From Pedobacter frigoris (lineage in GTDB: Bacteria; Bacteroidota; Bacteroidia; Sphingobacteriales; Sphingobacteriaceae), in NCBI RefSeq assembly GCF_005116445.1, contig NZ_SWBQ01000001.1, forward strand, positions 930,001 through 994,000: DNA of 64,000 nucleotides, given 5' to 3'. Shown here piece after piece: positions 1 to 64,000 of the stretch; the first letter of the stretch is position 1, and each line of letters opens with the position of its first letter. Under the pieces are notes generated by a model that made no database searches, was not told the DNA's origin, and was given only the letters and a program-made list of their open reading frames with translations. The translations under genes and the position numbers were made by a program.

Positions 1-256
1 TAACGCTCAACCAGGCAGTTTTGATAAGAAAACGCATTGCCTACTATAAACCTACATATAGATAACTGAATTAAACAATCCTTCCTATATTGTTGGACTA
101 TGGTTGGACTATCCTTATTGTGTCCATGGATAGTTCAACCATAGTCCAAGGATAGTTTAAGGACCCTGTAATTATGTCGTCTATATATAGCTACTCTGAA
201 GCTCACATTTACTAGAACAACCATTCAAGGAAGCATAATAAACAAAGACCATAAAG
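1..256. other. Leader region upstream of the B12 operon; possible tail of an upstream gene
   Basis: No complete gene is visible. Two + strand frames are open from the window edge, one to a stop at 47-49 and the other to a stop at 63-65. Either could be the last residues of an upstream protein, but 15-20 codons are too few to judge. The rest is AT-rich and holds the inverted repeat at 93-149 (separate entry). Confidence 0.35.
93..149. repeat. 22-bp inverted repeat with 13-nt loop, built from repeated GGACTAT/ATAGTCC units
   Basis: Left arm 93-114 and right arm 128-149 are reverse complements except for one position that would form a G-U pair. Inside each arm the unit TTGGACTAT (or its complement) recurs, and another GGATAGTTT copy follows at 150-158. 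The structure could end an upstream transcript, although there is no T-run directly after it. It could also be a dispersed repeat family. Its function is unknown. Confidence 0.6.
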
Positions 257-288
257 TTTGTTCCTGGCTGAAATATTGAGTACCTTTG
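257..288 (+). promoter_or_regulatory. Bacteroidota-type promoter for the B12 operon
   Basis: A -33-like TTTG at 257-260 and a -7-like TACCTTTG at 281-288 are separated by 20 bases. This matches the Bacteroidota consensus TTTG-N19ish-TAnnTTTG. The predicted transcript start near 295 lies just before the riboswitch aptamer. Confidence 0.7.
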
Positions 289-294
289 CGACGC

Positions 295-475
295 TTTTGG
301 TTTCTGACTAATTTGTTCAGGATTAAAAGGGAATACGGTGTAATTCCGGAACTGTCCCGCAGCTGTAAGCTCTATAACGGTGTTCTAATCGAAGCCACTT
401 TTTGTAATCCTTAGGGAGCGCAATTGGGAAGGCAGAATACCGGGAGTAAGTCAGAAGACCTGCCAAGAGTGGTAA
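295..475 (+). ncRNA. Cobalamin riboswitch
   Basis: The conserved blocks of the cobalamin aptamer appear in order: AAAAGGGAA near 325-333, a GCCACT-type segment near 394-399, and GGGAAGGC near 426-433. The B12 box (AGTAAGTCAGAAGACCTGCC, 445-464) is intact. About 100 nt of leader follows before the receptor start at 579, which is room for an expression platform. By family knowledge, adenosylcobalamin or a related corrinoid binding would lower expression of the downstream genes. Its place between a good promoter and a BtuB-like gene fits that role. Confidence 0.93.
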
Positions 476-578
476 TATTTCATAGCTTTCGGGGATTGAA
501 GCTTGGAGTGAGTGCTTGTTTATTGTATTTCATTTCCTTGATCTAACTGTTTGCTGTGGGTAATCAACTCACATCAAA

Positions 579-2639
579 ATGATAAGAAACAAAAGTGTCG
601 TAAAGGCATTAAATTGTGTTTTTTTAGTTGCTGCATCCATTATAGGATGTGGTGCTTTTGTGCCATTGGTTTCATCCGCCCAAAACAATACACCTAAACA
701 CGTAAGTACTGATTCGTTGAGTAAGGTAAATCAACTCAATGAAGTCAATATCAAGAAAATAAAAATCAGCAGGAGACAAACTTCATCTACTCCTCTACAA
801 ATATTATCAGGCGAGGAGCTTCAGAAACTGAACAGTTTATCTGTTGCAGATGCGGTTCGTTTTTTCTCCGGGGTACAATTGAAAGATTATGGTGGCATTG
901 GCGGATTGAAGACCATCAATGTTCGCAGTATGGGTACCAACCATACAGCGGTGTTTTATGACGGCGTGCAATTGGGCAATGCCCAGAACGGGCAGGTAGA
1001 CCTTGGCAAATTTTCGCTCGATAACATTGAGGAGATAGAACTGTATAACGGTCAGAAGAGCTCTATATTTCAATCGGCCAAAGGTCTTGCCTCTGGAAGT
1101 TCGCTATATCTTAAATCCAAACAACCCGACTTTGCTAATTGCAGGACACAGAAAATCCGAGCAGCCATAAAAGGGGGCTCATTTGGATTGGTTAATCCAT
1201 CTCTATTGTGGCAAAGTAAAATCAGCAATAGTGTTTATAGCTCAGTCAGTGCCGAATATAAAAATGCAAATGGCCGTTACAAGTTTCGCGCTACCAATGG
1301 CGTATACGATACTACAGCAGTGCGGACGGATGGCGATATTGAAACCATGCGTTTGGAGCTGGGGCTAAATGGGGTATTGCCTGATAGCAGTAAATGGAGG
1401 ATTAAATTGTATGGTTATAAAGATAACCAGGGACTACCAGGTGCGGTTGTAAACAATGTATTTGCCTTTTCGCAAAGGATGTGGAACAGGAACCTTTTTG
1501 CGCAGTCGGCCTATGAAAAAACTGTTGGCAAATACAGTTTACTGGCCACAGCAAAGTATGCCAACGATTACCAGCGTTATCTTAATCCTGATATTGTCAC
1601 TGTCGATGGTTTGCAGGAAAACAACTACTACCAGCAGGAAATATATGTTTCTTTGGCCAATAAACTGGAACTGACGAAATATTGGGATGTGGTATTGTCG
1701 GCCGATTACCAATGGAATAAGCTAAATGCCGATCTGTACCGCTTTTCATATCCTGTAAGGAATACAATATTAGCCGCTTTGGCTACACAACTCCATTTTG
1801 AAAGGCTGGACCTCCAGGCCAGTTTGTTGAGCACGCTTAAGTACGACAGCACAAAGCGTGGACCTGAAGATCCGGACAGAAATGAACTTACACCTACAAT
1901 CCTGGTATCCTGGCAACCCTTTAACCAAAAGGAGTTCAGGTTGCGCTCATTTTTCAAAAGCATTTTCAGGATGCCAACATTTAACGATCTTTATTACACC
2001 CCTTACGGATTCACTGTTTTGAAACCGGAGTATACCAAACAATATGATCTGGGCTTTACTTATCTTAAAGCCTATGAAAATAAGTTATTGAGCCAGTTTT
2101 CCATACAAGCCGATGCTTATTACAACACGGTGAAAGACAAAATAGTGGCCGTACCGAGCAATAACCAGGCGAGGTGGAGTATGGTAAATCTTGGGCTTGT
2201 AGAAATTAAGGGATTAGATGTAAATATACAGTCAGCATGGCAGTTGGCCTCTGATCTAAGTCTTACTGCCGCTCTCACCTACACCTATCAGCAAGCTATC
2301 GATGCAGCGCCAAGCTCGCCAAGTTATAAAGACCAGATCACTTATGTTCCGGTACACAGCGGATCATTTATGGCAGGTGCTGCCTATAAATACTTCTCAG
2401 CAAATTATAGTTTCATTTATACCGGCGAGCGTTACAACCAAAGCACCAATAACATATATAATTATGTAAGGCCATGGTACACACACGATGCGGCGGTACA
2501 CTACAATACCCGTTGGAATAAAAGAGAAATACGCATCAACGCCGAGATCAACAATCTGCTGAATCAGGATTATGCGGTAATAGAGAATTTCCCCATGCCA
2601 GGCCGCCATTATCGCTTTGGATTAACCTATAACTATTAG
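579..2639 (+). CDS. btuB: BtuB-like TonB-dependent outer-membrane receptor (probable cobalamin importer)
   Basis: This 686-residue protein should be an outer-membrane TonB-dependent receptor importing cobalamin. Residues 1-34 form a signal peptide ending near SSAQ. A plug domain (about 60-165) contains the typical NVRSMGTNHTAVFYDGVQLG and a DNIEEIELYNG segment. The remainder has the alternating beta-strand character of a 22-strand barrel and ends in an aromatic residue (FGLTYNY), as expected for Bam-dependent insertion. An N-terminal LNEVNIKK stretch could be the TonB box. There is no N-terminal carboxypeptidase-like or STN extension, so it resembles BtuB/CirA receptors rather than SusC. It is the first gene after the cobalamin riboswitch and lies 5 bp before a BtuG-like gene. 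The substrate assignment comes from this context, and the receptor family is clear from the sequence. Confidence 0.88.
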   Translation: MIRNKSVVKALNCVFLVAASIIGCGAFVPLVSSAQNNTPKHVSTDSLSKVNQLNEVNIKKIKISRRQTSSTPLQILSGEELQKLNSLSVADAVRFFSGVQLKDYGGIGGLKTINVRSMGTNHTAVFYDGVQLGNAQNGQVDLGKFSLDNIEEIELYNGQKSSIFQSAKGLASGSSLYLKSKQPDFANCRTQKIRAAIKGGSFGLVNPSLLWQSKISNSVYSSVSAEYKNANGRYKFRATNGVYDTTAVRTDGDIETMRLELGLNGVLPDSSKWRIKLYGYKDNQGLPGAVVNNVFAFSQRMWNRNLFAQSAYEKTVGKYSLLATAKYANDYQRYLNPDIVTVDGLQENNYYQQEIYVSLANKLELTKYWDVVLSADYQWNKLNADLYRFSYPVRNTILAALATQLHFERLDLQASLLSTLKYDSTKRGPEDPDRNELTPTILVSWQPFNQKEFRLRSFFKSIFRMPTFNDLYYTPYGFTVLKPEYTKQYDLGFTYLKAYENKLLSQFSIQADAYYNTVKDKIVAVPSNNQARWSMVNLGLVEIKGLDVNIQSAWQLASDLSLTAALTYTYQQAIDAAPSSPSYKDQITYVPVHSGSFMAGAAYKYFSANYSFIYTGERYNQSTNNIYNYVRPWYTHDAAVHYNTRWNKREIRINAEINNLLNQDYAVIENFPMPGRHYRFGLTYNY

Positions 2640-2644
2640 TCGCC

Positions 2645-3769
2645 ATGAAAAATTTAATTCTCCTGATTGCTTTTTCTGTACTTATGGCATCCTGCCGTAA
2701 AGACCTTAAGCCAATTCCTGAAGAGCAGCAACAAGTTATACCTCCTGATCCGCTAAGTACTGTTAAGGGATTTTACCTCGTTAATGAGGGCAATATGAAT
2801 ATGAACAAGGCCTCATTGGATTATATGGATTACACCAAAGGTATTTACCGGAGAAACATTTACAACGAGGTTAATCCTTCGATCGTAAAGGGGCTTGGGG
2901 ATGTGGCAAACGACATAGGAGTTTATGGTTCCAAGCTATATATAGTAGTCAACGTTTCTAATAAAGTAGAGGTTCTAGATGTCAGGACTGGTAAACGCAT
3001 TACTCAGATCAACATTACCAATTGCAGGTATATCACCTTTAAGGATGGAAAGGCTTATGTGAGCGCATACCTGGGCAAGGTGGGCGACCCTAAGGCACCG
3101 AATGGAGTTGTGGTGCAGATAGATACAGTTTCACTGACCGAAGTGAAAAGGGTTGACGTCGGGCGGCAACCGGAAGAAATGGCTATTGTGGGACAAAAGC
3201 TATATGTGGCCAATTCAGGAGGTTATAGTCCGGGTGCATACGAAAGAACCGTTTCTGTGGTTGACCTGAATTCATTTGCTGTAATTAAAAATATCGCTGT
3301 GGCCATAAACCTGCACAGGTTAAAAGCAGACCAGTATGGTGATTTGTATGTAACCTCGAGAGGTGATTATTATGATATTCCTTCTAAAATGTTTGTGATA
3401 GACACCAAGACGGATGAGGTGAAAAAGACTTTTGATATTGCCGTCAGCAACCTGGTGATTGACGGAGACATAGCCTATTACTATGGATCGGAATGGAGTT
3501 ACGATGAGGCTAAATTTACGGTAACTTATGGTATGCTGAACGTGAAGAATGAGACATTGATGGACAGAGGGTTTATTTCAGACGGTACCGATAAGTCCAT
3601 CACCATTCCTTACGGAATAGCTGTCCATCCCATTACCAAAGAGGTTTTTGTAACAGACGCCAAAAATTACGTGTCGCCAGGCAAGCTGTACTGCTTTAAC
3701 ACCGCCGGACAAAAGAAATGGACGGTCACAACCGGCGATATCCCGGCGCACTTTGCATTTATTTATTAG
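2645..3769 (+). CDS. YncE/DUF5074-type beta-propeller surface lipoprotein, BtuG-like (copy 1)
   Basis: This 374-residue lipoprotein has its lipobox cysteine at residue 17 (MASC), followed by charged residues (RKD) like the lipoprotein export signal that places proteins on the Bacteroidota cell surface. The body has repeated four-strand blades with motifs such as EEMAIVGQKLYVANS and VSVVDLNSF, typical of YncE-like seven-bladed propellers. In Bacteroides, BtuG is a surface propeller lipoprotein that captures B12 for BtuB. Position directly behind a riboswitch-controlled BtuB-like receptor suggests the same role here. The related copy at 4825-5931 shares the blade motifs. The propeller fold is well supported, while cobalamin binding is inferred. 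Confidence 0.8.
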   Translation: MKNLILLIAFSVLMASCRKDLKPIPEEQQQVIPPDPLSTVKGFYLVNEGNMNMNKASLDYMDYTKGIYRRNIYNEVNPSIVKGLGDVANDIGVYGSKLYIVVNVSNKVEVLDVRTGKRITQINITNCRYITFKDGKAYVSAYLGKVGDPKAPNGVVVQIDTVSLTEVKRVDVGRQPEEMAIVGQKLYVANSGGYSPGAYERTVSVVDLNSFAVIKNIAVAINLHRLKADQYGDLYVTSRGDYYDIPSKMFVIDTKTDEVKKTFDIAVSNLVIDGDIAYYYGSEWSYDEAKFTVTYGMLNVKNETLMDRGFISDGTDKSITIPYGIAVHPITKEVFVTDAKNYVSPGKLYCFNTAGQKKWTVTTGDIPAHFAFIY

Positions 3770-3784
3770 ACCCTATATATTAAA

Positions 3785-4768
3785 ATGAGCTTTAAGAAAG
3801 ACAACCCGCTTAGGAATTTAAAGTCGGCACTGATGGTAGTTGCTGTTTCTCAATTGTGTTTAACTGCCTGTAAAAAAAATGAGCCCGACGCGGAAGTTTA
3901 CGATCCAAGACCCGTTACAGCATCAAGTTCAAAGTCTATCAGTAAGATCTTTGACTATCTGCCGGCGCCCGGGCAGTTCATCAATGAAGGACTTGGTAGC
4001 CCGGAAGCCGCGCAAGCGCTCGTAGGCAAAGCTCGTGAAGGCCTTGTATCTTTGGGCGGCTATGGTGGCTACCTGGTATTTGGTTTTGACCATTCCATTG
4101 AAAATATGGAGGGTGCAGACATTGGAATTTATGGCAATCCTCTAACTGGGGTAGCTATGGAGTGGTCTGAGCCTGCAATTGTAATGGTCATGCAGGATTT
4201 GAATGGCAATGGTTTACCAGATGATGGTTCATGGTTTGAGCTTGCAGGCAGTGAATATCATAAGCCAGAGACCATAAAAAACTACAAGATCACTTATTAT
4301 AATCCTAAAAATACCACAGATGACATTAGGTGGACTGATAGTCAGGGTAAGGAGGGCTATGTTTTAAGAAATAACTTTCATCGCAAATCTTATTATCCTT
4401 TATGGATCAAAGACCAGGACCAGGTTTCTTTTACCGGAACATTGCAAAAAAACAGCCTGTCTGACGAGAAGATCATTACCAATAAACCTCTCGATTGGGG
4501 ATATGCCGATAATGGCTCGGAAGATTTCAAAGCTTTGATGGAAAGTACTGGTGCGGCTTATAATTCCTTCGATATTTCCTGGGCAGTTGACGATGAAGGG
4601 AATAAAGTAAAGCTAAAGCATATTGATTTTGTTAAAGTGTACACGGCACAAAATTCAAATGGAAATCCTTATGAGCCGGACATCACAAATCCAAGGTCAA
4701 GAGTACTGGGAGAGGTTTCTACCGAGATAGGTGGGGCCATAGATATCAAATTACATTTAAAAAAATAG
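3785..4768 (+). CDS. Surface lipoprotein of the B12 operon (copy 1)
   Basis: This 327-residue protein has a signal peptide ending in a lipobox with Cys29 (LTAC) followed by KKN. The mature part shares a long conserved core with the product of 5947-7041: an EFLPGPGQ-like segment (here DYLPAPGQF), GLVSLGGYGGYLVFGFDH, a YGNPL block, the acidic D-N-G-N-G-x-P-D turn that looks calcium-binding, and a final LGEVSTEIGG. I cannot place it in a named family with certainty. Proteins annotated only as cell surface protein sit in B12 loci of many Bacteroidota. Strict pairing with a BtuG-like gene suggests it works with the propeller at the cell surface, possibly in corrinoid capture. Confidence 0.7.
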   Translation: MSFKKDNPLRNLKSALMVVAVSQLCLTACKKNEPDAEVYDPRPVTASSSKSISKIFDYLPAPGQFINEGLGSPEAAQALVGKAREGLVSLGGYGGYLVFGFDHSIENMEGADIGIYGNPLTGVAMEWSEPAIVMVMQDLNGNGLPDDGSWFELAGSEYHKPETIKNYKITYYNPKNTTDDIRWTDSQGKEGYVLRNNFHRKSYYPLWIKDQDQVSFTGTLQKNSLSDEKIITNKPLDWGYADNGSEDFKALMESTGAAYNSFDISWAVDDEGNKVKLKHIDFVKVYTAQNSNGNPYEPDITNPRSRVLGEVSTEIGGAIDIKLHLKK

Positions 4769-4824
4769 ATAAAAACCGACAGACAGAGTTATTTTACAGA
4801 GCTTTGTCTGGCTAAAAAGCAAAC

Positions 4825-5931
4825 ATGATGAACAAACTAAACTTTAAGCCGCTCCTATTTACAGTATTATTTGCAGTCCTGGCGCTCAGTGCCTGCAAAA
4901 AAGATAGATTACCGACAATTGACCCTCAGCCAAATGCAACAACGGGTATTTATGTGTTGTGTGAAGGACCATTTGGTAGGATAAACAATAGTACGATTAC
5001 TTATTATGATATCGCTACAAAAGCTTTAGAGAAGGACTATTTTAAGAAACAGAATGGAATTGACCTTGGTACAGGTGCCAGTGCCCTAAAATCATATGGC
5101 AGTAAAATGTATTGTATAGTTACCGGTGATAATTCAACAGCTAAAGACGCTTATGTTGAAGTAATTAATATCGCGACGGGTAAATCAATTAAACGAATTC
5201 CCTTTTTTAATGATACCAAAGATTTTTCTCCAAGAAATGTTGCCTTTCATAAGGGCAAGGCATACGTTTCTGGTTATGATGGTTTTATTACGAAGATAGA
5301 TACGACAAGTTTAAATATCGAATCGAGGTTAGAAGCTGGCGGTGCGATGGAAGAAATGGCCATTGTAAACAATAAGTTATATGTTACCAATTCATTGCAT
5401 CCTTACATTAGTAATCCGATAAATTCATCCGTTTCGGTGGTTGATCTGAATACCTTTAAGAAATTGACAGAGATTGCAACCAGCTTCAATGCAACTAAGA
5501 TAGCCGCTTCTCCAAATGGGGATTTATTTGTTGTAACCAGAGGACAGTATCAGCCATCTATTGTTCCTGCTTTTGAAAAACTAAGCAGTGTTACTGACAC
5601 TAAAATCCAGACTTACACTTATGATTTAAATGCCATTACGATAGCAGGAACAAAAGCTTTCGTGATTACAGGTCACTATCCTTCAGCCTTAAAGACATTC
5701 AATATTTCAAATGCAACTGTTGGTGCTAATTTTATTACAGATGGAACTGCTGTAAGCAATATTTATGGCATTACTGTTGATCCACTTAATAGTGATGTGT
5801 ATGTAGCTGATGCAACAGATTATTCGACTGATGGCAAGTTTTTCTGTTTCGGAGCTGATGGGACTAAGAAATTTGAATTTGCTACTGGTTCAATTCCCCA
5901 AAGTGCAGTATTCAAATACAGCTATAAATAA
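4825..5931 (+). CDS. YncE/DUF5074-type beta-propeller surface lipoprotein, BtuG-like (copy 2)
   Basis: This 368-residue paralogue of the 2645-3769 product has lipobox Cys24 (LSAC) followed by KKD. Shared blade motifs include EEMAIVNNKLYVTNS and SVSVVDLNTF, with a terminal FEFATGSIPQSAVFKY resembling the other copy's WTVTTGDIPAHFAFIY. The start at 4825 gives two tandem Met codons (4825 and 4828). It follows the previous gene by 56 bp with no terminator, so co-transcription from the riboswitch promoter is likely. The duplication with divergence could give different corrinoid specificities. That is a guess from gene layout only. Confidence 0.78.
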   Translation: MMNKLNFKPLLFTVLFAVLALSACKKDRLPTIDPQPNATTGIYVLCEGPFGRINNSTITYYDIATKALEKDYFKKQNGIDLGTGASALKSYGSKMYCIVTGDNSTAKDAYVEVINIATGKSIKRIPFFNDTKDFSPRNVAFHKGKAYVSGYDGFITKIDTTSLNIESRLEAGGAMEEMAIVNNKLYVTNSLHPYISNPINSSVSVVDLNTFKKLTEIATSFNATKIAASPNGDLFVVTRGQYQPSIVPAFEKLSSVTDTKIQTYTYDLNAITIAGTKAFVITGHYPSALKTFNISNATVGANFITDGTAVSNIYGITVDPLNSDVYVADATDYSTDGKFFCFGADGTKKFEFATGSIPQSAVFKYSYK

Positions 5932-5946
5932 TTTAAAAAAACCGAT

Positions 5947-7041
5947 ATGAAAATCAGACAGTCCTTATCGATGCTCTTGCTCAGTTTTGCCATGTTTAGT
6001 GCATGTAAGAAAGATAAAGAAACCCCAGAGCCGCCCGTAATACAGATGGGCATTGAAGGGACTGTATTGAATGTAAAGGTGAATGAGACGATTGCTTTTT
6101 CAGCCCTTAATGTAAATGGTAGCGGTTATGAACAGGAGTGGAAGCTGGATGGAGAGGTAACCAGCAATACTTCCAGCTACGATTTCACCGCTATTCAATC
6201 TGGAATTTATACAGTAGAATATACAGCTACGAATAATGGCGGGGTATTTTCCCGCAGTTACACAGTAAATGTAGGTTTGCCCAACATTCCGGTAACGCCG
6301 GGCAGTAGTGCTTACGTAAAAACAGTATTTGAGTTTTTACCCGGACCAGGACAAAATACCAACCGGACACTCGGAACACTTGCTGCAGCAAAAAGCCTGG
6401 AAGGGAAGCAAGGTCTTGTATCACTTGGAGCCTGGGGAGGTTACATTGTACTTGGCTTTGACCACACGGTGATCAATGAAAGCAATAAGGACGACCTGGT
6501 GGTTTACGGTAATCCGCTCGCTAATTTCGCCGAGCCCGGAATTGTATGGGTGATGAAAGATGCAAATGGAAATGGTAAACCTGATGAAATCTGGTATGAA
6601 GTTAAAGGCAGTGAATATACCCAGCCAGGTTATATGCGTAATTATGAAGTAACATATAGCAAACCTGCTGCAGGTGGGCCTGTAGCCTGGAGAGACAACA
6701 AGGGAAACAGTGGTACAGTGAATATGGGCAGTAAGGTACAGGGCTATCCATCATGGATTTCCGGAAACGAATATACCCTGAAAGGTTCGCTGCTTCCCTC
6801 AACCAATATCAAACCTGGCGTACAGATCACCAGTATGCCTTTTGCTTTTGGCTATGCGGATAACCTGGTTGATGGCGATAAAATAGACATCGCAAATGCC
6901 GTGGATGCCGACGGTAAGCCGGTTGCCCTTGCAGGAATTGATTTTATAAAGATCCAGACAGGTATCCAGGCCAATCTGGGCATATTGGGTGAACTCTCTA
7001 CTGAACTACTGGGGGTGCTCGATCTTGGCCTGATCAAATAA
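5947..7041 (+). CDS. Surface lipoprotein of the B12 operon with added PKD-like domain (copy 2)
   Basis: This 364-residue lipoprotein has Cys20 in FSAC followed by KKDK. It has the same core as the 3785-4768 product (FEFLPGPGQ, GLVSLGAWGGYIVLGFDH, VYGNPLANFAEPG, a D-A-N-G-N-G-K-P-D acidic turn, LGELSTELLG). Between the lipid anchor and the core it carries an extra PKD/Ig-like domain of about 80 residues (roughly 30-110, ending in TYTVNVG). The PKD-like insert may act as a stalk. It lies 15 bp after the second BtuG-like gene. Function is inferred from the operon only. Confidence 0.72.
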   Translation: MKIRQSLSMLLLSFAMFSACKKDKETPEPPVIQMGIEGTVLNVKVNETIAFSALNVNGSGYEQEWKLDGEVTSNTSSYDFTAIQSGIYTVEYTATNNGGVFSRSYTVNVGLPNIPVTPGSSAYVKTVFEFLPGPGQNTNRTLGTLAAAKSLEGKQGLVSLGAWGGYIVLGFDHTVINESNKDDLVVYGNPLANFAEPGIVWVMKDANGNGKPDEIWYEVKGSEYTQPGYMRNYEVTYSKPAAGGPVAWRDNKGNSGTVNMGSKVQGYPSWISGNEYTLKGSLLPSTNIKPGVQITSMPFAFGYADNLVDGDKIDIANAVDADGKPVALAGIDFIKIQTGIQANLGILGELSTELLGVLDLGLIK

Positions 7042-7124
7042 AGCGAGTCGTTATATAAGAAGAATGCGAGCTGTTTTATTATCCGTAGAAATAACATAAC
7101 TTTGGTCTATAATTTTTTAAAAAT

Positions 7125-7706
7125 ATGTCTGACTCAAAATTCAACCCGCGTACCGCAATACTTTTATTGATCATTGTATTGGTTAGCATTATACGCGTTG
7201 CAGCAGCGCTTTCTGACAATTTCAAGGAAATAGCCAACTTCTCTGGAGTAGGCGCTATTGCGCTGTTTGGGGGTGCTTACTTTAGTAATAACATCAAAGC
7301 TTTCGGATTCCCATTACTTATTTTGTTATTGAGTGATATTTTTATCTCTCAGATATCTGGATATGGTTTCTTCTATGGCGGATGGTACTGGATTTATATA
7401 GCCTTTATCCTGATGGTATTTGTTGGTAAAGTAATGCTGACGAAAATAAATGTACAGAATTTGGTATTGTCAACTATTGTAATGGTATTGATTCATTGGA
7501 TCGTATCCGACATTAGTGCGATGTATATACCGGGGTTATATGAACCAACCCTGGCAGGTTACTGGGCATGCCTCGTAGCTGCTATTCCTTACGAACTTAA
7601 TTTTGTTTACGGATCTCTGATTTACGGAGTACTGATGTTTGGTTCGTTTGAATTGCTTAAAGCAAAATATCCATATCTGAGTTTAAGCAGAAATACTGTA
7701 GCTTAA
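7125..7706 (+). CDS. Small integral membrane protein, DUF6580-like; candidate inner-membrane cobalamin transporter
   Basis: This 193-residue, very hydrophobic protein has about five to six membrane segments separated by short loops (for example SIIRVAAAL, NFSGVGAIALFGGAYF, GWYWIYIAFILMVF). The pattern FSGVGAIALFGGAYF resembles the DUF6580 family of putative transport proteins, which look like ECF-transporter S components. No btuC, btuD or btuF is present in this operon, so this protein is the obvious local candidate for moving cobalamin across the inner membrane. It lies 83 bp behind the previous gene, and a TAACTTTG -7-like box at 7097-7104 could give some riboswitch-independent expression. 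Family recognition is moderate and transport function is inferred. Confidence 0.65.
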   Translation: MSDSKFNPRTAILLLIIVLVSIIRVAAALSDNFKEIANFSGVGAIALFGGAYFSNNIKAFGFPLLILLLSDIFISQISGYGFFYGGWYWIYIAFILMVFVGKVMLTKINVQNLVLSTIVMVLIHWIVSDISAMYIPGLYEPTLAGYWACLVAAIPYELNFVYGSLIYGVLMFGSFELLKAKYPYLSLSRNTVA

Positions 7707-7716
7707 GATTTTAAAT

Positions 7717-7748
7717 ATGCAGGAGTTACATCAGCGTAATTCCTGCAT
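7717..7748. terminator. Hairpin between convergent B12 operon and repeat-protein operon
   Basis: A 12-bp stem (ATGCAGGAGTTA pairing with TAATTCCTGCAT, one G-U) with an 8-nt loop spans the junction of the two convergent transcripts and covers the stop codon of the minus-strand gene. No clean T-run follows on either strand, so termination efficiency is uncertain. Confidence 0.5.
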
Positions 7749-9510
7749 TCCATCCCATCCATCCCTTTATTCCTGAACTGATTTTATGAGCTCTTTGGGG
7801 GGCAACTCTTTGCTGATACCCTTTTTCGGCTGAGCCTTCAGTGCCATTATAGGTCGAATAGACCGGTCCGGCAAATAAGGTAATTCCTTTAAAAACCTGG
7901 TATTGCAGGTTAGCCTGAAACCTGTTCAAGAAATTGGTGTGATCCCAATTGCCCAGATACAGGTATTGTCCTGTGATTTCAGCAGCGACTGATAATTTAT
8001 TGTTAAAAATAAAGTCATGTCCGAAACCCAGACCGGCGGTAAGTATTTTAGCAGAATCACCATGGTTTTTTCCGGCAAGGATGATGTTGTAGAGCTTAGC
8101 GTTCCCTGTTTTTAATGCAATATTTGCATTGATGGTTTCGTCGGTTGAAATGCTGATCTTATGATAACCATGATGGACATAGTTAATTAAGCCAATACTA
8201 TATCCGGTATTGTAATCAGAAATATTGACCAATCCGATCTGTAGTCCTTTCATTTGCTTCGCATAATTGAATACACCAGTGATCTGAACTCCGGATAGTT
8301 CCTTCAATGCTATATTTCCCACACCGGAAATCTGTACGCCATCAATCTCTTTAGCGGTATAGTTAATCAATCCGGCAATCTGCGTACCCTTGGTCTTTTC
8401 GGGCGATATATTAGCCACACCTGCTATTTGTGTACCTCTGAAACCCTTGAAAGTAATATTCGTCACCCCCGCAATCTGAACACCTTCAACATCTTCCTTT
8501 ACGTGGTTTACTACACCAGCTACCTGGACGCCCTTAACACCTGTTCTCACATCATTTAAAAGTCCGGCTACCTGCACACCTTCCACCGAGCCACCTACAC
8601 CATTAAAACCTCCTGCGATCTGCAGTTTGATGACATTTCCTTTGGTGATGTTAAAAAGTCCGGCAATTTCCACACCATTAATTCCGGCGGTGTAGCCTCC
8701 GATTATATTCAAAGAACCTTTATTGATGACCTGTGAGCTCATGATGCCATGCGAACTTAAGCCAGGGGTGAAGGAGGCCTGGAAAGGACTATTCGCTAAA
8801 AATCCAGAGATGTTCAGGCTCTGGAATTTTTGTTTTGACGATAAGAAGAACCGGCTGATACCTGATTTTTCTATGGTATTAAAAAAGAAGCTTCCCTTTT
8901 CGTCGTTCTTATCCCGATAACCCTCTGGCTTAATCTTGATGTCAGATAAAAAAACAAGGGAAGTATCACGGTACATTTCTTTACTGGCCGTTAGTATGAT
9001 CATTGTATGATTTCCCTTGATGCGGATTTTGAAATACCCTTTGTCGTCGGTAAGGTCGCCATCTAAAGTCCGTTTTTCGTATACACTGGCCTTTCCGACC
9101 GCTTGTCCTGTCCTCTTATCGACTACATACCCGCTGATCTGATATGATTTTTCATTACTGCTGATGTTTTCAGGTTCTATGGTCAGGTGATTGGCAGCAT
9201 ACCTTAGAATGACATGCTCACCCATCTCTTTATAGGCGACCTTTCCGTCGAAAATGCGGTCCAGGACATCTCTTACCGGCATATTGGTGGCACTTACATT
9301 GACAATACTATCCTGGTTAAAAAGTATACCGCTGTAGGAGAAAAAGAAGCCGCCTGTTTTACTTAGTCTGTCCAATACCTCAGATACGGGTTTTGCTTTT
9401 ACATCCAGCTTTACCAGTTTATCCAGATTACGCATGTAGTCATCTGTGTTATTTTGTGCCTTGCACCATGATGATATGCCAATCAGCAACAATATGATCT
9501 TTAATCTCAT
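7726..9510 (-). CDS. STN domain + carboxypeptidase-like domain + GVQIAG-repeat surface protein
   Basis: This 594-residue protein has a signal peptide (1-18, ending CKAQ). An STN-like secretin/TonB short domain (about 30-105) follows, with KPVSEVLDRLSKTGGFFFSY and MPVRDVLDRIF. Next is a CarboxypepD_reg-like beta-sandwich (about 125-205; YQISGYVVDKRTGQAVGKASV). Roughly residues 275-440 hold ten tandem 16-residue units of the form GVQIAGVxN, like the LA_2272-type surface repeats, and a barrel-like C-terminal region closes the protein. The start codon overlaps the stop of the FecR-like gene by 4 bases (ATGA), so the two are translationally coupled. In classical systems the STN domain belongs to a TonB-dependent receptor that signals to FecR. 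Here it is fused to a repeat protein with no TonB receptor part. It is a paralogue of the 11771-12844 product. Confidence 0.78.
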   Translation of the reverse strand: MRLKIILLLIGISSWCKAQNNTDDYMRNLDKLVKLDVKAKPVSEVLDRLSKTGGFFFSYSGILFNQDSIVNVSATNMPVRDVLDRIFDGKVAYKEMGEHVILRYAANHLTIEPENISSNEKSYQISGYVVDKRTGQAVGKASVYEKRTLDGDLTDDKGYFKIRIKGNHTMIILTASKEMYRDTSLVFLSDIKIKPEGYRDKNDEKGSFFFNTIEKSGISRFFLSSKQKFQSLNISGFLANSPFQASFTPGLSSHGIMSSQVINKGSLNIIGGYTAGINGVEIAGLFNITKGNVIKLQIAGGFNGVGGSVEGVQVAGLLNDVRTGVKGVQVAGVVNHVKEDVEGVQIAGVTNITFKGFRGTQIAGVANISPEKTKGTQIAGLINYTAKEIDGVQISGVGNIALKELSGVQITGVFNYAKQMKGLQIGLVNISDYNTGYSIGLINYVHHGYHKISISTDETINANIALKTGNAKLYNIILAGKNHGDSAKILTAGLGFGHDFIFNNKLSVAAEITGQYLYLGNWDHTNFLNRFQANLQYQVFKGITLFAGPVYSTYNGTEGSAEKGYQQRVAPQRAHKISSGIKGWMGWNAGITLM

Positions 9511-10496
9511 TTGTTTTTAGACAATAAAATCTGCGCTCCGTTACGGGTTATTTTTAAATCCATGGTCTTGCAAATCGTTGCAAGGTTTGAGTCAAAGGAA
9601 TCCGCTCTCTTAAGGGTAGTGTTGATGGGCTCATTTGCAGTAGAGGGCTCATTGATAACGATTTGTGTATCATATGCTTCGTTTAAAGCTGTTGTCAATT
9701 TGATCAATGGTATGTTGTTGGCTACGAAGTAATTGCTGCGGTAATAATTATACAGCTGATCTTTATTTGTTTCTTTGATCAGTTGAGGCGAAGAAGGTTT
9801 TATGGATACTTTTTCACCCTTTCTCAGTTCTATAACGTCATTTCCAGATGCTACTTTAACTATACCTGTTTCTACGATAACCTCAGTTTCATCCTTAACA
9901 TGTCTGATATTGAAAGAGGTGCCAACTACGGTAACAGATACCTGATCTATTTCAATTACAAAAGGGTGGCTTTTGTCATGTGCTACATCAAAAAATACAT
10001 CACCTTGTTTCAATTGAACACTTCTTTCTTCCTTAAAGTCTGTAGCATAGCTGATGACTGAATTTTTGTTCATTGTGATTGCTGATCCATCTGGAAGTGT
10101 TTCTGTAATCACTTGATTTCCTGCCGACAGATTTGTATAGTTTTGTTCGCCAAAGAAGTTGTATATAAACCAGATACCTGCAATAAGAACGAATGAAGCA
10201 GCAATCTTGAGCCAGCTGTAATTGACTTTAAGGGATTTAACCGTATTTTTTTGTGTCAATGAATCGATGTTCTCGCCAGATTGACTTGCAGCAACTCTTG
10301 CTTTAAACCTGATCCAGGCTTGTTCCTCATCAGCCTTTCCATTTGGAGAAAGAGTTTTACTTGCTAACCAGATTTTTTCAAACTGGGTAAAATAGGTTTT
10401 GTGAGCAGGATCTGCATCTATCCATTGCTGGACTTTGGTGTTTTCGTGTGCGTTTGCTTCCTTTAAAAGAAACTTTATCAATAGTTCATCCTTCAT
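9507..10496 (-). CDS. FecR-family anti-sigma factor
   Basis: This 329-residue inner-membrane protein has an N-terminal cytoplasmic part (1-90) that would bind the sigma factor, including an AWIRFKARV segment. A single membrane helix follows at about 95-112 (WLKIAASFVLIAGIWFIYNF). The periplasmic FecR domain has LPDGSAITMNKNSVISY and FIVEVGTSFNIRH-like strands, and a C-terminal DUF4974-like domain ends with ITRNGAQILLSKNK. It is encoded 8 bp behind the ECF sigma gene. The established role is to hold the sigma factor and release it when the periplasmic domain receives a signal from an outer-membrane STN domain. The next gene supplies such a domain. Confidence 0.92.
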   Translation of the reverse strand: MKDELLIKFLLKEANAHENTKVQQWIDADPAHKTYFTQFEKIWLASKTLSPNGKADEEQAWIRFKARVAASQSGENIDSLTQKNTVKSLKVNYSWLKIAASFVLIAGIWFIYNFFGEQNYTNLSAGNQVITETLPDGSAITMNKNSVISYATDFKEERSVQLKQGDVFFDVAHDKSHPFVIEIDQVSVTVVGTSFNIRHVKDETEVIVETGIVKVASGNDVIELRKGEKVSIKPSSPQLIKETNKDQLYNYYRSNYFVANNIPLIKLTTALNEAYDTQIVINEPSTANEPINTTLKRADSFDSNLATICKTMDLKITRNGAQILLSKNK

Positions 10497-10504
10497 CGTT
10501 TCTT

Positions 10505-11143
10505 TTAATTAAAAAAATCCTTGTAAAACATAATTATGCCGGGTATGATGAGGGTGATAAAGTCGGCAAGCTTTATCCTTAATATCTTTAAAGCCTTTCC
10601 CATTTGGTTTTCCACAGTCTTTATGGATATACCAAGCTGTTCGGCGATCTCTCTATATTTCAGATCTTCAAATCTGCTCATCTGGAATACAGTTCTGCAA
10701 TGTTCGGGGAGCTCATTCAGGGCTTCCTGCAATTTCTTTTGAAGTTCAGTAAGTTCCACTTTTGAGGAAGCCGGTTCATGCTGATCATTCATCGTATACA
10801 TCGCAAAATCCTGGTATTTGGTCCTTATTTTCTGATGCTTGATGTAATTTAAACAATCATTATAAGTGCATTTGTATAAATAGGCCTTTATGGAAGATTG
10901 TATGTTCAGCAGTTCACGTTTTTCCCAGAATTTGAGAAACATGCTTTGAACAATCTCTTCTGCCATATCCTTATCTCTCAGCATTACCCCCGCATAGGCG
11001 TGGAGCTCCCGATAGTGCGCCTTAAAGAGTCGCTCAAAAGCAATATCATCATAGATCTGTTCTGCTGCCGGAGATGAAGTTTTAGTCAAGCTTATTGGTT
11101 TATAATCTGACTCAAACTTAGATAAAATTGCCAAAGGCTGCAT
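10505..11143 (-). CDS. ECF-type RNA polymerase sigma-70 factor
   Basis: This 212-residue protein has region 2 at about 33-100 (FERLFKAHYRELHAYAGVML, then AEEIVQSMFLKFWEKR). Region 4 lies at about 135-195 (LPEHCRTVFQMSRFEDLKYREIA and a helix-turn-helix containing LGISIKTVENQMGKAL). The N-terminus is about 30 residues longer than usual. The ATG shares one base with the stop of the GIN-domain gene (TAATG), which implies coupled translation and supports this start. The C-terminal end is hydrophobic (FITLIIPGIIMF), which is odd for a sigma factor but seen in some Bacteroidota members. Targets are unknown, and autoregulation of this operon is likely. Confidence 0.92.
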   Translation of the reverse strand: MQPLAILSKFESDYKPISLTKTSSPAAEQIYDDIAFERLFKAHYRELHAYAGVMLRDKDMAEEIVQSMFLKFWEKRELLNIQSSIKAYLYKCTYNDCLNYIKHQKIRTKYQDFAMYTMNDQHEPASSKVELTELQKKLQEALNELPEHCRTVFQMSRFEDLKYREIAEQLGISIKTVENQMGKALKILRIKLADFITLIIPGIIMFYKDFFN

Positions 11144-11730
11144 TATAGTTTTATTACTTTTCCCGATCCGCTGATTTTTGAATCTATGACAGGGTTGCCC
11201 AGGTAATAGATTTTACCGCTTCCGCTTATTCTGGCTTTTAGGTTTTCTAAAACCTTTATTTTAGCATCGCCGCTGCCTGAGATATCAATATCGGCTTTTT
11301 TTGCCTCCAGTTTTTCCAGGTCAGCTTCTCCAGATCCGCTGATGTTTACTTTGAAAGAATCGTTAGCAGGAAATGCGTCCTTGATATCGATTTCGCCACT
11401 TCCGCTTAGTGAGACATAATTGATGACTGGGAGGGTTATGAAAATCTCAATATCATCCCTGTGTACATTCACGTGTTCATATTTCAGGTATAAAATGTTA
11501 TTCATCACCTCTGTTTTGAAACGGGGAACCAGGTTGTCTGAGCCTTTTAAAACCACTTTATATTCAGAACCGTGACTGACATGGATGTTGCTGGACCCGC
11601 TTCCGTTTATTCCCGTAAAATTGCCTGGGTTGCGGGTTTCTGTGATTTTGTCGCCACTTGCAGCGATTCTGTCTTTGCTGCATGAGGTAAAAACTATTGC
11701 GGCACATGCCAAAAGAATAAAATGTTTCAT
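11143..11730 (-). CDS. GIN-domain (DUF2807) lipoprotein
   Basis: This 195-residue lipoprotein has lipobox Cys17 (FTSC). The mature protein is a beta-helix-like DUF2807/GIN domain built of repeating GSG-containing turns: INGSGSSNIHV, LSGSGEIDI, ISGSGEADL, ISGSGDAKI, ISGSGKIYY and KISGSGKVIKL. These domains are often found beside ECF sigma factors and anti-sigma factors in Bacteroidota, but their ligand is not established. It lies 40 bp downstream of the repeat protein gene and its stop overlaps the sigma start. It may form part of an envelope sensor or be a target of the sigma factor. Confidence 0.85.
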   Translation of the reverse strand: MKHFILLACAAIVFTSCSKDRIAASGDKITETRNPGNFTGINGSGSSNIHVSHGSEYKVVLKGSDNLVPRFKTEVMNNILYLKYEHVNVHRDDIEIFITLPVINYVSLSGSGEIDIKDAFPANDSFKVNISGSGEADLEKLEAKKADIDISGSGDAKIKVLENLKARISGSGKIYYLGNPVIDSKISGSGKVIKL

Positions 11731-11770
11731 GATGTTGTTGTTTGTATTGAATGATAGATTAATGTTGTTG

Positions 11771-12844
11771 TTAGAATATCACGTGGATTCCACCGGTATA
11801 ACCAGCGTATAGACCCTGAAGGTTGTCGCCCCATTTGTTTTCCCACTGATGCAGGTATTTTTTGGTCAGCTTGCGTCCTTCAAGTGTATTGGTGTTTACA
11901 TAATTTATGGAGGGACCGGCAAATATCTCCAGGAAAGGAGTGATTTTGAATGCTGGCAATACTCTTAATGTTGTTTTGAAATATTCACCTTTTTTGAAAT
12001 CTTCAAGGGAAAGGACAGTTGCTTCAGCATTTAATCGGAATGACTTAGATTGGAAGAAATGAGCTCCAAAGCCTGCTTCAACAGCATAAACTTCATCTTT
12101 ATTTTTAAAGTTGTAACCTATTCCGAGGATTCCGTATAAGACTTTACCTCCGGATCTAAAAGTGAGCATTGCATTTTGAGTTTCATCCATACTCGCGCCA
12201 ATACTCTTTTCTCCATTTTTTATGATGTTGATCAATCCGATCGGATGGTCGCTGCTATCGGCCACATTAATAAAACCCGCGATCTGAACACCTTTGACTT
12301 TTCGGGCTACATTGATAAAACCTGCAAGCTGTGAACCTTTCACATCCTTTGCGGTGTTGATAAAGCCTGCAAGCTGAGAGGCCGTGATGTCTTTTGCAAT
12401 ATTTGCAAATCCAGCCAGCTGCAGACCGTCGATGTTCTTTGCGATATTCGCAAATCCTGCAAACTGTCCACCTTTAACATTGCCTGACGCGATGTTTGTG
12501 AATCCGGCAAACGCAAATCCATCGCCCTCTCCGTAGGTATTCATAAATCCTGCAAATTGAGCGCCTGAAGCTTTCTTTAATATGTGGTTAGAAAAACCTG
12601 CGAACTGCGCGCCATGGGTATTACCCTTTACTACATTGGAAATTCCGGCAAATGACAGCCCTTTTTCCTCTGCTGATATGCCCCCCAGCAGATTGATAGA
12701 AAGATTGTTGGTGTCTAAAGGAGAATGTGTGCCATTCGAGCTTATCGGATAGATAAGTCCTAGATGTACCTTTCCCGGTATTTTGTTTTGTGCGGTAGCG
12801 GTTAAGCCCGCTGCTAATAGAATAGAAGTAATTATTGATTTCAT
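11771..12844 (-). CDS. GVQIAG-repeat (LA_2272-type) surface protein
   Basis: This 357-residue protein has a signal peptide (1-18, TATAQ). Nine or so tandem repeats of about 16 residues, such as GGQFAGFANIAKNID, GLQLAGFANIAKDIT and GSQLAGFINVARKVK, occupy about residues 55-210. A C-terminal region of about 145 residues has strand-rich, barrel-like character. The segment after the repeats (PIGLINI...DETQNA...GILGIGYN) matches the STN-fused paralogue at 7726-9510 (SIGLINY...DETINA...), so the two come from one ancestor. It is the first gene of the five-gene minus-strand operon. The role of the repeats is not known to me. Confidence 0.75.
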   Translation of the reverse strand: MKSIITSILLAAGLTATAQNKIPGKVHLGLIYPISSNGTHSPLDTNNLSINLLGGISAEEKGLSFAGISNVVKGNTHGAQFAGFSNHILKKASGAQFAGFMNTYGEGDGFAFAGFTNIASGNVKGGQFAGFANIAKNIDGLQLAGFANIAKDITASQLAGFINTAKDVKGSQLAGFINVARKVKGVQIAGFINVADSSDHPIGLINIIKNGEKSIGASMDETQNAMLTFRSGGKVLYGILGIGYNFKNKDEVYAVEAGFGAHFFQSKSFRLNAEATVLSLEDFKKGEYFKTTLRVLPAFKITPFLEIFAGPSINYVNTNTLEGRKLTKKYLHQWENKWGDNLQGLYAGYTGGIHVIF

Positions 12845-13002
12845 TGTTGCTTATTTTAGAGTAAGACAACAAGATTGAAATGTACCCCTACGTGGGTAAG
12901 AAATATTTTTAGGCTTATCCAAATTATATAATATTTAAACCAGATTATATAAGGAAATAGCTTCCTGCAGGCTGTATTTTTGTGGTGTAAATAATATACG
13001 AG
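12845..13002. promoter_or_regulatory. Divergent regulatory region between repeat-protein operon and copper operon
   Basis: This is a 158-bp AT-rich region between divergent start codons. A -7-like TATTTTTG at 12975-12982 stands 21 bases before the copA ATG and probably serves the copper operon, though a clear -33 element is missing. The AraC-type regulator at 15462-16025 may act here. No exact operator palindrome was found. Confidence 0.45.
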
Positions 13003-15237
13003 ATGTCTTTACAAGAAAATACAGAAACGATTTCATTGCCGGTATTGGGCATGACCTGCGCGGGATGTGCCGTTAGCGTTGAATCTATGATCGCCGCGCA
13101 GGAAGGAGTGGTTCAGGCAGAGGTAAACTATGCAACGCAGAAGGTAAAGGTCGTGTATGATCCAAAAGTCGTCACTACTGAAGACATGCAAAAAGCAGTT
13201 CAGGGTGTAGGTTATGATTTGATCATCGATGCGGAAAAAGGAGATGAAAAACAGAAAGAGGTTCAGGAGAATAATTATAAGTCATTAAAAAATAGAATTT
13301 TAGCAGCTGCTATATTAACTGTTCCGGTAGTGGTTATTGGGATGTTTTTTATGGACATGCCATATGGTAATTACATCATGATGCTGCTGACAGCCCCTGT
13401 TGTGTTCTATTTTGGTAAGAATTTCTTTATCAATGCCTTTAAACAAGCGAAGCACCAGAAAGCAAATATGGACACATTGGTGGCATTAAGCACCGGGATA
13501 GCCTTTATCTTTAGTTTGTTCAATACTTTTTATCCTGAGTTCTGGCATGAGAGAGGATTGCATCCTCATGTATATTATGAGGCTGCTGCGGTCGTGATCG
13601 TATTTATCATGCTGGGTAAATTATTGGAAGAAAGGGCAAAATCAAATACTTCATCTGCGATAAAGAAACTAATCGGTTTACAGCCGAAAACAGTAATCAG
13701 AATAGCAGATGATGGCGAGCATGAAATCGCAATTCTGGATGTAAAAAAAGGAGATAGGCTGTTGGTGAGATCCGGTGATAAAATTCCTGTAGACGGAAGG
13801 GTTTATGAGGGGAGTTCTTTTGTAGATGAAAGTATGATTACAGGAGAGCCTGTGGCCGTGGCTAAGCAAAAAGACGATGCTGTTTTTGCAGGAACCATTA
13901 ATCAGAAGGGGAGTTTTCGCTTTGTAGCCGAGAAAGTAGGCGGGGAGACCATGCTTGCTCAGATCATCCAGCTGGTGCAGGATGCCCAGGGATCAAAGGC
14001 TCCTGTACAAAAACTGGTAGATAAAATTGCGGGTATCTTTGTCCCTGTTGTCATGCTCATTGCCATAGTCACTCTGGCCATATGGATGCTGTTTGGCGGT
14101 GAACACGCTTTTACGCAAGGCTTACTTGCCATGGTAACAGTTTTGGTAATAGCTTGTCCTTGTGCTTTAGGACTAGCTACGCCGACCGCAATTATGGTCG
14201 GAATTGGTAAGGGTGCAGAAAACGGAATACTGATCAAAGATGCTGAGGCACTTGAACAGGCTTATAAGGTAAATGCCATTGTGCTTGATAAGACAGGAAC
14301 CATCACTGAAGGAAAACCGAAAGTAACTTCAATAAAATGGGCTCATCAGCTTCCGGAAGAGCAGGTTTTATTGGAGCGGGTGTTCGCTGCAATGGAGCAA
14401 AACTCTGAACATCCTCTGGCCGAAGCGATATATGCTGATTTTAAACAATATGGTATAGATACAGTGTCTGTAACTGATTTTGAAAGTCTGACAGGAAAAG
14501 GTGTTTTAGCAAAATATAACGGCAAGTCTTATTGGGCAGGTAGTCATAAAATATTGAAGGATATTGGACAGGTCATTTCGGATGATTTATTGCAGCATGC
14601 TAAAGCACTGCAAGCCCGGGCACAGACGGTCATTTATTTTGCAGACCAGCAAGCGGTTCTCGCGGTTGTAGCTATCGCAGATCAGGTGAAGATTTCATCT
14701 AAGGCTGCAGTAGCTGAGTTGAAATCACTTGGTATTGAGGTGTATATGCTTACGGGAGATAATGAAGAAACAGCTTCCGCAGTGGCAAGGCAGACCGGTA
14801 TAGCACATTTTAAAGCAGAAGTTCTGCCATCAGATAAGGCAGACTTTATTAAAAAACTACAGGATGAAGGAAAGGTTGTTGCGATGATTGGTGATGGTAT
14901 TAACGATAGCCAGGCCCTTGCGCAGTCCGACGTTTCAATTGCAATGGGTAAAGGTTCGGATATTGCCATTGATGTTGCCAAGGTTACATTAGTTTCTTCC
15001 GATCTCCTGCAGGTTCCAAAGGCATTACAGCTTTCCAGGTTGACAGTAAAAGCTATACGACAGAACTTATTCTGGGCTTTCATTTATAATTTAATCGGCA
15101 TTCCTATTGCAGCAGGAATACTATACCCTTTTAACGGCTTTTTGTTGAATCCAATGATAGCCGGAGCAGCTATGGCATTAAGCTCAGTGTCAGTAGTAAG
15201 CAATAGTTTACGTTTAAAATTGGCAAAACTTAATTAA
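13003..15237 (+). CDS. copA: Copper-translocating P1B-type ATPase
   Basis: This 744-residue inner-membrane pump should export Cu(I) using ATP. One N-terminal heavy-metal-associated domain has GMTCAGC (Cys19, Cys22). The actuator domain has MITGEPV. The transmembrane CPC metal site lies in ACPCALGLATP near residue 385. The phosphorylation motif DKTGT is near 428, SEHPLAEAI carries the HP motif of P1B ATPases, and the hinge is GDGINDSQA near 630. The length and the terminal N-S-L pattern (VSVVSNSLRLK) fit the CopA subgroup. It is followed by a small chaperone gene and a regulator. Confidence 0.93.
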   Translation: MSLQENTETISLPVLGMTCAGCAVSVESMIAAQEGVVQAEVNYATQKVKVVYDPKVVTTEDMQKAVQGVGYDLIIDAEKGDEKQKEVQENNYKSLKNRILAAAILTVPVVVIGMFFMDMPYGNYIMMLLTAPVVFYFGKNFFINAFKQAKHQKANMDTLVALSTGIAFIFSLFNTFYPEFWHERGLHPHVYYEAAAVVIVFIMLGKLLEERAKSNTSSAIKKLIGLQPKTVIRIADDGEHEIAILDVKKGDRLLVRSGDKIPVDGRVYEGSSFVDESMITGEPVAVAKQKDDAVFAGTINQKGSFRFVAEKVGGETMLAQIIQLVQDAQGSKAPVQKLVDKIAGIFVPVVMLIAIVTLAIWMLFGGEHAFTQGLLAMVTVLVIACPCALGLATPTAIMVGIGKGAENGILIKDAEALEQAYKVNAIVLDKTGTITEGKPKVTSIKWAHQLPEEQVLLERVFAAMEQNSEHPLAEAIYADFKQYGIDTVSVTDFESLTGKGVLAKYNGKSYWAGSHKILKDIGQVISDDLLQHAKALQARAQTVIYFADQQAVLAVVAIADQVKISSKAAVAELKSLGIEVYMLTGDNEETASAVARQTGIAHFKAEVLPSDKADFIKKLQDEGKVVAMIGDGINDSQALAQSDVSIAMGKGSDIAIDVAKVTLVSSDLLQVPKALQLSRLTVKAIRQNLFWAFIYNLIGIPIAAGILYPFNGFLLNPMIAGAAMALSSVSVVSNSLRLKLAKLN

Positions 15238-15255
15238 TACTTAATTTACATCATT

Positions 15256-15465
15256 ATGCAGACTTTAAAATTTAAAACAAATATCAAATGTAGTGGTTGC
15301 GTCGCAACAGTTACACCACATCTAAATGTCCTTGAGATCGATGACTGGAAGATCGATACAGAGAATCCAGATAAAATATTAGAGGTTAAGGGAGCTGATA
15401 CCCTCAATGCAAAGCAGGTTATAGAAACATTGGAAAAGGCTGGTTATAAAGCTGAAACAATATGA
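15256..15465 (+). CDS. CopZ-like heavy-metal-associated domain chaperone
   Basis: This 69-residue single HMA domain has the metal-binding CSGC pair (Cys12, Cys15) near the N-terminus and the usual beta-alpha-beta-beta-alpha-beta order, ending with QVIETLEKAGYKAETI. It lacks the M-x-C-x-x-C methionine; the residue before CSGC is lysine. Soluble chaperones of this type pass Cu(I) to CopA, encoded 18 bp upstream. The stop overlaps the next gene's start by 4 bases (ATGA). Confidence 0.87.
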   Translation: MQTLKFKTNIKCSGCVATVTPHLNVLEIDDWKIDTENPDKILEVKGADTLNAKQVIETLEKAGYKAETI

Positions 15466-16025
15466 TTTTATTTGTGAAAAATATGGTTTGTGATCGCTGC
15501 GTGCTAATTGTCAGGCAGCAATTGCAAGCCCAGGGCTTCGAGGTAGAAAATATTTCGCTGGGTCAGGTGGAGGTGCTTCCCGATCCTAACCCTACGCAAT
15601 TGCAGCAGATTTCTGCTAGTTTCCAGGTGCTGGGCTTTGAACTCATCGATAAAGAAAAAGACCAGCTGATCGAGGCTGTGAAAACAGAAGTGATCAATTT
15701 GGTGCATTATTCAGATCTCAACGAGCTTAATCAGAGCTTGATGCAGTTGGTAGCTGAACGATTACATAAGGACTATGCTTACCTCAGTCGCCTCTTTTCA
15801 GATGCTGAAGGCATCACGATAGAGCGATATGTGATCCAGCAAAAGATCCAGAAGGTAAAGGAGTTGTTGGAATATGGAGAGTTGAATCTTAATGAAATTG
15901 CTTATCAAATGGGCTACAGCAGCAGCGCTCATCTATCTACTCAATTTAAATCAGTCACGGGTATTTCGCCTAGTAAATATAAAACTGCGGCTACAAAGGA
16001 CAGAAAGCCTTTGGATAAGGTATAG
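15462..16025 (+). CDS. AraC-family regulator with HMA-like N-terminal domain
   Basis: This 187-residue protein has residues 1-75 that look like a compact HMA-type domain with MVCDRC (Cys10, Cys13), DRC replacing the usual AGC. The C-terminal 100 residues are an AraC-type double helix-turn-helix: YLSRLFSDAEGITIERYVIQ, then LNLNEIAYQMGYSSSAHLST and GISPSKYK. Translational coupling to the copper chaperone gene and the paired cysteines suggest a sensor that binds copper and controls the copA operon. The DNA-binding family is clear. Copper sensing is inferred. Confidence 0.85.
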   Translation: MILFVKNMVCDRCVLIVRQQLQAQGFEVENISLGQVEVLPDPNPTQLQQISASFQVLGFELIDKEKDQLIEAVKTEVINLVHYSDLNELNQSLMQLVAERLHKDYAYLSRLFSDAEGITIERYVIQQKIQKVKELLEYGELNLNEIAYQMGYSSSAHLSTQFKSVTGISPSKYKTAATKDRKPLDKV

Positions 16026-16065
16026 TGATCCAAGTCTATAAGACTTTACAATCATAATATTATTT

Positions 16066-16174
16066 CCATATTTGCTTAGGCTTTGTGCAGGTCTTGGATA
16101 GGGGTTGGTGCGGTTACCGGACAACGCCCCAACAATACCGGCCCAACCCCGCTCCAAGACCTCAGCAAACATGG
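16066..16174. repeat. Large imperfect inverted-repeat element
   Basis: The left arm (16066-16108) and right arm (16143-16174) are complementary over 32 positions with about four mismatches. The left arm has an 11-nt insertion. The central 34 bases are GC-rich with CCGG/GGCC motifs. The segment is more GC-rich than its surroundings. It lies between the copper regulator and the SulP gene and contains no gene. It may be a dispersed non-coding repeat or a folded terminator. It is not followed by a T-run on the + strand. Confidence 0.55.
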
Positions 16175-16254
16175 CTTTTCTATAGTCTTTCAATAGCTTT
16201 TCTAAGGTCTTTTTTATCTGCCATGCTCCAAATATAATTACCTTTATAGCGGAA

Positions 16255-17793
16255 ATGAAATACACTACTCCTTTGTTCGACTTCTCGCAAAAGATCAATT
16301 ATAAAACGGAAATTCTCGCCGGGCTTACCGTGGCCATGACCATGATGCCAGAATCCTTATCCTTTGCCATTCTGGCAGGTTTGCCACCATTGGTGGGACT
16401 GTATGCTGCATTTATCATGGGTTTGGTGACGGCTGTTTTTGGCGGCAGGCCCGGACTCATTTCCGGTGGTGCCGGGGCGACGGTGATTGTACTGATTGCC
16501 TTGATGAAATCACACGGCATTGAATATGTGTTTGCTGCGGTGGTGCTTGCAGGTCTGTTTCAAATCCTGGTAGGCTTGTTCAGGCTTGGGAAATTTGTGA
16601 GGCTCGTTCCGCAACCGGTGATGTTTGGTTTTGTGAATGGCTTGGCAATCGTGATTTTTATGGCGCAACTAGAGCAGTTCAAAACGGTGGTCAATGGCGA
16701 ACTGACCTGGCTTTCGGGTGCCCCGTTATGGACGATGCTGGGACTGGTGGGACTCACCATAGCTATTGTGCTTGGACTACCGCGCATCACCAAGAAGGTT
16801 CCGGCCTCGTTAGTAGCTATTTTGGTGGTCTTTGCTGTGGTGCTCCTTTTTGGAATAGATACTAAAACAGTGAAGGATATTGCCTCTGTGAAGGGCGGAC
16901 TGCCTCCATTTCACATTCCGGCAGTTCCTTTCAACCTCGAAATGCTGCAGGTGATCTTTCCCTACGCGTTGATCATGGCGGGAGTAGGGCTTACTGAAGG
17001 ATTGCTGACGCTGAATCTGGTAGATGAGATCACAGGGACGAAAGGGCGTGGAAATAAGGAATGTATAGCCCAGGGCAGTGCCAACATCCTCAATGGCTTT
17101 TTCTTTGGAATGGGTGGTTGCCCAATGATTGCGCAGACGCTGGTAAACCTGTCGGCCGGCTCAAGGGCAAGGTTGTCAGGGATCATTGCCGCATTAACCA
17201 TTCTCCTAATCATCCTGATCGGTGCGCCGGTGATAGAGCGCGTGCCGATGGCAGCGTTGACAGGGGTGATGATCATGGTGGCCATCGGTACTTTTGAATG
17301 GATGAGTCTCAGAATCGTCAATAAAATGCCACGGCAGGATATTTTTGTGGGGGTACTGGTGGCGGTGATTACGGTTTGGCTGCACAACCTGGCTTTGGCA
17401 GTACTGGTAGGTGTGATCATTTCTGCATTGGTATTTGCCTGGGAAAGTGCCAAGCGCATCCGTGCACGTAAATATATGGGAGCCGACGGAATCAAATATT
17501 ATGAAATTTTCGGGCCATTGTTCTTTGGTTCTGTAGCAGCTTTCCAGGAAAAGTTTGATGTGGCAACAGATCCGCAGGAAGTGGTCATTGATTTTAAAGA
17601 GAGCAGGGTAGCCGACATGTCGGGCATAGATGCATTGAACAAACTAACAGTGCGTTACAAACAGGCAGGTAAGCTGCTTCGCTTGAAACACTTGAGTGCC
17701 GACTGCCGTCAGCTGCTTGGAAATGCTGCTGAGGTGATAGAAGTGAACATTCAGGAAGACCCGGATTATCGTGTGGCGACGGATAAAAATTAA
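16255..17793 (+). CDS. SulP-family anion transporter with STAS domain
   Basis: This 512-residue membrane protein has about 12-14 membrane segments, beginning with the family's conserved EILAGLTVAMTMMPESLSFAI and PPLVGLYAAF. A GGCPMIAQTLVNLSAG-like segment follows. A cytoplasmic STAS domain (about 425-510) has VVIDFKESRVADMSGIDALN. SulP proteins move sulfate, bicarbonate or other anions with H+ or Na+. The exact substrate cannot be read here. TACCTTTA at 16239-16246 resembles a -7 box but is very close to the ATG. Its neighbours give no clear link to sulfur or carbon metabolism. Confidence 0.9.
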   Translation: MKYTTPLFDFSQKINYKTEILAGLTVAMTMMPESLSFAILAGLPPLVGLYAAFIMGLVTAVFGGRPGLISGGAGATVIVLIALMKSHGIEYVFAAVVLAGLFQILVGLFRLGKFVRLVPQPVMFGFVNGLAIVIFMAQLEQFKTVVNGELTWLSGAPLWTMLGLVGLTIAIVLGLPRITKKVPASLVAILVVFAVVLLFGIDTKTVKDIASVKGGLPPFHIPAVPFNLEMLQVIFPYALIMAGVGLTEGLLTLNLVDEITGTKGRGNKECIAQGSANILNGFFFGMGGCPMIAQTLVNLSAGSRARLSGIIAALTILLIILIGAPVIERVPMAALTGVMIMVAIGTFEWMSLRIVNKMPRQDIFVGVLVAVITVWLHNLALAVLVGVIISALVFAWESAKRIRARKYMGADGIKYYEIFGPLFFGSVAAFQEKFDVATDPQEVVIDFKESRVADMSGIDALNKLTVRYKQAGKLLRLKHLSADCRQLLGNAAEVIEVNIQEDPDYRVATDKN

Positions 17794-17853
17794 TAGATTT
17801 TTTGTAACATTGGGCATAAATTTTGATCATATACCCAAAAAAAGAGCGCTCAG

Positions 17854-18549
17854 ATGCCCAATTATAAACATTATTCTTTTGATCTGTGGTTGACCCTCAT
17901 TAAATCCAATCCGGCATTTAAAGCGGAAAGGGCTAAGTATTTTCATGCGAATTTTAATTCGACAGGCAAAAGTTTAGAAGAGGTTTCTGTAATCTTCAGG
18001 CAGGTAGATCTGATGGTCAACAGCATTAATGAAAGAACTGGAAAAAACATTGATGCCGATGAGATGTACCTGATGGTGATCAGTATCATCAATAACTATT
18101 CTACAGCTTTTCAGGACATAGATATAGAAGGTCTGTACAATGAAATGGAGAAATTGGTGTTCAATTATATGCCTGTAGTATACTGTTCAAATAGCCTGAA
18201 TGTTTTACATCAGCTGAAAGCTTCCGGACGCAGCACTATAAGTTTATTGAGTAATACAGGGTTTATTAGGGGAAAAACGCTAAAAAAGGTGTTGAATCAC
18301 CTTGAGCTGGACGGGCTAATGGATTTTCAGTTATACTCGGACGAGGTCAGAATGTCGAAACCTAATCTTCAGTTTTTTCAGCTGATGTTGGACAAAATAG
18401 ATAAAGAAAAACATGTTGAACTGGGATTACACGAAATTATTCATGTTGGTGATAATCCTTTTGCTGATGTAAAAGGTGCCGAATCTATCGGTATAAAAAG
18501 TTTGCTAATTAATTCAAATCATATAACTATCTCTGAATTATTACTATGA
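17854..18549 (+). CDS. HAD-superfamily hydrolase of the Ter operon
   Basis: This 231-residue protein has HAD motif I FDLWLTL (nucleophile Asp10). The usual second Asp is Trp, as in haloacid-dehalogenase-like members. Motif II is the SNT segment near 131, the motif III lysine lies in MSKPN near 168, and motif IV is HVGDNPFADVKGA near 198-210. A helical cap fills residues 20-110. It is probably a phosphatase acting on a small phosphorylated metabolite. HAD and phosphoribosyltransferase genes form a biosynthetic module in many ter operons. Its stop overlaps the next start (ATGA). Confidence 0.83.
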   Translation: MPNYKHYSFDLWLTLIKSNPAFKAERAKYFHANFNSTGKSLEEVSVIFRQVDLMVNSINERTGKNIDADEMYLMVISIINNYSTAFQDIDIEGLYNEMEKLVFNYMPVVYCSNSLNVLHQLKASGRSTISLLSNTGFIRGKTLKKVLNHLELDGLMDFQLYSDEVRMSKPNLQFFQLMLDKIDKEKHVELGLHEIIHVGDNPFADVKGAESIGIKSLLINSNHITISELLL

Positions 18550-19382
18550 TCCCATATACCTATTCACTACATAAAATACAGCATACCAGTAGTTTTGGCT
18601 TTCATCCGGATGACTATAGCCGTTTCAAATTTGGAGATGATATGGTAGCAAAGAAATTCGGAAAGGATCTTGCACAGGGCTTTATCAAAGATTTTCTAGA
18701 GGATAATCTTGAAGGAGAGCAAATTGTTGTGATATCAAGCCCGTATTGTTTTATACCAACGGCTACTTTTGCCATGAAGAACTACTTTGTTTACGAGTTG
18801 AATCACTGGCTCGTGGAAAATAACAGAATGGTGGTACAGGAAGCCAAGGTACACAGAACCATCACTTACAAGGATGATTATGGTGCCTTAAGTGCAGAAG
18901 AGAGGATGAAACTCATTGGCAATGACTCCTTTCACATTGATAAGGATTTCCTGAAAGATAAAGTATTGTTTTTTCTGGACGATATTAAGATTACTGGCAG
19001 TCACGAAAAAATGATCATGAAAATGGTGAAAGATTACGGGCTGACGAATGATATTTTTATGCTCTATTATGCAGAACTGGTCAATCACGATATTCATCCT
19101 AATATTGAAAATTTTCTGAACTACCATCAGATAAAATCCATATTTGATCTGGATAAGATCATAAAAAGCGGTAATTTCTGTTTTAATACGAGGATTGTTA
19201 AATATATCCTAAATTGCGATTTCAATAGTTTTTCTATATTCCTGGAGCGGCAAACTGATGATTTCATTACAAGTTTGTACAACTTGTCACTGGGCAACAG
19301 CTACCACACCATAGAATGCTATTCGAAGAACCTGAATTTTATAAAGAACTACTTAAAAAATAAAAACTATAAATTGATTTAA
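18546..19382 (+). CDS. Phosphoribosyltransferase-like protein of the Ter operon
   Basis: This 278-residue protein has a PRPP-binding-type loop at about 138-153 (KVLFFLDDIKITGSHEKMI), with two acidic residues followed by T-G as in PRTases. An upstream IVVISSPYCFIPTATFAM strand-loop fits the same fold. The C-terminal 100 residues are helical and not recognised. In ter-linked systems such PRTases are proposed to make a nucleoside-like signalling metabolite together with HAD enzymes. It is translationally coupled to the HAD gene and 4 bp from the first terD. The fold assignment is moderate. Confidence 0.75.
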   Translation: MIPYTYSLHKIQHTSSFGFHPDDYSRFKFGDDMVAKKFGKDLAQGFIKDFLEDNLEGEQIVVISSPYCFIPTATFAMKNYFVYELNHWLVENNRMVVQEAKVHRTITYKDDYGALSAEERMKLIGNDSFHIDKDFLKDKVLFFLDDIKITGSHEKMIMKMVKDYGLTNDIFMLYYAELVNHDIHPNIENFLNYHQIKSIFDLDKIIKSGNFCFNTRIVKYILNCDFNSFSIFLERQTDDFITSLYNLSLGNSYHTIECYSKNLNFIKNYLKNKNYKLI

Positions 19383-19386
19383 TATT

Positions 19387-19941
19387 ATGGCCATTAACTT
19401 ACAAAAAGGACAGAGAGAGAATATCGATGCCCCGAAATTTACTATTGGTTTAGGTTGGGATACAAATAGCTCTACAACCGGAACTTCGTTTGACTTAGAC
19501 GCTTCTGTGTTTATACTTGATGAGAATAAAAAGTTGGTTTCAGATGATCATTTGGTGTTTTATAATAATTTAAAGTCGCCTGATGAGGCGGTGGAGCATA
19601 CCGGAGATAACCTTACGGGTGACGGCGATGGTGATGATGAACAGATTAAGGTTGATCTTACCAAAGCAGGTTCAAAGGTGTCTGAGATATGCATTGTTGT
19701 TACCATACATGATGCAGAAAATAGAAGACAGAATTTTGGTCAGGTAAGAAACTCTTTTATCCGTATTTTTGATGCAGTAACCAACGAGGTAGTGTTGAAA
19801 TATGAATTAGAGGAGGATTTTTCTATAGAGACAGCGATTGAATTCGGTAGAATTTACAAACGTGACAACAAATGGAAATTTGAAGCAGTGGGAATGGGCA
19901 TGAAGGGTGGTCTGCAGGATTATTTAAATAAATATCAATAA
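19387..19941 (+). CDS. TerD-family protein (copy 1)
   Basis: This 184-residue protein is a typical TerD domain. It opens MAINLQKGQR, has the GLGWDTN and FDLDASVFILDENKKL segments, then the acidic GDGDGDDEQI loop that binds calcium in TerD proteins, and ends in WKFEAVGMGMKGGLQDYL. The domain is cytoplasmic or membrane-associated and is linked to tellurite resistance and stress responses. It is followed by a second, different TerD protein after 6 bp. Confidence 0.93.
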   Translation: MAINLQKGQRENIDAPKFTIGLGWDTNSSTTGTSFDLDASVFILDENKKLVSDDHLVFYNNLKSPDEAVEHTGDNLTGDGDGDDEQIKVDLTKAGSKVSEICIVVTIHDAENRRQNFGQVRNSFIRIFDAVTNEVVLKYELEEDFSIETAIEFGRIYKRDNKWKFEAVGMGMKGGLQDYLNKYQ

Positions 19942-19947
19942 GAAATT

Positions 19948-20562
19948 ATGGCAATTAATCTTCAAAAAGGACAGCGCATCAGTCTTGAAAAAAGCAACGG
20001 AAGCAAGTTAGATAGTGTTTGTGTAGGGATCAACTGGGGTGCAATAGAGAAAAAAGGCATGTTTGGTTTTGGTAAAACCAAAGAAGCGGTAGATCTGGAT
20101 GGTAGTTGCGCATTGTACAATGAACAAAAACAACTGACTGAGGTGGTGTATTTCGGAAACCTCGGTTCCAAAGATGGTGCTGTAAGACATAGTGGTGATG
20201 ATTTAACCGGTGATATGGGCGGTGATGATGGATTGGACAACGAGGTCATTACCCTGGACTTTTCACGTCTTAATCCGGCAGTAAATTATGTGGCTTTTGT
20301 TTTGAACAGTTTTAGAGGACATGATTTCGGAGCAATTCCATTTGCTTCAATCCGCATTTATGAAGGTACTCCAAAGAGGGTAACCGAAGTATTTGCGAAG
20401 TATGATGTTGCAAACGGTCCCGGCTTTGCCGGCCATGTATCTATGGTAATGGGTGTTTTCTACAAGAAAAATGGCGAATGGAAATTCAATGCCATTGGTG
20501 AGCCAACTAAAGATAAAAAACTGGAAGAAACTGTGAAAACAGTAACAATGAGCTATCTATAG
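19948..20562 (+). CDS. TerD-family protein (copy 2)
   Basis: This 204-residue second TerD domain starts with the same ten residues as copy 1 (MAINLQKGQR) but diverges after that. Diagnostic parts are VGINWGAIEKK, VDLDGSCALYNEQ, the acidic HSGDDLTGDMGGDDG loop, and GEWKFNAIGEP. Retention of both copies suggests a hetero-complex, because TerD-type proteins are reported to associate with TerC at the membrane. Confidence 0.93.
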   Translation: MAINLQKGQRISLEKSNGSKLDSVCVGINWGAIEKKGMFGFGKTKEAVDLDGSCALYNEQKQLTEVVYFGNLGSKDGAVRHSGDDLTGDMGGDDGLDNEVITLDFSRLNPAVNYVAFVLNSFRGHDFGAIPFASIRIYEGTPKRVTEVFAKYDVANGPGFAGHVSMVMGVFYKKNGEWKFNAIGEPTKDKKLEETVKTVTMSYL

Positions 20563-20582
20563 GTTTTTATAGAATTTAAATT

Positions 20583-21680
20583 ATGGAAACAAACGAAAAT
20601 GCTGCTCAGAGTCTTGCGCCAGCAAAAATTGACAAGGAAGGCAATGTAGACCTTACGGTATTATCTACTGAAGATGAAACGAAATATAAGGAAATTGCTA
20701 AATCATTAGAACCTTCTGATGTAAATTCTATCCTTAACTATGGGTCGGAAGCACAGAATTCAATGGAGAAATACAGTAACGATTTTTTATCGTCTGTGCG
20801 TACCTATGATAGCGGTGAAGTTGGAGGTTTGATCAACGAATTGCTTACTGAACTTAACTATATTGATGTTAATGAACTGGAGCAAAGTGGATTTAAGTCG
20901 TTTATCTCGAAGATTCCTTTTCTGAAGAAACTCGTAGTTGATGCAAAGAAACTGTTCCAGAAATATGATGTAGTAGTCAATAACGTAGATAAGATTACCA
21001 ATAAGATTAAGGCAGGACGCTTAAATTCAATTAAAGACAATAGTTCTCTTCAAACAATGTTTGACAGCAATGTCGGTTACATTCATCAAATGGAAGAATT
21101 GATCATATCTGGTCAATTGAAATACAATGAGCTCAGCCTGAAGCTTGCTGAAATGGAAGGTAGACCGGCTGATTATCAGGATTATGAAATTGCCGATTTA
21201 AGAGATTTCGTGAGCAGACTCGATAAGAGACTGGCTGATATGAAGATCGTGCGTTTCATAATGCTTCAATCACTGGCTCAGATCAGGGTAGTGCAGAATA
21301 ATAATACCTCTATTGCTGAGAAAGCGCAATCTATTATATCTACTACTATTCCGGTATGGAAGAACCAACTGACGATCGCTGTCGCGCTACAAAGGCAAAA
21401 AGCTAACGTTGAGATGCAGAAAAAGGTGTCGGATACTACGAATACCATTTTGCAAAAAAATGCGCAAATGCTTAAGCAAAACAGCATTGACGTAGCTAAA
21501 GAAAACGAGAAAACAGTTGTGTCGCTTGAAACTTTAAAAATGACAACCTCATCTTTAATCGAAACCTTAAATGAGGTTAAGCAGATTCATGAACAAGGTG
21601 CTCAGAGCAGAAGAGTATTGGATGGGGAACTTAAAACTTTGGAAGCAGAGCTGAAAAAGAACGTCACCCGGGTGAGTTAA
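20583..21680 (+). CDS. TelA-like toxic anion resistance protein
   Basis: This 365-residue, largely alpha-helical protein carries the TelA/KlaA pattern: a SIVDF-like N-terminal region, the segment PFLKKLVVDAKKLFQKYDVVVNNVDKI, and the long helix AEMEGRPADYQDYEIADLRDF. A second conserved core is QSIISTTIPVWKNQLTIAVALQRQ, followed by a coiled coil. TelA proteins are associated with resistance to tellurite and other toxic anions, but the mechanism is not settled. It sits between the terD pair and an unknown ter-linked gene. Confidence 0.9.
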   Translation: METNENAAQSLAPAKIDKEGNVDLTVLSTEDETKYKEIAKSLEPSDVNSILNYGSEAQNSMEKYSNDFLSSVRTYDSGEVGGLINELLTELNYIDVNELEQSGFKSFISKIPFLKKLVVDAKKLFQKYDVVVNNVDKITNKIKAGRLNSIKDNSSLQTMFDSNVGYIHQMEELIISGQLKYNELSLKLAEMEGRPADYQDYEIADLRDFVSRLDKRLADMKIVRFIMLQSLAQIRVVQNNNTSIAEKAQSIISTTIPVWKNQLTIAVALQRQKANVEMQKKVSDTTNTILQKNAQMLKQNSIDVAKENEKTVVSLETLKMTTSSLIETLNEVKQIHEQGAQSRRVLDGELKTLEAELKKNVTRVS

Positions 21681-21689
21681 TTTTAACAA

Positions 21690-22652
21690 ATGGATGAACG
21701 ACGTATAAATATATTAAGGGAGTCCCGTGCAGAGATCAGCCGTTTACAGCTGCTCTCTGCTTTTTTTGCGGAAGATGCTCTTTACAAAATATATTTAAGA
21801 AGTCAGGTAATCCACCAGTTGTTTGAAAATAATGAGGAACTGGATATCGATAAACTTGAACTTTTTCATGTTCAATTTACTGCGACACTGATAGAACTAC
21901 TTCGTAAGATCAAGAAAAGTAATGAAAAAAACGTGACACTGATTTATGATGAAATTTCCTTGAATAAGGAGATGATCAGGCAGATGAATGATGCGGTTTT
22001 TTCCGAAAAGAACTTTAATATCGATAAGCAGCGACAGTCCCTGAAAATCAATCAGACACTTAGAAAATTGTACCAGCTACTTTCTGATCATATAGAAGAT
22101 TTTCCATTTGCAAAGGGAATAAACACTTTCAGCTCACGGTATTCTAAAGATTTTTATTACGACATCACTCCTGAACAATTAAGTAGGCTGATCGAGTATA
22201 ATCCTGCTGACATGTACATAGATATGCACGCCAGCATAGAGAGGAAACTGATGGGTTTATTGTGTAAGCATGATTTTAGGACGGAATTTTTTTACGGGCT
22301 AAAATCGGGTCAACTAATTGTTGAATTGTATAAGTTTATAGATATCGACCGGTATTTTCTATTCTTCCCAAGCCGGAGTGCGTTTTTGCTATGTGAATTG
22401 TCTGAGCTCGAGGGTATAGATTGGACAAATGATCTATCGGAAAAAGGACGGATCATTCAGCAACTTGAATATAAGAATGACAAGCTTGAAAGTAGCGCTG
22501 CAGCATTGAAAACATATATACCTCAGGAAATTATTAAACTGCTTGAAGAGAATTATGTTAAGATTTCAGACATCAACTTCTTGAATCACCTGAATAATTT
22601 TGACGTTCAGGCTAACATCTTAAAAGCTATGCTGAAAACGGATCTTTTTTAG
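21690..22652 (+). CDS. Unrecognised protein of the Ter operon
   Basis: This 320-residue soluble protein has no signal peptide or membrane segment. It is predicted mostly helical, rich in charged residues, with repeated long helices (for example DKLELFHVQFTATLIELLRKIKK) and a C-terminal helical hairpin. I recognise no catalytic motif. It starts 9 bp after the TelA-like gene and 48 bp before terC, so it is part of the same operon. It may be a structural or regulatory partner of TelA or TerD. Confidence 0.75.
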   Translation: MDERRINILRESRAEISRLQLLSAFFAEDALYKIYLRSQVIHQLFENNEELDIDKLELFHVQFTATLIELLRKIKKSNEKNVTLIYDEISLNKEMIRQMNDAVFSEKNFNIDKQRQSLKINQTLRKLYQLLSDHIEDFPFAKGINTFSSRYSKDFYYDITPEQLSRLIEYNPADMYIDMHASIERKLMGLLCKHDFRTEFFYGLKSGQLIVELYKFIDIDRYFLFFPSRSAFLLCELSELEGIDWTNDLSEKGRIIQQLEYKNDKLESSAAALKTYIPQEIIKLLEENYVKISDINFLNHLNNFDVQANILKAMLKTDLF

Positions 22653-22700
22653 CATCTTCAAAAAATAATATTAAAAGAATACATAAAAACAAAATAGAAA

Positions 22701-23693
22701 ATGGATAATATGATTAATCATCCCGGTGTGATCATCGGGTTTGCGATTGTGGTAGTGGTGATGTTGCTACTGGACCTTGGCGTATTTAATAAAAAGGTAC
22801 ATGCAGTGAGTAGCAAGGAGGCTGCAATATGGTCGATAGTCTGGATCAGCTTGTCGATGCTTTTCAGTGGGGTAATTTATATGACCTCTGGTTTCGAAAA
22901 ATTTACTCAGTTTCAATCAGCTTATTGGATAGAAAAGGCGTTGTCAGTGGACAACCTTTTTGTATTTATCCTGGTGTTTGGGTTTTTTAACGTTCCTAAA
23001 GAATTGCATCATAAAGTGTTGTTTTGGGGGATTATAGGTGCATTGGTATTCAGGGCGATTTTTATTTTCGCGGGAGTAGGCTTGATTAATATAACTTATT
23101 TGCCTGAGATGACGATCTTCGGACATCTGGTTAAAATCAATATTGTATTGTTGATATTTGGTCTGTTCCTTATTTATGCAGGGATTAAATCATGGTTTGC
23201 GAGTGATGATGACGATGAAGAGAAGGATTTTAGCAAGAGTCCGGGAGCCAGAGTGATTTACAAGTTCTTTAAAGTGAGTAAAGAATTTGATGGGGCTAAA
23301 TTCTTTACAGTTGAGAATGGTGTAAAGCTTGCAACACCATTGTTGGTGGTGGTAGCAGTTATTGAATTTACGGATTTGTTGTTTGCTGTGGATTCTATTC
23401 CTGCAATTTTTGCAATTGCACCTGATGACCCACTGATTCTTTATACGTCAAATATTTTCGCGATTCTGGGATTAAGAGCACTTTATTTCCTGCTTGCTAA
23501 CTTTATCCACATGTTTAGCCTTTTGAAGTATGGTCTTGCAATCATTTTGGCTTTCATTGGTGTTAAAATGGTAATCGCTCCGTTCTATCACATTTCATCT
23601 CCTTTGTCTTTATCTATAGTAGGAGGTGTGCTGATCCTATCGGTAATTGCTTCATTGGTATTTGCACCTAAAGAAAGCAAATCGGCTCATTAG
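22701..23693 (+). CDS. TerC-family integral membrane protein
   Basis: This 330-residue protein has about nine membrane helices. The family signatures are LDLGVFNKKVHAVSSKEAAIWSIVW, the strongly conserved WIEKALSVDNLFVF, and VVAVIEFTDLLFAVDSIPAI with acidic residues inside the membrane. An acidic cytoplasmic loop (DDDDEEKD) lies near residue 170. TerC proteins take part in tellurite resistance and metal (Mn/Ca) handling and could anchor the TerD proteins. It is the last gene of the ter operon and is followed by a strong terminator. Confidence 0.93.
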   Translation: MDNMINHPGVIIGFAIVVVVMLLLDLGVFNKKVHAVSSKEAAIWSIVWISLSMLFSGVIYMTSGFEKFTQFQSAYWIEKALSVDNLFVFILVFGFFNVPKELHHKVLFWGIIGALVFRAIFIFAGVGLINITYLPEMTIFGHLVKINIVLLIFGLFLIYAGIKSWFASDDDDEEKDFSKSPGARVIYKFFKVSKEFDGAKFFTVENGVKLATPLLVVVAVIEFTDLLFAVDSIPAIFAIAPDDPLILYTSNIFAILGLRALYFLLANFIHMFSLLKYGLAIILAFIGVKMVIAPFYHISSPLSLSIVGGVLILSVIASLVFAPKESKSAH

Positions 23694-23727
23694 ATATAGA
23701 AATAAATAACTTTGCTTATAGCATATA

Positions 23728-23762
23728 AAAAGGTCCCGATAAACTATCGGGACCTTTTTATA
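23728..23762. terminator. Bidirectional intrinsic terminator between terC and the OmpA gene
   Basis: A 10-bp GC-rich stem (GGTCCCGATA with its complement) and 3-nt loop are flanked by an A-run on the left and a T-run on the right. It can end transcription from both convergent genes. Confidence 0.92.
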
Positions 23763-23777
23763 TTAGTCAGTTAAAGA

Positions 23778-25094
23778 CTAATATAATGTAAATTCTACCC
23801 TACGGTTTTTCTGACGACCGTCTGCAGTTTTGTTAGATGCAATAGGTTGGTTTGGACCATAACCTGTAGCTTCGATGCGTGATGGATTAGCTCCCTGACC
23901 AACAAGATAAGCCTTAATCGACTCAGCTCTGTCTTTAGATAGACGTAAGTTTAAAGCCATTGAACCAGTGTTGTCAGTATGACCAGCTAATTTCAAGCTA
24001 AAGTTTTTCTCTATCAATAAGGCAGCAACTCTGTTTAAAGTAGCGTAAGATTTCTCTCTGATAGTTGATTTACCTAAATCAAATTCAAGGTTTTTGATAG
24101 CCTCATCAACTACTCTACGATCTGCTTCAGTAATAATCACTTTTTCCTGGATAACAGGAGCAGGAGTTTTCAATGCACATCCAGCACCATCTACAACTGT
24201 GTTAGCAGGAGTACCAGGACACTTGTCAAATTTATTGGCTACACCATCACCGTCGTCATCACCCATTTCCTGAGCATATTTAGCCGCTAAAGCTTCTCTT
24301 TCTCTTCTCGCATTCTCTTCTGATGAAGATAGTGCTTTTCTCAACGCAGCACTTTCAGCAGCACTTTCTTCACGAAGGGCAGCAATAGGGCTGAAGTTTT
24401 GTAATTGAGAAGTACCTTTTCTACCCAAAGCAATTTCTAAACCTGCATGAGCATAAGAGAACCTGTCGTTAGCACCAAGGCTTACACCATCAAAATCGGT
24501 AGATTTCATGAAGTTAACTGTATAACCCAGGTCGATATTTACACCTTTCGATACACCAAGTTTGAAACCTGCACCAACCGGGATAAACCAGTTTTCTTTA
24601 TATCCTGTGCTTGCGCCAAGTGGATTGTCTGTATCAACTCCAGACGACATATAACCTGCACCAATTGTTGCATATGGTGAAAGGAAATTGCGTTTCTGGT
24701 TTAAACTCATGTTCGCAATGGTAAAGTTACCACTGATAGCAGCAGACCAGTCGATTTTTGATTCAAAAGTTGATTTAGTACCACCCGCTACCTGAGCACC
24801 TCTCACTTTACCTCCAAGGAAATCAGCCTGAATACCAAAACCAGGTACAATCTGCTTTTTGATATAACCTCCGTAACCCCATGATTCGTAAGGAGTGTTA
24901 AAGTTTCCATGGTTTTTATTGTTGAAAGGAGTGTAGTGAGTTAGCATACCGCCATTAAGTCCGATAGACCATGTACGGAAATACTTCTTAGAAAACGATT
25001 CAGATGTCTGAGAGTCACCATCCTGAGCAAACAATTGCGATGATAATCCTACTAAGGATAATACCATTGCTGCTTTTGTAATTTTTGATTTCAT
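23778..25094 (-). CDS. OmpA-family outer-membrane protein with thrombospondin type-3 repeat
   Basis: This 438-residue protein has a signal peptide (1-23, LFAQ) and an eight-strand-type barrel over about 30-230. A coiled, Ala/Glu-rich linker with REREALAAKYAQEM follows, then a calcium-binding type-3 repeat DDDGDGVANKFDKCPGTPAN. The peptidoglycan-binding OmpA C-terminal domain (about 325-438) has LAGHTDNTGSMALNLRLSKDRA and NRRVEFTLY. It probably tethers the outer membrane to peptidoglycan. It has its own long AT-rich leader (25095-25324) and appears monocistronic. Confidence 0.92.
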   Translation of the reverse strand: MKSKITKAAMVLSLVGLSSQLFAQDGDSQTSESFSKKYFRTWSIGLNGGMLTHYTPFNNKNHGNFNTPYESWGYGGYIKKQIVPGFGIQADFLGGKVRGAQVAGGTKSTFESKIDWSAAISGNFTIANMSLNQKRNFLSPYATIGAGYMSSGVDTDNPLGASTGYKENWFIPVGAGFKLGVSKGVNIDLGYTVNFMKSTDFDGVSLGANDRFSYAHAGLEIALGRKGTSQLQNFSPIAALREESAAESAALRKALSSSEENARREREALAAKYAQEMGDDDGDGVANKFDKCPGTPANTVVDGAGCALKTPAPVIQEKVIITEADRRVVDEAIKNLEFDLGKSTIREKSYATLNRVAALLIEKNFSLKLAGHTDNTGSMALNLRLSKDRAESIKAYLVGQGANPSRIEATGYGPNQPIASNKTADGRQKNRRVEFTLY

Positions 25095-25324
25095 TTTTTC
25101 TATAATTAGATATTCGTTCGATTCCGCATTTGTAAATTTTATGCTGAATATCTATAACCTTGTAATAATCCTGCCAAAGCATCGTTATCATGTTTTTTAT
25201 TTTGAACGTCTTAATAATCAGTTAATTAATCATATTTCTTTAATTGATATTAAAAATCGAAAATCTGTTTGAATGATAATAATTGTGTATAGTTTACCCT
25301 ACATTTTATAGAAAAAATGAAATC

Positions 25325-26710
25325 TTATAAGATAAAAGTTTCTCCTTTGAATGGGGTTTCAATCTGATATCCTGCTTCTTGCGCCGATTCTTTAAGGCTA
25401 TTCATTCGGTTTACATCTCCATGTACCAGGAATATCTTCTGCAGTTTTCCAGCATCCTGTTGCTTTATTATCTTCATGAGATCTTGATGGTCTCCATGAC
25501 CACTTAGCAGATCGGTCTTTTTTACAGTTGCATATACCATGAGGTCGCGGTTTCTCAACCTTATGATGGGATCGCCTCTCAATAGCCTATCTCCAAGGGT
25601 TCCTTTGGCACAATACCCGATAAATAGTATCGTACAATAGTAATTTTGAATATTGTAATAAAGATGGTCCTGTATTCTTCCTCCCTCAAGCATACCTGCT
25701 GATGAAATGATAATGCATGGCTCATGGTAATTTGAAACAGACATGCTTTCCTTTTTGTCATGTACATATGACAATTCTTCGAATTCAAATTCGTCACCTT
25801 CAGTATTATAAAATTGCTGAGATTCCGGATTGAGGAGATGATGATGTTTTCGGTATACATCAGTCGCAAAATTAGCAAGAGGGCTATCTACAAATATTTT
25901 GACCGAGGGAAGCAAACCTTTACTGAATATTTTATTGAGCGTATAGACCAATGCCTGAGTTCTGCCAATACTAAATGCCGGTATGATGAGTCTCCCTGGA
26001 AATTTAACGCAGGTTTCGTTTATTGTTTCTATAAGCGTATCTTCAAGTGTGCGCTCGGTACTGTGAAATTTGCCACCGTAGGTGGCTTCACAGACCAGGT
26101 AATCAACTTGTGGTATGGTTTCCGGATCAACCAAAACTGGATAGTTACTTCTTCCCACATCGCCAGTAAAGGCGATTCGTTTTTCTGTTCCATTTTCTTT
26201 TATTGTCAGCACAATCGCAGCGGCACCCAATAAATGTCCTATAGGAATAAGCATCATACTTATATTTTCATTTATAGAGAAAGCTTTATGAAAATTAATG
26301 GTCACAATTCTGTCCATTGTATCCATTACGTGCTTTTGTAAATAGAGCGGTTTAGGTCCGGTCCGGCCCCTTTTTCCTTTAGGACGCTTGTTCTGTTTGC
26401 TGATAAATATATTAACGGAATCCATTAAGAGGATTTCAGTCAAATCAGCAGTTGGCGGCGTACATAATATCTGACCTTGAAATCCCATTCTTACGAGGGT
26501 AGGGAGGTTTCCTGAATGATCTATATGTGCGTGTGTGAGTATTACAACATCAATTGACGCTGGATCAAACGGGAAATATTGATTTTCTTCCTGGTAGGTA
26601 TCTTTCTCATAATCCAGTCCGCAATCAATTAATATATTGTAATCTGCCAATTGTAGTAAATGCATGCTTCCAGTCACCTGTTGTGCAGCTCCACATATAG
26701 TAAGTTTCAT
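25325..26710 (-). CDS. MBL-fold / beta-CASP ribonuclease-like protein
   Basis: This 461-residue protein has the metallo-beta-lactamase motifs TGSMHLL, DCGLDYEKD, the zinc-binding HAHIDHSG near residue 60, GHLLGAAA and TGDVG. The beta-CASP insertion carries VDSPLA and ends with SSAGMLEGGRI. The C-terminal metal ligand is in LVHGD near 430. By family it is an RNA endo- or exonuclease related to archaeal CPSF-like and bacterial YSH1-type proteins rather than RNase J, since it lacks the RNase J C-terminal extension. It is a cytoplasmic housekeeping candidate. Its direct RNA target is unknown. Confidence 0.88.
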   Translation of the reverse strand: MKLTICGAAQQVTGSMHLLQLADYNILIDCGLDYEKDTYQEENQYFPFDPASIDVVILTHAHIDHSGNLPTLVRMGFQGQILCTPPTADLTEILLMDSVNIFISKQNKRPKGKRGRTGPKPLYLQKHVMDTMDRIVTINFHKAFSINENISMMLIPIGHLLGAAAIVLTIKENGTEKRIAFTGDVGRSNYPVLVDPETIPQVDYLVCEATYGGKFHSTERTLEDTLIETINETCVKFPGRLIIPAFSIGRTQALVYTLNKIFSKGLLPSVKIFVDSPLANFATDVYRKHHHLLNPESQQFYNTEGDEFEFEELSYVHDKKESMSVSNYHEPCIIISSAGMLEGGRIQDHLYYNIQNYYCTILFIGYCAKGTLGDRLLRGDPIIRLRNRDLMVYATVKKTDLLSGHGDHQDLMKIIKQQDAGKLQKIFLVHGDVNRMNSLKESAQEAGYQIETPFKGETFIL

Positions 26711-26762
26711 ATTTTTTTAGTAATGAGAGTAAGTTAACAATTTAAGGGAATTAATAAATGTA

Positions 26763-27581
26763 TTATGCTAACCAATCTGACCACTTTGAAATAGAATATT
26801 GATAATTTAAAAGTTCTGGAACATTTTGAGAATCTATAATTTTCCACTGGTTAAGTTCATTTATAAAATCCGGGATTGCCAATCCCGAATTTTCGGATGC
26901 CTTTGTGTAAAAGGATTGTTTTGATGGGTGATCCGGAATACAGGCATTATATATATATCCGAATGCTTTCAATTCAATTATTTTTAAGATCAGATTGATG
27001 CAGTCGTCAAGTATGATGAGATTTATGGGAGCAAGTCCATTCGGAATATTCGTTTTTCCTGCGAAAAATCTTCCTGGATCCCTGTCTGGGCCAATTAGTC
27101 CGGCAAACCTGATTATTGTTGTTTTAAAGTAGTTGTTGTCCTTGAGTATTGTTTCTGCTGCCAACATTGCTTTTCCGGAGGGGCTATCCGGTATTGGGGT
27201 GCTAAATTCATTCATATGTGTATTGTAATCCCCATAAACAGAAGTTGAGCTAATAAAGATGATGTTTTTTACTTTTTGTTCGGAAGCACTTATGATTTTT
27301 GTTATCTTTTTGGTGAAGCTTCCTTGTTCTGCGGTACTTCTTTTTGGAGGAATACAGATGATTAGTAAATCTGTATCGAAGAAATCACTGTCAAAATGCT
27401 CACTTTCTTCCTGAAAATCTACTATATAGGGGATTATGCCGGATTCTTTGAGTTTAAAAACTTTTTCACTCGTAGTGGTCGATCCTTTTACATTATATCT
27501 CAGCTCTACCAACTTTTTTGCAAGGGGTAATCCATACCAACCACATCCCAGGATACTTATTGTTGTATTCACGTTAATCAT
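26763..27581 (-). CDS. NAD(P)-dependent SDR/epimerase-like protein (YeeZ-like)
   Basis: This protein is about 272 residues from the chosen start. The N-terminal dinucleotide-binding motif ISILGCGWYGLPLAKKLVE (G-C-G-W-Y-G) and the FISSTSVYGDYN segment, with a Y-x-x-x-K-like region replaced, suggest an extended SDR similar to YeeZ. The substrate is unknown. An upstream in-frame ATG at 27608 would add nine residues (APFLFYTK), but it lies inside the cold-shock gene's terminator hairpin. The ATG at 27581, directly before the Rossmann strand, is therefore preferred. Confidence 0.8.
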   Translation of the reverse strand: MINVNTTISILGCGWYGLPLAKKLVELRYNVKGSTTTSEKVFKLKESGIIPYIVDFQEESEHFDSDFFDTDLLIICIPPKRSTAEQGSFTKKITKIISASEQKVKNIIFISSTSVYGDYNTHMNEFSTPIPDSPSGKAMLAAETILKDNNYFKTTIIRFAGLIGPDRDPGRFFAGKTNIPNGLAPINLIILDDCINLILKIIELKAFGYIYNACIPDHPSKQSFYTKASENSGLAIPDFINELNQWKIIDSQNVPELLNYQYSISKWSDWLA

Positions 27582-27592
27582 TTTTGTATAAA

Positions 27593-27635
27593 ATAAAAAA
27601 GGGGCCATGCCTACGGCAAATCCCCCTTTTTAGAA
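27593..27635 (-). terminator. Terminator of the cold-shock gene
   Basis: Reading on the minus strand, a G/A-rich arm with AAAAAGGGG pairs with CCCCTTTTT across a 20-nt loop, just after the cspA stop. The T-run follows on that strand. It overlaps the upstream alternative start of the next gene. Confidence 0.7.
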
Positions 27636-27647
27636 TTTATTGATCGA

Positions 27648-27854
27648 TTAAAGAACTGTTACATTTGAAGCTTCAGGACCTTTTTTGCCATCGTTTAACT
27701 CAAATTCAACACTATCTCCTTCGCTCAGCTCTCTGAAAGCGTCACCTGCAATAGCAGAGAAATGTACAAAAATATCTTTTCCTCCATCTTCTGGAGTTAT
27801 AAATCCAAATCCTTTTGCAGAATTAAACCACTTAACTTTTCCTGTTGTACGCAT
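27648..27854 (-). CDS. cspA: Cold-shock protein (CspA family)
   Basis: This 68-residue single cold-shock domain carries both RNA-binding motifs: RNP1 KGFGFITP and RNP2 DIFVHFSAI. The start is [11 protein letters not shown], and there is no N-terminal extension of the kind many Bacteroidota Csp proteins have. It is a nucleic-acid chaperone that melts RNA structure. A roughly 200-nt AT-rich upstream region without a gene may carry a long leader. Confidence 0.95.
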
Positions 27855-28058
27855 AATATTATTATATATTTCGATGTGAAAGTAGGCAATTGAATAGTAA
27901 AATCAAAATGTGTTTCTTGAAGAGAAAATATCAAATTGTTGCATTTAGGTTAAATCAGAAAACTTACAATATGTTCAGTTGTTGTTAATGTCAGTAAATG
28001 TTGAAAAATGACAAGCATAATGTCACAATAAATTAAATGCGACTAAATTGTAAAAAGA

Positions 28059-28271
28059 ATGAAAAAGAAAAATACTAATGGTAAAGACCATCCCACTAAA
28101 GAGGATTTGTTGAATGATGAAAATAATCCGGGACTGGATGCAGATCATTCATCCTCTGGGTCAGCATCATATTCAGCATTGAATGATGATAATGATAAGA
28201 TTTCAGTAAATAATGATCAGAAACAGAATACCGAAGCGCATGAAGATTATACATCGCTTGAGGGCAAATAA
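28059..28271 (+). CDS. Small acidic hydrophilic protein of unknown function
   Basis: This 70-residue protein is very polar (Asp, Asn, Ser, Lys) with no hydrophobic core, likely disordered: for example DLLNDENNPGLDAD and SSSGSASYSALNDDND. There is a plain ATG start and no signal peptide. It resembles small hydrophilic stress-type proteins, but I recognise no family. Its coding status rests on codon pattern and a clean stop, and it lies 54 bp before the lipoprotein gene. Confidence 0.55.
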   Translation: MKKKNTNGKDHPTKEDLLNDENNPGLDADHSSSGSASYSALNDDNDKISVNNDQKQNTEAHEDYTSLEGK

Positions 28272-28325
28272 TCTTTTGGCACTATTTTTTCTATACATAG
28301 TGTGTCAAACTTAAATTCTAAGATT

Positions 28326-28802
28326 ATGAAATATGTATTTTCAATATTAGCAGTTGTTATCGGTTTATCTGCTTGTAATAATAGTTCAAAAGAACAAGAG
28401 CTAATGAAACAGCAAGCTGTTGCAGCTGTAAAAGATAGTCTGAAACTAGATAGTTTTAAAAGAGCTGAAGCGGCTCAAAAAGCAGTTTTTGTACAACAAC
28501 AGGAGAAGGAACGTATAGCTACGCAGGTTAGGGAGGAGAAACGAACTTTACTGCTTTCTGAGAAAAATGACGCAGCTCCGGCTCCGAGACAATACAGTGA
28601 AACCCAGACTAAGAAAAAAGGATGGAGTTCTGCCGCTAAAGGTGCAGTGATTGGTGCGGGAGCAGGTGCTTTAGGAGGCGTACTAGTAGATAAAAAGGAT
28701 GGAAGGGGAGCGATAATAGGTGGAGTTGTTGGTGCAGGAGCGGGTTATTTGATTGGAAGAGATAAAGACAAAAAATCAGGTCGTGTACAATCGAATAATT
28801 AA
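28326..28802 (+). CDS. Glycine-zipper lipoprotein
   Basis: This protein is about 158 residues from the ATG at 28326. A GTG 24 bases upstream would add eight polar residues before the signal peptide and is unlikely. Lipobox Cys17 is in LSAC. An Arg/Glu/Gln-rich helical part (KRAEAAQKAVFVQQQEKERI) follows. A C-terminal glycine zipper has two G-rich hairpin helices (AVIGAGAGALGG and AIIGGVVGAGAGYLIG) around a basic/acidic loop. Such YMGG/2TM proteins insert in membranes or assemble. The precise role is unknown. Confidence 0.8.
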   Translation: MKYVFSILAVVIGLSACNNSSKEQELMKQQAVAAVKDSLKLDSFKRAEAAQKAVFVQQQEKERIATQVREEKRTLLLSEKNDAAPAPRQYSETQTKKKGWSSAAKGAVIGAGAGALGGVLVDKKDGRGAIIGGVVGAGAGYLIGRDKDKKSGRVQSNN

Positions 28803-28836
28803 CCAGTGTATTGTAAATTAACAACTCAATGTTAAT

Positions 28837-28882
28837 AAAATGCAGTTATATCTTATGTCTATAATTTATAACTGCATTTTTT
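28837..28882 (+). terminator. Terminator after the glycine-zipper lipoprotein
   Basis: A stem AAAATGCAGTTAT pairing with ATAACTGCATTTT is followed by a T-run (TTTTTT). Confidence 0.75.
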
Positions 28883-28994
28883 ATAACTTATATACCCATT
28901 TTTTTAATTATTAAAATTGATTTAAAACTAATTCTACAAAATTTCGTATGTTCGTTATGACTATTAGTAATACCCTTTTATTCACAATACAAAA

Positions 28995-29384
28995 ATGACT
29001 AAGAAACAGATTTTAATAGTTGATGATGAAGTCAGTATACTTAAATTGTTAAATTTTGTTCTGTCTAATGAATACCAGTTAGTCATAAAAACCAGCGGCG
29101 TAGAGGCTCTGAGTTGGCTGGAAGAGGGGAATTCTCCATCATTGATCATTTCGGATCTTGAAATGCCATATTTTGATGGAAGTTCATTCATTTATAATCT
29201 AAAAATAAGTGGTTTCTACAGGGACACGCCAGTAATTATTTTGTCAGGTGCCGCTAATTTGGCAGAAAGGGTATCGCAAATGCCTTTCCAATTGGATGAT
29301 TTTATTCCAAAACCTTTTAATCCAACGCAACTAAAAGAAGCAATTAGCAATGTATTCAGGAAATATGATTCAGTCGGAAGTTAA
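28995..29384 (+). CDS. Stand-alone response regulator receiver domain
   Basis: This 129-residue single receiver domain has the acidic pair (VDDE), phosphoacceptor Asp in LIISDLEMP, Thr/Ser in VIILSGA, and Lys in PKPFNP. No output domain is attached. It overlaps the downstream sugar-transferase gene by about 20 bases, so the two are co-translated. Its partner kinase is not in the window. Such single receivers usually act by binding another protein, and here the pseudo-receiver/transferase fusion is the obvious candidate. Confidence 0.9.
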   Translation: MTKKQILIVDDEVSILKLLNFVLSNEYQLVIKTSGVEALSWLEEGNSPSLIISDLEMPYFDGSSFIYNLKISGFYRDTPVIILSGAANLAERVSQMPFQLDDFIPKPFNPTQLKEAISNVFRKYDSVGS

Positions 29385-30441
29385 TTCAAATACAAAAAAT
29401 AAATCAATATCATTATTATATTCTGCACAGTCGTTTGCTTCTGACCTGCTGCCTGAATTGGAAAAAAACTTTGTTTTGCATTCTGAATCAAACATTGAAG
29501 ATCTGGATAGTTATATTAAGGAGCAATCCATTTATACTTTGCCTGATGTTATCTTGCTGGAAGTTGATGAGCGCCAGGAATGTTTTGATTATGTTGCTAA
29601 GCTAAAAAATAATGTCCTATTAAAAGGGCTGGTCATTATATTACTGGCCAAACAGAAAGACGCTAAGGTTAGGGAAAAGGCCATGAAACATAAAGTAAAT
29701 GATCTTTATATAGCTCCTGTTCCGGTAAATGATCTTTGTGAACGGATATTTTTTTTAGTGAAATTTAAGCTCATCAAACCTCAGTTGTCTGATCTTTCCA
29801 ACGTTAACTTCACCTATAAGATTCCTTTATTTAAACGATTGTTTGATATTGTTGCTTCAGGCATGGCCTTGCTTATTCTTTTACCATTCTTTATTGTTGT
29901 TGCATTGATTATTGCTTTCGAATCTAAAGGCCCGGTAATATTTAGAAGTAAGCGAGTGGGTACCGGTTATAAAATATTTGATTTCTATAAGTTCCGTTCC
30001 ATGCGTGTAGGTGCCAGTGAAGAGCTTACAAAGCTCTCAGATTTGAATCAATATGATAAGTCAGAAACTGGAACCACTACTTTTGTGAAATTAAAGAATG
30101 ATCCTAGAGTTACAAAATTTGGAAGCTTTATAAGAACTTTTAGTATCGATGAACTGCCTCAGCTTTTTAATGTATTTATTGGTGATATGTCACTTGTAGG
30201 CAACAGACCATTACCTCTTTATGAAGCGGAGATGTTAACGTCCAATGAATGGACAATGCGTTTTTTGGGGCCGGCCGGACTTACTGGACTATGGCAGGTA
30301 AGTAGAAGAGGAAAAGCAGATATGTCTGAAAGGGAACGTAAGAAGCTTGATAATTTCTACGCTCAAAATCATTCGTTTTGGTTAGATCTTAAGATTTTGC
30401 TTAAAACTTTGCCAGCTGCTGTTCAAAAAGAAAAAGTATAG
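29365..30441 (+). CDS. Pseudo-receiver / initiating sugar transferase fusion
   Basis: This protein is about 358 residues from the ATG at 29365 (a second ATG at 29350 is possible). Residues 1-130 resemble a receiver domain but have lost the acidic pair (YSAQS in its place). Glu (ILLEVDE) occupies the phosphoacceptor position and Pro replaces the conserved Lys (IAPVPVND). A membrane helix (FDIVASGMALLILLPFF) follows. The catalytic domain of the WbaP/PglC-type polyprenol-phosphate sugar transferases comes next: FRSKRVGTGYKIFDFYKFRSM, the SIDELPQLFNVFIGDMSLVG core, NRPLP, GPAGLTGLWQV, and a terminal catalytic acid region. It starts exopolysaccharide assembly by loading a sugar phosphate onto undecaprenyl phosphate. 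The fused receiver may give control by the adjacent response regulator. Confidence 0.88.
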   Translation: MIQSEVNSNTKNKSISLLYSAQSFASDLLPELEKNFVLHSESNIEDLDSYIKEQSIYTLPDVILLEVDERQECFDYVAKLKNNVLLKGLVIILLAKQKDAKVREKAMKHKVNDLYIAPVPVNDLCERIFFLVKFKLIKPQLSDLSNVNFTYKIPLFKRLFDIVASGMALLILLPFFIVVALIIAFESKGPVIFRSKRVGTGYKIFDFYKFRSMRVGASEELTKLSDLNQYDKSETGTTTFVKLKNDPRVTKFGSFIRTFSIDELPQLFNVFIGDMSLVGNRPLPLYEAEMLTSNEWTMRFLGPAGLTGLWQVSRRGKADMSERERKKLDNFYAQNHSFWLDLKILLKTLPAAVQKEKV

Positions 30442-30483
30442 TGATTGAAAATCTCCTGTGAATAGCCGGAGGATAAACAAATT

Positions 30484-30521
30484 AAAAATGGTTGATCATT
30501 ACTAATGATCAGCCATTTTTA
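30484..30521. terminator. Bidirectional terminator after the sugar transferase
   Basis: An ATGGTTGATCATT arm pairs with AATGATCAGCCAT (one G-U) around a 3-nt loop, with an A-run before and a T-run after. It serves both convergent genes. Confidence 0.88.
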
Positions 30522-30563
30522 TTTATCGGAAGGTCAACTTATTTCAGGGGAAATTGACTGCTG

Positions 30564-32699
30564 CTATTTGTCATTGCAGTTTTGTCTTGTAATGTTAACT
30601 CCATTCAGGATAACATCAAATTCGGTTCTTCTGTTCAGTTGCTGATCTTCTTCGGAACAAGGAACTCCGTCGAAACATCTGTTGACCAGTCTTGTTTTTC
30701 CATAGTATTCTATCTTGATCCGGTTTGCCGAAATTCCTTTGGATGCCAGGTATGCTTTGGCTGAAGCTCCGCGATTAAGTGAAAGCCTTCTGTTATACGC
30801 TTCGGATGCTCTGCTGTCACAGTGGCTTGAAGTAATGATAGTAATCTCAGGATATTTTTTCATCAGTGCCGCAAGCTCATCAAGAGCTGGGCGTGCATCA
30901 GGCCTTACTTCGTAACGGTCTAAGTCGTAATAGATGTTCTGAACCGCAAAGACTTTCTTTAGAGAATCACAATTGTTAAGTACATATTGCTGCGCAGTTT
31001 CTGCTTTGCTTAGTCGGATATCCATTTTAATTACAGAATCCTGTTCTATTCCAAGGGAAGTTACAAAACCAATAGAATTCACATATCCAAGTTTCTGTGC
31101 TGTGGTCTCATAATCCGTTTCTCTTGGCATTTGCCTTCTGAATTCTCCTTTAGCATTTGTTCTGATGGTATCTGTACCGTCTAAATGGTGCATAAGTAAT
31201 CTGCTGCCTGCCAATGGAAGCCTCGTTCTGGCGTCAGTAATGGTGCCTTCAAGTAGTATGCGGTAGGTAGCTCTTGAAAAACTGTAAATGTCATCATTGC
31301 CCCTTCTATTTGAGCTAAAGAAACCGCTCTTTCCATCAACAGCTTTTATGAGTCCAAAGTCATCTGTAGAAGAATTTATGGGAACACCCATATTCTTAGG
31401 GGCAGAGAGCGGTTTCATTTCTTTAAGTTGTACCTCAAATAGATCCAAACCACCTAGTCCGGCATGCCCTGTGGACGAGAAATAAAGGGTATTGTCGGCG
31501 TCGAAAAAAGGAAACATTTCGTTACCCTCTGTATTTATTTTCTTTCCAAGATTTACTGGACGGGTCCACTGACCATTTCCTGAGCGTACACAGTAATATA
31601 AATCTGTTCCTCCGGATCCTCCCGGCATGTCTGAAGCGAAAATGAGTATTGTGCCGTCTTTACTCAATGTAGGGTGTCCTACCGAATAGTCGTTATTGTT
31701 CCAGGGAAATGGAGTGATTTTATTAAGGTTTTCACCTGATGCGGTAAACATCTTCAATTTATTGATGCCTTCTTTACTGGTCTGGGCTGCGCCGTTATAA
31801 TAGTTATTTCTAGTAAAAATGATAGAGCCGTCAGGGAAAACTGCAGGGGAACCTTCGTGATATTTGGTATTGATACTGCCATTTATGGGTAATATTTTGA
31901 TTCCTTTCGATAGCATTATGGATAACGTATCCCTTTCCAGAAGCGGGGCATATTGTCCAAGCGTTTTGGTATCGTTGCTCGTAGGCGCGGTATCATCGTC
32001 ATTGAACTTATATTTTTGTTCTGCGCTATTTTGTGCATTGGCAATTAAGCTATCCGGATCAATATTTTTAATATGCTTTAGCTTCTCTACCCTGTAGATA
32101 TTTGTAAATGGCGTGTTATCCCAGCCAAATACGGATTTAGTTATTCCGGAGATCTTTCTGTTACTGCTGAATATTAACCCTTCTTTGTAGTAAGCGGGAG
32201 AATAATCCGAACCTAGGCTATTTAAATTTGTAAAGGATACTTTCCAGTTTTCTGTGTTTTTGTTGAAATTATCCGGCTTACTGGCAGCAAATGATGTACC
32301 TCGTTTATCTTCAGGGACCAGGGTAGTATATTTTCTATACCATCCTTCAGATTTTTCATACTGTTGCTTATTTGCTAAAGCCTCTGCATAGTAAAGTGCC
32401 CATTTTGCATTTAAGGTCTTTTGTTTGCTCAATTTCTCGTACCAGTTTAACGCCTCGTCGTAATTCTTTGTCATCCTGTAGCTGTAGGCAATCATTTCCA
32501 GGGCTTTTACATTTGTTGAATCTTTTTCAAGTACCCTTAAAAGTTGTGGGATTGCAGAAATATATTTTAAAGCATTAAACTCAACGGCAGCCTTTTTCAA
32601 CATTCGGTCTTCTTTTTCAGACTGCGATTTTACCTGCAGGGACAATGTGCAGAGCAGAACAAATATTATAAACGTTACTTTATGTATGTTTTGTTTCAT
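30564..32699 (-). CDS. T9SS-linked OmpA-family protein with TPR and PD40 propeller
   Basis: This 711-residue protein has a signal peptide (1-25) and tetratricopeptide-like helices at about 30-130 (LKYISAIPQLLRVLEKDSTN). A PD40/WD40-like propeller at about 150-470 has repeats such as PAVFPDGSIIFTRNN and PTLSKDGTILIFASDMPGG. A carboxypeptidase-like domain (about 480-575) and a C-terminal OmpA domain (about 595-705; ITSSHCDSRASEAYNRRLSLNRG and LNRRTEFDV) complete it. The order TPR-PD40-CarboxypepD-OmpA matches the PorE-like or SprF-neighbour proteins. It probably anchors the SprF/adhesin assembly to peptidoglycan. It lies 10 bp behind the PorP/SprF gene. Confidence 0.88.
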   Translation of the reverse strand: MKQNIHKVTFIIFVLLCTLSLQVKSQSEKEDRMLKKAAVEFNALKYISAIPQLLRVLEKDSTNVKALEMIAYSYRMTKNYDEALNWYEKLSKQKTLNAKWALYYAEALANKQQYEKSEGWYRKYTTLVPEDKRGTSFAASKPDNFNKNTENWKVSFTNLNSLGSDYSPAYYKEGLIFSSNRKISGITKSVFGWDNTPFTNIYRVEKLKHIKNIDPDSLIANAQNSAEQKYKFNDDDTAPTSNDTKTLGQYAPLLERDTLSIMLSKGIKILPINGSINTKYHEGSPAVFPDGSIIFTRNNYYNGAAQTSKEGINKLKMFTASGENLNKITPFPWNNNDYSVGHPTLSKDGTILIFASDMPGGSGGTDLYYCVRSGNGQWTRPVNLGKKINTEGNEMFPFFDADNTLYFSSTGHAGLGGLDLFEVQLKEMKPLSAPKNMGVPINSSTDDFGLIKAVDGKSGFFSSNRRGNDDIYSFSRATYRILLEGTITDARTRLPLAGSRLLMHHLDGTDTIRTNAKGEFRRQMPRETDYETTAQKLGYVNSIGFVTSLGIEQDSVIKMDIRLSKAETAQQYVLNNCDSLKKVFAVQNIYYDLDRYEVRPDARPALDELAALMKKYPEITIITSSHCDSRASEAYNRRLSLNRGASAKAYLASKGISANRIKIEYYGKTRLVNRCFDGVPCSEEDQQLNRRTEFDVILNGVNITRQNCNDK

Positions 32700-32709
32700 A
32701 ATTTAATTA

Positions 32710-33642
32710 TCAGAAATACCTTGGTGATAAAATTTTGCCCTTTTCAAAACCGAACTCATACCTCAGCATGATCTCATGACTTCCGGAATTAAAGTTGCCT
32801 AGGGCTGTTGTGCTGCGATCGTAACTATATCCAATTCGGATCTGAGGAGTAGCCTGTAGTTCAATCAATGCCGCTATATCTGCGCTGGTCCTGTATTGTC
32901 CACCGATGCTGATCTTATCCTTTATCCATAGAGAAGCATTGATGTCTGCCTCTAATGGAGCCCCTTTAACTCCTTTAAAAAGGACAGAAGGTTTGAGTTT
33001 AAAATCTTCAGATAGTGGAAAAACATAGCCTGTAGCCAAAAATACATGCAAGGCCTGTTTACTCCCCATATTAATGTTATTACTGCTATAGGAAGTGATC
33101 TTATTAGGCATCAGGTCCATTGCAGACAGGCCGATGTAGAATTTATCGGAGTTATAATAAACTCCGGTTCCGACATTAAAAAGAAACTTATTTACATTTT
33201 CAGCAAAAGCCGGATCATAGCCGGGAGTGCTGCTCAGCGGTACTTCGGTAAAATTAGCCCGGTATTGGCTAAAATTGCCCTGAATTCCAAAGCTCAAAGA
33301 TCCTTTATCCATTCTGATCCGATAGGCGGTGCTAAGTACTGCACCGTTTGTTTGCGTAATTCCAAGTTTGTCCGTGAATAGCTGAATGCCGACGCCAAGT
33401 TTTTTATTCAGCATTGGTGCATCCATAGTTAAGGTACCTGTTTTGGGCGCACCGTCAATGCCTGTCCATTGATTCCTGAACAATGCAGTAGCAGACGTTA
33501 CATTTCGGCTTCCGGCATATGCTGGGTTAATGGCAAGCGTATTGAACATATATTGGGTATACATCGCATCCTGTTGTGCTTTTACATCATTGTAAAACAA
33601 CATTAAATAGGAGAGTAGTATAATTCCTGTTATCCTTTTCAT
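32710..33642 (-). CDS. PorP/SprF-family T9SS outer-membrane protein
   Basis: This 310-residue protein has a signal peptide ending VKAQ, followed by the family start QDAMYTQYMFNTLAINPAYAGSRN and TALFRNQWTGIDGAPKTGTL. Amphipathic strands fill the rest, and the C-terminus is SHEIMLRYEFGF plus a tail. SprF proteins carry or present SprB-like adhesins made for the type IX secretion system. A giant T9SS adhesin gene sits directly upstream (1-bp gap) and the OmpA partner downstream. The three-gene set is the common arrangement. Confidence 0.93.
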   Translation of the reverse strand: MKRITGIILLSYLMLFYNDVKAQQDAMYTQYMFNTLAINPAYAGSRNVTSATALFRNQWTGIDGAPKTGTLTMDAPMLNKKLGVGIQLFTDKLGITQTNGAVLSTAYRIRMDKGSLSFGIQGNFSQYRANFTEVPLSSTPGYDPAFAENVNKFLFNVGTGVYYNSDKFYIGLSAMDLMPNKITSYSSNNINMGSKQALHVFLATGYVFPLSEDFKLKPSVLFKGVKGAPLEADINASLWIKDKISIGGQYRTSADIAALIELQATPQIRIGYSYDRSTTALGNFNSGSHEIMLRYEFGFEKGKILSPRYF

Positions 33643-33643
33643 A

Positions 33644-36600
33644 TTATCTGTTAATTGTTATGTATCCCACACGTTTGTCTTTATTGTCAACCTTGATGAT
33701 ATAGTAATATGTACCTGCCGGTACATCGTCACCTATGTGGATACCTTCAGTAGTTTTTCCTGCCCAGTTGTTTTCGTATTTAGAAGATCTGTAGATGCGA
33801 TTTCCCCATCTGTTGTATACTTCCAGCGATATTTGTTTACCTAGTGTATTCTCAATTACGAAGAAATCGTTAATGCCATCATTATTAGGAGAGAATCCAC
33901 CAGGAATAAAGATATCACTTCTTACAAGGTTTACAGGGGTAGGGTCATTGGGTGAAAAGTCTCCTGCAACAAGAGGGTCAGGGTTTTCTGCATCAGTGGA
34001 TACATCCGTAGTTCGGGTTGTTCCATCATTTGCAGAATATCCTTCTACTATAGCTGTATTCAGGAAAACTCCCTCAGTCAGATTTAAAAACACTTTAATT
34101 TCTAATGTTACTGATTCTTTGGATTTTTGCCGGATAGCGCTAGATGATGATAATAGATCTTTTACCGACTTTCCGTCGTAATTAGGGTTAACAGTTAAGG
34201 TACCTGTAGCAGACAATCCGACTTTTGTGATTGTCGCATCTTTGAAAGTAATACCAAGATCATCTGTCAGACTTAGTTTTTCCACTACATAATCGCCTGC
34301 ATTTACAAGAGTGAACTTGTAGGTAATGTTAAAACTTCCATCAATATTTTTCTTCAGAGAAGTCATTTTCTTAGCCAATCCGATTTTCACCTGCAAGCTT
34401 ATCGTGACCGTAATTTTGCCGGGTGTTGATTCATTTCCAAATTCATCTCTGATCACATAAGTAAAATCATCAGGTCCGCTGTAATTAGGATCTGGAGTAT
34501 ACCTGATTTCTCCGGTGATTGGGTCAACTGTAATCGTACCATGTTCAGGTTGTTCTTTAATGATCACTGTACCTCCGGGAGGTACGGGTACGGTGATAAG
34601 GATCGGTTTATCGGACGGTGTTCCCACTGTTACATCTGGCGCGACAGGCTGTGGCGAAATAGTTACGTTTACGGTAATCGGATCTGAACTCAGTCCATCC
34701 GCAGTTCTTAATAGATAAGTGAAAGTATCCGAACCTGAGTAACCCGTAACTGGGGTATAAACTACATTGTTGCCTGCATCTACCGTATAGGTGCCGTGCA
34801 AAGGATTGGCTACCGGAACAACAGTGGTTCCTGTCTTGCTCAGGTCATTGTTTTTTACAACGATGGTAACAGGACGGTTAAACGGTGTAACCACATTGTC
34901 TGCTGAGCCTACTGGTCTTACATTTAGAGACACCAGGATGGGATCAGAATCTAATCCGTCTGCAGTTCTTAAAATATAACTATAAGCGTCTTTACCGGAA
35001 TATCCAGCATTGGGCGTATATACAATGCTTTCCCCATTTATGGCGACACTCCCATTGGAAGGGCTATTATTAATGAGTATAACTGTTCCATTTTTGCTGA
35101 GGTCATTGTCCTTGACAGGAGTGGTCACCGGGATATTAGTCAACGTTGATCCATTGTCTGGTGTACCTACAGGTTTTACGTTCACAGTAACCTGAATAGG
35201 GTCAGAATCAACACCGTTATTTCTCAGTTTATAAGTGAAAGTGTCTTTACCACTAAATCCCGGATTCGGCGTGTAAGTAACAGTTCCGGCTGGGTTAATC
35301 ACATAAGTTCCATTGGCAGGTTCTGTGTTTCTGATTACAGAAGAACCTGATTTACCCGGATCATTGTCAATTACCGGAATGGTAACAGCAACATTAGTTA
35401 GGGTAGAGGCAACGTCATTTACCCCTGCTGGTTTAACATTTACAGCTAAGGTTACTGTCGCAATATTTGATTCAGCGCCATAAATATCCTTGATGGTGTA
35501 AGTAAAAGTATCATTTCCGGAAAAGCCATTGTTTGGCGTATAGGTCACAGCCCCGGTGGAATTGTTAATCGATAAAGAACCATTAGTAGGGCCCGACTTG
35601 ACAGAGATACTCCCTTTGTTTATCGTCGCGTTTGTTTCCGCATCGGTGTCATTGTCGATAATGGCAATTGAAACCGGAGTGTTTAAAGGAGTATTGATAA
35701 TGTCGTTATTAGCTACCGGGGGATGATTAACTGTAATTTGTACATCGTCAAAAACCGGGCAGCCACCTGGAGAAGTTACTGTCCACCTGAAGGTATATAT
35801 TCCTCCGGTTAAATTGCTTACAATGGAATTGTAAAACAAAGTGCTGGCAAATTGAGCGGTATTAGGTCCTGATATTTGCGTCCACAAACCTGAATTAGCT
35901 CCCGGATTGCTTCCCTGAAGCATATAATTTCCTGTTGGCGTGGTAATCGTAACCAGTTGATCACTTCCAGCACTTGTCCCCGTGGGAGGTGCGGAATAGT
36001 TTAACGTAATAGAGCCTGTAGAAGAAATAGCGCCGTCAGTATCTCTGAAGGTATAAGGGGTTGTTGCTGTTCCTATAAACCCTGGTTCTGGAACAAATTG
36101 TACGATTCCCGATGTATTTACTGAAAAAGTGCCTTTTCCTGCAAGCGTCAAAGTATTCTGGATTCCCGCAGTTGACGGGTCCAGGTCTACAGAAGCTTTA
36201 TTGATGGTTGTGTTTAGACCCGAAGTATTATCGTTGGCTGTAACATCAATACTTGCAGTATTACCCAGACAGATGTTCTGAATGTCGGGGTTTGCAAGTG
36301 GCAGGGGATTATAAAGATCGATAGCAACATTTCGAATCTCATGGAAGTTGGTTTGGTCGCCCGTAGAAGAAGCAAAACCATACCTTAAGTTTGCTGGAGC
36401 TACATCGGGATAGTAGTAATTGTCTATGATTACATAAGATACCTGCGGAGTTCCTCCTTTGGTTATTCTTACGTTAATATTATATCCGCCTGCAGGATTT
36501 GGGATCAGCTCCATAGCTACTTTACGATACCCTGACTGTGTAGGGTCAGTTTCCCGCTTAGTCCCATCCCCAACCAGGGAAACTCCTTTAAGATCGGTTT

Positions 36601-37210
36601 GTTGAGAAATTAAAAACCTATAATTATCCGGTGTCAGGCTATTGCCATCACCTCTGCCTCTTAGGGTAATAGATCCCGGAACTTGAGTAGTACCACCTTG
36701 TCTACCTTCGTTTGGGTTAGAAAAATTTCCAAACTCATCTAATCCGATAGCAAGATATCCTTTACTTACTCCCGGAGATATTGGAGTAGTGGTGGTGATC
36801 TGGGCATAACCTAGCGAGCCACCAAATCCGCCAATGTTGAACGGGCTGGCAGTAGCATCAAAAAGGAAAAAACTGATACCGTCAGCTCCTGTTCCTCCAT
36901 ATATATAATACTCAAATTCAACCTTTAAACCATTGCTTGATGGAAAGTTTGATGCACTGTATGCATAGCCTTTTTGATCCTGGGAAGCATTGGTGAGGCG
37001 CAGGAAACCAGATCCATTTGGGTCTATTGGTGTACCTCCGGCAGATGAACTTCCTGAAGCGGTCAGAAATGCAGAAGGCGTACCACCAAAACTAATACCA
37101 CTTGCTGTTGAGTTACGGAAACTTTCATTATAGGGAAACTGGGCGTAGCTTTCGACCGTAAAAAGTAATAGTGTTAAGAAATACAATAGTATTTGTAATG
37201 GTTTTGTCAT
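33644..37210 (-). CDS. T9SS adhesin with tandem Ig-like repeats and type B sorting domain
   Basis: This 1188-residue secreted protein has a signal peptide (1-23, SYAQ), then a legume-lectin-like sandwich (about 25-300) with YIYGGTGADGISFFLFDAT. About six tandem cadherin/Ig-like domains of about 85 residues (300-910) follow, built around the motif TYTPNxGFSGxDTFTY. A DUF11-like domain comes next (about 920-1050). The T9SS sorting domain (about 1095-1188) has GGFSPNNDGINDFFVIEN, LEVYNRWGNRIYRSSKYEN and AGTYYYIIKV. The Gly/Pro composition and repeats suggest an extended stalk. It is likely displayed on the cell surface for attachment or carbohydrate binding, with SprF as partner. The -7 box TATATTTG lies at 37255-37248. 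Confidence 0.9.
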   Translation of the reverse strand: MTKPLQILLYFLTLLLFTVESYAQFPYNESFRNSTASGISFGGTPSAFLTASGSSSAGGTPIDPNGSGFLRLTNASQDQKGYAYSASNFPSSNGLKVEFEYYIYGGTGADGISFFLFDATASPFNIGGFGGSLGYAQITTTTPISPGVSKGYLAIGLDEFGNFSNPNEGRQGGTTQVPGSITLRGRGDGNSLTPDNYRFLISQQTDLKGVSLVGDGTKRETDPTQSGYRKVAMELIPNPAGGYNINVRITKGGTPQVSYVIIDNYYYPDVAPANLRYGFASSTGDQTNFHEIRNVAIDLYNPLPLANPDIQNICLGNTASIDVTANDNTSGLNTTINKASVDLDPSTAGIQNTLTLAGKGTFSVNTSGIVQFVPEPGFIGTATTPYTFRDTDGAISSTGSITLNYSAPPTGTSAGSDQLVTITTPTGNYMLQGSNPGANSGLWTQISGPNTAQFASTLFYNSIVSNLTGGIYTFRWTVTSPGGCPVFDDVQITVNHPPVANNDIINTPLNTPVSIAIIDNDTDAETNATINKGSISVKSGPTNGSLSINNSTGAVTYTPNNGFSGNDTFTYTIKDIYGAESNIATVTLAVNVKPAGVNDVASTLTNVAVTIPVIDNDPGKSGSSVIRNTEPANGTYVINPAGTVTYTPNPGFSGKDTFTYKLRNNGVDSDPIQVTVNVKPVGTPDNGSTLTNIPVTTPVKDNDLSKNGTVILINNSPSNGSVAINGESIVYTPNAGYSGKDAYSYILRTADGLDSDPILVSLNVRPVGSADNVVTPFNRPVTIVVKNNDLSKTGTTVVPVANPLHGTYTVDAGNNVVYTPVTGYSGSDTFTYLLRTADGLSSDPITVNVTISPQPVAPDVTVGTPSDKPILITVPVPPGGTVIIKEQPEHGTITVDPITGEIRYTPDPNYSGPDDFTYVIRDEFGNESTPGKITVTISLQVKIGLAKKMTSLKKNIDGSFNITYKFTLVNAGDYVVEKLSLTDDLGITFKDATITKVGLSATGTLTVNPNYDGKSVKDLLSSSSAIRQKSKESVTLEIKVFLNLTEGVFLNTAIVEGYSANDGTTRTTDVSTDAENPDPLVAGDFSPNDPTPVNLVRSDIFIPGGFSPNNDGINDFFVIENTLGKQISLEVYNRWGNRIYRSSKYENNWAGKTTEGIHIGDDVPAGTYYYIIKVDNKDKRVGYITINR

Positions 37211-37247
37211 GTATCTATAAATTATAATTCTTCCTGGTTAAATAGGT

Positions 37248-37255
37248 CAAATATA
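37248..37255 (-). promoter_or_regulatory. -7 promoter element of the T9SS adhesin operon
   Basis: On the minus strand this reads TATATTTG, fitting TAnnTTTG. The predicted start lies about 30 nt upstream of the adhesin ATG at 37210. A weak TTTA-type -33 element is about 22 bases upstream. Confidence 0.5.
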
Positions 37256-37408
37256 AAGCCATAAAGAGCTATTAAGCTAAAGTTTAATTAATGACAAATT
37301 TAAATACTATAAACCAGTATTTTATGGATTAAGTTATTATATATTCTTTATCGTAAGAACTTTATCGTAGAGAAAAATCCCATTTTTGGAAAAATACTCC
37401 ACAATTAA

Positions 37409-38026
37409 TTACGGCTTTTCCCAATTCCCGGATTCAGGATTGTAAAGTTTAATTATTCTGGCAGGATTGCCAGCTACGACGGAATATGGAGGAATACTTT
37501 TAGTGACAATCGACCCTGCGGCTACAACCGAGTGTTTTCCAATGGTGATTCCGGCTGTAATTACGGCATTTGCACCTATCCAGCATTCATTTTCAATAGT
37601 AATTAAGGCAGTAGATACCGGTTGCTTCAGTATTGGAAGGTTAATGTTTTGATACTCATGGTTTAATCCGCTCATTACCACGTTTTGCGCGATAATAACA
37701 TCATCTCCTATTGAAACAGGACCGATGACAACATTTCCCATTCCTATCAATGTATTGTCGCCGATGGTCACAGCGCCTACTCCGTTGTTGATCGTGGTAA
37801 AGTCTTCTATCACAGCGTTTCTGCCCAGCATAAATTCATTGAATGGCAGCACATCCATTCTGGTACTCCACCTGATTTTACTTCCTTTTTTTCGCTTATG
37901 AAAAAACGGATTAACAAACCAGGAAACCCATAATCTCGGCCTCGCTTCATTAGTTGGAATCAGCAGCCAATGAATTATTTTCTTTATTTTAGGGTTGTTT
38001 TTGGCAAATTGAAGAACTGATTTCAT
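37409..38026 (-). CDS. Left-handed beta-helix acyltransferase of the EPS locus
   Basis: This protein is about 205 residues from the ATG at 38026. A longer frame reaches 38125 but would overlap the divergent TolC-like start, and its first 33 residues show no domain. Hexapeptide repeats at about 85-190 (for example VIEDFTTINNG, VTIGDNTLIGMG, VSIGDDVIIAQN, VVMSGLNHEYQN, ITIGKHSVVAAGS) form the left-handed helix of the CatB/WbbJ-type acetyltransferases. The HxY-like histidine in SGLNHEYQN would be catalytic. It probably acetylates a sugar or its precursor. It is on the opposite strand to the rest of the EPS genes. Confidence 0.87.
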   Translation of the reverse strand: MKSVLQFAKNNPKIKKIIHWLLIPTNEARPRLWVSWFVNPFFHKRKKGSKIRWSTRMDVLPFNEFMLGRNAVIEDFTTINNGVGAVTIGDNTLIGMGNVVIGPVSIGDDVIIAQNVVMSGLNHEYQNINLPILKQPVSTALITIENECWIGANAVITAGITIGKHSVVAAGSIVTKSIPPYSVVAGNPARIIKLYNPESGNWEKP

Positions 38027-38084
38027 GACTTCCGACGTATATTGATAATGTGGTACAATATTAGCATATTTTGTACAAGAACTA

Positions 38085-38092
38085 TATATTTG
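38085..38092 (+). promoter_or_regulatory. -7 promoter element of the EPS operon
   Basis: TATATTTG fits TAnnTTTG and lies 20 bases before the TolC-like ATG at 38112. No convincing -33 element was found at the expected distance. Confidence 0.42.
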
Positions 38093-38111
38093 AATTTTAC
38101 TATATTTATTT

Positions 38112-38816
38112 ATGAATAATAACAAGTCTTCTCTATTAAGTTTCTTGATATTTTTACTGAGTATTACTCAATTAACATCTGCAACTGCCCAGGAGAGTGT
38201 CTTGAGTGAAGTTTCAAATCTTTATTTAGAAAAGCTCATTGCGGCTGCGAAGGCTAATTATCCCCGAGTAAGAAATTTTGACAGTCAGATTAATATTGCA
38301 AAAAGTGATGTGACTGCAGCTAAAATATCATGGCTTGACCCATTCTCTTTTCAATACGTCACCAGATCTGACAATTCTGCAAACACAGTATTACCAAATG
38401 TAAGAACGTCCGATTTTTTAACAGGTTATCAGGTTGGTATTACTTTTAATCCTGGCCAGTTCCTTGCTAAGCCCAGTGCGGTTAGAAAAGCGAAGGAGCA
38501 GGTTAAATTAGCAGAATCCAATCAGGCAGAGTATTTTCTTCAGCTGGAATCGCTTGTTAAGTCAAGATACTTCCTCTATGTTCAATACCAGAAATCGTTG
38601 CTCCCTGTAACTAATGCGTATAATGATGCTGAAAGTAGTTTTAAGTCTATTAAGACGAAATATCAAAAAGGGGAGGCGACTTTTCTTGAATTTAATAGTG
38701 CATCAACAGCATTGAATCAGGCAATCCAGACTAAGTTACAAGTTGAGGCAAGTTATTTGAGTGCTAAAGCTTCTTTAGAAGAATTAACAGTGATAAGGTT
38801 AGAGAATATAAAATAA
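38112..38816 (+). CDS. Half-length TolC-like outer-membrane factor
   Basis: This 234-residue protein has a signal peptide ending TATAQ and is then one TolC-type repeat: the N-terminal helix with RNFDSQINIAKSDVTAAKISWLDP, a short strand region (GYQVGITFNPGQF), then long helices (KAKEQVKLAESNQAEYFLQLESLVKSRY cut into two parts) and a KYQKGEATFLEFNSASTAL segment. Normal outer-membrane efflux proteins are 400-480 residues with two such repeats. The stop shares one base with the Wzc-like gene start (TAATG), so it is coupled to polysaccharide export. It may act as an outer-membrane exit for the polymer. No Wza-type polysaccharide export protein is in the window. Confidence 0.82.
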   Translation: MNNNKSSLLSFLIFLLSITQLTSATAQESVLSEVSNLYLEKLIAAAKANYPRVRNFDSQINIAKSDVTAAKISWLDPFSFQYVTRSDNSANTVLPNVRTSDFLTGYQVGITFNPGQFLAKPSAVRKAKEQVKLAESNQAEYFLQLESLVKSRYFLYVQYQKSLLPVTNAYNDAESSFKSIKTKYQKGEATFLEFNSASTALNQAIQTKLQVEASYLSAKASLEELTVIRLENIK

Positions 38817-40957
38817 TGAATGAAGTCAATAAATATTTAAGCTTTTTAAGAAAGTACAGATTTACGGTAATTGTTGTACCAGTTATTGTAATCATCATTA
38901 CTTTTTTTCTCGTCCGTAATCTGCCTACTTCTTATGTCTCACAGGCACAGATTACCTCCGGAATTGTAGATGAAACCCAACAACAATCTGCGCTTATTGA
39001 GGCTGTGCAGGGAGATCAGGTGAGACAGCAGTTTAGTAACCTGATCGAGATGATGAAATTAAAGAGGGTAGTGGATCAGGTATCTTACCAGCTCATCATT
39101 CATGACCTTACAACAACGGATCCTTTTAAACCAAGAAGTAAACTATTTGCTAGCCTCAATAAAGCTGCTAAAGAACATGCTTTAAAAGTATACATGGAAA
39201 AGTATGCAAACGCTGAGAGTCTGAATCTTTCAAATCCTGACCAGAACGGTTTATTCCTTGTATTAAAATCTATGAGGTATGACGCTGAATCTATTAAGGA
39301 AAAACTACTGATATACCGTTCCGGGGATAGTGATTTTATCATGGTACAGTTCGAATCGGAAAGTCCTGAGCTGTCTGCCTTTGTCGTAAATAGTTTGTCA
39401 TCCGAGTTTATAAAAAATTATACTTCTGTTTTAAGAAACAATCAGGTTAAAGCACATAACTTTTTGCGCGATTTGCTGAAAGAGAAAAGTGATACCCTTG
39501 CTGATAAAATGGCTGCGTTGAGGAACTATAAGATTAAAAACAGGGTTCTGAATCTTACAGAACAGTCCAAGCAATTGTACGAAAGGATTTTGGAATATGA
39601 TGCCAAGAAACAGGAAGCAATAGAAAAGACAGCCTCGTATGCAGGAGCTTTAAGTGAAATTGACAGGAAGTTTGATCCGAAGGAGAGAAAATACATTGAG
39701 TCGACACTCTCTAAAGTGAACCAGTCAATCGTAAATACAAGAGATGAACTGAATTCTGTATATAACCTGTATATCAGTAATGATCTTGATGAAAAATATA
39801 AACACGCATATGATTCATTAAGGAATAAATTGAATAGCGAAATAGACAGATCTTCTGATCAGTACATTACAAATCCACTGAATACCAAACAGGAATTGAT
39901 CACTCAAAAACTAAACCTGGAGATCCAGATGGATCTTTCCAGATACAGCATCAATTCCCTGGAGAATAAAATCAATTCATTGAATGGTCAGTTTGATAAG
40001 CTGGTGCCTAGTGAAGCTGATGTGCAGACTTTGGAGTTAAACGTCGATATTGCCAGTAAAGAATACATGGATATATTGAACAGATATAACCAAAGCAGCC
40101 TGGAATCTTCATTCTCAGCAAAAATGGATGTTGTGCAGCCCGGAACCCCCGGTATGGCGCAACCCTCAAAAAAGATGCTGCTGGTTATACTTAGCGGGAT
40201 CATCAGTTTTGTATTTTGTCTGCTGGTCATATTTATCATTTATTTCTTCGATACAAGTGTGGTTTCTGCCAAAGAACTTGCCGACCAAACAGGAATTCCT
40301 GTGTTTGGAAATGTCAATTACTTAAATATGCCTTCGCTGGATATTAAGGAAATCTGGCAAAAAAATAATCTCCCGACTCCTTTACAGGAACTGAAAAATG
40401 AACTGCGATCATTGAGATATGAGATAGAGAAGGAATTAAAAGGTAAGGTATTGCTGGTAAACAGTCTGCGTGCCGGAGAAGGAAAGTCTTTTATCACCAT
40501 GAGCGTGGCTTTTGCCTGGGTGATGATGAATAAAAAAGTACTGGTGATTGATGGAAATTTTAATCATTCTAATACAAATACCAATGGATCTGCCTTTTTA
40601 GAAGACATTATAAGTGGTTCTGGTTCTTTGCAGTTGTCACCCGATGAGGCTTCTTTAAAAGTTTTAAAGAACAAAGGTGGTAATTCCTCCATTCTTGAGT
40701 TGGCAGATAAAGCGACTGTTATTGCTAAGCTAAATGAGCTTAAGCAGCTTTTTGATGTTGTTATTATTGAAACACCAGCTTTAGGGTCTATCAACCAGGC
40801 TAAAGAATGGATGCTTTTTGCAGATGGTATTGTTTCGGTATTTGAATCAGGCTATCAAATAGGCGAAACAGAAAAAGAACAGATCAACTACCTGAAACAA
40901 ACGGGAATATTTATGGGGTGGATTATGAACAAGGTCGTTTCCAAAAAAACAATATGA
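38816..40957 (+). CDS. Wzc/GumC-like polysaccharide co-polymerase with degenerate BY-kinase domain
   Basis: This 713-residue inner-membrane protein has two membrane helices (about 16-34 and 452-475) around a large periplasmic coiled-coil Wzz domain (about 35-450). The cytoplasmic part (about 530-713) has a Walker A LRAGEGKSF near 551 and Walker A' VLVIDGNF in place of the usual DxDxR. The Walker B-like VVIIETPAL is also altered, and there is no tyrosine-rich C-terminus. Chain-length control and export are clear roles. Tyrosine kinase activity looks doubtful. It is coupled to the TolC-like gene upstream and to the glycosyltransferase downstream. Confidence 0.88.
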   Translation: MNEVNKYLSFLRKYRFTVIVVPVIVIIITFFLVRNLPTSYVSQAQITSGIVDETQQQSALIEAVQGDQVRQQFSNLIEMMKLKRVVDQVSYQLIIHDLTTTDPFKPRSKLFASLNKAAKEHALKVYMEKYANAESLNLSNPDQNGLFLVLKSMRYDAESIKEKLLIYRSGDSDFIMVQFESESPELSAFVVNSLSSEFIKNYTSVLRNNQVKAHNFLRDLLKEKSDTLADKMAALRNYKIKNRVLNLTEQSKQLYERILEYDAKKQEAIEKTASYAGALSEIDRKFDPKERKYIESTLSKVNQSIVNTRDELNSVYNLYISNDLDEKYKHAYDSLRNKLNSEIDRSSDQYITNPLNTKQELITQKLNLEIQMDLSRYSINSLENKINSLNGQFDKLVPSEADVQTLELNVDIASKEYMDILNRYNQSSLESSFSAKMDVVQPGTPGMAQPSKKMLLVILSGIISFVFCLLVIFIIYFFDTSVVSAKELADQTGIPVFGNVNYLNMPSLDIKEIWQKNNLPTPLQELKNELRSLRYEIEKELKGKVLLVNSLRAGEGKSFITMSVAFAWVMMNKKVLVIDGNFNHSNTNTNGSAFLEDIISGSGSLQLSPDEASLKVLKNKGGNSSILELADKATVIAKLNELKQLFDVVIIETPALGSINQAKEWMLFADGIVSVFESGYQIGETEKEQINYLKQTGIFMGWIMNKVVSKKTI

Positions 40958-42135
40958 TATTATACAATTATTTATGGATTGCGTTGCAGCTTTTGATAGG
41001 CTTTAATCTTGTCTTTCCTTTTTTTTTGTATGTTCTTTGGAAAATAAGGTTGATTTTTCAAAAAAGACAACCTGAAGTACCGCTTACAGAACAGGCAGAT
41101 TATGCCATTATTGTCACTGCGTATCAGCAGACAGATATGCTTCCTTATGTTGTCTCTTCTATACTGAAACTTAATTATTCAAATTATCTGATTTATGTGG
41201 TGGCCGATAATTGTGATGTTAGCGGCCTTGATTTTAATGATGAAAGGGTAGTTTTACTGAGACCTCCTGAAACATTGGCAAGTAATACAAGATCTCATTT
41301 CTATGCCATCAATCATTTTCATCGCCCTCATGAAAGACTGACTATAATCGATAGTGATAACCTTGTTGAACCAGAATACTTAAATGAATTGAATCATTTG
41401 TTTAACAAGGGCTTTAAGGCTGTACAGGGCGTCAGAAAAGCTAAAAATCTTGATTCTACATTTTCTTGTCTCGACGCTGCCAGGGATATTTATTATCATT
41501 TTTATGATGGTAAGGTTCTTTTTGAACTGCAGTCGTCGGCTACGCTGTCGGGTTCCGGGATGGCATTTACTACAGCTTTATATAAAGAATGCCTTGAACA
41601 TCTGGATATAACCGGTGCAGGGTTTGACAAAGTGCTTCAGGCCGAAATACTTAAACGTAATTATCGTATTGCCTTTACTGAAGATGCTGTAGTTTATGAC
41701 GAGAAGACATCAAGATCTGATCAGCTGGTAAAACAAAGGGCGAGGTGGATCAATACCTGGTTTAAGTATTTTAAATACGGTTTTACGATCCTGGGCACAG
41801 GACTTCAGCGTATGAGCATCAATCAGATTTTATTTGGGATAGTTTTACTGAGGCCACCCTTGTTTATGTTTATTTTAGCCTCCGGACTTTTCTTATTGAT
41901 CAATATTTTTATTTCCTTAACCGGAGTTTTGATATGGGCTGGCGCATTTTTCCTTTTTGCACTCGGCTTTTATATCGCTCTGTTGCATTCAAATGCTGAT
42001 TCCAGAATATATAAGTCTTTAATAAATATTCCGAAGTTCATTTATTTTCAATTGATTTCCCTGCTTAAAAGCAGAAACGCAAATAAAACTTCAATAGCGA
42101 CTACTCACTATCACGGTCCTGTAAATGATAATTAG
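40954..42135 (+). CDS. Family 2 glycosyltransferase, membrane-bound
   Basis: This protein is about 394 residues from the ATG at 40954, which overlaps the Wzc stop by 4 bases. A further upstream ATG (40918) would add 12 residues inside that gene. It has an N-terminal membrane helix, then a GT2 domain with IIVTAYQQTDMLPYVV, the DxD-type IIDSDNLVEP, a substrate loop and the QRARW motif of processive-type enzymes (KQRARWINTW). At least three C-terminal helices (LLRPPLFMFILASGLFLLIN) follow. It probably adds or polymerises sugars in the exopolysaccharide. The exact donor is unknown. Confidence 0.88.
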   Translation: MILYNYLWIALQLLIGFNLVFPFFLYVLWKIRLIFQKRQPEVPLTEQADYAIIVTAYQQTDMLPYVVSSILKLNYSNYLIYVVADNCDVSGLDFNDERVVLLRPPETLASNTRSHFYAINHFHRPHERLTIIDSDNLVEPEYLNELNHLFNKGFKAVQGVRKAKNLDSTFSCLDAARDIYYHFYDGKVLFELQSSATLSGSGMAFTTALYKECLEHLDITGAGFDKVLQAEILKRNYRIAFTEDAVVYDEKTSRSDQLVKQRARWINTWFKYFKYGFTILGTGLQRMSINQILFGIVLLRPPLFMFILASGLFLLINIFISLTGVLIWAGAFFLFALGFYIALLHSNADSRIYKSLINIPKFIYFQLISLLKSRNANKTSIATTHYHGPVNDN

Positions 42136-42145
42136 TGATTTTATT

Positions 42146-42286
42146 ATGAGAACAGATCCTTACAGACAAAATGAAGAAGATATTGCACGGAGCAAAAGAC
42201 TATTTGATAGACTAAGCTATACTGCGGCTATTATAGTGGCTGGGATCTCCGTTTACTATTTTTTTATAAAATTAGTTTTTTTATAA
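42146..42286 (+). CDS. 46-residue single-pass membrane peptide
   Basis: The ATG at 42146 opens a 46-codon frame ending in TAA (42284-42286). A charged N-terminal part is MRTDPYRQNEEDIARSKR, followed by one hydrophobic helix of about 18 residues (YTAAIIVAGISVYYFFIKL). It lies 11 bp after the glycosyltransferase gene and 13 bp before the polymerase gene, in the same direction and with sensible codon use. It may be an accessory or regulatory membrane peptide of the EPS machinery. Confidence 0.6.
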   Translation: MRTDPYRQNEEDIARSKRLFDRLSYTAAIIVAGISVYYFFIKLVFL

Positions 42287-42299
42287 CAGGAGTGGTTTG

Positions 42300-43766
42300 A
42301 TGGAAGCAAGTTCAAAACTGTCTTTGATAGATAAAATTACACCGGTAAGGCTCCTGATAGCATTATCTTTAGTATCAGTATTCTGTTTATTAGGAACCTG
42401 GTACCTCGGGATGAATTTTATCCTTATGGCCATTATCGTTGTCATAGGCATCCCTTTCTCAATAGCAATCGTCGTGTATCCAAAATTTGGCGTGCTTGTG
42501 CTCCTGGTCTCCGCATACCTGATCATGTGGGTCATGAGGTTTAATTTCGACTTTCCCCTCGGTACGCTCATGGATGGCTTGGAATTGCTGTTAATTATTG
42601 GATTCTTTATCCACCAGAAAATCCATCGCGACTGGGCAATTCTAAAAAATCCTATCACTTTTATGATCCTGATCTGGATAGGATATAATATTTTGCAGGC
42701 ATTTAATCCGGTAGCAGAATCTAAGCTGGCCTGGTTATATACCATCAGATCTGTAGCCATAGTAATGCTTACCTATTTCATATTTATGGTTCAGATCAAG
42801 TCTGTAGCATTCATCAGGCTGATATTCAAGGTATGGATAGGACTGTCACTCTTTGCAGCCTTATATGCATTCAAACAGGAGTATTTTGGTTTTTTTGCTT
42901 TTGAAGAACGAAGTCTTGATAGCCCGCTGATGCGTGAACTTTTATTCATAGGCGGTCACTGGCGCAAGTTCTCGATATTTTCCGATCCTGTAGCTTTTTC
43001 TTACAATATGGTTGTAAGTGCCATTCTTTGTCTCGTTCTGGTGCTTAGTGTCAAAAAAACCTATAAAAAAGCCATTTTGATTTTTCTGGTAGGGTTCTTT
43101 TTATTGAATATGCTCTATTCAGGTACACGTGGTGCCAACCCGCTGTTTCCGGCAGCTGTATTTATGCTGGCTATATTAAAGTTCAATTACAAAGTGCTTG
43201 GGTTTTCGTTGCTCGGACTTGTTTTTCTTGTTTTTCTGATATTTATGCCTAGTTCTAATCAGAATATTTTAAGGTTTCAGTCTGCATTCCGACCGTCAGA
43301 TGATGCGTCATTTAACGTGAGGAAAATTAACCAGAAAAGAATTCAGCCATTTATTCAGCAGCATCCGTTTGGCGGCGGACTCGGTGCAACCGGTACATGG
43401 GGTGTAAGGTTTGCTCCAAATTCATACCTGGCTCATTTCCCACCTGATAGTGGTTATGTGAGGGTTGCAGTAGAATTGGGCTATGTCGGATTATTTATTT
43501 TTTGTACACTCATCTTTATCATATTGAGAACAGGTATTAGAAATTACTTTACGATAAAGGATCCTGAGCTCAAGAACTATTGTTTGGCTATGGTATTAAT
43601 AGTGTTTGCTCTGGGTATAGGAAACTACCCTCAGGAGGCCCTGGTCCAGTTTCCGGTAAGTGTTTATTTTTACCTCATTGTTGCGCTCATAAACATCACA
43701 CTGATTCTGGATAAGCAAAAGGAAAAGTCAAAATTATTAGCAGAGAACTCAAATGGAATTCATTAG
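42300..43766 (+). CDS. O-antigen ligase/polymerase (Wzy-like) membrane protein
   Basis: This protein is about 488 residues from the ATG at 42300. An AGGAG at 42288-42292 is a rare Shine-Dalgarno-like sequence at good distance and supports this start. It has about 12 membrane helices and one long periplasmic loop with the conserved HPFGGGLGATGTWG and PDSGYVRVAVELGYVGL motif of the Wzy_C/WaaL family. The family joins repeat units into polymer or attaches it to lipid A. Placement beside a Wzx flippase and a Wzc-like protein favours polymerase. The stop overlaps the next gene by 14 bases. Confidence 0.88.
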   Translation: MEASSKLSLIDKITPVRLLIALSLVSVFCLLGTWYLGMNFILMAIIVVIGIPFSIAIVVYPKFGVLVLLVSAYLIMWVMRFNFDFPLGTLMDGLELLLIIGFFIHQKIHRDWAILKNPITFMILIWIGYNILQAFNPVAESKLAWLYTIRSVAIVMLTYFIFMVQIKSVAFIRLIFKVWIGLSLFAALYAFKQEYFGFFAFEERSLDSPLMRELLFIGGHWRKFSIFSDPVAFSYNMVVSAILCLVLVLSVKKTYKKAILIFLVGFFLLNMLYSGTRGANPLFPAAVFMLAILKFNYKVLGFSLLGLVFLVFLIFMPSSNQNILRFQSAFRPSDDASFNVRKINQKRIQPFIQQHPFGGGLGATGTWGVRFAPNSYLAHFPPDSGYVRVAVELGYVGLFIFCTLIFIILRTGIRNYFTIKDPELKNYCLAMVLIVFALGIGNYPQEALVQFPVSVYFYLIVALINITLILDKQKEKSKLLAENSNGIH

Positions 43767-44952
43767 CGGAAGGGATATTGTTATTGTAGGATTGCAGCCC
43801 TGGGATACTGAAATAGGCAGCAACTGTAAGAATATTGCTGTAGAATTCAGTAAGCACAATAGGGTATTGTACGTAAATTCTCCGTTAGACAGGATTACAA
43901 CTTTGCGCAATAAAGAAGATAAAAACGTCCGGAAGAGATTAGAAATTTTAAAAGGAAACCAAAGCAATCTGGAAGAGATACAGGAGAATCTTTGGGTATA
44001 TTATCCTGATGTAATCATAGAGTCCATCAACTGGATTAAAATCGACCTGCTATTTGACATCCTGAATAAAAGGAACAACAGAAAGATTTCAGCAGCTATT
44101 GAAAGGGCCATGCGCAAGCTTGAATTCAAGGATGTGATCCTATTCAATGACAATGACATCTTCAGAAGTTTTTATTTAAAAGATTATCTGAAACCTTCAG
44201 TGAGCGTTTACTACTCCAGAGACTATTTGCTCGGTGTGGATTATTGGAAGCATCATGGCAAGCGTCTGGAGCCTGAGCTTATGGCTAAAAGTGATATTTG
44301 TGTAGCCAACTCCAATTACCTAGTTGGTTTGTGCAGGAAGTTTAACCCGAACTCGTACTATGTAGGACAGGGATGTGAGGTGGAATTGTTTCTCCATGCA
44401 AATGATTTACCTATCCCACATGATGTTGAGGCGATTCAAGGGCCAAGGATTGGATATGTCGGTGCGCTCCAGTCACTGAGACTTGATTTGGAAGTGATCA
44501 GATTTATGGCAAAGGAAAGGCCAGGCTATCAAATTGTTCTTGTCGGTCCCGAAGATGATGAGTTTAAAAGCAGTGATCTGCATCAATTGACTAATGTTCA
44601 TTTCCTGGGATCAAAAAAGCCTGATGAACTTCCAGGCTATATAAATGCTTTTGATGTCTGCATTAATCCTCAGCTGGTTAACGAGGTAACAATAGGAAAT
44701 TATCCAAGGAAAATCGACGAATATCTTGCTGTTGGAAAACCAACTGTGGCTACCAAAACTGAAAGTATGCAGGTCTTTGCAGACTATGTTTACCTTGCAG
44801 AGAATAAACACCAGTACCTGGAATTGATCGACAAGGCAATTAATTCCAACAATGAATCACTTGTCAGCGAAAGGAAAGCTTTTGCTTCAGGACACACCTG
44901 GGAAGCTAGTGTAGAGTTAATTTATAGTGCAATTGATGATAGCTTAAAATAA
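43753..44952 (+). CDS. GT4/GT1-like glycosyltransferase (GT-B fold)
   Basis: This 399-residue cytoplasmic protein has an N-terminal Rossmann half (IVIVGLQPWDTEIGSNCKNIA) and a C-terminal half with the donor-binding features RIGYVGALQSLRLDLEVI, VLVGPEDDE, HFLGSKKPDELPGYINAFDVCINPQ and YPRKIDEYLAVGKPTVAT. The last segment includes the acidic residue in K-x-D-E-Y-L-A that contacts the sugar nucleotide. It overlaps the polymerase gene by 14 bases, so it is in the same operon. It is not a classical GT1 and probably uses a sugar nucleotide donor of unknown type. Confidence 0.85.
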   Translation: MEFISGRDIVIVGLQPWDTEIGSNCKNIAVEFSKHNRVLYVNSPLDRITTLRNKEDKNVRKRLEILKGNQSNLEEIQENLWVYYPDVIIESINWIKIDLLFDILNKRNNRKISAAIERAMRKLEFKDVILFNDNDIFRSFYLKDYLKPSVSVYYSRDYLLGVDYWKHHGKRLEPELMAKSDICVANSNYLVGLCRKFNPNSYYVGQGCEVELFLHANDLPIPHDVEAIQGPRIGYVGALQSLRLDLEVIRFMAKERPGYQIVLVGPEDDEFKSSDLHQLTNVHFLGSKKPDELPGYINAFDVCINPQLVNEVTIGNYPRKIDEYLAVGKPTVATKTESMQVFADYVYLAENKHQYLELIDKAINSNNESLVSERKAFASGHTWEASVELIYSAIDDSLK

Positions 44953-44953
44953 A

Positions 44954-46036
44954 ATGACTGAAACTCTTTCTAAAAATGTTGTATCCCGAATAGATTCTAT
45001 TGATTATCTGCGTGGTCTTGCTGCATTGAGCATCCTAGCTTATCATATGTATCTTTTTAATTTTGGTGAAGTAGATTCATCCAGTATCCTTGGTAAGTTT
45101 AAAATCTATGGAGTATCGATTTTCTATATTCTTAGTGGAATCACGTTGTATGTAGTGTATAAAGACAGGCTACACCTCAAAAAGAAAGATCTCCTGGAGT
45201 TTTACATCAAAAGGTTTTTTAGGTTGGTTCCCTTACTATGGCTGGTCACACTGCTTACAGTATTGCTTCAATACAATCCGGAGATTATGTCTTTGAAAAA
45301 GATCATTCTAAATATTACCGTACTGCCTGGTGCAATAAAACCGGAAGGCTTTATTGCAAGTGGTGCATGGTCGATAGGCAATGAAATCTTTTTTTATCTC
45401 TTTTTCCCCTTTATGATATTCCTGATTCGGTTTAAAAGGCCTTTTATTTTCCTGTTTTTGGCGGCAGCCCTGGGCTTTTTAATTTATTTTACATTTTACG
45501 TTTTAGACCCCGCAGTTCCATTGGGCTTCCAGTGGTCTGCCTATGTAAATCCCCTCGGGCAGTTTTTCTATTTTATCACTGGAATAGCACTTGGAATACT
45601 CGGAAAATACATACCTCAGCGTAAGCTTGTCTATCTGCTTTTCTTTGGTCTTTTTTTCTTTTTATTTGCTTATTACCATGTTCAGGGAGAGCCGGTTATG
45701 CTCGTTACGGGAGTAGCCAGGATGGTCCTTTCTGCATATGTAGTATTGTTGTGCCTGTTCTTCTATAAAACTGATTTTAGCGGATTTGCACCTGTTCTGA
45801 AAACTTGCATGCAATTTCTGGGTAATATCAGTTACTCGCTATACTTATTGCACCCAATTGTATACTTTGTAGTTAAAACATCATTGGGAATGGCCGGAAT
45901 AGAGTCTATATCCGTTGTAATTTCTTGTACTGTTGTGTTTTCATTATTTTTTGCATACTTAAGCTATGTTTTTGTTGAACAGACCTTTATCGAAATCGGA
46001 AAGAGGTTTGTTAAAAGAATTGGCTATAAAGTTTAA
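44954..46036 (+). CDS. Acyltransferase 3 (OafA/YrhL-type) membrane protein
   Basis: This 360-residue protein has about ten membrane helices. The family's start motif SIDYLRGLAALSILAYHMYLF contains the conserved R-x-x-A and His, and SGAWSIGNEIFFYLFFPFM and the late VFVEQTF are further signatures. It probably adds an O-acyl group (acetyl or similar) to a sugar of the growing polysaccharide. It begins one base after the preceding stop, so it is in the same operon. Confidence 0.92.
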   Translation: MTETLSKNVVSRIDSIDYLRGLAALSILAYHMYLFNFGEVDSSSILGKFKIYGVSIFYILSGITLYVVYKDRLHLKKKDLLEFYIKRFFRLVPLLWLVTLLTVLLQYNPEIMSLKKIILNITVLPGAIKPEGFIASGAWSIGNEIFFYLFFPFMIFLIRFKRPFIFLFLAAALGFLIYFTFYVLDPAVPLGFQWSAYVNPLGQFFYFITGIALGILGKYIPQRKLVYLLFFGLFFFLFAYYHVQGEPVMLVTGVARMVLSAYVVLLCLFFYKTDFSGFAPVLKTCMQFLGNISYSLYLLHPIVYFVVKTSLGMAGIESISVVISCTVVFSLFFAYLSYVFVEQTFIEIGKRFVKRIGYKV

Positions 46037-46103
46037 TATTCTTAAGTAAATAATCAGATCTATAACTATATTTCTTGCTGATAAGAAATATCCATTTTAC
46101 CAA

Positions 46104-47432
46104 ATGCTAAAGAATCTAGGACAAAAACTTAAAAACAAACATTTTCTATCGCTTACTACGAGCGTAGTGATGTCTGCGTGTGGCATGCTCACATTCATGC
46201 TTTTGTTGCGGTCCATGCATGCAGAGCAAATGGGATACTGGATCTTTTTTCAAACGGCTTTTATGCTGTTAGATACACTCAGGACAGGTTTTCTTCAAAC
46301 AGCGCTTATTAAATTTTATTCTGGTGCGGAAAAGCAAAGAGCAGCAGAAGTAATGGGCTCTGTATGGTTTTTGGCTTTCATAATTACCGCATTTTGGTTG
46401 ATTCTCACAATTCCTGCACTATTTTTACTCCCATTCATTGAAGATACCAGTATAAAAATCCTGATAGAATGGTTTGCATTTATCTTTATCCTTACCCTTC
46501 CATCAACAATTTCTACATGGAGGCTACAATCTGATCAGAAATTTGATAAGCTGTTGTACCTGGGGTTGCTTACCCAAGGTTCTTTTTTGATATTGATCAT
46601 TATACTTATCCTAACCAGCAACATGAACATCACAAATCTGCTCTATGCTGATGCGCTGGCTTACATCATTTCCAGTTCTGTATGTTTAATCTTCGGCTGG
46701 TCGGGAATCAGGTTTTTTGCACGACGTACCAAAGAGACCATAAGGGAGGTTTATCACTTTGGTAAATTCAGCGTGGGCACTTCTATAAGTACCAATCTCT
46801 TGCGGAGTTCAGATATTTTTATGATCAACTTTTTGCTGGGGCCTGCATTATTACCGGTTTATAATGTCGCTCAGAGATTAATGGAGGCTGTTGAGATTCC
46901 GCTAAGGAGTTTTCTCGTGACCGGGATGCCTGAACTGTCTACTGCCTTTAACCAGAAAAGGAATGATGACGTGGTTTCAATTATGAAAAAATACTCAGGC
47001 ATGCTTACTTTAGCTCTAATACCTGTAGCTATAATAGGGATCTCACTTGCTGATGTTGCAGTAGCAATTCTGGGGGGAGGGAAGTATGTGGGGACTGATG
47101 CAGCAAATGTATTCAGGATATTTATGCTGCTTTCCATTGTTTATCCTATAGATAGATTTACCGGCGTTACATTAGATATCATACATCAGCCAAAAAGAAA
47201 CTTTATAAAAGTCATTATCATGCTGGTTATCAACGTTGTTGCAAACTACATCGGTATCAAACTATTTGGTAATTTATATGGCGTAGTGTTCAGTAGCGTG
47301 TTGTCGTTCTCTGTCGGAGTCTGCTACAGTTATTTTTCATTAAGGGAGTTTCTGTCATTCAATGTTTCAGGTATATTGAAGACTGGTTTTTACGAATTGA
47401 AATACTTATATCTAAAGGTCGTAAAGGGATGA
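46104..47432 (+). CDS. Wzx-like lipid-linked oligosaccharide flippase
   Basis: This 442-residue protein has about 12-14 membrane helices of MATE/MOP type, with the N-terminal MSACGMLTFMLLLRSMHAEQMG and a central SVGTSISTNLLRSSDIFMINFLLG. It translocates undecaprenyl-diphosphate-linked repeat units to the periplasm for the polymerase. It follows the acyltransferase gene by 67 bp and its stop overlaps the next start (ATGA). Confidence 0.9.
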   Translation: MLKNLGQKLKNKHFLSLTTSVVMSACGMLTFMLLLRSMHAEQMGYWIFFQTAFMLLDTLRTGFLQTALIKFYSGAEKQRAAEVMGSVWFLAFIITAFWLILTIPALFLLPFIEDTSIKILIEWFAFIFILTLPSTISTWRLQSDQKFDKLLYLGLLTQGSFLILIIILILTSNMNITNLLYADALAYIISSSVCLIFGWSGIRFFARRTKETIREVYHFGKFSVGTSISTNLLRSSDIFMINFLLGPALLPVYNVAQRLMEAVEIPLRSFLVTGMPELSTAFNQKRNDDVVSIMKKYSGMLTLALIPVAIIGISLADVAVAILGGGKYVGTDAANVFRIFMLLSIVYPIDRFTGVTLDIIHQPKRNFIKVIIMLVINVVANYIGIKLFGNLYGVVFSSVLSFSVGVCYSYFSLREFLSFNVSGILKTGFYELKYLYLKVVKG

Positions 47433-48280
47433 AACTTGCGCATATCATACTTGCACATAGCAAGCCACTTCAGTTAAGGCGGTTAATCGACAGTTTGCAA
47501 GACGAGTCAGTTAAATCATTCGTCCATCTTGATGCCAAATGTAATGCTGATGAATATGATTTGCCAAATGAACAGGGATTGGAAATGATAACACCTAGGT
47601 TTGACGTAAGTTGGGGAGGTTTTAGTCAGGTAATGGCCATTGTATCTTCAATAAGATGTGTTTTAAACTCCGGTGAGGTTTACGATTATATTAATTTAAT
47701 CAGCGGACAGGATTATCCATTAAAACCAGTGTCTGCCTTTAAGGCTTTTTTGGAAAAGAATGCCGGAAAGATTTTTATGGAATTTCATTTACCCGGACAT
47801 GCATGGGTAAAAGAGGCAATACAAAGGATTTCAAAATATCACTTCACAGATTTTAAATTCAAAGGAAGGTATTTGCTGGAACGCATTATCAATACATTAA
47901 TACCTGCCCGTAAAATCCCAAAAGATTTCACCATCATAGGGCACTCTACGTGGTTTACTATAGATTGGGAATCAGCGCTGTATGTTGTGAAATTCTTTGA
48001 TGAAAATCCATCTTTCATTAGGAGGTTTAACTACACTTGGGGTGCAGACGAACTACTGATCCAGAGTGTTTTATTTAATTCTCATTTACGGTCAAAAATT
48101 GTCAATGATAACCTGAGATACATAGATTGGTCAGAAGGGAAAGCTAGTCCCAGGATTTTAACTATGGCTGACGCTAAAAACTTAAGGGATACCAATTGCT
48201 TCTTTGGAAGAAAATTTGATATGGAAATTGATCAGGATATTGTAGATTATCTCGATACACAAGCGCTAAAAGTAATATGA
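47429..48280 (+). CDS. GT14-type N-acetylglucosaminyl/xylosyl-transferase
   Basis: This 283-residue protein shows the core-2/I-branching family features: KLAHIILAHSKPLQLRRLI at the start, the SGQDYPLKP motif near 92, and WFTIDWESALYVVKF followed by WGADELLIQSVLF. These glycosyltransferases transfer beta-1,6-GlcNAc or xylose in eukaryotes. The bacterial members act in EPS or LPS synthesis with uncertain specificity. It is translationally coupled on both sides (ATGA overlaps with the flippase and with the next gene). Confidence 0.9.
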   Translation: MKLAHIILAHSKPLQLRRLIDSLQDESVKSFVHLDAKCNADEYDLPNEQGLEMITPRFDVSWGGFSQVMAIVSSIRCVLNSGEVYDYINLISGQDYPLKPVSAFKAFLEKNAGKIFMEFHLPGHAWVKEAIQRISKYHFTDFKFKGRYLLERIINTLIPARKIPKDFTIIGHSTWFTIDWESALYVVKFFDENPSFIRRFNYTWGADELLIQSVLFNSHLRSKIVNDNLRYIDWSEGKASPRILTMADAKNLRDTNCFFGRKFDMEIDQDIVDYLDTQALKVI

Positions 48281-49266
48281 ATTCAAAAAATCTGATTCTG
48301 CTATCTTACGGAAACAAGACAGAATATAATAGAACTATATTCTGCGTGCTGAGTTTTTGGGCCCATTACACCGGAAATACAGAAAAAATAAGGATCATTA
48401 TCTATACAGACAATAAGGATTACTTTGAGCCTTTCTTTAACAAAATAGAGGTATCTTATGTGACATTAACACCAGAGATCCTCCAGGATATGCTTGCAGG
48501 AAGTACTTATATACACCGGCGCAAAGTTGCGGTTATCGACCTGACATTAAAACAACATCCCGGAGAAGATCTGATATTCGTTGATTCGGATACCTTTTTT
48601 ACTAAAAATCCACAACCATGGATAGCGGCATTAAAACCTGATATGAGTTATATGCATCTAAAGGAATATACTTTTCAGGAAGGTTTAGCCTTATTTTCAT
48701 CGTTTAATCAAAGTAAGGAACCAAAGGCGTTTATAGATTTCCTGGAAAGCCAGCCAGTTAAGATTGGGGGAGAAGACCGTTCCTTCAACAGAAATGATTT
48801 TTGCTGGAATTCAGGAGTACTGGGCCTTACTTCAGATCTGTCAGTTTATATCGACGATGTTTTTGTGATGACTGACGATTTCTTCAAAAATTCTTCATGG
48901 TTTATAAGCGAACAGCTGGCATTTTCATTACTGCTGCAGGATAAAACAAAAGTTTTACCATCCGACGAATATGTTTACCACTATTGGGGCAAACGGCAAA
49001 AGAGGCTGATGGATGGTGTTCTGGAGAAAGTAATTAATGATTTGCCTGCTGAAACTAAAACTAATATTGTCAAACTCACTATCAGATTGGAATCTAAAAT
49101 AGCTGATGATGTGATAAAAGAGCGGGCCGTACTTGCCTTGTTTACTAAAAATTGGGGATATGCTGTGAAAAGAATATTTGCAGCTTTGTTAAAAAATCCT
49201 GCAAATATCAGTTTGTTTAGGGAATGGTCTGAAATGAAAAAATCCAGTGTCCCTGAACACAATTAA
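48277..49266 (+). CDS. GT-A-fold glycosyltransferase-like protein of the EPS operon
   Basis: This 329-residue protein has an N-terminal NLILLSYGNKTEYNRTI segment and a DxD-type metal site IFVDSDTFF near residue 102, followed by FCWNSGVLGL. These resemble GT8/GT77-like nucleotide-sugar transferases. The C-terminal 80 residues are helical. The donor and acceptor are unknown. Its position between the GT14 gene and the NRPS gene places it in the EPS pathway. Confidence 0.75.
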   Translation: MNSKNLILLSYGNKTEYNRTIFCVLSFWAHYTGNTEKIRIIIYTDNKDYFEPFFNKIEVSYVTLTPEILQDMLAGSTYIHRRKVAVIDLTLKQHPGEDLIFVDSDTFFTKNPQPWIAALKPDMSYMHLKEYTFQEGLALFSSFNQSKEPKAFIDFLESQPVKIGGEDRSFNRNDFCWNSGVLGLTSDLSVYIDDVFVMTDDFFKNSSWFISEQLAFSLLLQDKTKVLPSDEYVYHYWGKRQKRLMDGVLEKVINDLPAETKTNIVKLTIRLESKIADDVIKERAVLALFTKNWGYAVKRIFAALLKNPANISLFREWSEMKKSSVPEHN

Positions 49267-49286
49267 ATGCCCAACATTCTAAAAAC

Positions 49287-51866
49287 ATGAGTTTCCAAAC
49301 GATTTATTTAATTGAAAAACAAGCTAAACTTAGTCCGCATAAGAGGGCACTCAGTTACAAGGGGAATCGCTTAACTTATAGTGAATTGAATGGAAGAGCC
49401 AACCAGCTGGCTGCCTTTCTGATTGACAATGGAGCTGTTAAGGAAGGTGTAATCGCTGTTGCAGTGGATCGCTCTGCTGAAATGGTAATCCTGCTGATTG
49501 CAATTTTAAAATCCGGAGCAGCGTACGTGCCTCTTGATCCGGATTATCCTGAAAAGAGATTGGAGTATATGCTGAATGATTCAGCGGCAAGATTTTCAAT
49601 TACTAATAAAAAATACGAGGGAAGAATTCAATCTCAGGCGACAGAGCTGATTCTGGAAGACCTTTGGCAGCAGTCTGAACAATATCCTACAGACGACCCC
49701 GGCGTGGCAATTTCGGAGACCGATCTCGCATACATACTTTATACCTCCGGTTCTACCGGAATGCCAAAGGGTGTCATGATAGAACACAGGAATTTGTTTA
49801 ATCTCCTGACCAGCATGCAGAAATTTCCGGGAATTGATTCAGACGATACTTTACTGGCACTTACTACCATTTCCTTTGATATATCTGTCCTGGAGTTATT
49901 CCTTCCATTTACAGTTGGTGCACACCTGGTCATCACAGATACAGAGGTTACCAAAGATGGTGCAGCTATACTCGAGGAAATAAAACGCAATCACATTTCA
50001 ATTATTCAGGCAACCCCCTCTACTTATAAAATGATGCTGGCTGCAGAATGGAATGAGAAATTCGATCTTAAAGTGTTGTGCTGTGGTGAACAACTACCAA
50101 AAGATTTAGCTGAAAAACTGCTGAGCAGATGTAAGGGACTCTACAACATGTATGGCCCTACAGAAACTACAATATATTCATCAGGCAAACAAATACTAGC
50201 TACAGATGAAGTCATAACCATAGGGTATCCTATACAAAATACGTCAGTTTACATCCTGGATGAACAAAATCATATTTTGTCCGAAGGGGAAACAGGTGAG
50301 ATCAGCATCGGTGGGGAGGGCTTAGCCAGGGGATATTTTAACAAGCCTGAACTTAGTGCTGAAAAATTTATTACCCATGTTCTTCCTGATGATCCGCTTT
50401 ATAGAATTTATAAAACGGGAGATTTAGGCAGGATTTTACCTAATGGAGAAATACAGTGTTTCGGCAGGATTGATCATCAGGTAAAAATAAGAGGGTACCG
50501 GATTGAACTTGGTGAAATTGAATATGCACTTATTCAACAATCAGGCGTCAAAGAAACTGTTGTAGCGCCATGGGATGGACCTAACGGTGATAAAAGACTA
50601 GCCGCTTATATTGTTCCTGAAAACAGACTTTCAAATGAGGATTTTTTGAAACAGATTCCGATATGGAAGGAAGCGCTTAAGGCATCTGTGCCGACTTATA
50701 TGGTACCTGGTGACTTTGTCTTGCTGGAAAAAATGCCGCTTACCAATAATGGAAAAGTAGACAGGAAAGCATTACCCGTTCCAGAAATAAGAGCAAGTCT
50801 GGCCATCGAAGGTGATCAGCCACAAACTGAGATCCAGCAAATTCTGGCCGAGATATGGAAACAACATTTAGGCGTTCATGCTATCGGGATTCATGATAAT
50901 TTTTTTGATCTCGGAGGACATTCTTTAACCGCAGTTAAGGTAATGGTTCGCATAAAAAATAAAATAGGTAAGCAATTGCCACTGGGCACTTTATTTAAAA
51001 ATCCCACAATAGTGGAACTTGCCGAATGTCTGGAGGCCGAACTGCCTCATGCTTCCCCGGAATCTTTAATACCCTTGCAGCCTTTGGGAAAAAAGATGCC
51101 ACTTTATATTATCCATGGCATTGGCTCAACGGTTTTCAAATTCTTTGATTTTGCTCAACAGCTAGGTGAGGACCAGCCCGTTTTTGGCTTGCAAGCGCGG
51201 GGAATTGACGGAACTGAAAATCCCGCAGAAACTATTGAGGAAATGGCAACACAATACATTACGGAAATTCTTAAAAGTAATCCTGACGGACCATACGCAT
51301 TGTCTGGTTATTCTCTTGGTGGATTAATTGCTTTTGAAATGACCAGGCAACTGGAAGCAATGGGAAAAGAAGTCAGGGTTTTGGCTATGTTCGACACTTA
51401 TATTATAAAAAATAACCAGCTTGAACCTGGATTGTATAAATCCATACATAGAGTCACTTCAAGAATAGCCAAGTTTTTCTATACTTTTAGTTTGCTGCTG
51501 GCAGAGCCCAGACGCACCATAGAACATAAGCTTTTTACGATTGCTCAGTCTTTTAAAAAGATGAAGGGCGAAGAGGTAAGGGGTGTTTTGGATGAAGACT
51601 TTGACTTTATCACTAAAGTAGGTGAAGTTCATCGTGCTGCTATTCCAAAGTATAAATTAAAGCCTTACCATGGGGATATTCACTTGTTCAGGGCAAGAAA
51701 GGTAGCTACTTATCTGAATGATTTTAAGTTCCTGGGCTGGAAACCATATGCGAAAGCTGTGCATATTCACCAGATAGATGGAGAGCATGATACAATTTTT
51801 AACACACCCATTAACCGGAAGTTTGCGGATTCCCTGCAAAGGTTATTGGATAATGCAGGGGGATGA
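49287..51866 (+). CDS. A-PCP-TE nonribosomal peptide synthetase-like protein in the EPS locus
   Basis: This 859-residue protein has an adenylation domain at about 10-500: A3 TSGSTGMPKGV near 152, A4 FDISVLELF, A5 NMYGPTETT, A7 YKTGDLGR, A8 GRIDHQVKIRGYRIELGEIE, A10 NGKVDRKAL. A carrier domain follows (about 515-590; phosphopantetheine Ser in LGGHSLTAV near 546). A thioesterase domain (about 605-859) has nucleophile GYSLGG near 673 and the His of DGEHDT near 832. It has no condensation domain. A hand alignment to GrsA gives a tentative specificity code D-I-L-A-L-C-M-I-Y, which starts like that of glycine-type codes (DILQ..) but is not certain. It may activate one amino acid and load it onto a sugar, or onto itself for release. 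A pantetheinyl transferase must be encoded elsewhere. Confidence 0.88.
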   Translation: MSFQTIYLIEKQAKLSPHKRALSYKGNRLTYSELNGRANQLAAFLIDNGAVKEGVIAVAVDRSAEMVILLIAILKSGAAYVPLDPDYPEKRLEYMLNDSAARFSITNKKYEGRIQSQATELILEDLWQQSEQYPTDDPGVAISETDLAYILYTSGSTGMPKGVMIEHRNLFNLLTSMQKFPGIDSDDTLLALTTISFDISVLELFLPFTVGAHLVITDTEVTKDGAAILEEIKRNHISIIQATPSTYKMMLAAEWNEKFDLKVLCCGEQLPKDLAEKLLSRCKGLYNMYGPTETTIYSSGKQILATDEVITIGYPIQNTSVYILDEQNHILSEGETGEISIGGEGLARGYFNKPELSAEKFITHVLPDDPLYRIYKTGDLGRILPNGEIQCFGRIDHQVKIRGYRIELGEIEYALIQQSGVKETVVAPWDGPNGDKRLAAYIVPENRLSNEDFLKQIPIWKEALKASVPTYMVPGDFVLLEKMPLTNNGKVDRKALPVPEIRASLAIEGDQPQTEIQQILAEIWKQHLGVHAIGIHDNFFDLGGHSLTAVKVMVRIKNKIGKQLPLGTLFKNPTIVELAECLEAELPHASPESLIPLQPLGKKMPLYIIHGIGSTVFKFFDFAQQLGEDQPVFGLQARGIDGTENPAETIEEMATQYITEILKSNPDGPYALSGYSLGGLIAFEMTRQLEAMGKEVRVLAMFDTYIIKNNQLEPGLYKSIHRVTSRIAKFFYTFSLLLAEPRRTIEHKLFTIAQSFKKMKGEEVRGVLDEDFDFITKVGEVHRAAIPKYKLKPYHGDIHLFRARKVATYLNDFKFLGWKPYAKAVHIHQIDGEHDTIFNTPINRKFADSLQRLLDNAGG

Positions 51867-51876
51867 TCTAAGAAAA

Positions 51877-52710
51877 TTACCCCAAATTCAGGAGTCTTTT
51901 AGCCCTTTTGATAGTTCCTTTAAATAGACCTCCATCGATCTGGATTCTCCTGTCTGTTGTCCATACCATTGCCTTTATTGCAGTTACATAGTGAGGAACT
52001 CCGAAACCTTTTTCTCTGAGCTTCACAGCAAGCCATCCATCTTCGTTTGTCCCGGGAGGATGGTTAAATCCTTCTACCTGTAATCCCTGTTCTTTTCTGA
52101 AAGCAGAATTAAAGCCATAAACATTCACAGCTTCATCTTTTACCTTTTTATTGTACCAGCGTGAAAGCTCAGCCAGGTACTCATAGAAAAAATAGGTAAA
52201 CCTTCCGGTTGATCCGATGGGTATAAAAGCAAACCGGCCATAAGTGATTGCGGTGTTCTCGTCTTGGATCAGTGGCCTTACCATTTCTTCTATCCAGTCC
52301 TTAGGATATATAGTGTCAGCATCAGCATTTACAATATATTTTCCCCGGGCCACCTCCAAACCTGCATTTCTTGCAAAAGTAATTCCTTGCTTACCTTCAA
52401 ATATACAGGTTACTCCGCATGCGCTTGCAAGAGCCCCGGTGTCATCACTGGAATTGTTATTGGAAACGATGATTTCCACACCCAGTTTTGTGTTATTTGC
52501 ACAAAGAGACCATAGTGTAGGAACGATATTGTGACTTTCATTATATGCCGGCATTACGATACTGATCTGCGGATCCTGAGTATTCAGGTTTTTGTATGCT
52601 TCGGCTGCCTTGAGACACATTTCTTCTTTGCTTAAACTATTGTTAATGTAATAGTTAATGTCTTTTGGAATTCTAATGGACCTCATTTTCTTTTGATTCA
52701 ATAATTGCAT
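51877..52710 (-). CDS. Family 2 glycosyltransferase
   Basis: This 277-residue protein (a second ATG at 52686 may be the true start) has a GT-A domain with SIVMPAYNESHNIVPTLWS, the VEIIVSNNNSSDDTGALA segment and the metal-binding NADADTIYPKDW. There are no membrane helices. It is convergent with the NRPS gene and divergent from the GT8 gene. It probably adds a sugar in the same polysaccharide pathway. Orientation suggests a separate promoter. Confidence 0.88.
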   Translation of the reverse strand: MQLLNQKKMRSIRIPKDINYYINNSLSKEEMCLKAAEAYKNLNTQDPQISIVMPAYNESHNIVPTLWSLCANNTKLGVEIIVSNNNSSDDTGALASACGVTCIFEGKQGITFARNAGLEVARGKYIVNADADTIYPKDWIEEMVRPLIQDENTAITYGRFAFIPIGSTGRFTYFFYEYLAELSRWYNKKVKDEAVNVYGFNSAFRKEQGLQVEGFNHPPGTNEDGWLAVKLREKGFGVPHYVTAIKAMVWTTDRRIQIDGGLFKGTIKRAKRLLNLG

Positions 52711-52849
52711 GATAAAGGTATAAAAATGTTTCTTAAAGCCATTTATTATTGTATTTTAATTGGAAAAGTGAAGATAGAAAGGTCTAAAAATCGTATATTT
52801 ATAGGCATCCCAAAGTATGAATTAAAAATGAAAAACATCAAGTGTCACT

Positions 52850-53755
52850 ATGAGTCCGAAAGGAAGAATAACTATTGTTACGGTAACGGATAATCACTAT
52901 CTGATCCTACTTGCAGCTTTACTTAAATCAATAGAAATCAACCACCATTCGGAGGAAATTATCGACATGAATATTGTTGGTGATCATATCAGCGATGCCA
53001 ATAGAAATAAATTCAATTCTTCCTTCCGCAATCAATCGATAAATATCATTTGGCATGATATGAAATCCATCATGTCCAAATCGGTTAAGCTTCCTGCAGA
53101 TAAAACATCGTACCCTCTAAATATTTATATGCGCTTATTTTTTTCCGCTTTTATCGGAGAAGAGGTAAAAAGGGTGCTTTATCTTGATGTTGACATGATT
53201 GTACTCAGTGAGATCAGCACATTGTATCATACAGATCTTAAATCATTTCCAATAGGAGCTGTTCTTGATCCAAAAATTAAAACATTTGACAATTCATGGG
53301 GGGGCATAAAAAATTATAAGGAACTGGGTCTGGATGGAAATGCCGCCTACTTTAATACAGGCTTATTGTTGATTGATATTGATGAATGGAAAAAGAACAA
53401 TACCACTCAAAAGGTTATCGATTGTATAGAAAAGAATAAATCCTATTTAAACTATCCGGATCAGTATGGTTTGAATGTTGTATTTGCCGATAATTGGTTT
53501 CACATTGATCCAAGTTGGAATACTTTTGCTGCCAGTGCACCTGATGTTTTGCCCAATCTCATTCACTTTACAGAAAGAAAGCCTATTTATCAGTCTTATA
53601 CCTACAGTCCCGAGTATCAGGGAATATTTTTTTCTTTTCTTAAATTGACAGAATGGAATGACTTTAAGCTGATCGGCGAAAATCACAGGTATTTAAAGAA
53701 GATAGACAATGTCATTAAGAAATGGTTTTCTTCGAAACGTTCAAGCCGGTCTTAA
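52850..53755 (+). CDS. Family 8 glycosyltransferase
   Basis: This 301-residue protein has the GT8 pattern ITIVTVTDNHYLILLAALLKSI, ending its first half in RVLYLDVDMIVLSEI with the DxD metal site near residue 111. DPKIKTFDNSW and AAYFNTGLLLIDIDEWKKN follow. GT8 enzymes are retaining galactosyl- or glucosyltransferases used in LPS and EPS synthesis. An upstream AT-rich gap (52711-52849) carries no gene. A terminator follows the gene. Confidence 0.9.
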   Translation: MSPKGRITIVTVTDNHYLILLAALLKSIEINHHSEEIIDMNIVGDHISDANRNKFNSSFRNQSINIIWHDMKSIMSKSVKLPADKTSYPLNIYMRLFFSAFIGEEVKRVLYLDVDMIVLSEISTLYHTDLKSFPIGAVLDPKIKTFDNSWGGIKNYKELGLDGNAAYFNTGLLLIDIDEWKKNNTTQKVIDCIEKNKSYLNYPDQYGLNVVFADNWFHIDPSWNTFAASAPDVLPNLIHFTERKPIYQSYTYSPEYQGIFFSFLKLTEWNDFKLIGENHRYLKKIDNVIKKWFSSKRSSRS

Positions 53756-53776
53756 AAGATTAATCTGATTCACCAT

Positions 53777-53812
53777 AAAAAAAGGGCAGACTGTATAGTC
53801 TGCCCTTTTTTT
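53777..53812. terminator. Bidirectional terminator between GT8 and LruC genes
   Basis: A 9-bp stem GGGCAGACT/AGTCTGCCC with a 4-nt loop is flanked by an A-run and a T-run, so it works for both converging transcripts. Confidence 0.93.
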
Positions 53813-53831
53813 ATGACTCTGGAAATTACTA

Positions 53832-56015
53832 TTAATTTGCAGAGAATATTTTTGCATTGTTTCTATAACCGGAAGCTGTATTGCTATACCAGTCCTGGTC
53901 GGTTGTTCCGCCAGACATTGCCCAGTCTGAGAACTTAAGGTAAGTATCAGCAATTGAATTTTGCTCAGCCGGATATTGGAAAGGAGCGATAGGCAATTCA
54001 ATAGCCCAGGGAAGTTTTTTATCTGTTCCGTAGAATTTGCCATTTATTGAATTGTCATCTCCAGTTCCGAATAAATTACTGTTCTTTGCCAGTTTTGTAG
54101 GGTTCTTGCCATATAAATGCGCTTCATAACTTCTTCCAAATCCCGTTGTATTGTTCCACACAAATGGGTTGTAAGAACTGATACCGAATGTCTGTAATGA
54201 AGGTCCATTCTCCAGATCAAAGCTAAATGTATAAGTTTTAGAAGGAGAAACCGTTACCCCTGGTTTTGTATTCCAGTTTGCCTGCTCTGCACGGCTGTCG
54301 GTAAATAAGATCACAACAAGACTATCCTGACCTGCTTCTGGTGATAAACCGTTGGAAGCATTGAAGTTTTTGGCTGAATTTGCCAGCAGGTTGAACTGTA
54401 TACCAGCGCCGTTGCGGAAATTACCGCCTGTAGCCAATAAATTCCATTCAGCCTGAAGTCTTACCACGTTGTTGGCAGCGTTCGTTACCACAAGATAACG
54501 GTATGAAAGCACAACATCATTTAAGTCATAGTCACCTTTTAAAGGCCAGCTATCTTCGAAAGCTACAGTTGAACCCCCACCATTATAATTTAATGAATAG
54601 TTGTTAAAAGCTTTAGTAGGGTCACTAGGATATGCATCCTGTTCATCTATTACACCATCATTATCCGTATCAGGTTTTACCGGGGCAGGAGCAGTTCCGT
54701 TACCTATAGTATTACATCCATCTTTAGCTATGTAAACCCCACAGCCCTTTGTAGCGCCATCACTAAAGTGTTTTTTGTTGTTCTGGTTAACCTCGATGTC
54801 TTTAGTTCCGCAATATTGAAGTGCTCCTTTGAAATAACCATTGTTGTTCAAAACATCATCTCCCACATTGGTAACTACTTTAAACAACGACGTAGCTCCC
54901 TGTCCATTTACCGTACCATTCAATTTCGTAAGGTTGTTGGTCTGGAACATTGCACCATCATACAGGTTAATTTCACCGTTTCCGTTCACCTCAGTTTCAT
55001 TACCCACTACAACCAGTTTATAGTTGTTCAAGATCTTGTTTACAACCAGGTTTCCGGTCACGTTAAGCTTGCAATAGTTGTTAAGTAAGCCTTGTCCATT
55101 AATGGTCAGAGCGCTAAAAGTAAATGTACCATTATTGGTAAGGTCACTGTTTAGGTTTGACGAAGGAGCAGTAAATGTTCCATTATTGATGGTTGTTGAA
55201 TTTCCGTTCAGGTTAAAGTTACCTGTGAATGTTGCCGCCCCATTGTTTACAAATCTACCACCATTAATAAACCCGCTTCCGTTTATTGTGCCATTATTGG
55301 TAAATTCTTCAGAAGAAGATAGGTTAAGGTCACTATTAATTTTTACTGTTGTACCAGTTGACACGTACACTTTCAGTTTACTGTGGTTAAATGTTCCAAC
55401 AGTGATGGTCTTACCGGGGGCGCTTAATTTTAATGTACCACCGCTATTTGCGGTTACATTGACTGTCACATCACTCGAAGCTGTAAAGCAAACTACACTC
55501 GAACTGCTTGGTACATCAATATTCGTATTTGTAGTTGAATTAATACATTCCGGCTCAGCATCTGCAGTTACATTTACAACACCTACTTTCCTGTTAATTG
55601 CGCTGCTCACGGAGCTTATAGAGGTAGAAACCTTATTAGATATCAATGAAAGTTTTTCTGTAACTGAAGAGCCGTCAGGAGCAGTTTTTATCACATAAAC
55701 TTCTTTAATTGTCGAAGGAACAGAAAGCTTGGCATTAAATGGAGTAATTAACGAAGCCGAACCTTTAGCCACAGGAGTACCTCCTTTTGAAGGATCAGTT
55801 AAATAAATTGCAATCACGTGCAGTAAATTTTGGAAACGGGAATCACTAATGCCAATGCTGAAATTTACATCTCTTGAAGTTTGCCATTGAAAGTCAGCAG
55901 GCACCACAATGTCTGTGATATTTTTGCCTTCATTGTTTTCAACGGTATTGTCTTTTTTACAGGCACCTAAAAGAATGGTGAATCCTAATATAAACGAAAG
56001 TAACTTTTTGTTCAT
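53832..56015 (-). CDS. LruC-domain surface lipoprotein with Asn/Gly-rich solenoid
   Basis: This 727-residue lipoprotein has Cys19 (LGAC) followed by KKDN. The central part (about 190-400) is a strand-rich solenoid with recurring N-N-G-T-F/I turns (FVNNGAATFTGNFNLNGN, TINNGTFTAPSSNLNSDLTN split between strands), which looks like a parallel beta-helix. A type-3-like acidic repeat (DTDNDGVIDEQDAYPSDP) near 455 leads to the LruC domain (about 480-727; FEDSWPLKGDYDLNDVVLSY). It is anchored to the outer membrane and probably faces outward. Its function is unknown, but it may be an adhesin or a matrix protein linked to the EPS locus around it. Confidence 0.85.
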   Translation of the reverse strand: MNKKLLSFILGFTILLGACKKDNTVENNEGKNITDIVVPADFQWQTSRDVNFSIGISDSRFQNLLHVIAIYLTDPSKGGTPVAKGSASLITPFNAKLSVPSTIKEVYVIKTAPDGSSVTEKLSLISNKVSTSISSVSSAINRKVGVVNVTADAEPECINSTTNTNIDVPSSSSVVCFTASSDVTVNVTANSGGTLKLSAPGKTITVGTFNHSKLKVYVSTGTTVKINSDLNLSSSEEFTNNGTINGSGFINGGRFVNNGAATFTGNFNLNGNSTTINNGTFTAPSSNLNSDLTNNGTFTFSALTINGQGLLNNYCKLNVTGNLVVNKILNNYKLVVVGNETEVNGNGEINLYDGAMFQTNNLTKLNGTVNGQGATSLFKVVTNVGDDVLNNNGYFKGALQYCGTKDIEVNQNNKKHFSDGATKGCGVYIAKDGCNTIGNGTAPAPVKPDTDNDGVIDEQDAYPSDPTKAFNNYSLNYNGGGSTVAFEDSWPLKGDYDLNDVVLSYRYLVVTNAANNVVRLQAEWNLLATGGNFRNGAGIQFNLLANSAKNFNASNGLSPEAGQDSLVVILFTDSRAEQANWNTKPGVTVSPSKTYTFSFDLENGPSLQTFGISSYNPFVWNNTTGFGRSYEAHLYGKNPTKLAKNSNLFGTGDDNSINGKFYGTDKKLPWAIELPIAPFQYPAEQNSIADTYLKFSDWAMSGGTTDQDWYSNTASGYRNNAKIFSAN

Positions 56016-56335
56016 TTTTATTATTAATTAATGATATATCTCGTGATATTCAAATACCATTCCGAAAAACCCTGAAATTGGGGAAATTAAGAGAATGTTC
56101 TAGTTTTAATGGATAGGAACTGTTTTTTCTGATATTTTCAGGAAGAACTGTCATTTTTACAATGTTTTTCATGACAAATCGGGGAAAATTATACCCGCAA
56201 AAATGGGGAATTGAGCAATATGTGCGCGTAGGTACTTATCCGTTTGTGAAACGAATTATCTTTTTGAGATTTGTCGTGTAGTATGAGTTTATGTTGATTG
56301 TATGTTAAATGTAATATTTGTATTAAAAATAACGG
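56016..56335. other. AT-rich intergenic region without a visible gene
   Basis: This region separates the LruC gene from the partner-switching operon, both on the minus strand, so it should hold the LruC promoter. I see no open frame of note, no hairpin with a T-run and no exact TAnnTTTG box. Nothing else is supported. Confidence 0.5.
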
Positions 56336-56866
56336 TTAGGTATTTATATTTACGATATATCTGTTTTCTTTAACATCAGGGTCGTACTGATAAATGAAGC
56401 TGTCTGAAGCAAGCGTAATGATGTAAAATCCGAAATGCTCAGGCATGTGTTCAATGTTCAATCCTTTTTCAATATATGGGTTCAGAAATCTAAACTTGTA
56501 TTTGTCTAGCGTCTGTATATGATGTTTGTTTTGTTCTGAAAAACTGATTTTTAACGTTTTATCAATATCTTCAAAAGGAATCTGCTGTGAACTGGAGCTA
56601 AACTCAATTTGAAGCCCCTTTTCAAATTTCTGAATCGTTAGAGAGGGGTGATCGATCACCAGTTTAATCTGCGAAGTGCCATCATAAGAATGTTTGATTG
56701 AATTTGTGACCAATTCTATCAAAATCAGCTTAATTCTTCGCTGTTGTGCCAGATCAAGATCTTTATACTTAAGTATTTTCTCTAATACACTTTTAGTAAA
56801 AGTGAAAATATCGTCGGCATTTCTGGGTGTTTCAAGTTCTACAATAATGGGGAATGAATTTTCCAT
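56336..56866 (-). CDS. RsbW/SpoIIAB-like anti-sigma kinase (HATPase) protein
   Basis: This 176-residue protein has a GHKL ATPase-like fold with the N-box IELVTNSIKHSYDGT, but weak G-box motifs near the C-terminal half. The short, helical N-terminus matches serine-protein kinases of the RsbW group. In such systems it holds a sigma factor or other partner and phosphorylates the STAS antagonist encoded directly before it (57205-56867, adjoining by one base). No sigma gene lies nearby, so its client is unknown. It is the last gene of the operon. Confidence 0.82.
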   Translation of the reverse strand: MENSFPIIVELETPRNADDIFTFTKSVLEKILKYKDLDLAQQRRIKLILIELVTNSIKHSYDGTSQIKLVIDHPSLTIQKFEKGLQIEFSSSSQQIPFEDIDKTLKISFSEQNKHHIQTLDKYKFRFLNPYIEKGLNIEHMPEHFGFYIITLASDSFIYQYDPDVKENRYIVNINT

Positions 56867-57205
56867 CTAAAATTCCTTTAATGCATTTTCCAAAGAGTCT
56901 TTTAAACTAAAGATCTTGTCAAGGCGGGTAAGTTGAAACAGGTTTACTATGTCGTCGTTCATGCCAATGAGTACGAGTTTGCCATCCAACGGAAGAAGGC
57001 TTTTTAATATCGCCACTAAAGCACCTAAAAAGGAACTATCGACGTAATCAACATTGATAAAGGAAATGATTAATTTTCTTTCTCCTGCATTTATTTCCTG
57101 TTGCACGAGTTCTTTGAATTGTTCTGATCTCGAAAGGTTTGCTTCTCTTTCTTCAATAACAATCGCAAGCACACCGTCAATTTTCTGTTTTCTTGTCTTC
57201 ATCAT
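56867..57205 (-). CDS. STAS-domain anti-sigma-factor antagonist (RsbV/SpoIIAA-like)
   Basis: This 112-residue single STAS domain has IISFINVDYVDSSFLGALVAIL, with the phosphorylatable Ser in the DSS segment, and ends with LTRLDKIFSLKDSLENALKEF. It should cycle between phosphorylated (by the HATPase protein) and dephosphorylated (by the PP2C phosphatase) forms. The start overlaps the end of the phosphatase gene by 29 bases. Confidence 0.9.
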   Translation of the reverse strand: MMKTRKQKIDGVLAIVIEEREANLSRSEQFKELVQQEINAGERKLIISFINVDYVDSSFLGALVAILKSLLPLDGKLVLIGMNDDIVNLFQLTRLDKIFSLKDSLENALKEF

Positions 57206-58346
57206 GCAAGCTTTTATTAGTACGCTTTTTATTTATAATAATAATACTGCAATCGTCAACCTGTGATGTATGTTTATTGAACAGGTTATTTTTAATATCT
57301 ATAGCAGTTTTTCCATTTTTTTTCATTTCATAAAGTCTCGATTTTAATAAACCCAGGTCTGACTTTTTAACCCCGTTTATTTCGAAATCTATCATTCCGT
57401 CGGATATTAGATATAACTCTTCACCTTCTTTTAGCTCAATTTCGATTTCATTAAAATCACTGTATTCTGAAAAGCCGAGTAGAATACCGTCTGACTGGTA
57501 AATTTTTAGAGCGTCATGTCCATTCTCATACTTCAGTAAAGGCAAATCACCGGCGCCGGCGTAACTTATTTTTTCTTCTTCATCATCAATCAACACAATA
57601 CTCAGCGTAGAAAATATATCGCTAAGGATTTCGTCTGAATGAATTACTTTGTTCAATTTACTTAAAATTTCTGATAAAGAAAAATTTCCGTCATAAACGC
57701 AAAGCCGGATAGCGGATCTGATATAGCTTAGGAAGCTGAATGAAAAAAACCATGCTCCCCATTTCTTTCCCATTACATCACCAAGAACCACAAACGTAAA
57801 CCTGTTGCCGATGGTTATAAAATCGATAAAATCTCCGCCGGGCTGGTTTTGAAAAGTCTGATTGAAATAACTGATGCCATAGTTTTTTAACTCAGGAGCC
57901 TTTTGTGGCGTATTTCTAAGGTTTAGTTTCTCTGCGATACCTTTTACCTCGCTCAGGGATCGCTCATAGTGTTCCCTGACCGATTGCATCAGGTTGTCTA
58001 TTTTAGACAATACATGTGCGGACGGCGTTCCTTTGCTGATGTAATCAATCGCTTTCAGGTCCAGACCTTGCTGTATAAAATTATCGTCGTTTACAGAGGT
58101 GAGGAACAGGAAGGGAATGTTTTTAAATAAATCATTGTTCAGCAGTTTTTTCCTGAAATCAAACCCGTTCTTTACCGGCATCTGGTAATCTGATATGATC
58201 AGGTCAGGTGTTTCATCCATCAGCAACTGCTCTGCTTCATCAACAGACAATGCAATTTTACAGGTATAGCCGTTGCTGGTCAAGAGCTTTTCAAACAGCT
58301 TCAGCTGCACAATGTCATCATCAACAAGTAAAATGAGCTTATTCAT
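57177..58346 (-). CDS. Response regulator fused to PP2C-type (RsbU/SpoIIE-like) phosphatase
   Basis: This 389-residue protein has a receiver domain over 1-120, with DDDIVQLKLFEKLL, phosphoacceptor Asp in LIISDYQMPVKNG and Lys in SKGTPSAHV-like segment. A short helical linker follows, then a PPM phosphatase domain (about 165-375) with FVVLGDVMGKKWGAWFF, YAGAGDLPLL and LISDGMIDFE, which carry the metal-binding Asp residues. Phosphorylation of the receiver by an unseen kinase should switch on dephosphorylation of the STAS protein. It overlaps the upstream membrane protein gene by 8 bases and the STAS gene by 29 bases. Confidence 0.92.
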   Translation of the reverse strand: MNKLILLVDDDIVQLKLFEKLLTSNGYTCKIALSVDEAEQLLMDETPDLIISDYQMPVKNGFDFRKKLLNNDLFKNIPFLFLTSVNDDNFIQQGLDLKAIDYISKGTPSAHVLSKIDNLMQSVREHYERSLSEVKGIAEKLNLRNTPQKAPELKNYGISYFNQTFQNQPGGDFIDFITIGNRFTFVVLGDVMGKKWGAWFFSFSFLSYIRSAIRLCVYDGNFSLSEILSKLNKVIHSDEILSDIFSTLSIVLIDDEEEKISYAGAGDLPLLKYENGHDALKIYQSDGILLGFSEYSDFNEIEIELKEGEELYLISDGMIDFEINGVKKSDLGLLKSRLYEMKKNGKTAIDIKNNLFNKHTSQVDDCSIIIINKKRTNKSLHDEDKKTEN

Positions 58347-58881
58347 ATTTTTTCTTGTGGATTAACGAATTCAGAACAATATAAATTCCAATGACGATGA
58401 TGATGAGTGAGATGAGGTCCATTAATGTAAAACCGTCGTCGGCATTAAAATTGAAGATCACGAACATCTCAAAATAGGGCGGGGCGGGCATAATGATCAT
58501 GGCAAAGCCCAATGTAACAAATAAAAACCCGATAATAAGCTTTACGATATTAACTATTGTTTTGCCGAAGCCAATTTTTTTTGCCTGAACGGAATCAATG
58601 TAGTTATTGTTCAACAGATCTTCGAGCTGGCTCAGCTGATCAAATTTGCTGGCGTCTGATGAGGATACGTCCTGGATTTGTTTGATCAGCTCTTTGCCCG
58701 TCAGCTTTTTATCCAGTGCCTGGTTGATCTTTGTTTTGATCCCATGGATATTCTCAGTGTCTATTTTACTGCCCTCAAGCAGCGCGATAAACTCATTGAG
58801 CTTATGAATCAGTTCCTGATCTTTAGCTTCAAGCTGTTCAAAATGCCGCAGATCTTGAATAAGTTTGTTTTTATCAGCCAA
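58339..58881 (-). CDS. Membrane protein of unknown function, partner-switching operon
   Basis: This 180-residue protein has a TTG start, since an in-frame TAG stands two codons upstream and no ATG follows in the N-terminal part. Residues 1-105 are highly charged and helical (coiled coil: LRHFEQLEAKDQELIHKLNEF). Two membrane helices follow (about 112-135 KTIVNIVKLIIGFLFVTLGF and 155-175 MDLISLIIIVIGIYIVLN). No known catalytic motif is seen. It is the first gene of the partner-switching operon and could be the signal input or an anchor for the complex. Confidence 0.75.
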   Translation of the reverse strand: MADKNKLIQDLRHFEQLEAKDQELIHKLNEFIALLEGSKIDTENIHGIKTKINQALDKKLTGKELIKQIQDVSSSDASKFDQLSQLEDLLNNNYIDSVQAKKIGFGKTIVNIVKLIIGFLFVTLGFAMIIMPAPPYFEMFVIFNFNADDGFTLMDLISLIIIVIGIYIVLNSLIHKKKYE

Positions 58882-58895
58882 AATAGTCTACTTTG
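58864..58895 (+). promoter_or_regulatory. Promoter for the terminal glycosyltransferase pair
   Basis: TTTG at 58864-58867 and a one-base-short -7 box TACTTTG at 58889-58895 are 21 bases apart. The ATG at 58914 follows closely. The element overlaps the start of the divergent gene. Confidence 0.42.
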
Positions 58896-58913
58896 AGGGT
58901 GTATTAATATTTT

Positions 58914-59828
58914 ATGAGTTCAATATCGATTATAACCGTAAACTTTTTTCAGCCACAGGCTACAATAGAATTGCTTAATTCTTTATATCAATATTATGCT
59001 ATAGCTAATATAGAAATAATTTTAGTTGATAATGGTAGTCCTATTGATAATGAACTTTACTTTAAACGAGATTATCAGAATATCAAATACATACGTTCTG
59101 AAAAAAACTTAGGTTTTGCGGGTGGAAATAACCTTGGAATTGCTCACGCTACGGGAGAGTATCTTTTTCTTATCAATAATGATACAGAAGTTACGCCTGG
59201 TTTGATAGAAACCTTAGCTGATACTTTAAAGAAAAATGAGCGAATCGGCATTATTTCGCCCCAGATCAATTATTTTGATAATAAGAAAATCATCCAGTAC
59301 GCTGGCTTTACGCCAATGGATTATTACACCTGTCGAAATGCCTGCATTGGGCAGTTTGAAACAGATAGCGGGCAATACCATAATAAAATAGAACAAACTG
59401 GTTTTATCCATGGGGCAGCAATGATGATCAGACGCGAAGCGCTGGAAAAGGCAGGTCCTATGGCTGAGAATTTCTTCCTTTATTATGAAGAAATGGACTG
59501 GTGCGAACGCATCAAAGATGCGGGCTATGAGATCTGGGTCGACACCAATGGATTGATCTACCATAAAGAATCGCTTTCTGTTGGTAAAAACAGTGCATTA
59601 AAAGAGTTTTTTATGAACCGCAACAGAATTCTGTTTATAAGACGCAATGCAAAGCCACTTCAGCGCATGGTCTTCTATATTTATTTCATGCTGCTGGTAG
59701 TTCCCAGAAATATGCTAAAATACCTGGCAGCGGGTACTGCTGGTTTCACAAAGGTCTTGTGGTCTGCCATCTTCTGGAACATCCGCAATAAAACAAATAG
59801 CCGGGATTTAGGATTTAGATTAAAGTAA
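58914..59828 (+). CDS. Rhamnosyl-type family 2 glycosyltransferase
   Basis: This 304-residue GT2 domain has SIITVNFFQPQATIELLNSL, the IILVDNGSP and RSEKNLGFAGGNNLGI segments typical of rhamnosyltransferase-like (WcaA/RfbF) enzymes, FLINNDTEVTPG as the metal site, and FFLYYEEMDWCERIKDAGYEI as the catalytic acidic motif. The C-terminal helix FYIYFMLLVVPRN suggests membrane association. It lies next to a second GT2 and probably acts on the same polysaccharide. Confidence 0.88.
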   Translation: MSSISIITVNFFQPQATIELLNSLYQYYAIANIEIILVDNGSPIDNELYFKRDYQNIKYIRSEKNLGFAGGNNLGIAHATGEYLFLINNDTEVTPGLIETLADTLKKNERIGIISPQINYFDNKKIIQYAGFTPMDYYTCRNACIGQFETDSGQYHNKIEQTGFIHGAAMMIRREALEKAGPMAENFFLYYEEMDWCERIKDAGYEIWVDTNGLIYHKESLSVGKNSALKEFFMNRNRILFIRRNAKPLQRMVFYIYFMLLVVPRNMLKYLAAGTAGFTKVLWSAIFWNIRNKTNSRDLGFRLK

Positions 59829-59830
59829 TA

Positions 59831-60997
59831 ATGAAAATGACATTTTGGGTTTCCCTGTTCCTGGTTTTCTATACCTTCTTCGGCTATGGAATATTATTAT
59901 ATTTCCTCATCAGGATCAAGAGGCTGTTTAAAAAGACACGTAGAAAAATGTCTGGTTTTGACGAGTTGCCGACCTGTACGCTTATTGTCGCTGCCTACAA
60001 TGAGTCTGATTTCATAGAGCAAAAGATTGCCAACACATTACAACTTAACTATCCGCAGGGTAAGCTAGAACTGATTTTTGTCACTGATGGTTCTTCAGAC
60101 AATACTCCGGAACTGGTTGCGAAATATCCTCAGATCAAATTGCTGCATTCGCCCGAACGTAAAGGCAAAATATCTGCGGTACACCGCGCCATAGCTCAGG
60201 TGACCTCTGAGGTGATTGTCTTTACTGATGCCAATACTTTCTTAAACCAGGATGCGCTTGTGCTGATTTGTCGTCATTATGCAGATCAGAAAGTGGGTGC
60301 CATAGCAGGAGAGAAGCGTGTAATGATCGATGAGGCAGCTGATGCTACAGCTGGAGAAGGGTTTTACTGGAAATATGAATCTAAGTTAAAGGAGTGGGAT
60401 TCTGAGTTGTATTCTGTGGTAGGTGCGGCAGGAGAATTGTTCAGCATCCGCAAAAGCCTTTATGAACCTGTTCCCTCAAATAGCGTGCTCGATGATTTTA
60501 TGATCTCTATGCGCATTGCTGAAAAGGGATATGTGATTGTTTATGAACCTGAAGCTTATGCTCAGGAGACGTCTTCGGCAAATATTAAAGAAGAGCTGAA
60601 AAGGAAAATCAGGATTGCAGCCGGCGGAATACAGTCGGTGATTTGGCTAAGTGCATTGCTCAATCCCTTCAGATATCCTCTGCTTTCTTTTCAGTATATA
60701 AGTCACCGCGTACTGAGGTGGACAATCACGCCTTTCCTGATGATCCTTTCCTTTGTTTTAAACGTATGTATCGTAGTGAATGAAGCAAATCCTTTATATG
60801 TCGTTTTACTAGGCGGACAAGTACTGTTTTATCTCTCTGCTTATCTAGGTAAGTTATTGGAAGCACGGAAGCTCAGGGTAAAGATCCTTTTTATACCCTA
60901 TTATTTCTGTGTGATGAATTATGCGGTACTGGCAGGATTGATCAGGTATTTCTTTGGGGAGCAATCTGTGATCTGGGAAAAAGCACAGCGAAAATAG
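59831..60997 (+). CDS. Membrane-bound family 2 glycosyltransferase
   Basis: This 388-residue protein has one N-terminal helix and about three C-terminal helices around a GT2 domain. The markers are TLIVAAYNESDFIEQKI, FVTDGSSDNT, VFTDANTFL and the acidic VLDDFMISMRIAEKGY, followed by RKIRIAAGGIQ in place of QxxRW. It is processive-type architecture, perhaps an EpsH-like transferase. It begins 2 bp after the previous gene, so the two form an operon. A strong terminator follows. Confidence 0.88.
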   Translation: MKMTFWVSLFLVFYTFFGYGILLYFLIRIKRLFKKTRRKMSGFDELPTCTLIVAAYNESDFIEQKIANTLQLNYPQGKLELIFVTDGSSDNTPELVAKYPQIKLLHSPERKGKISAVHRAIAQVTSEVIVFTDANTFLNQDALVLICRHYADQKVGAIAGEKRVMIDEAADATAGEGFYWKYESKLKEWDSELYSVVGAAGELFSIRKSLYEPVPSNSVLDDFMISMRIAEKGYVIVYEPEAYAQETSSANIKEELKRKIRIAAGGIQSVIWLSALLNPFRYPLLSFQYISHRVLRWTITPFLMILSFVLNVCIVVNEANPLYVVLLGGQVLFYLSAYLGKLLEARKLRVKILFIPYYFCVMNYAVLAGLIRYFFGEQSVIWEKAQRK

Positions 60998-61016
60998 GAT
61001 CAGGAAATTGAACTAT

Positions 61017-61050
61017 AAAAAAAGGCAATGAAACATCATTGCCTTTTTTT
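61017..61050. terminator. Bidirectional terminator after the GT2 pair
   Basis: An 8-bp stem GGCAATGA/TCATTGCC with a 4-nt loop lies between an A-run and a T-run, serving this operon and the convergent small gene. Confidence 0.92.
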
Positions 61051-61064
61051 GTTTTTTATGCAGA

Positions 61065-61250
61065 CTATTTTTTTTCCGGAGGAGTAGAAACGATTTCACC
61101 AAATTCGTTTACATACGCCATCATACTGTCTAGATCACCTCCGGACGAATTCTGCTGACGCTCCAATTTGCGTTGTTCCTTATCTTCTTTTTTCTTTTGT
61201 CTGTTTTTTTCCAGTTGCTTCTTCATGAAGGTAGCCTGAGATTTAGCCAT
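61065..61250 (-). CDS. Small basic protein like the N-terminal extension of Bacteroidota cold-shock proteins
   Basis: This 61-residue protein has an extremely Lys/Glu/Gln-rich helix (SQATFMKKQLEKNRQKKKED, EQRKLERQQNSS) followed by a conserved DLDSMMAYVNEFGEIVSTPP tail. This matches the N-terminal extension that precedes the cold-shock domain in many Bacteroidota proteins, but the cold-shock domain itself is missing here. It may be an RNA-binding peptide on its own. The terminator follows directly. Confidence 0.72.
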   Translation of the reverse strand: MAKSQATFMKKQLEKNRQKKKEDKEQRKLERQQNSSGGDLDSMMAYVNEFGEIVSTPPEKK

Positions 61251-61568
61251 AAATTCAATGTATTAGTTAAAAAATAACCTTTCTCTATTTATCTTTTTGC
61301 AGATTATCCCGGCGGCAACGGGCCAGTGTCGTGGAGAAATTGGACTTCCGGTCAAGGCCTGACCGGCAGATAATTACAATTAGAGAAAAAGTTTTTGTGA
61401 TTTATAAACCCGTTTTGCAAATATAGCAATTTTTAGGTTAAGATCAAAGCTTTGGATTTGCGTGCTTGATTACCCCTTGGTAACAGTCTGCTGGGTTGTC
61501 CCCAATAAAAAAGGACTATCTTTTCAAACAGCCCTTTAATACAGCAAATTTTGCCGTAGTATTTTGTC
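61251..61568. other. Intergenic region with a GC-rich inverted-repeat element
   Basis: There is no gene. Roughly 61265-61400 holds an imperfect inverted repeat: TTTCTCTA-type left arm, GATTATC..., and a matching right arm with TAGAGAAAAAG. A more GC-rich centre contains the palindrome CCGGTCA-AGGCC-TGACCGG at 61348-61366. A minus-strand terminator lies at 61505-61542. Confidence 0.45.
61505..61542 (-). terminator. Terminator of the 61569-62126 lipoprotein gene
   Basis: On the minus strand, AAAGGGCT and AGTCCTTTT (with a G-U pair) enclose a roughly 12-nt loop, and a T-run follows. Confidence 0.65.
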
Positions 61569-62126
61569 TTATAAACCCACAGTAAGCGTGTAAGTAAATG
61601 TAGCAGTAGCGCTCAAAGGTTTTGTGGTTACTCTTCTTGCTTTACCAGTCAATACATAGCTAAAAGAACTAGCAGTCACAAAGCTTTTCAATTCTGCATT
61701 ACCTCCTGTGATAGGGATAGTCAGTTCAGATTTCTCTGCGTCAGCATTACCGGTCACGGAAGCTACAACAACTTCTGAAGTATTAGACTTAATAGTAGCG
61801 CTCAGGTTTTCAAGGTTTGCAAAGTTGTTCGTTGCATCAGAATCATTAAGTTTGATCTTAACGCCGGTGATTCTTACATTCTTTACATTGCTGATGCCAA
61901 ACTTAGAAGCTTGCGCTTTGATCAAAGCATCCAAATCCATAGTTACCGGAACAGTTCCGATTGTAGTACCTGCATTTAAAGATGTGATGATTGGCACAGT
62001 GAAAGTAACACCTGCTGGACTGATAGAAATGTCGCGTTGTGTTGCTTCTTTAATTTTGCTGCATGATGAAAAAGCAATCATCAAGGCAACTGCTGATGTA
62101 AATAGGGTAGAGATTTTAATGTTCAT
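61569..62126 (-). CDS. Small beta-rich lipoprotein of unknown function
   Basis: This 185-residue protein has a signal peptide with Cys22 (FSSC) followed by SKIKE. The mature protein is entirely strand-like (VTFTVPIITSLNAGTTIGTV; TKPLSATATFTYTLTVGL), rich in Thr, Val and Ser, consistent with an Ig-like sandwich. No family is recognised. It has its own terminator and seems monocistronic. A weak promoter (TTG-N21-AATATTTG) lies upstream. Confidence 0.72.
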   Translation of the reverse strand: MNIKISTLFTSAVALMIAFSSCSKIKEATQRDISISPAGVTFTVPIITSLNAGTTIGTVPVTMDLDALIKAQASKFGISNVKNVRITGVKIKLNDSDATNNFANLENLSATIKSNTSEVVVASVTGNADAEKSELTIPITGGNAELKSFVTASSFSYVLTGKARRVTTKPLSATATFTYTLTVGL

Positions 62127-62441
62127 GTAATTTGGTTTTAGTTTATATTTATAAGTTGCAAATATTCACAAAATTTGTCGAATTAAACAATACCAATAAA
62201 CGGGTATAATTAGATTGCGTTTTTACCAAACCTCTCATTTATTTGGCTATTTTCACTAACAGAATTTAATATTGTTGATGTTTTTAACGTGCTGTATTTC
62301 AAGCGATTTAAATCAATGATTTTTAAGTATTTATTTACATAAAGGAACTTTTTAAGATGAAAACAGCGTCTAAATACAGAATATTATTTTGATTGTAGTT
62401 TTATCTTGTTGTTTTACAGTATTTTATGTGTTTTATTTGGG
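62127..62441. other. AT-rich intergenic region without a visible gene
   Basis: Open frames here are shorter than 12 codons. A TTG followed by AATATTTG on the minus strand may be the promoter of the lipoprotein gene at 61569-62126. No hairpin or repeat was noted. Confidence 0.45.
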
Positions 62442-62693
62442 TTAATATTGCTGACGGTCATACGCTGCAGAGAAATCGCTTCTCATCGTTTTAAAACGCT
62501 CCACAACAGTCGCTATAAAAGCTTCATCCAGCATCTGGAAGATCTCGTTTGCCCCTCCTCCGGTGAGGTCTAATTCTGATAATTTATAACTCTGCTCTAA
62601 TGTTCCCTGCTCAAATTTGACGATGTATTTTTGGTTCATATTGAACAAGGTGATCTTACAGTCCGGATGTGGAAGTTCTGCTATTACTCTCAT
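62442..62693 (-). CDS. Conserved-looking small protein of unknown function
   Basis: This 83-residue protein is an amphipathic alpha/beta sequence, beginning MRVIAELPHPDCKITLFNMNQKY broken by strands, with a central KYIVKFEQGTLEQSYKLSE and a helical C-terminus (FIATVVERFKTMRSDFSAAY). It resembles small conserved Bacteroidota proteins, but I cannot name the family. There is no signal peptide. It is followed by the S46 peptidase gene in the same direction upstream, with a terminator between. Confidence 0.7.
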   Translation of the reverse strand: MRVIAELPHPDCKITLFNMNQKYIVKFEQGTLEQSYKLSELDLTGGGANEIFQMLDEAFIATVVERFKTMRSDFSAAYDRQQY

Positions 62694-62727
62694 GTGATTT
62701 ATTTAAAGATGGTGAAGATTAAATTGA

Positions 62728-62762
62728 TTAAAAAAAAGCCGTCCTCAATTAAGGGACGGCTG
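62728..62762 (-). terminator. Terminator of the S46 peptidase gene
   Basis: The stem AGCCGTCC/GGACGGCT with a 9-nt loop is followed by a T-run on the minus strand, just downstream of the peptidase stop. Confidence 0.88.
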
Positions 62763-62780
62763 TCGGTTATTTCAATTGTT

Positions 62781-64000
62781 TTAAAGTTTGACTCCCATTT
62801 CGGTGAGCAGGAAGTCTGCCTTGTCGATTTTTGCGGCTACCCAAAGTACATAGCGAATATCAACCCCGATAGATCTGCTGTAGCTCTCATTCCATGCGTA
62901 ATCATTGATCGTAGCGCCATATGCACGGTCAAAATTTACTCCAATCAGTTCTCCGTAAGCATTCATGATAGGAGAGCCGGAGTTGCCGCCTGTAGTATCC
63001 ATGTTGTACAGGAATGAAACAGGTACATCATTCAGGTCTTTCTTTACAAAAGGCCCAAAATCTTTCGCATCCCATAGCGCCTTGATTTGTGGAGGATATG
63101 CAAACTCAGGGTTGCCGGTCGTGCCTTTTTCCAGGATTCCTTTTATGGTCGTGTAGGGGCGCATGTACGATGCATCAGCCGGCCAGTAGCCTCTCACGTA
63201 TCCGTAAGTCAGGCGCAGTGTGCTGTTGGCATCCGGAATGAAATCCTTTTTCAGGAATTTCTCTTTTACATTCACGTAATCGCCCATCAGTTTATTCAAA
63301 AGCCCCTCTCTGCGGTCTTTCTCCGGTTTCAGTTCAGCTATTTGTTTAGATAGATCTGTTTCAAAAAGAAGCAGGCCATCATTATATGTGCTGATCGATT
63401 TAGGTGATTGGATTAAGGTATTCAATACATATTCTGCATCCTTTAGTTTACTCAAGCCAAAAGTATTGTCGATGTATTGGTCTATCACGGTATTGCCGTT
63501 CGATCCTTTGCTGCTGATTTTATCTACCGCATTCACTTTTTGAGTAAAATTAAACGCTGCTGCATCACTCATCATTCTCTTGAAGATCTTTCTGTCGGCA
63601 TCTATTTCATAAGCATCATAGATGGCGGCCAGGTTCTGCTTTAGCTTCGGATGGTTCTGTTCAAAAAACGCCTGTTTTTGTGCCGCCGGCTGTGCGTCAT
63701 AAGCGGCTTTAAACGTGTTTATGTTTCTCGCTACCCCTAGTAAGCTGGTAGAGCTGTAGATCTGCGACAGCCAAAGGTCTCTTTGTGCATCACCATTGAT
63801 GAGTTTGTAAAGGTTATCGATGTCGGTCATCAGACTCCCGTATTTGGCCTTTACATCCGCATTGTTATTGATGAATTGGGATAGGGCAGCATCTTCCTGT
63901 TTCTTTTGTGCGATCAGGTCTATGCCTTTCAATCCCTGTAGCTTACCTCTGTAGTTTTTTAGCGTATTGGCATTTCTTTTAATCCTGGTGGCCAGTTTGA
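62781..64000 (-). CDS. S46-family dipeptidyl-peptidase (DPP7/DPP11-like), C-terminal part only
   Basis: The frame remains open to the window edge (about 406 codons seen), so the N-terminus with the catalytic His and Asp is outside. The C-terminal part has the S46 hallmark TGGNSGSPIMNAYGELIGVNF with the nucleophile Ser, then a VDIRYVLWVAAKIDKA segment. A long helical insertion precedes it. S46 enzymes are periplasmic exo-dipeptidases that cleave dipeptides from N-termini, used for peptide feeding. DPP7 versus DPP11 specificity cannot be decided from what is visible. Confidence 0.9.
   Translation of the reverse strand, partial: KLATRIKRNANTLKNYRGKLQGLKGIDLIAQKKQEDAALSQFINNNADVKAKYGSLMTDIDNLYKLINGDAQRDLWLSQIYSSTSLLGVARNINTFKAAYDAQPAAQKQAFFEQNHPKLKQNLAAIYDAYEIDADRKIFKRMMSDAAAFNFTQKVNAVDKISSKGSNGNTVIDQYIDNTFGLSKLKDAEYVLNTLIQSPKSISTYNDGLLLFETDLSKQIAELKPEKDRREGLLNKLMGDYVNVKEKFLKKDFIPDANSTLRLTYGYVRGYWPADASYMRPYTTIKGILEKGTTGNPEFAYPPQIKALWDAKDFGPFVKKDLNDVPVSFLYNMDTTGGNSGSPIMNAYGELIGVNFDRAYGATINDYAWNESYSRSIGVDIRYVLWVAAKIDKADFLLTEMGVKL

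Follow-up and report, generated by a model that had tools for sequence, protein, structure and literature searches.

The question raised by this locus is how corrinoids captured at the cell surface reach the cytoplasm when the genes for the usual inner-membrane transporter are absent. Many B12-dependent Gram-negative bacteria that contain BtuB are without BtuCDF, according to one study (PMC6072759), and in the literature searched no protein is named for the inner-membrane B12 step in much of the Bacteroidota, the groups concerned being soil Pedobacter, Mucilaginibacter, Chitinophagaceae and marine Flavobacteria. The window, the whole 64,000-nt stretch of Pedobacter frigoris DNA that was analyzed, contains an operon whose last gene encodes a DUF6580 protein, and the evidence set out below indicates that in this riboswitch-controlled operon it is this protein that probably carries B12 across the inner membrane. 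A search of the literature for DUF6580 or PF20221 found no paper, and titles and abstract openings in further searches revealed no B12 carrier of this family, although an earlier prediction is possible. The NCBI product name may be ‘DUF6580 family putative transport protein’.

Six open reading frames had been placed here by the initial annotation, and all are intact, transcribed in one direction and located where it put them (Table 1). The cobalamin riboswitch that it named is also present, just outside the quoted range of 579-7706, and domain and PDB matches bear out the BtuB-like receptor, the two pairs of BtuG propeller plus surface lipoprotein, and the DUF6580 gene. Three cobalamin riboswitches are found genome-wide, including the one on this operon and another before metE.

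Table 1. Features of the cobamide operon in the window (+, forward strand).
Feature	Coordinates	Strand	Evidence
Cobalamin riboswitch RF00174, operon head	281..481	+	cmscan 104.6 bits, E 3.9e-25, full model 1-189
BtuB1-type TonB-dependent corrinoid receptor	579..2639	+	Plug + barrel; PDB 8blw_A BtuB1 E 5.6e-135
BtuG-type beta-propeller surface lipoprotein, copy 1	2645..3769	+	DUF5074 50.9 bits; 8blw_B BtuG1 E 3.8e-46
BtuH-domain surface lipoprotein, copy 1, without PKD	3785..4768	+	8blw_B residues 391-642 E 2.1e-55; 7biz BtuH2 E 1.4e-48
BtuG-type beta-propeller surface lipoprotein, copy 2	4825..5931	+	DUF5074 41.6 bits; 8blw_B E 1e-48
PKD + BtuH-domain surface lipoprotein, copy 2	5947..7041	+	PKD_3 26.8 bits; 7biz BtuH2 E 1e-50
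DUF6580 membrane protein with S-component fold, putative solitary cobamide importer of the inner membrane	7125..7706	+	PF20221 E 1.4e-48

The closest solved relatives of the receptor, of both propellers and of the BtuH domain are in BtuB1-BtuG1 of Bacteroides thetaiotaomicron (8blw chains A and B; PMC10404256), from which the window operon differs in having propeller and BtuH on separate genes and in having two ancient pairs of them. Both propellers have a lipobox-like Cys near the N-terminus, as read by eye; both BtuH lipoproteins align with the BtuH domains of 8blw_B and BtuH2 (7biz), and the first matched no Pfam family. Identity between copies is 33% for the propellers and 38% for the BtuH proteins, and each copy groups with orthologues from other Pedobacter (for the first propeller, at loci L039, L040 and L041), which rules out a fresh tandem duplication. 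The duplication proposed in the initial annotation therefore stands as paralogy but not as a recent event, and the two pairs are, judged by their sequences, old paralogues resembling a split BtuG1 propeller-BtuH fusion.

The PKD-like domain ascribed to the second surface lipoprotein was recovered as PKD_3 at residues 29-96, barely above the Pfam cut-off (26.8 versus 26.3 bits), and the 7biz match of this protein spans the Ig-like as well as the BtuH domain. BtuH2 likewise has a C-terminal BtuH domain behind PKD/Ig-like domains, but it has three of these, whereas the BtuH proteins of the window have one or none and corrin contacts that are mostly changed (PMC8941943). Among the corrin-contacting residues published for BtuH2 (His476, Tyr510, Trp511 and Trp577; PMC8941943), the first copy keeps the His476 equivalent, has Ile for both Tyr510 and Trp511, and has Trp577 beyond the local alignment, so that one of three aligned positions is kept there and none of four in the second copy. 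Because these contacts are mostly lost in both proteins, their corrinoid binding is not assured; other residues could serve for corrin contact in either one. That the duplication confers specificity for different corrinoids, as the initial annotation suggested, is therefore a conjecture. BtuG, to which both propellers here are homologous, binds B12 with femtomolar affinity (PMC6143338). The receptor and pairs are a further member of the known BtuB/BtuG/BtuH type, and the novel part is the proposed role of DUF6580.

In the BtuB system the periplasm-to-cytoplasm step proposed for DUF6580 is performed by BtuCDF, which, unlike DUF6580, combines an ABC transporter and a binding protein in the periplasm. 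The window's genome, rated 100% complete, has no match to the BtuC-type FecCD permease family (PF01032), with a profile that was positive in 13 of 14 control genomes. The earlier statement that BtuFCD is missing here thus holds genome-wide, and a btuFCD encoded elsewhere, which the initial annotation had itself named as evidence against its proposal, was sought across the whole genome and is ruled out by the lack of FecCD matches. The sole Peripla_BP_2 protein has no signal peptide, as read by eye, and the B12-binding domain has five matches in this genome.

The predicted structure of the DUF6580 protein (AlphaFold; pLDDT 93.4, pTM 0.89) has six helices in an S-component fold. Its best VIA-align matches are to BtuM (ranks 1 and 2, Z 14.0 and 13.8; rmsd 3.4 over 167 residues for 8c7p, at Z 14.0), and every entry down to rank 19 is an S-component or the cobalt S-component CbiM (Z 9.1), with the next, unrelated row at Z 6.8, although helical bundles can score Z ~13 from arrangement alone. 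Foldseek E-values were weak (best 3.7e-2), with BtuM at row 15. BtuM, described as a solitary B12 transporter of Proteobacteria (PMC6072759), resembles DUF6580 in its six-helix S-component fold, in its size of ~20 kDa and in being found in hosts that have no BtuCDF and, as a rule, no ECF module. BtuM supports B12-dependent growth of the E. coli assay strain Delta-FEC. The two differ in phylum and in gene context, with DUF6580 genes lying next to BtuG/BtuH or in the company of cobU/T/S/C and metH. No sequence similarity between them was found: a DUF6580 profile had no match to any PDB chain up to E 10, and PF20221 was the only Pfam family above chance on the DUF6580 protein. The invariant loop 3 cysteine that serves BtuM as axial ligand, Cys80 (PMC6072759), has no invariant counterpart, since no Cys is conserved throughout 70 DUF6580 sequences; position 149, in loop 5 of the model, is Cys in 46 and Ser in 16 of them, and nine contain no Cys at all. 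The fold that DUF6580 is predicted to share with BtuM would not by itself give its substrate. No relatives of DUF6580 were found in viral contigs, and a plasmid search gave no match.

S-components usually depend on a separate energising module, and DUF6580 could accordingly be a cobamide S-component that uses an ECF or ABC module encoded elsewhere. CbrT of ECF-CbrT, which is of the same class and shares the B12 substrate that we infer for DUF6580, depends on an ECF module and by itself gave no growth in an E. coli assay (PMC5997447); E. coli has no ECF module, according to PMC6072759. Hosts of DUF6580, unlike those of CbrT, are mostly without EcfT, the protein by which alone absence of the ECF module was judged: EcfT/CbiQ (PF02361) has no match in the window's genome, and among 80 genomes (79 with DUF6580 only, plus G136), all of which contain B12-binding proteins, EcfT is absent in 74 and present in six. 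With no EcfT-like gene among the named recurrent neighbour clusters of DUF6580 either, dependence on a borrowed module appears highly improbable.

A comparison across 247 Bacteroidota genomes shows that DUF6580 and strong FecCD are nearly mutually exclusive in this sample, most genomes having one or the other and seldom both: DUF6580 only in 81, strong FecCD only in 148, both in 17 and neither in one (at the genus level, n=121: 55, 57, 9 and 0). Strong FecCD was defined as E < 1e-40, a cut chosen after the values were seen; 14 weak FecCD matches (2.5e-5 to 1.2e-14) are all in DUF6580 genomes and, if counted, would give 31 genomes with both and 67 with DUF6580 only. Genome G062, in which DUF6580 fell below its cut-off, was entered as negative, and Fisher values for this exclusion overstate independence, as the sampled genomes are related by descent.

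The 17 genomes with both families might be taken to contradict replacement of BtuFCD by DUF6580. This was rejected because, at 18 FecCD loci from 16 of these genomes, HemS adjoins FecCD in 12, marking it as haem-type, though not in the other six; none of the 18 has a cobalamin riboswitch, and in a FecCD tree the copies from these genomes fall mostly, though not all, in one clade. Such a riboswitch is not a constant mark of FecCD in FecCD-only genomes either, being present at only six of 19 loci, so its absence alone is weak evidence. Two of these 19 loci are haem-type (L140 of genome G002 and L155 of genome G096), and in both genomes this is the sole FecCD. G002, from the window's family, is without DUF6580, B12-binding protein or cobalamin riboswitch. 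In G096 neither DUF6580 nor an evident BtuC accompanies the B12 enzymes and the riboswitch, so some other importer exists.

That G096 copes in this way would also fit a role for DUF6580 as an accessory receptor or sensor, with another, unrecognised protein carrying B12 inward, and the S-component fold is also found in receptors (PMC11109136). This we regard as very unlikely, because the near-exclusion with FecCD implicates transport as such and because, in several lineages, the genes that follow a cobalamin riboswitch begin with DUF6580. Of 98 genomes with DUF6580, 38 have such a riboswitch upstream of the gene on the same strand, at a distance of no more than 8 kb (chance ~0.1% each), and the other 60 show none in that range; among 80 named DUF6580 loci 44 have one, in 10 cases within 240 bp.

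In many loci cobU, DUF71, cobT, cobS and cobC lie downstream of DUF6580, an arrangement that, together with CbiM among the fold matches, would suit a protein that has the S-component fold but brings in a precursor of B12 (5,6-dimethylbenzimidazole, alpha-ribazole or cobalt) instead of a cobamide. A precursor importer would not, however, need near-exclusion with FecCD permeases, and the top fold match is BtuM. It also fits poorly with the window operon, where only genes for outer-membrane corrinoid capture precede DUF6580, and with marine Flavobacteria, in which a SAM-II riboswitch directly precedes DUF6580 (four of 80 loci) and metH is next in three. We consider import of a precursor distinctly unlikely.

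DUF6580 is most likely a solitary cobamide importer, BtuM-like yet separate, that replaces BtuFCD in ~40% of sampled genomes. The computed basis for this is the riboswitch, the neighbours, the absence of the usual transporters, the B12-binding-domain proteins, the fold and the near-exclusion with FecCD, and fold, neighbours, riboswitch control and near-exclusion together lend strong support to the earlier suggestion that DUF6580 may be a cobalamin carrier. We hold with good confidence that the operon is a cobamide salvage system in which DUF6580 alone moves the corrinoid across the inner membrane. The riboswitch would control the whole operon, the BtuB1-type receptor and BtuG/BtuH lipoproteins would capture corrinoids and pass them across the outer membrane, and DUF6580 would bind them on the periplasmic side and, as BtuM does, carry them inward with no BtuF, BtuCD or ECF module. 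The parts of this proposal that we infer are the substrate (cobamides and perhaps cobinamide), the movement across the membrane, how it is energised and its independence of partners. BtuF-like proteins, whose inspected N-termini show no signal peptide, occur in 54 of the 80 genomes without strong FecCD, and a BtuF-like gene adjoins DUF6580 in 16 of 80 loci. A phylum-wide, ATP-free mode of B12 import, in which solitary DUF6580 is joined by a cytoplasmic BtuF-fold acceptor that makes uptake one-way, is a speculative and rather unlikely extension.

The analysis provides one small candidate gene for the inner-membrane B12 step in these Bacteroidota. If solitary import by DUF6580 is true, it would join BtuM as the second family of lone B12 carriers with the S-component fold, and genome-based predictions of B12 uptake that rely on BtuFCD alone would change.

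The cobalamin riboswitch at the head of the Pedobacter frigoris operon is followed by genes for a BtuB1-type receptor, a propeller, a BtuH lipoprotein, a second propeller, a PKD-BtuH lipoprotein and a DUF6580 (PF20221) membrane protein, and thus all the elements of the B12 operon described in the initial annotation, including the two propeller/lipoprotein pairs and the PKD domain in the second lipoprotein, are present. The next long open reading frame is on the opposite strand, so the operon ends at DUF6580. Sequences similar to the Bacteroidota −7 promoter box lie directly 5′ of the riboswitch (TACCTTTG, 280-287) and 5′ of DUF6580 (TAACTTTG, about 7098-7105), and the latter gene may have its own promoter. 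The lack of BtuFCD noted at this operon extends to the whole genome (4.69 Mb, 20 contigs, completeness rating 100%), in which no match to the BtuC-type permease family FecCD (PF01032) was found, while 13 of 14 control genomes were positive. EcfT also gave no match, and the genome's single Peripla_BP_2 protein shows no signal peptide as judged by eye. Proteins that use B12 are nevertheless encoded, with five B12-binding-domain matches, and metE is controlled by a separate cobalamin riboswitch.

Across 247 Bacteroidota genomes, DUF6580 (above its cut-off) and FecCD (E < 1e-40) are nearly mutually exclusive. DUF6580 occurs in 98 genomes and FecCD in 165, with 17 containing both, 81 only DUF6580, 148 only FecCD and one neither (Fisher p 8e-47, shared ancestry ignored); by majority rule the 121 genera divide into 55, 57, 9 and 0 with DUF6580 only, FecCD only, both and neither, again ignoring shared ancestry. 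We examined 18 FecCD loci in the genomes with both families, which covered all of the 17 except G195 (several of the 16 carry further copies). None of the loci has a cobalamin riboswitch, and HemS adjoins FecCD in 12 of them, two of which were confirmed by Pfam to encode HmuY, HemS, a binding protein and an ATPase. Among 19 control loci from FecCD-only genomes, six had a cobalamin riboswitch and two had HemS. One of these two genomes, G002, from the same family as P. frigoris, has no B12-binding proteins and no cobalamin riboswitch, so the absence of both importers fits. The other, G096 (locus L155), has both of these features, no DUF6580 and only haem-type FecCD, and may use some other B12 importer. 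The genome with neither family, G136, also contains B12 enzymes and a cobalamin riboswitch. When G136 and 79 of the 81 DUF6580-only genomes (all except G100 and G104) were analyzed, B12-binding proteins were present in 80/80 and EcfT in 6/80.

A cobalamin riboswitch (RF00174) was located within 8 kb 5′ of DUF6580 on the same strand in 14 of 45 and 24 of 53 genomes, or 38 of 98 (<180 bp in seven), where chance predicts about 0.1% per genome. The best 80 named loci of the 472 confirmed for DUF6580, a set skewed to close relatives, were searched with nhmmer, and those without a match were then scanned with Rfam; within the locus DNA, 44 of the 80 had a cobalamin riboswitch 5′ of DUF6580, at ≤240 bp in 10. 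Four marine Flavobacteria loci of this set instead have a SAM-II riboswitch directly 5′ of DUF6580, followed by metH as the next gene in three and by a contig end in the fourth, so B12 import and methionine synthase are probably under SAM control there. Neighbour clusters in the same best 80 of 472 loci, named from Pfam/NCBIfam searches of L045 and L091 and similarity to the window proteins, include TonB receptors (39), a PP-loop ATPase (DUF71, 25), propellers (17), BtuF-like proteins (16), CobT (16), CobS (14), CobU (13), CobC (13), BtuH-type proteins (11) and MetH (6). A B12-salvage role for DUF71 was itself predicted from clustering with BtuCDF (PMC3541065). In a Fibrobacterota MAG (L105), AdoCbl-II riboswitches lie directly 3′ of a DUF6580 gene.

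Positions of the operon and of other features discussed (L, fetched locus; C, contig of the P. frigoris genome)
Sequence	Feature	Position	Strand
Window	Cobalamin riboswitch and six genes (operon)	281-7706	+
Window	DUF6580 gene	7125-7706	+
Window	Next long open reading frame	7726-9510	−
L091	SAM-II riboswitch	6820-6878	
L093	SAM-II riboswitch	6751-6810	
L112	SAM-II riboswitch	4610-4669	
L115	SAM-II riboswitch	2269-2327	
L105	AdoCbl-II riboswitch	702-783	
L105	AdoCbl-II riboswitch	3965-4044	
C14	Second cobalamin riboswitch	82353-82545	
L004	Lone DUF5074 lipoprotein gene of C14	2711-3811	
C1 (457700) = L007	BtuF-like PF01497 protein	1438-2232	

Searches by sequence profile found no PDB relatives of DUF6580, and no paper naming DUF6580 or PF20221 was found among open-licence full texts. 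The structure predicted from 70 sequences (mean pLDDT 93.4, pTM 0.89) placed BtuM at the top of a VIA-align search (8c7p, Z 14.0; 8ovv, Z 13.8), with ranks 1-19 all being S-components and CbiM (Z ≥ 9.1) and the next match at Z 6.8. Foldseek gave a weaker result, with a folate S-component as the best match (E 3.7e-2) and BtuM in row 15 (probability 0.97). Conserved residues include Arg24, Phe39, Leu47-Phe48-Gly49, Ala51-Tyr52, Pro63, Ser70-Asp71, Tyr91, Pro155 and Phe172-Gly173. Cys149, which helix order in the model would place in periplasm-facing loop 5, is present in 46 of 70 sequences; 29 of 63 sequences carry a His close to residue 35, which the window protein lacks. BtuM has an invariant cysteine, whereas DUF6580 has none, so it is not classed as a BtuM protein.

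The outer-membrane part of the operon is already known; among solved structures, BtuB1 and BtuG1 from locus 1 of B. theta come closest to it. In BtuG1, propeller and BtuH domain form a single chain (PMC10404256), whereas in the window these modules are separate genes, two times over. The propellers are 33% and the BtuH proteins 38% identical between copies. Phylogenetic trees (23 and 17 sequences) place propeller 1 with those of L039, L040 and L041 (support 0.96) and propeller 2 with a distinct Pedobacter group (0.99); the BtuH copies separate in the same way with weaker support. Pedobacter operons differ in content, with three propellers in L039 and one pair in L042; by DUF6580 protein, the closest named relative of the window's genome is Pedobacter sp. 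MC2016-24 (76% identity). PKD domains N-terminal to BtuH have been described, as have four corrin contacts (PMC8941943), of which copy 1 retains one of the three covered by the alignment and copy 2 none of four, so that the two pairs serve different corrinoids is no more than a possibility. A second cobalamin riboswitch, on contig C14, heads a lone DUF5074 lipoprotein gene whose product is 35-37% identical to the lipoprotein encoded directly 5′ of DUF6580 in other Pedobacter (L038-L041); this gene seems to have departed from the operon in P. frigoris.

We propose that the receptor and lipoproteins would bring corrinoid into the periplasm, from which DUF6580 would take it up and carry it inward alone, as BtuM does. 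Solitary transport by an S-component fold has a precedent in BtuM, which enables E. coli, an organism lacking any ECF module, to grow in a B12-dependent manner (PMC6072759). BtuF-like PF01497 proteins, found in P. frigoris and at L159-L188, occur in 54 of 80 genomes without strong FecCD; no signal peptide is visible at the N-termini inspected, and they are possible cytosolic B12 acceptors. The direction of transport could be set by trapping of the imported product, through adenosylation, enzyme binding or such cytosolic BtuF-like proteins.

What the first reader, a model, noticed from the sequence alone, without database searches (positions are those of the whole stretch)
49287..51866. Stand-alone A-PCP-TE synthetase inside an exopolysaccharide operon
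All three domains keep their catalytic residues, but there is no condensation domain and no other NRPS gene. It lies directly after two glycosyltransferase genes. It may attach an amino acid to a sugar of the polymer, giving an aminoacylated polysaccharide, or release a free thioesterase product. The hand-read specificity code (D-I-L-A-L-C-M-I-Y) does not clearly match a known amino acid.
Basis: partly seen in the sequence, partly recalled or inferred. Interest (0 to 1): 0.65.

Follow-up and report, generated by a model that had tools for sequence, protein, structure and literature searches.

The report
Glycine-loading enzyme in slime-polysaccharide operon
A bacterium carries, inside the genes that build its slime polysaccharide, a small stand-alone enzyme that is predicted to pick up glycine and probably attach it to that polysaccharide; relatives keep the same arrangement, so it looks like a real and so far undescribed way of decorating bacterial slime, although the attachment itself is unproven.

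Summary
Window 49287-51866 (+) is an intact 859-aa A-PCP-TE protein without a condensation domain. It is the last gene of a ten-gene Wzx/Wzy-type exopolysaccharide (EPS) operon, 20 bp after two glycosyltransferases. Two corrections. The pocket code is DILQLCMIY(K), not DILALCMIY (position 278 was read one residue off); it is close to published glycine codes, and orthologs carry DILQLGMIWK, listed as glycine-activating (PMC12283262). The genome also has another NRPS gene: a 3392-aa NRPS-PKS hybrid 90 kb away, whose last module C-A(Gly)-PCP-TE is a close relative.

Relatives tie this enzyme to polysaccharide genes. In one genus of the same family nine loci have the stand-alone protein ending a homologous EPS operon. 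In the window's genus, 34 of 37 NRPS-type A-PCP-TE modules and five of eight glycine-type stand-alone copies lie within 15 kb of an EPS-locus GT2 gene; none of eight Cys-type copies does. The tree shows repeated loss of the condensation domain. Best reading: glycine (possibly D-Ala) is loaded on the PCP and the TE passes it to a sugar of the EPS precursor. The linkage is strong; the transfer step is inference. No acceptor or product is known.

The parts
49287..51866 (+). stand-alone A-PCP-TE synthetase, 859 aa
49314..50756 (+). adenylation domain (AMP-binding + AMP-binding_C), code DILQLCMIYK; D198 at 49878-49880, K490 at 50754-50756
50841..51032 (+). peptidyl carrier protein, phosphopantetheine Ser546 at 50922-50924
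51084..51848 (+). type I thioesterase; Ser676 (51312-51314), Asp703 (51393-51395), His834 (51786-51788)
48277..49266 (+). GT-A-fold glycosyltransferase without a Pfam family (P0002), DSD motif; 20 bp before the A-PCP-TE gene
47429..48280 (+). GT14 'Branch' glycosyltransferase
46104..47432 (+). Wzx-type flippase
44954..46036 (+). membrane acyltransferase, AT3 family
43753..44952 (+). glycosyltransferase group 1
42297..43766 (+). Wzy / O-antigen-ligase-type polymerase
40918..42135 (+). GT2-type glycosyltransferase
38816..40957 (+). Wzz-type chain-length protein with tyrosine autokinase domain
38112..38816 (+). outer-membrane efflux-type (OEP) protein, first gene of the operon
37409..38125 (-). 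hexapeptide-repeat transferase; homologs lie inside the operon in the sister genus
29350..30441 (+). initiating sugar transferase (Bac_transf); homologs head the operon in the sister genus
58914..59828 (+). GT2a, EPS-locus glycosyltransferase linked to A-PCP-TE genes
59831..60997 (+). GT2b, EPS-locus membrane glycosyltransferase; within 15 kb of 34 of 37 NRPS-type A-PCP-TE modules in the genus

Best explanation
The protein is a one-enzyme aminoacyl-loading and transfer station dedicated to exopolysaccharide. A Sfp-type phosphopantetheinyl transferase (one is encoded with the NRPS-PKS gene 90 kb away) arms Ser546. The A domain adenylates glycine (D-Ala not excluded) and loads it on the PCP. The TE takes the glycyl group on Ser676 and passes it to a hydroxyl or amino group of a sugar in the EPS precursor, presumably the lipid-linked repeat in the cytoplasm before Wzx flips it, giving a glycyl-ester or glycyl-amide decorated polymer. 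SHOWN: domain anatomy, intact catalytic residues, position in the operon, repeated linkage to EPS genes. PREDICTED from the code: glycine. INFERRED: that the TE transfers rather than hydrolyses, and that the acceptor is a sugar of this EPS.
For: Last gene of a ten-gene operon with gaps of -40 to 161 bp. In a sister genus nine loci (L034-L042) have a 47-50% identical stand-alone A-PCP-TE as the last core gene of a homologous EPS operon; in L034 and L037 the ORF overlaps the next GT2 gene. In the window's genus 39 of 40 genomes with a strong non-Cys-type A-PCP-TE match carry GT2b, against 45 of 106 without (Fisher p = 8e-11; related genomes are not independent); 34 of 37 NRPS-type modules and 5 of 8 Gly-type stand-alones lie within 15 kb of it, 0 of 8 Cys-type ones. 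GT2b is an EPS-locus gene: by the positions it lies within 25 kb of the Wzy homolog in 10 of 13 genomes. P0002 homologs lie within 25 kb of such modules in 16 of 23 genomes. Glycine: code DILQLCMIYK versus DILQLGMIWK in orthologs, listed as glycine in PMC12283262; a Cys next to C-alpha also restricts AlmE to Gly and DltA to D-Ala (PMC11253843). EPS operons without the gene exist in close relatives (G178, G201, G100), which suits a decorating role. Precedents: AlmE-AlmF-AlmG glycyl transfer to lipid A (PMC12930378) and the Pks13 TE, which releases its product onto trehalose (PMC9210659).
Against: No acceptor, product or expression data. TE domains of this family mostly hydrolyse or cyclise, and sequence cannot tell transfer from hydrolysis. 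In the two closest relatives the gene sits by the GT2 pair but not inside the EPS operon: in G248 that operon is about 450 kb away. Three of eight Gly-type stand-alone copies in the genus (L053, L056, L057) have no EPS operon genes beside them. The gene is absent from most EPS operons of the genus.
Confidence: 0.47

Rival explanations
1. It makes a small free product: the TE hydrolyses, cyclises or esterifies glycine with a soluble partner, and the EPS operon is merely its regulon (for example a signal produced together with the slime).
For: Hydrolysis and cyclisation are the usual chemistry of such TEs. A-T-TE enzymes that release a free small product from two keto acids are known in fungi (PMC9047271, abstract). 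AlmE-type adenylates can be diverted into a signalling molecule (PMC12930378).
Against: Repeated recruitment next to glycosyltransferases and EPS genes in separate branches of the tree. No exporter or tailoring gene of a small molecule is conserved beside it. D198 is kept, so it is not a keto-acid-type A domain (that defining feature is recalled from memory).
Confidence: 0.22
2. It works in trans with the NRPS-PKS hybrid elsewhere in the genome, supplying a second glycine or releasing its product; the product may or may not be joined to the EPS.
For: Its relatives include the terminal C-A(Gly)-PCP-TE modules of these hybrids (46-49% identity). Hybrid and stand-alone copy sit side by side in G250 and about 10 kb apart in G014.
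Against: The two closest orthologs differ: G167 has a hybrid-type module, G248 has none at this threshold; G237 and G231 also have stand-alone copies and no strong hybrid-type match. The stand-alone protein has no C domain to accept a chain.
Confidence: 0.17
3. It is a passenger: a copy of a terminal NRPS module that landed in an EPS hotspot and has no role in the polymer.
For: Patchy distribution; many genomes have the same EPS operon without it. Stand-alone copies arose several times by loss of the C domain.
Against: All catalytic residues kept across deep divergence (36-62% identity); same operon position kept in nine loci of a sister genus; decay would be expected.
Confidence: 0.1

Closest known systems
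AlmE-AlmF-AlmG glycylation of lipid A (Vibrio cholerae)
   Same: An adenylating enzyme loads glycine on a carrier protein for transfer to a cell-surface glycolipid; a Cys at the pocket position near C-alpha (PMC11253843, PMC12930378).
   Different: Three separate proteins with an acyltransferase AlmG; here A, carrier and a thioesterase are fused, and the target would be an EPS sugar.
DltA/DltC/DltB D-alanylation of teichoic acids
   Same: NRPS-type A domain and carrier used for surface-polymer aminoacylation; DltA models score strongly but far below their cut-off (319 vs 559.85 bits).
   Different: No DltB- or DltD-like partner in the operon; Gram-negative EPS; fused TE.
Terminal C-A(Gly)-PCP-TE modules, e.g. 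AB3403 (4zxh) and the family's own NRPS-PKS hybrids
   Same: Same A-PCP-TE order, same Gly-like code, best structural match.
   Different: The condensation domain is missing and the gene stands alone in an EPS operon.
Single-module NRPSs that esterify an alcohol with an amino acid (AneB, ThmA; fungal)
   Same: One-module NRPS conjugating an amino acid to a hydroxyl (PMC10720950).
   Different: They use a C-terminal condensation domain, not a TE, and terpene alcohols.
Pks13 thioesterase (mycobacteria)
   Same: A carrier-fused TE that releases its acyl chain onto a sugar, preferably trehalose (PMC9210659); it aligns with this TE nearly end to end.
   Different: Long-chain acyl group made by a polyketide synthase, free disaccharide acceptor.

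Membership tests
NRPS-like single-module A-PCP-TE protein | A, PCP and TE domains in one chain, no C domain | tested here: met
NRPS-like single-module A-PCP-TE protein | intact catalytic residues of all three domains | tested here: met
Glycine-activating A domain | pocket code matching known Gly codes | tested here: met
   DILQLCMIYK agrees with the published glycine code DILQLGMIWK at 8 of 10 positions (G301C, W331Y differ); several orthologs are identical to it
Glycine-activating A domain | biochemical activation of glycine | not testable with these tools
   needs ATP-PPi exchange
Canonical peptide-making NRPS | condensation domain in cis or in the operon | tested here: not met
Dlt system | DltA equivalog score over cut-off | tested here: not met
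   TIGR01734 319.4 bits against 559.85
AlmEFG system | AlmG-like acyltransferase next to it | tested here: not met
   no such Pfam family among the operon proteins and near neighbours scanned
Exosortase-A-associated AMP ligase (TIGR03098) | score over cut-off | tested here: not met
   217.8 bits against 592.35
Wzx/Wzy-type EPS operon | initiating sugar transferase, flippase, polymerase, chain-length/tyrosine-kinase protein, glycosyltransferases | tested here: met
   the sugar transferase is 8 kb upstream, not in the operon itself
EPS aminoacylation system | amino acid chemically bound to the EPS | not testable with these tools
   needs EPS analysis in wild type and mutant
Fungal-type A-T-TE acting on 2-oxo acids | loss of the Asp that binds the amino group (recalled from memory) | tested here: not met
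   D198 present

The most novel reading that the evidence does not exclude
NRPS chemistry is a general decorating tool for extracellular polysaccharides in this Bacteroidota family: stand-alone A(Gly)-PCP-TE enzymes put single glycines on the polymer, and the linked A-PCP-KS-AT-PCP-aminotransferase-C-A(Gly)-PCP-TE hybrids put on a beta-amino-acyl-glycine unit, their TE domains transferring to sugars instead of releasing free natural products. Many clusters now counted as natural-product clusters would then be glycan-modification loci.
Probability: 0.25. Interest if true: 0.78.

Novelty: new variant of a known kind. Interest (0 to 1): 0.58.

Why it matters
Amino acids are known substituents of bacterial surface glycans, glycine among them (PMC10609480), and the carrier-protein routes described in the papers read here (Dlt, Alm) use separate ligase, carrier and transferase proteins. 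A fused A-PCP-TE in a conserved EPS operon would be a compact one-gene route, easy to test and to use for engineering polymer charge. It would also change how orphan NRPS-PKS clusters in this group are read, since most of those found here sit beside the same EPS glycosyltransferases.

Tried and rejected
(1) Code reading D-I-L-A-L-C-M-I-Y: rejected, off by one at position 278. (2) The idea that the acceptor is a dTDP-3-amino-sugar, because FdtA/FdtB-like genes were seen near some of the hybrid loci: FdtA is missing from G248, G167, G036, G062 and G051, which have the stand-alone enzyme, so it is not a required partner. (3) GT14 'Branch' as the obligate partner of the window's enzyme: the tree puts the window's GT14 with EPS-operon copies of genomes that lack A-PCP-TE in that operon, while the GT14 genes adjacent to A-PCP-TE in L043, L054 and L066 belong to another clade; the latter pairing may be real for that subclade, but the GT14 clade also occurs without it (G195, G094). 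(4) AT3 acyltransferase as the glycyl transferase: a homolog is in the G248 EPS operon, which has no A-PCP-TE, and nearly all sister-genus operons lack one, so it does not track. (5) First genome-contig scan with the single protein gave nothing; the second, with the alignment, mostly fetched ordinary C-A-PCP-TE modules. (6) Paper searches for NRPS genes in EPS or capsule loci found no report of this arrangement in the held library; absence there is weak evidence. (7) The first GT14 tree was wrong because fetched loci are not strand-oriented; redone.

Full report
WHAT IS THERE. ORF 49287-51866 (+) encodes 859 aa with AMP-binding, AMP-binding_C, PP-binding and Thioesterase domains and no condensation domain. 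D198, K490, S546, S676, D703 and H834 are all present and are invariant in an alignment of 22 sequences. The AlphaFold model (mean pLDDT 85) matches best 4zxh, the AB3403 C-A-T-TE NRPS.

THE OPERON. Ten genes on the + strand from 38112 to 51866 with gaps between -40 and 161 bp: OEP-type protein, Wzz/tyrosine-kinase, GT2, Wzy-type polymerase, GT group 1, AT3 acyltransferase, Wzx-type flippase, GT14, P0002, A-PCP-TE. An initiating sugar transferase lies at 29350. The next gene, 51877-52710, is convergent. That the ten genes form one transcript is inferred from spacing only.

SUBSTRATE. Orthologs have DILQLGMIWK, DILQLGMVWK, DIVQFGMIYK. PMC12283262 lists DILQLGMIWK for glycine-activating domains, and PMC5466765 reads DILQLGVI as glycine. 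The window's Cys at position 301 resembles AlmE C316 (discourages residues larger than glycine) and DltA C269 (clashes with L-Ala) in PMC11253843; the equivalence was judged by spacing, not by superposition. Glycine is therefore likely, D-Ala possible.

RELATIVES AND EVOLUTION. The closest orthologs are in the same genus: G248 (63%) and G167 (54%). A tree of 41 A-PCP-TE regions mixes stand-alone proteins with the last modules of NRPS-PKS hybrids; at least five label changes are forced by well-supported branches, so the C domain was lost (or regained) repeatedly. Window, G248 and G167 form one fully supported clade. The window's genome has its own hybrid, 3392 aa: A-PCP-KS-AT-PCP-aminotransferase-C-A-PCP-TE, followed by a PPTase.

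LINKAGE TO POLYSACCHARIDE GENES. In the sister genus nine loci (L034-L042) have the stand-alone gene as the last core gene of an EPS operon homologous to the window's (Wzz 41-44%, Wzy 48-55%, Wzx 40-44% identity), sometimes followed by GT2a and GT2b with overlapping frames. In the window's genus (146 genomes) GT2b is found in 84. It lies within 15 kb of 34 of 37 NRPS-type modules and 5 of 8 Gly-type stand-alones, but of 0 of 8 Cys-type stand-alones, which act as an internal control. Genome level: 39 of 40 against 45 of 106. GT2b lies within 25 kb of the Wzy homolog in 10 of the 13 genomes that have that Wzy (positions), including genomes with no strong A-PCP-TE match, so it belongs to EPS loci rather than to NRPS clusters. 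P0002 homologs are within 25 kb of a Gly-side module in 16 of 23 genomes (five of the module positions used there come from the weaker threshold). The codes of most of the 37 NRPS-type modules were not read one by one. Species are related, so these counts are not independent trials; but the linkage is seen in several separate branches of the tree. In G201 the GT14 gene is followed directly by the homolog of 51877-52710, so P0002 and A-PCP-TE look like an insertion at this point of the window's operon.

MECHANISM. Shown: anatomy, intact active sites, operon position, recurrent linkage. Predicted: glycine loading. Inferred: TE-mediated transfer of the glycyl group to a sugar of the EPS precursor. 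Fused TE domains that transfer to sugars exist (Pks13 onto trehalose, PMC9210659), single-module NRPSs that esterify alcohols exist (AneB, though by a C domain; PMC10720950), and glycine is a known substituent of bacterial glycans (PMC10609480). No AlmG- or DltB-like partner was seen in the operon.

LIMITS. The window's enzyme is absent from most EPS operons of its genus; in G248 it is near GT2a/b but far from the EPS operon. Three Gly-type stand-alone copies have no EPS neighbours.

VERDICT. Real and conserved, with catalytic residues kept; most likely an EPS-aminoacylating (glycylating) enzyme, confidence about one half; a new variant of a known kind.

Noticed in passing
L058:9411-12549, L059:8492-11744, L060:9143-12293, L061-L065: A second clade of stand-alone A-PCP-TE proteins (about 895 aa) with a Cys-like code DLYDFSLVWK, each followed by a small GNAT-like gene on the same strand, not near EPS genes; eight genomes of the window's genus.
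   Followed up: partly
L056:7703-11719, L057:8153-12070: Stand-alone A-PCP-TE with code DIEQFGMICK beside an aminoacyl-tRNA editing domain protein and a DUF6875 protein in two genomes: possibly an editing partner for a mischarged or diverted amino acid.
   Followed up: no
L001:9501-19679 and L002 (contig C1:1071500-1082405): NRPS-PKS hybrid A-PCP-KS-AT-PCP-class III aminotransferase-C-A(Gly)-PCP-TE plus PPTase; homologs are common in the genus and nearly always beside EPS-locus GT2 genes. Product unknown.
   Followed up: partly
window 56336-58881 (-): A SpoIIE-phosphatase response regulator with STAS and HATPase partners and an unknown 180-aa protein, conserved next to GT2a/GT2b in many relatives; likely a partner-switching regulator of the EPS locus.
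   Followed up: partly
window 53832-56015 (-): DUF4842 protein conserved between the EPS operon and the regulator module in relatives; function unknown.
   Followed up: no
L046:8315-15979: In genome G101 the hybrid NRPS-PKS next to the EPS operon appears broken into fragments while the stand-alone A-PCP-TE in the operon stays intact.
   Followed up: no
L133:3023-19992: In an acidobacterial MAG (Candidatus Sulfotelmatobacter) an 898-aa A-PCP-TE with a different code (DIEDIGTII) sits in a cluster with other A and C-A-PCP-TE proteins, a hexapeptide transferase and a polysaccharide export protein: the NRPS-EPS link may reach beyond Bacteroidota.
   Followed up: partly
window 30564-37210 (-): Large adhesin with Ig/cadherin repeats and a CHU_C sorting domain, PorP/SprF and an OmpA-PD40 protein: a type IX secretion cassette beside the EPS operon; the adhesin/PorP part is also beside the EPS operon in G248 (L093).
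   Followed up: no
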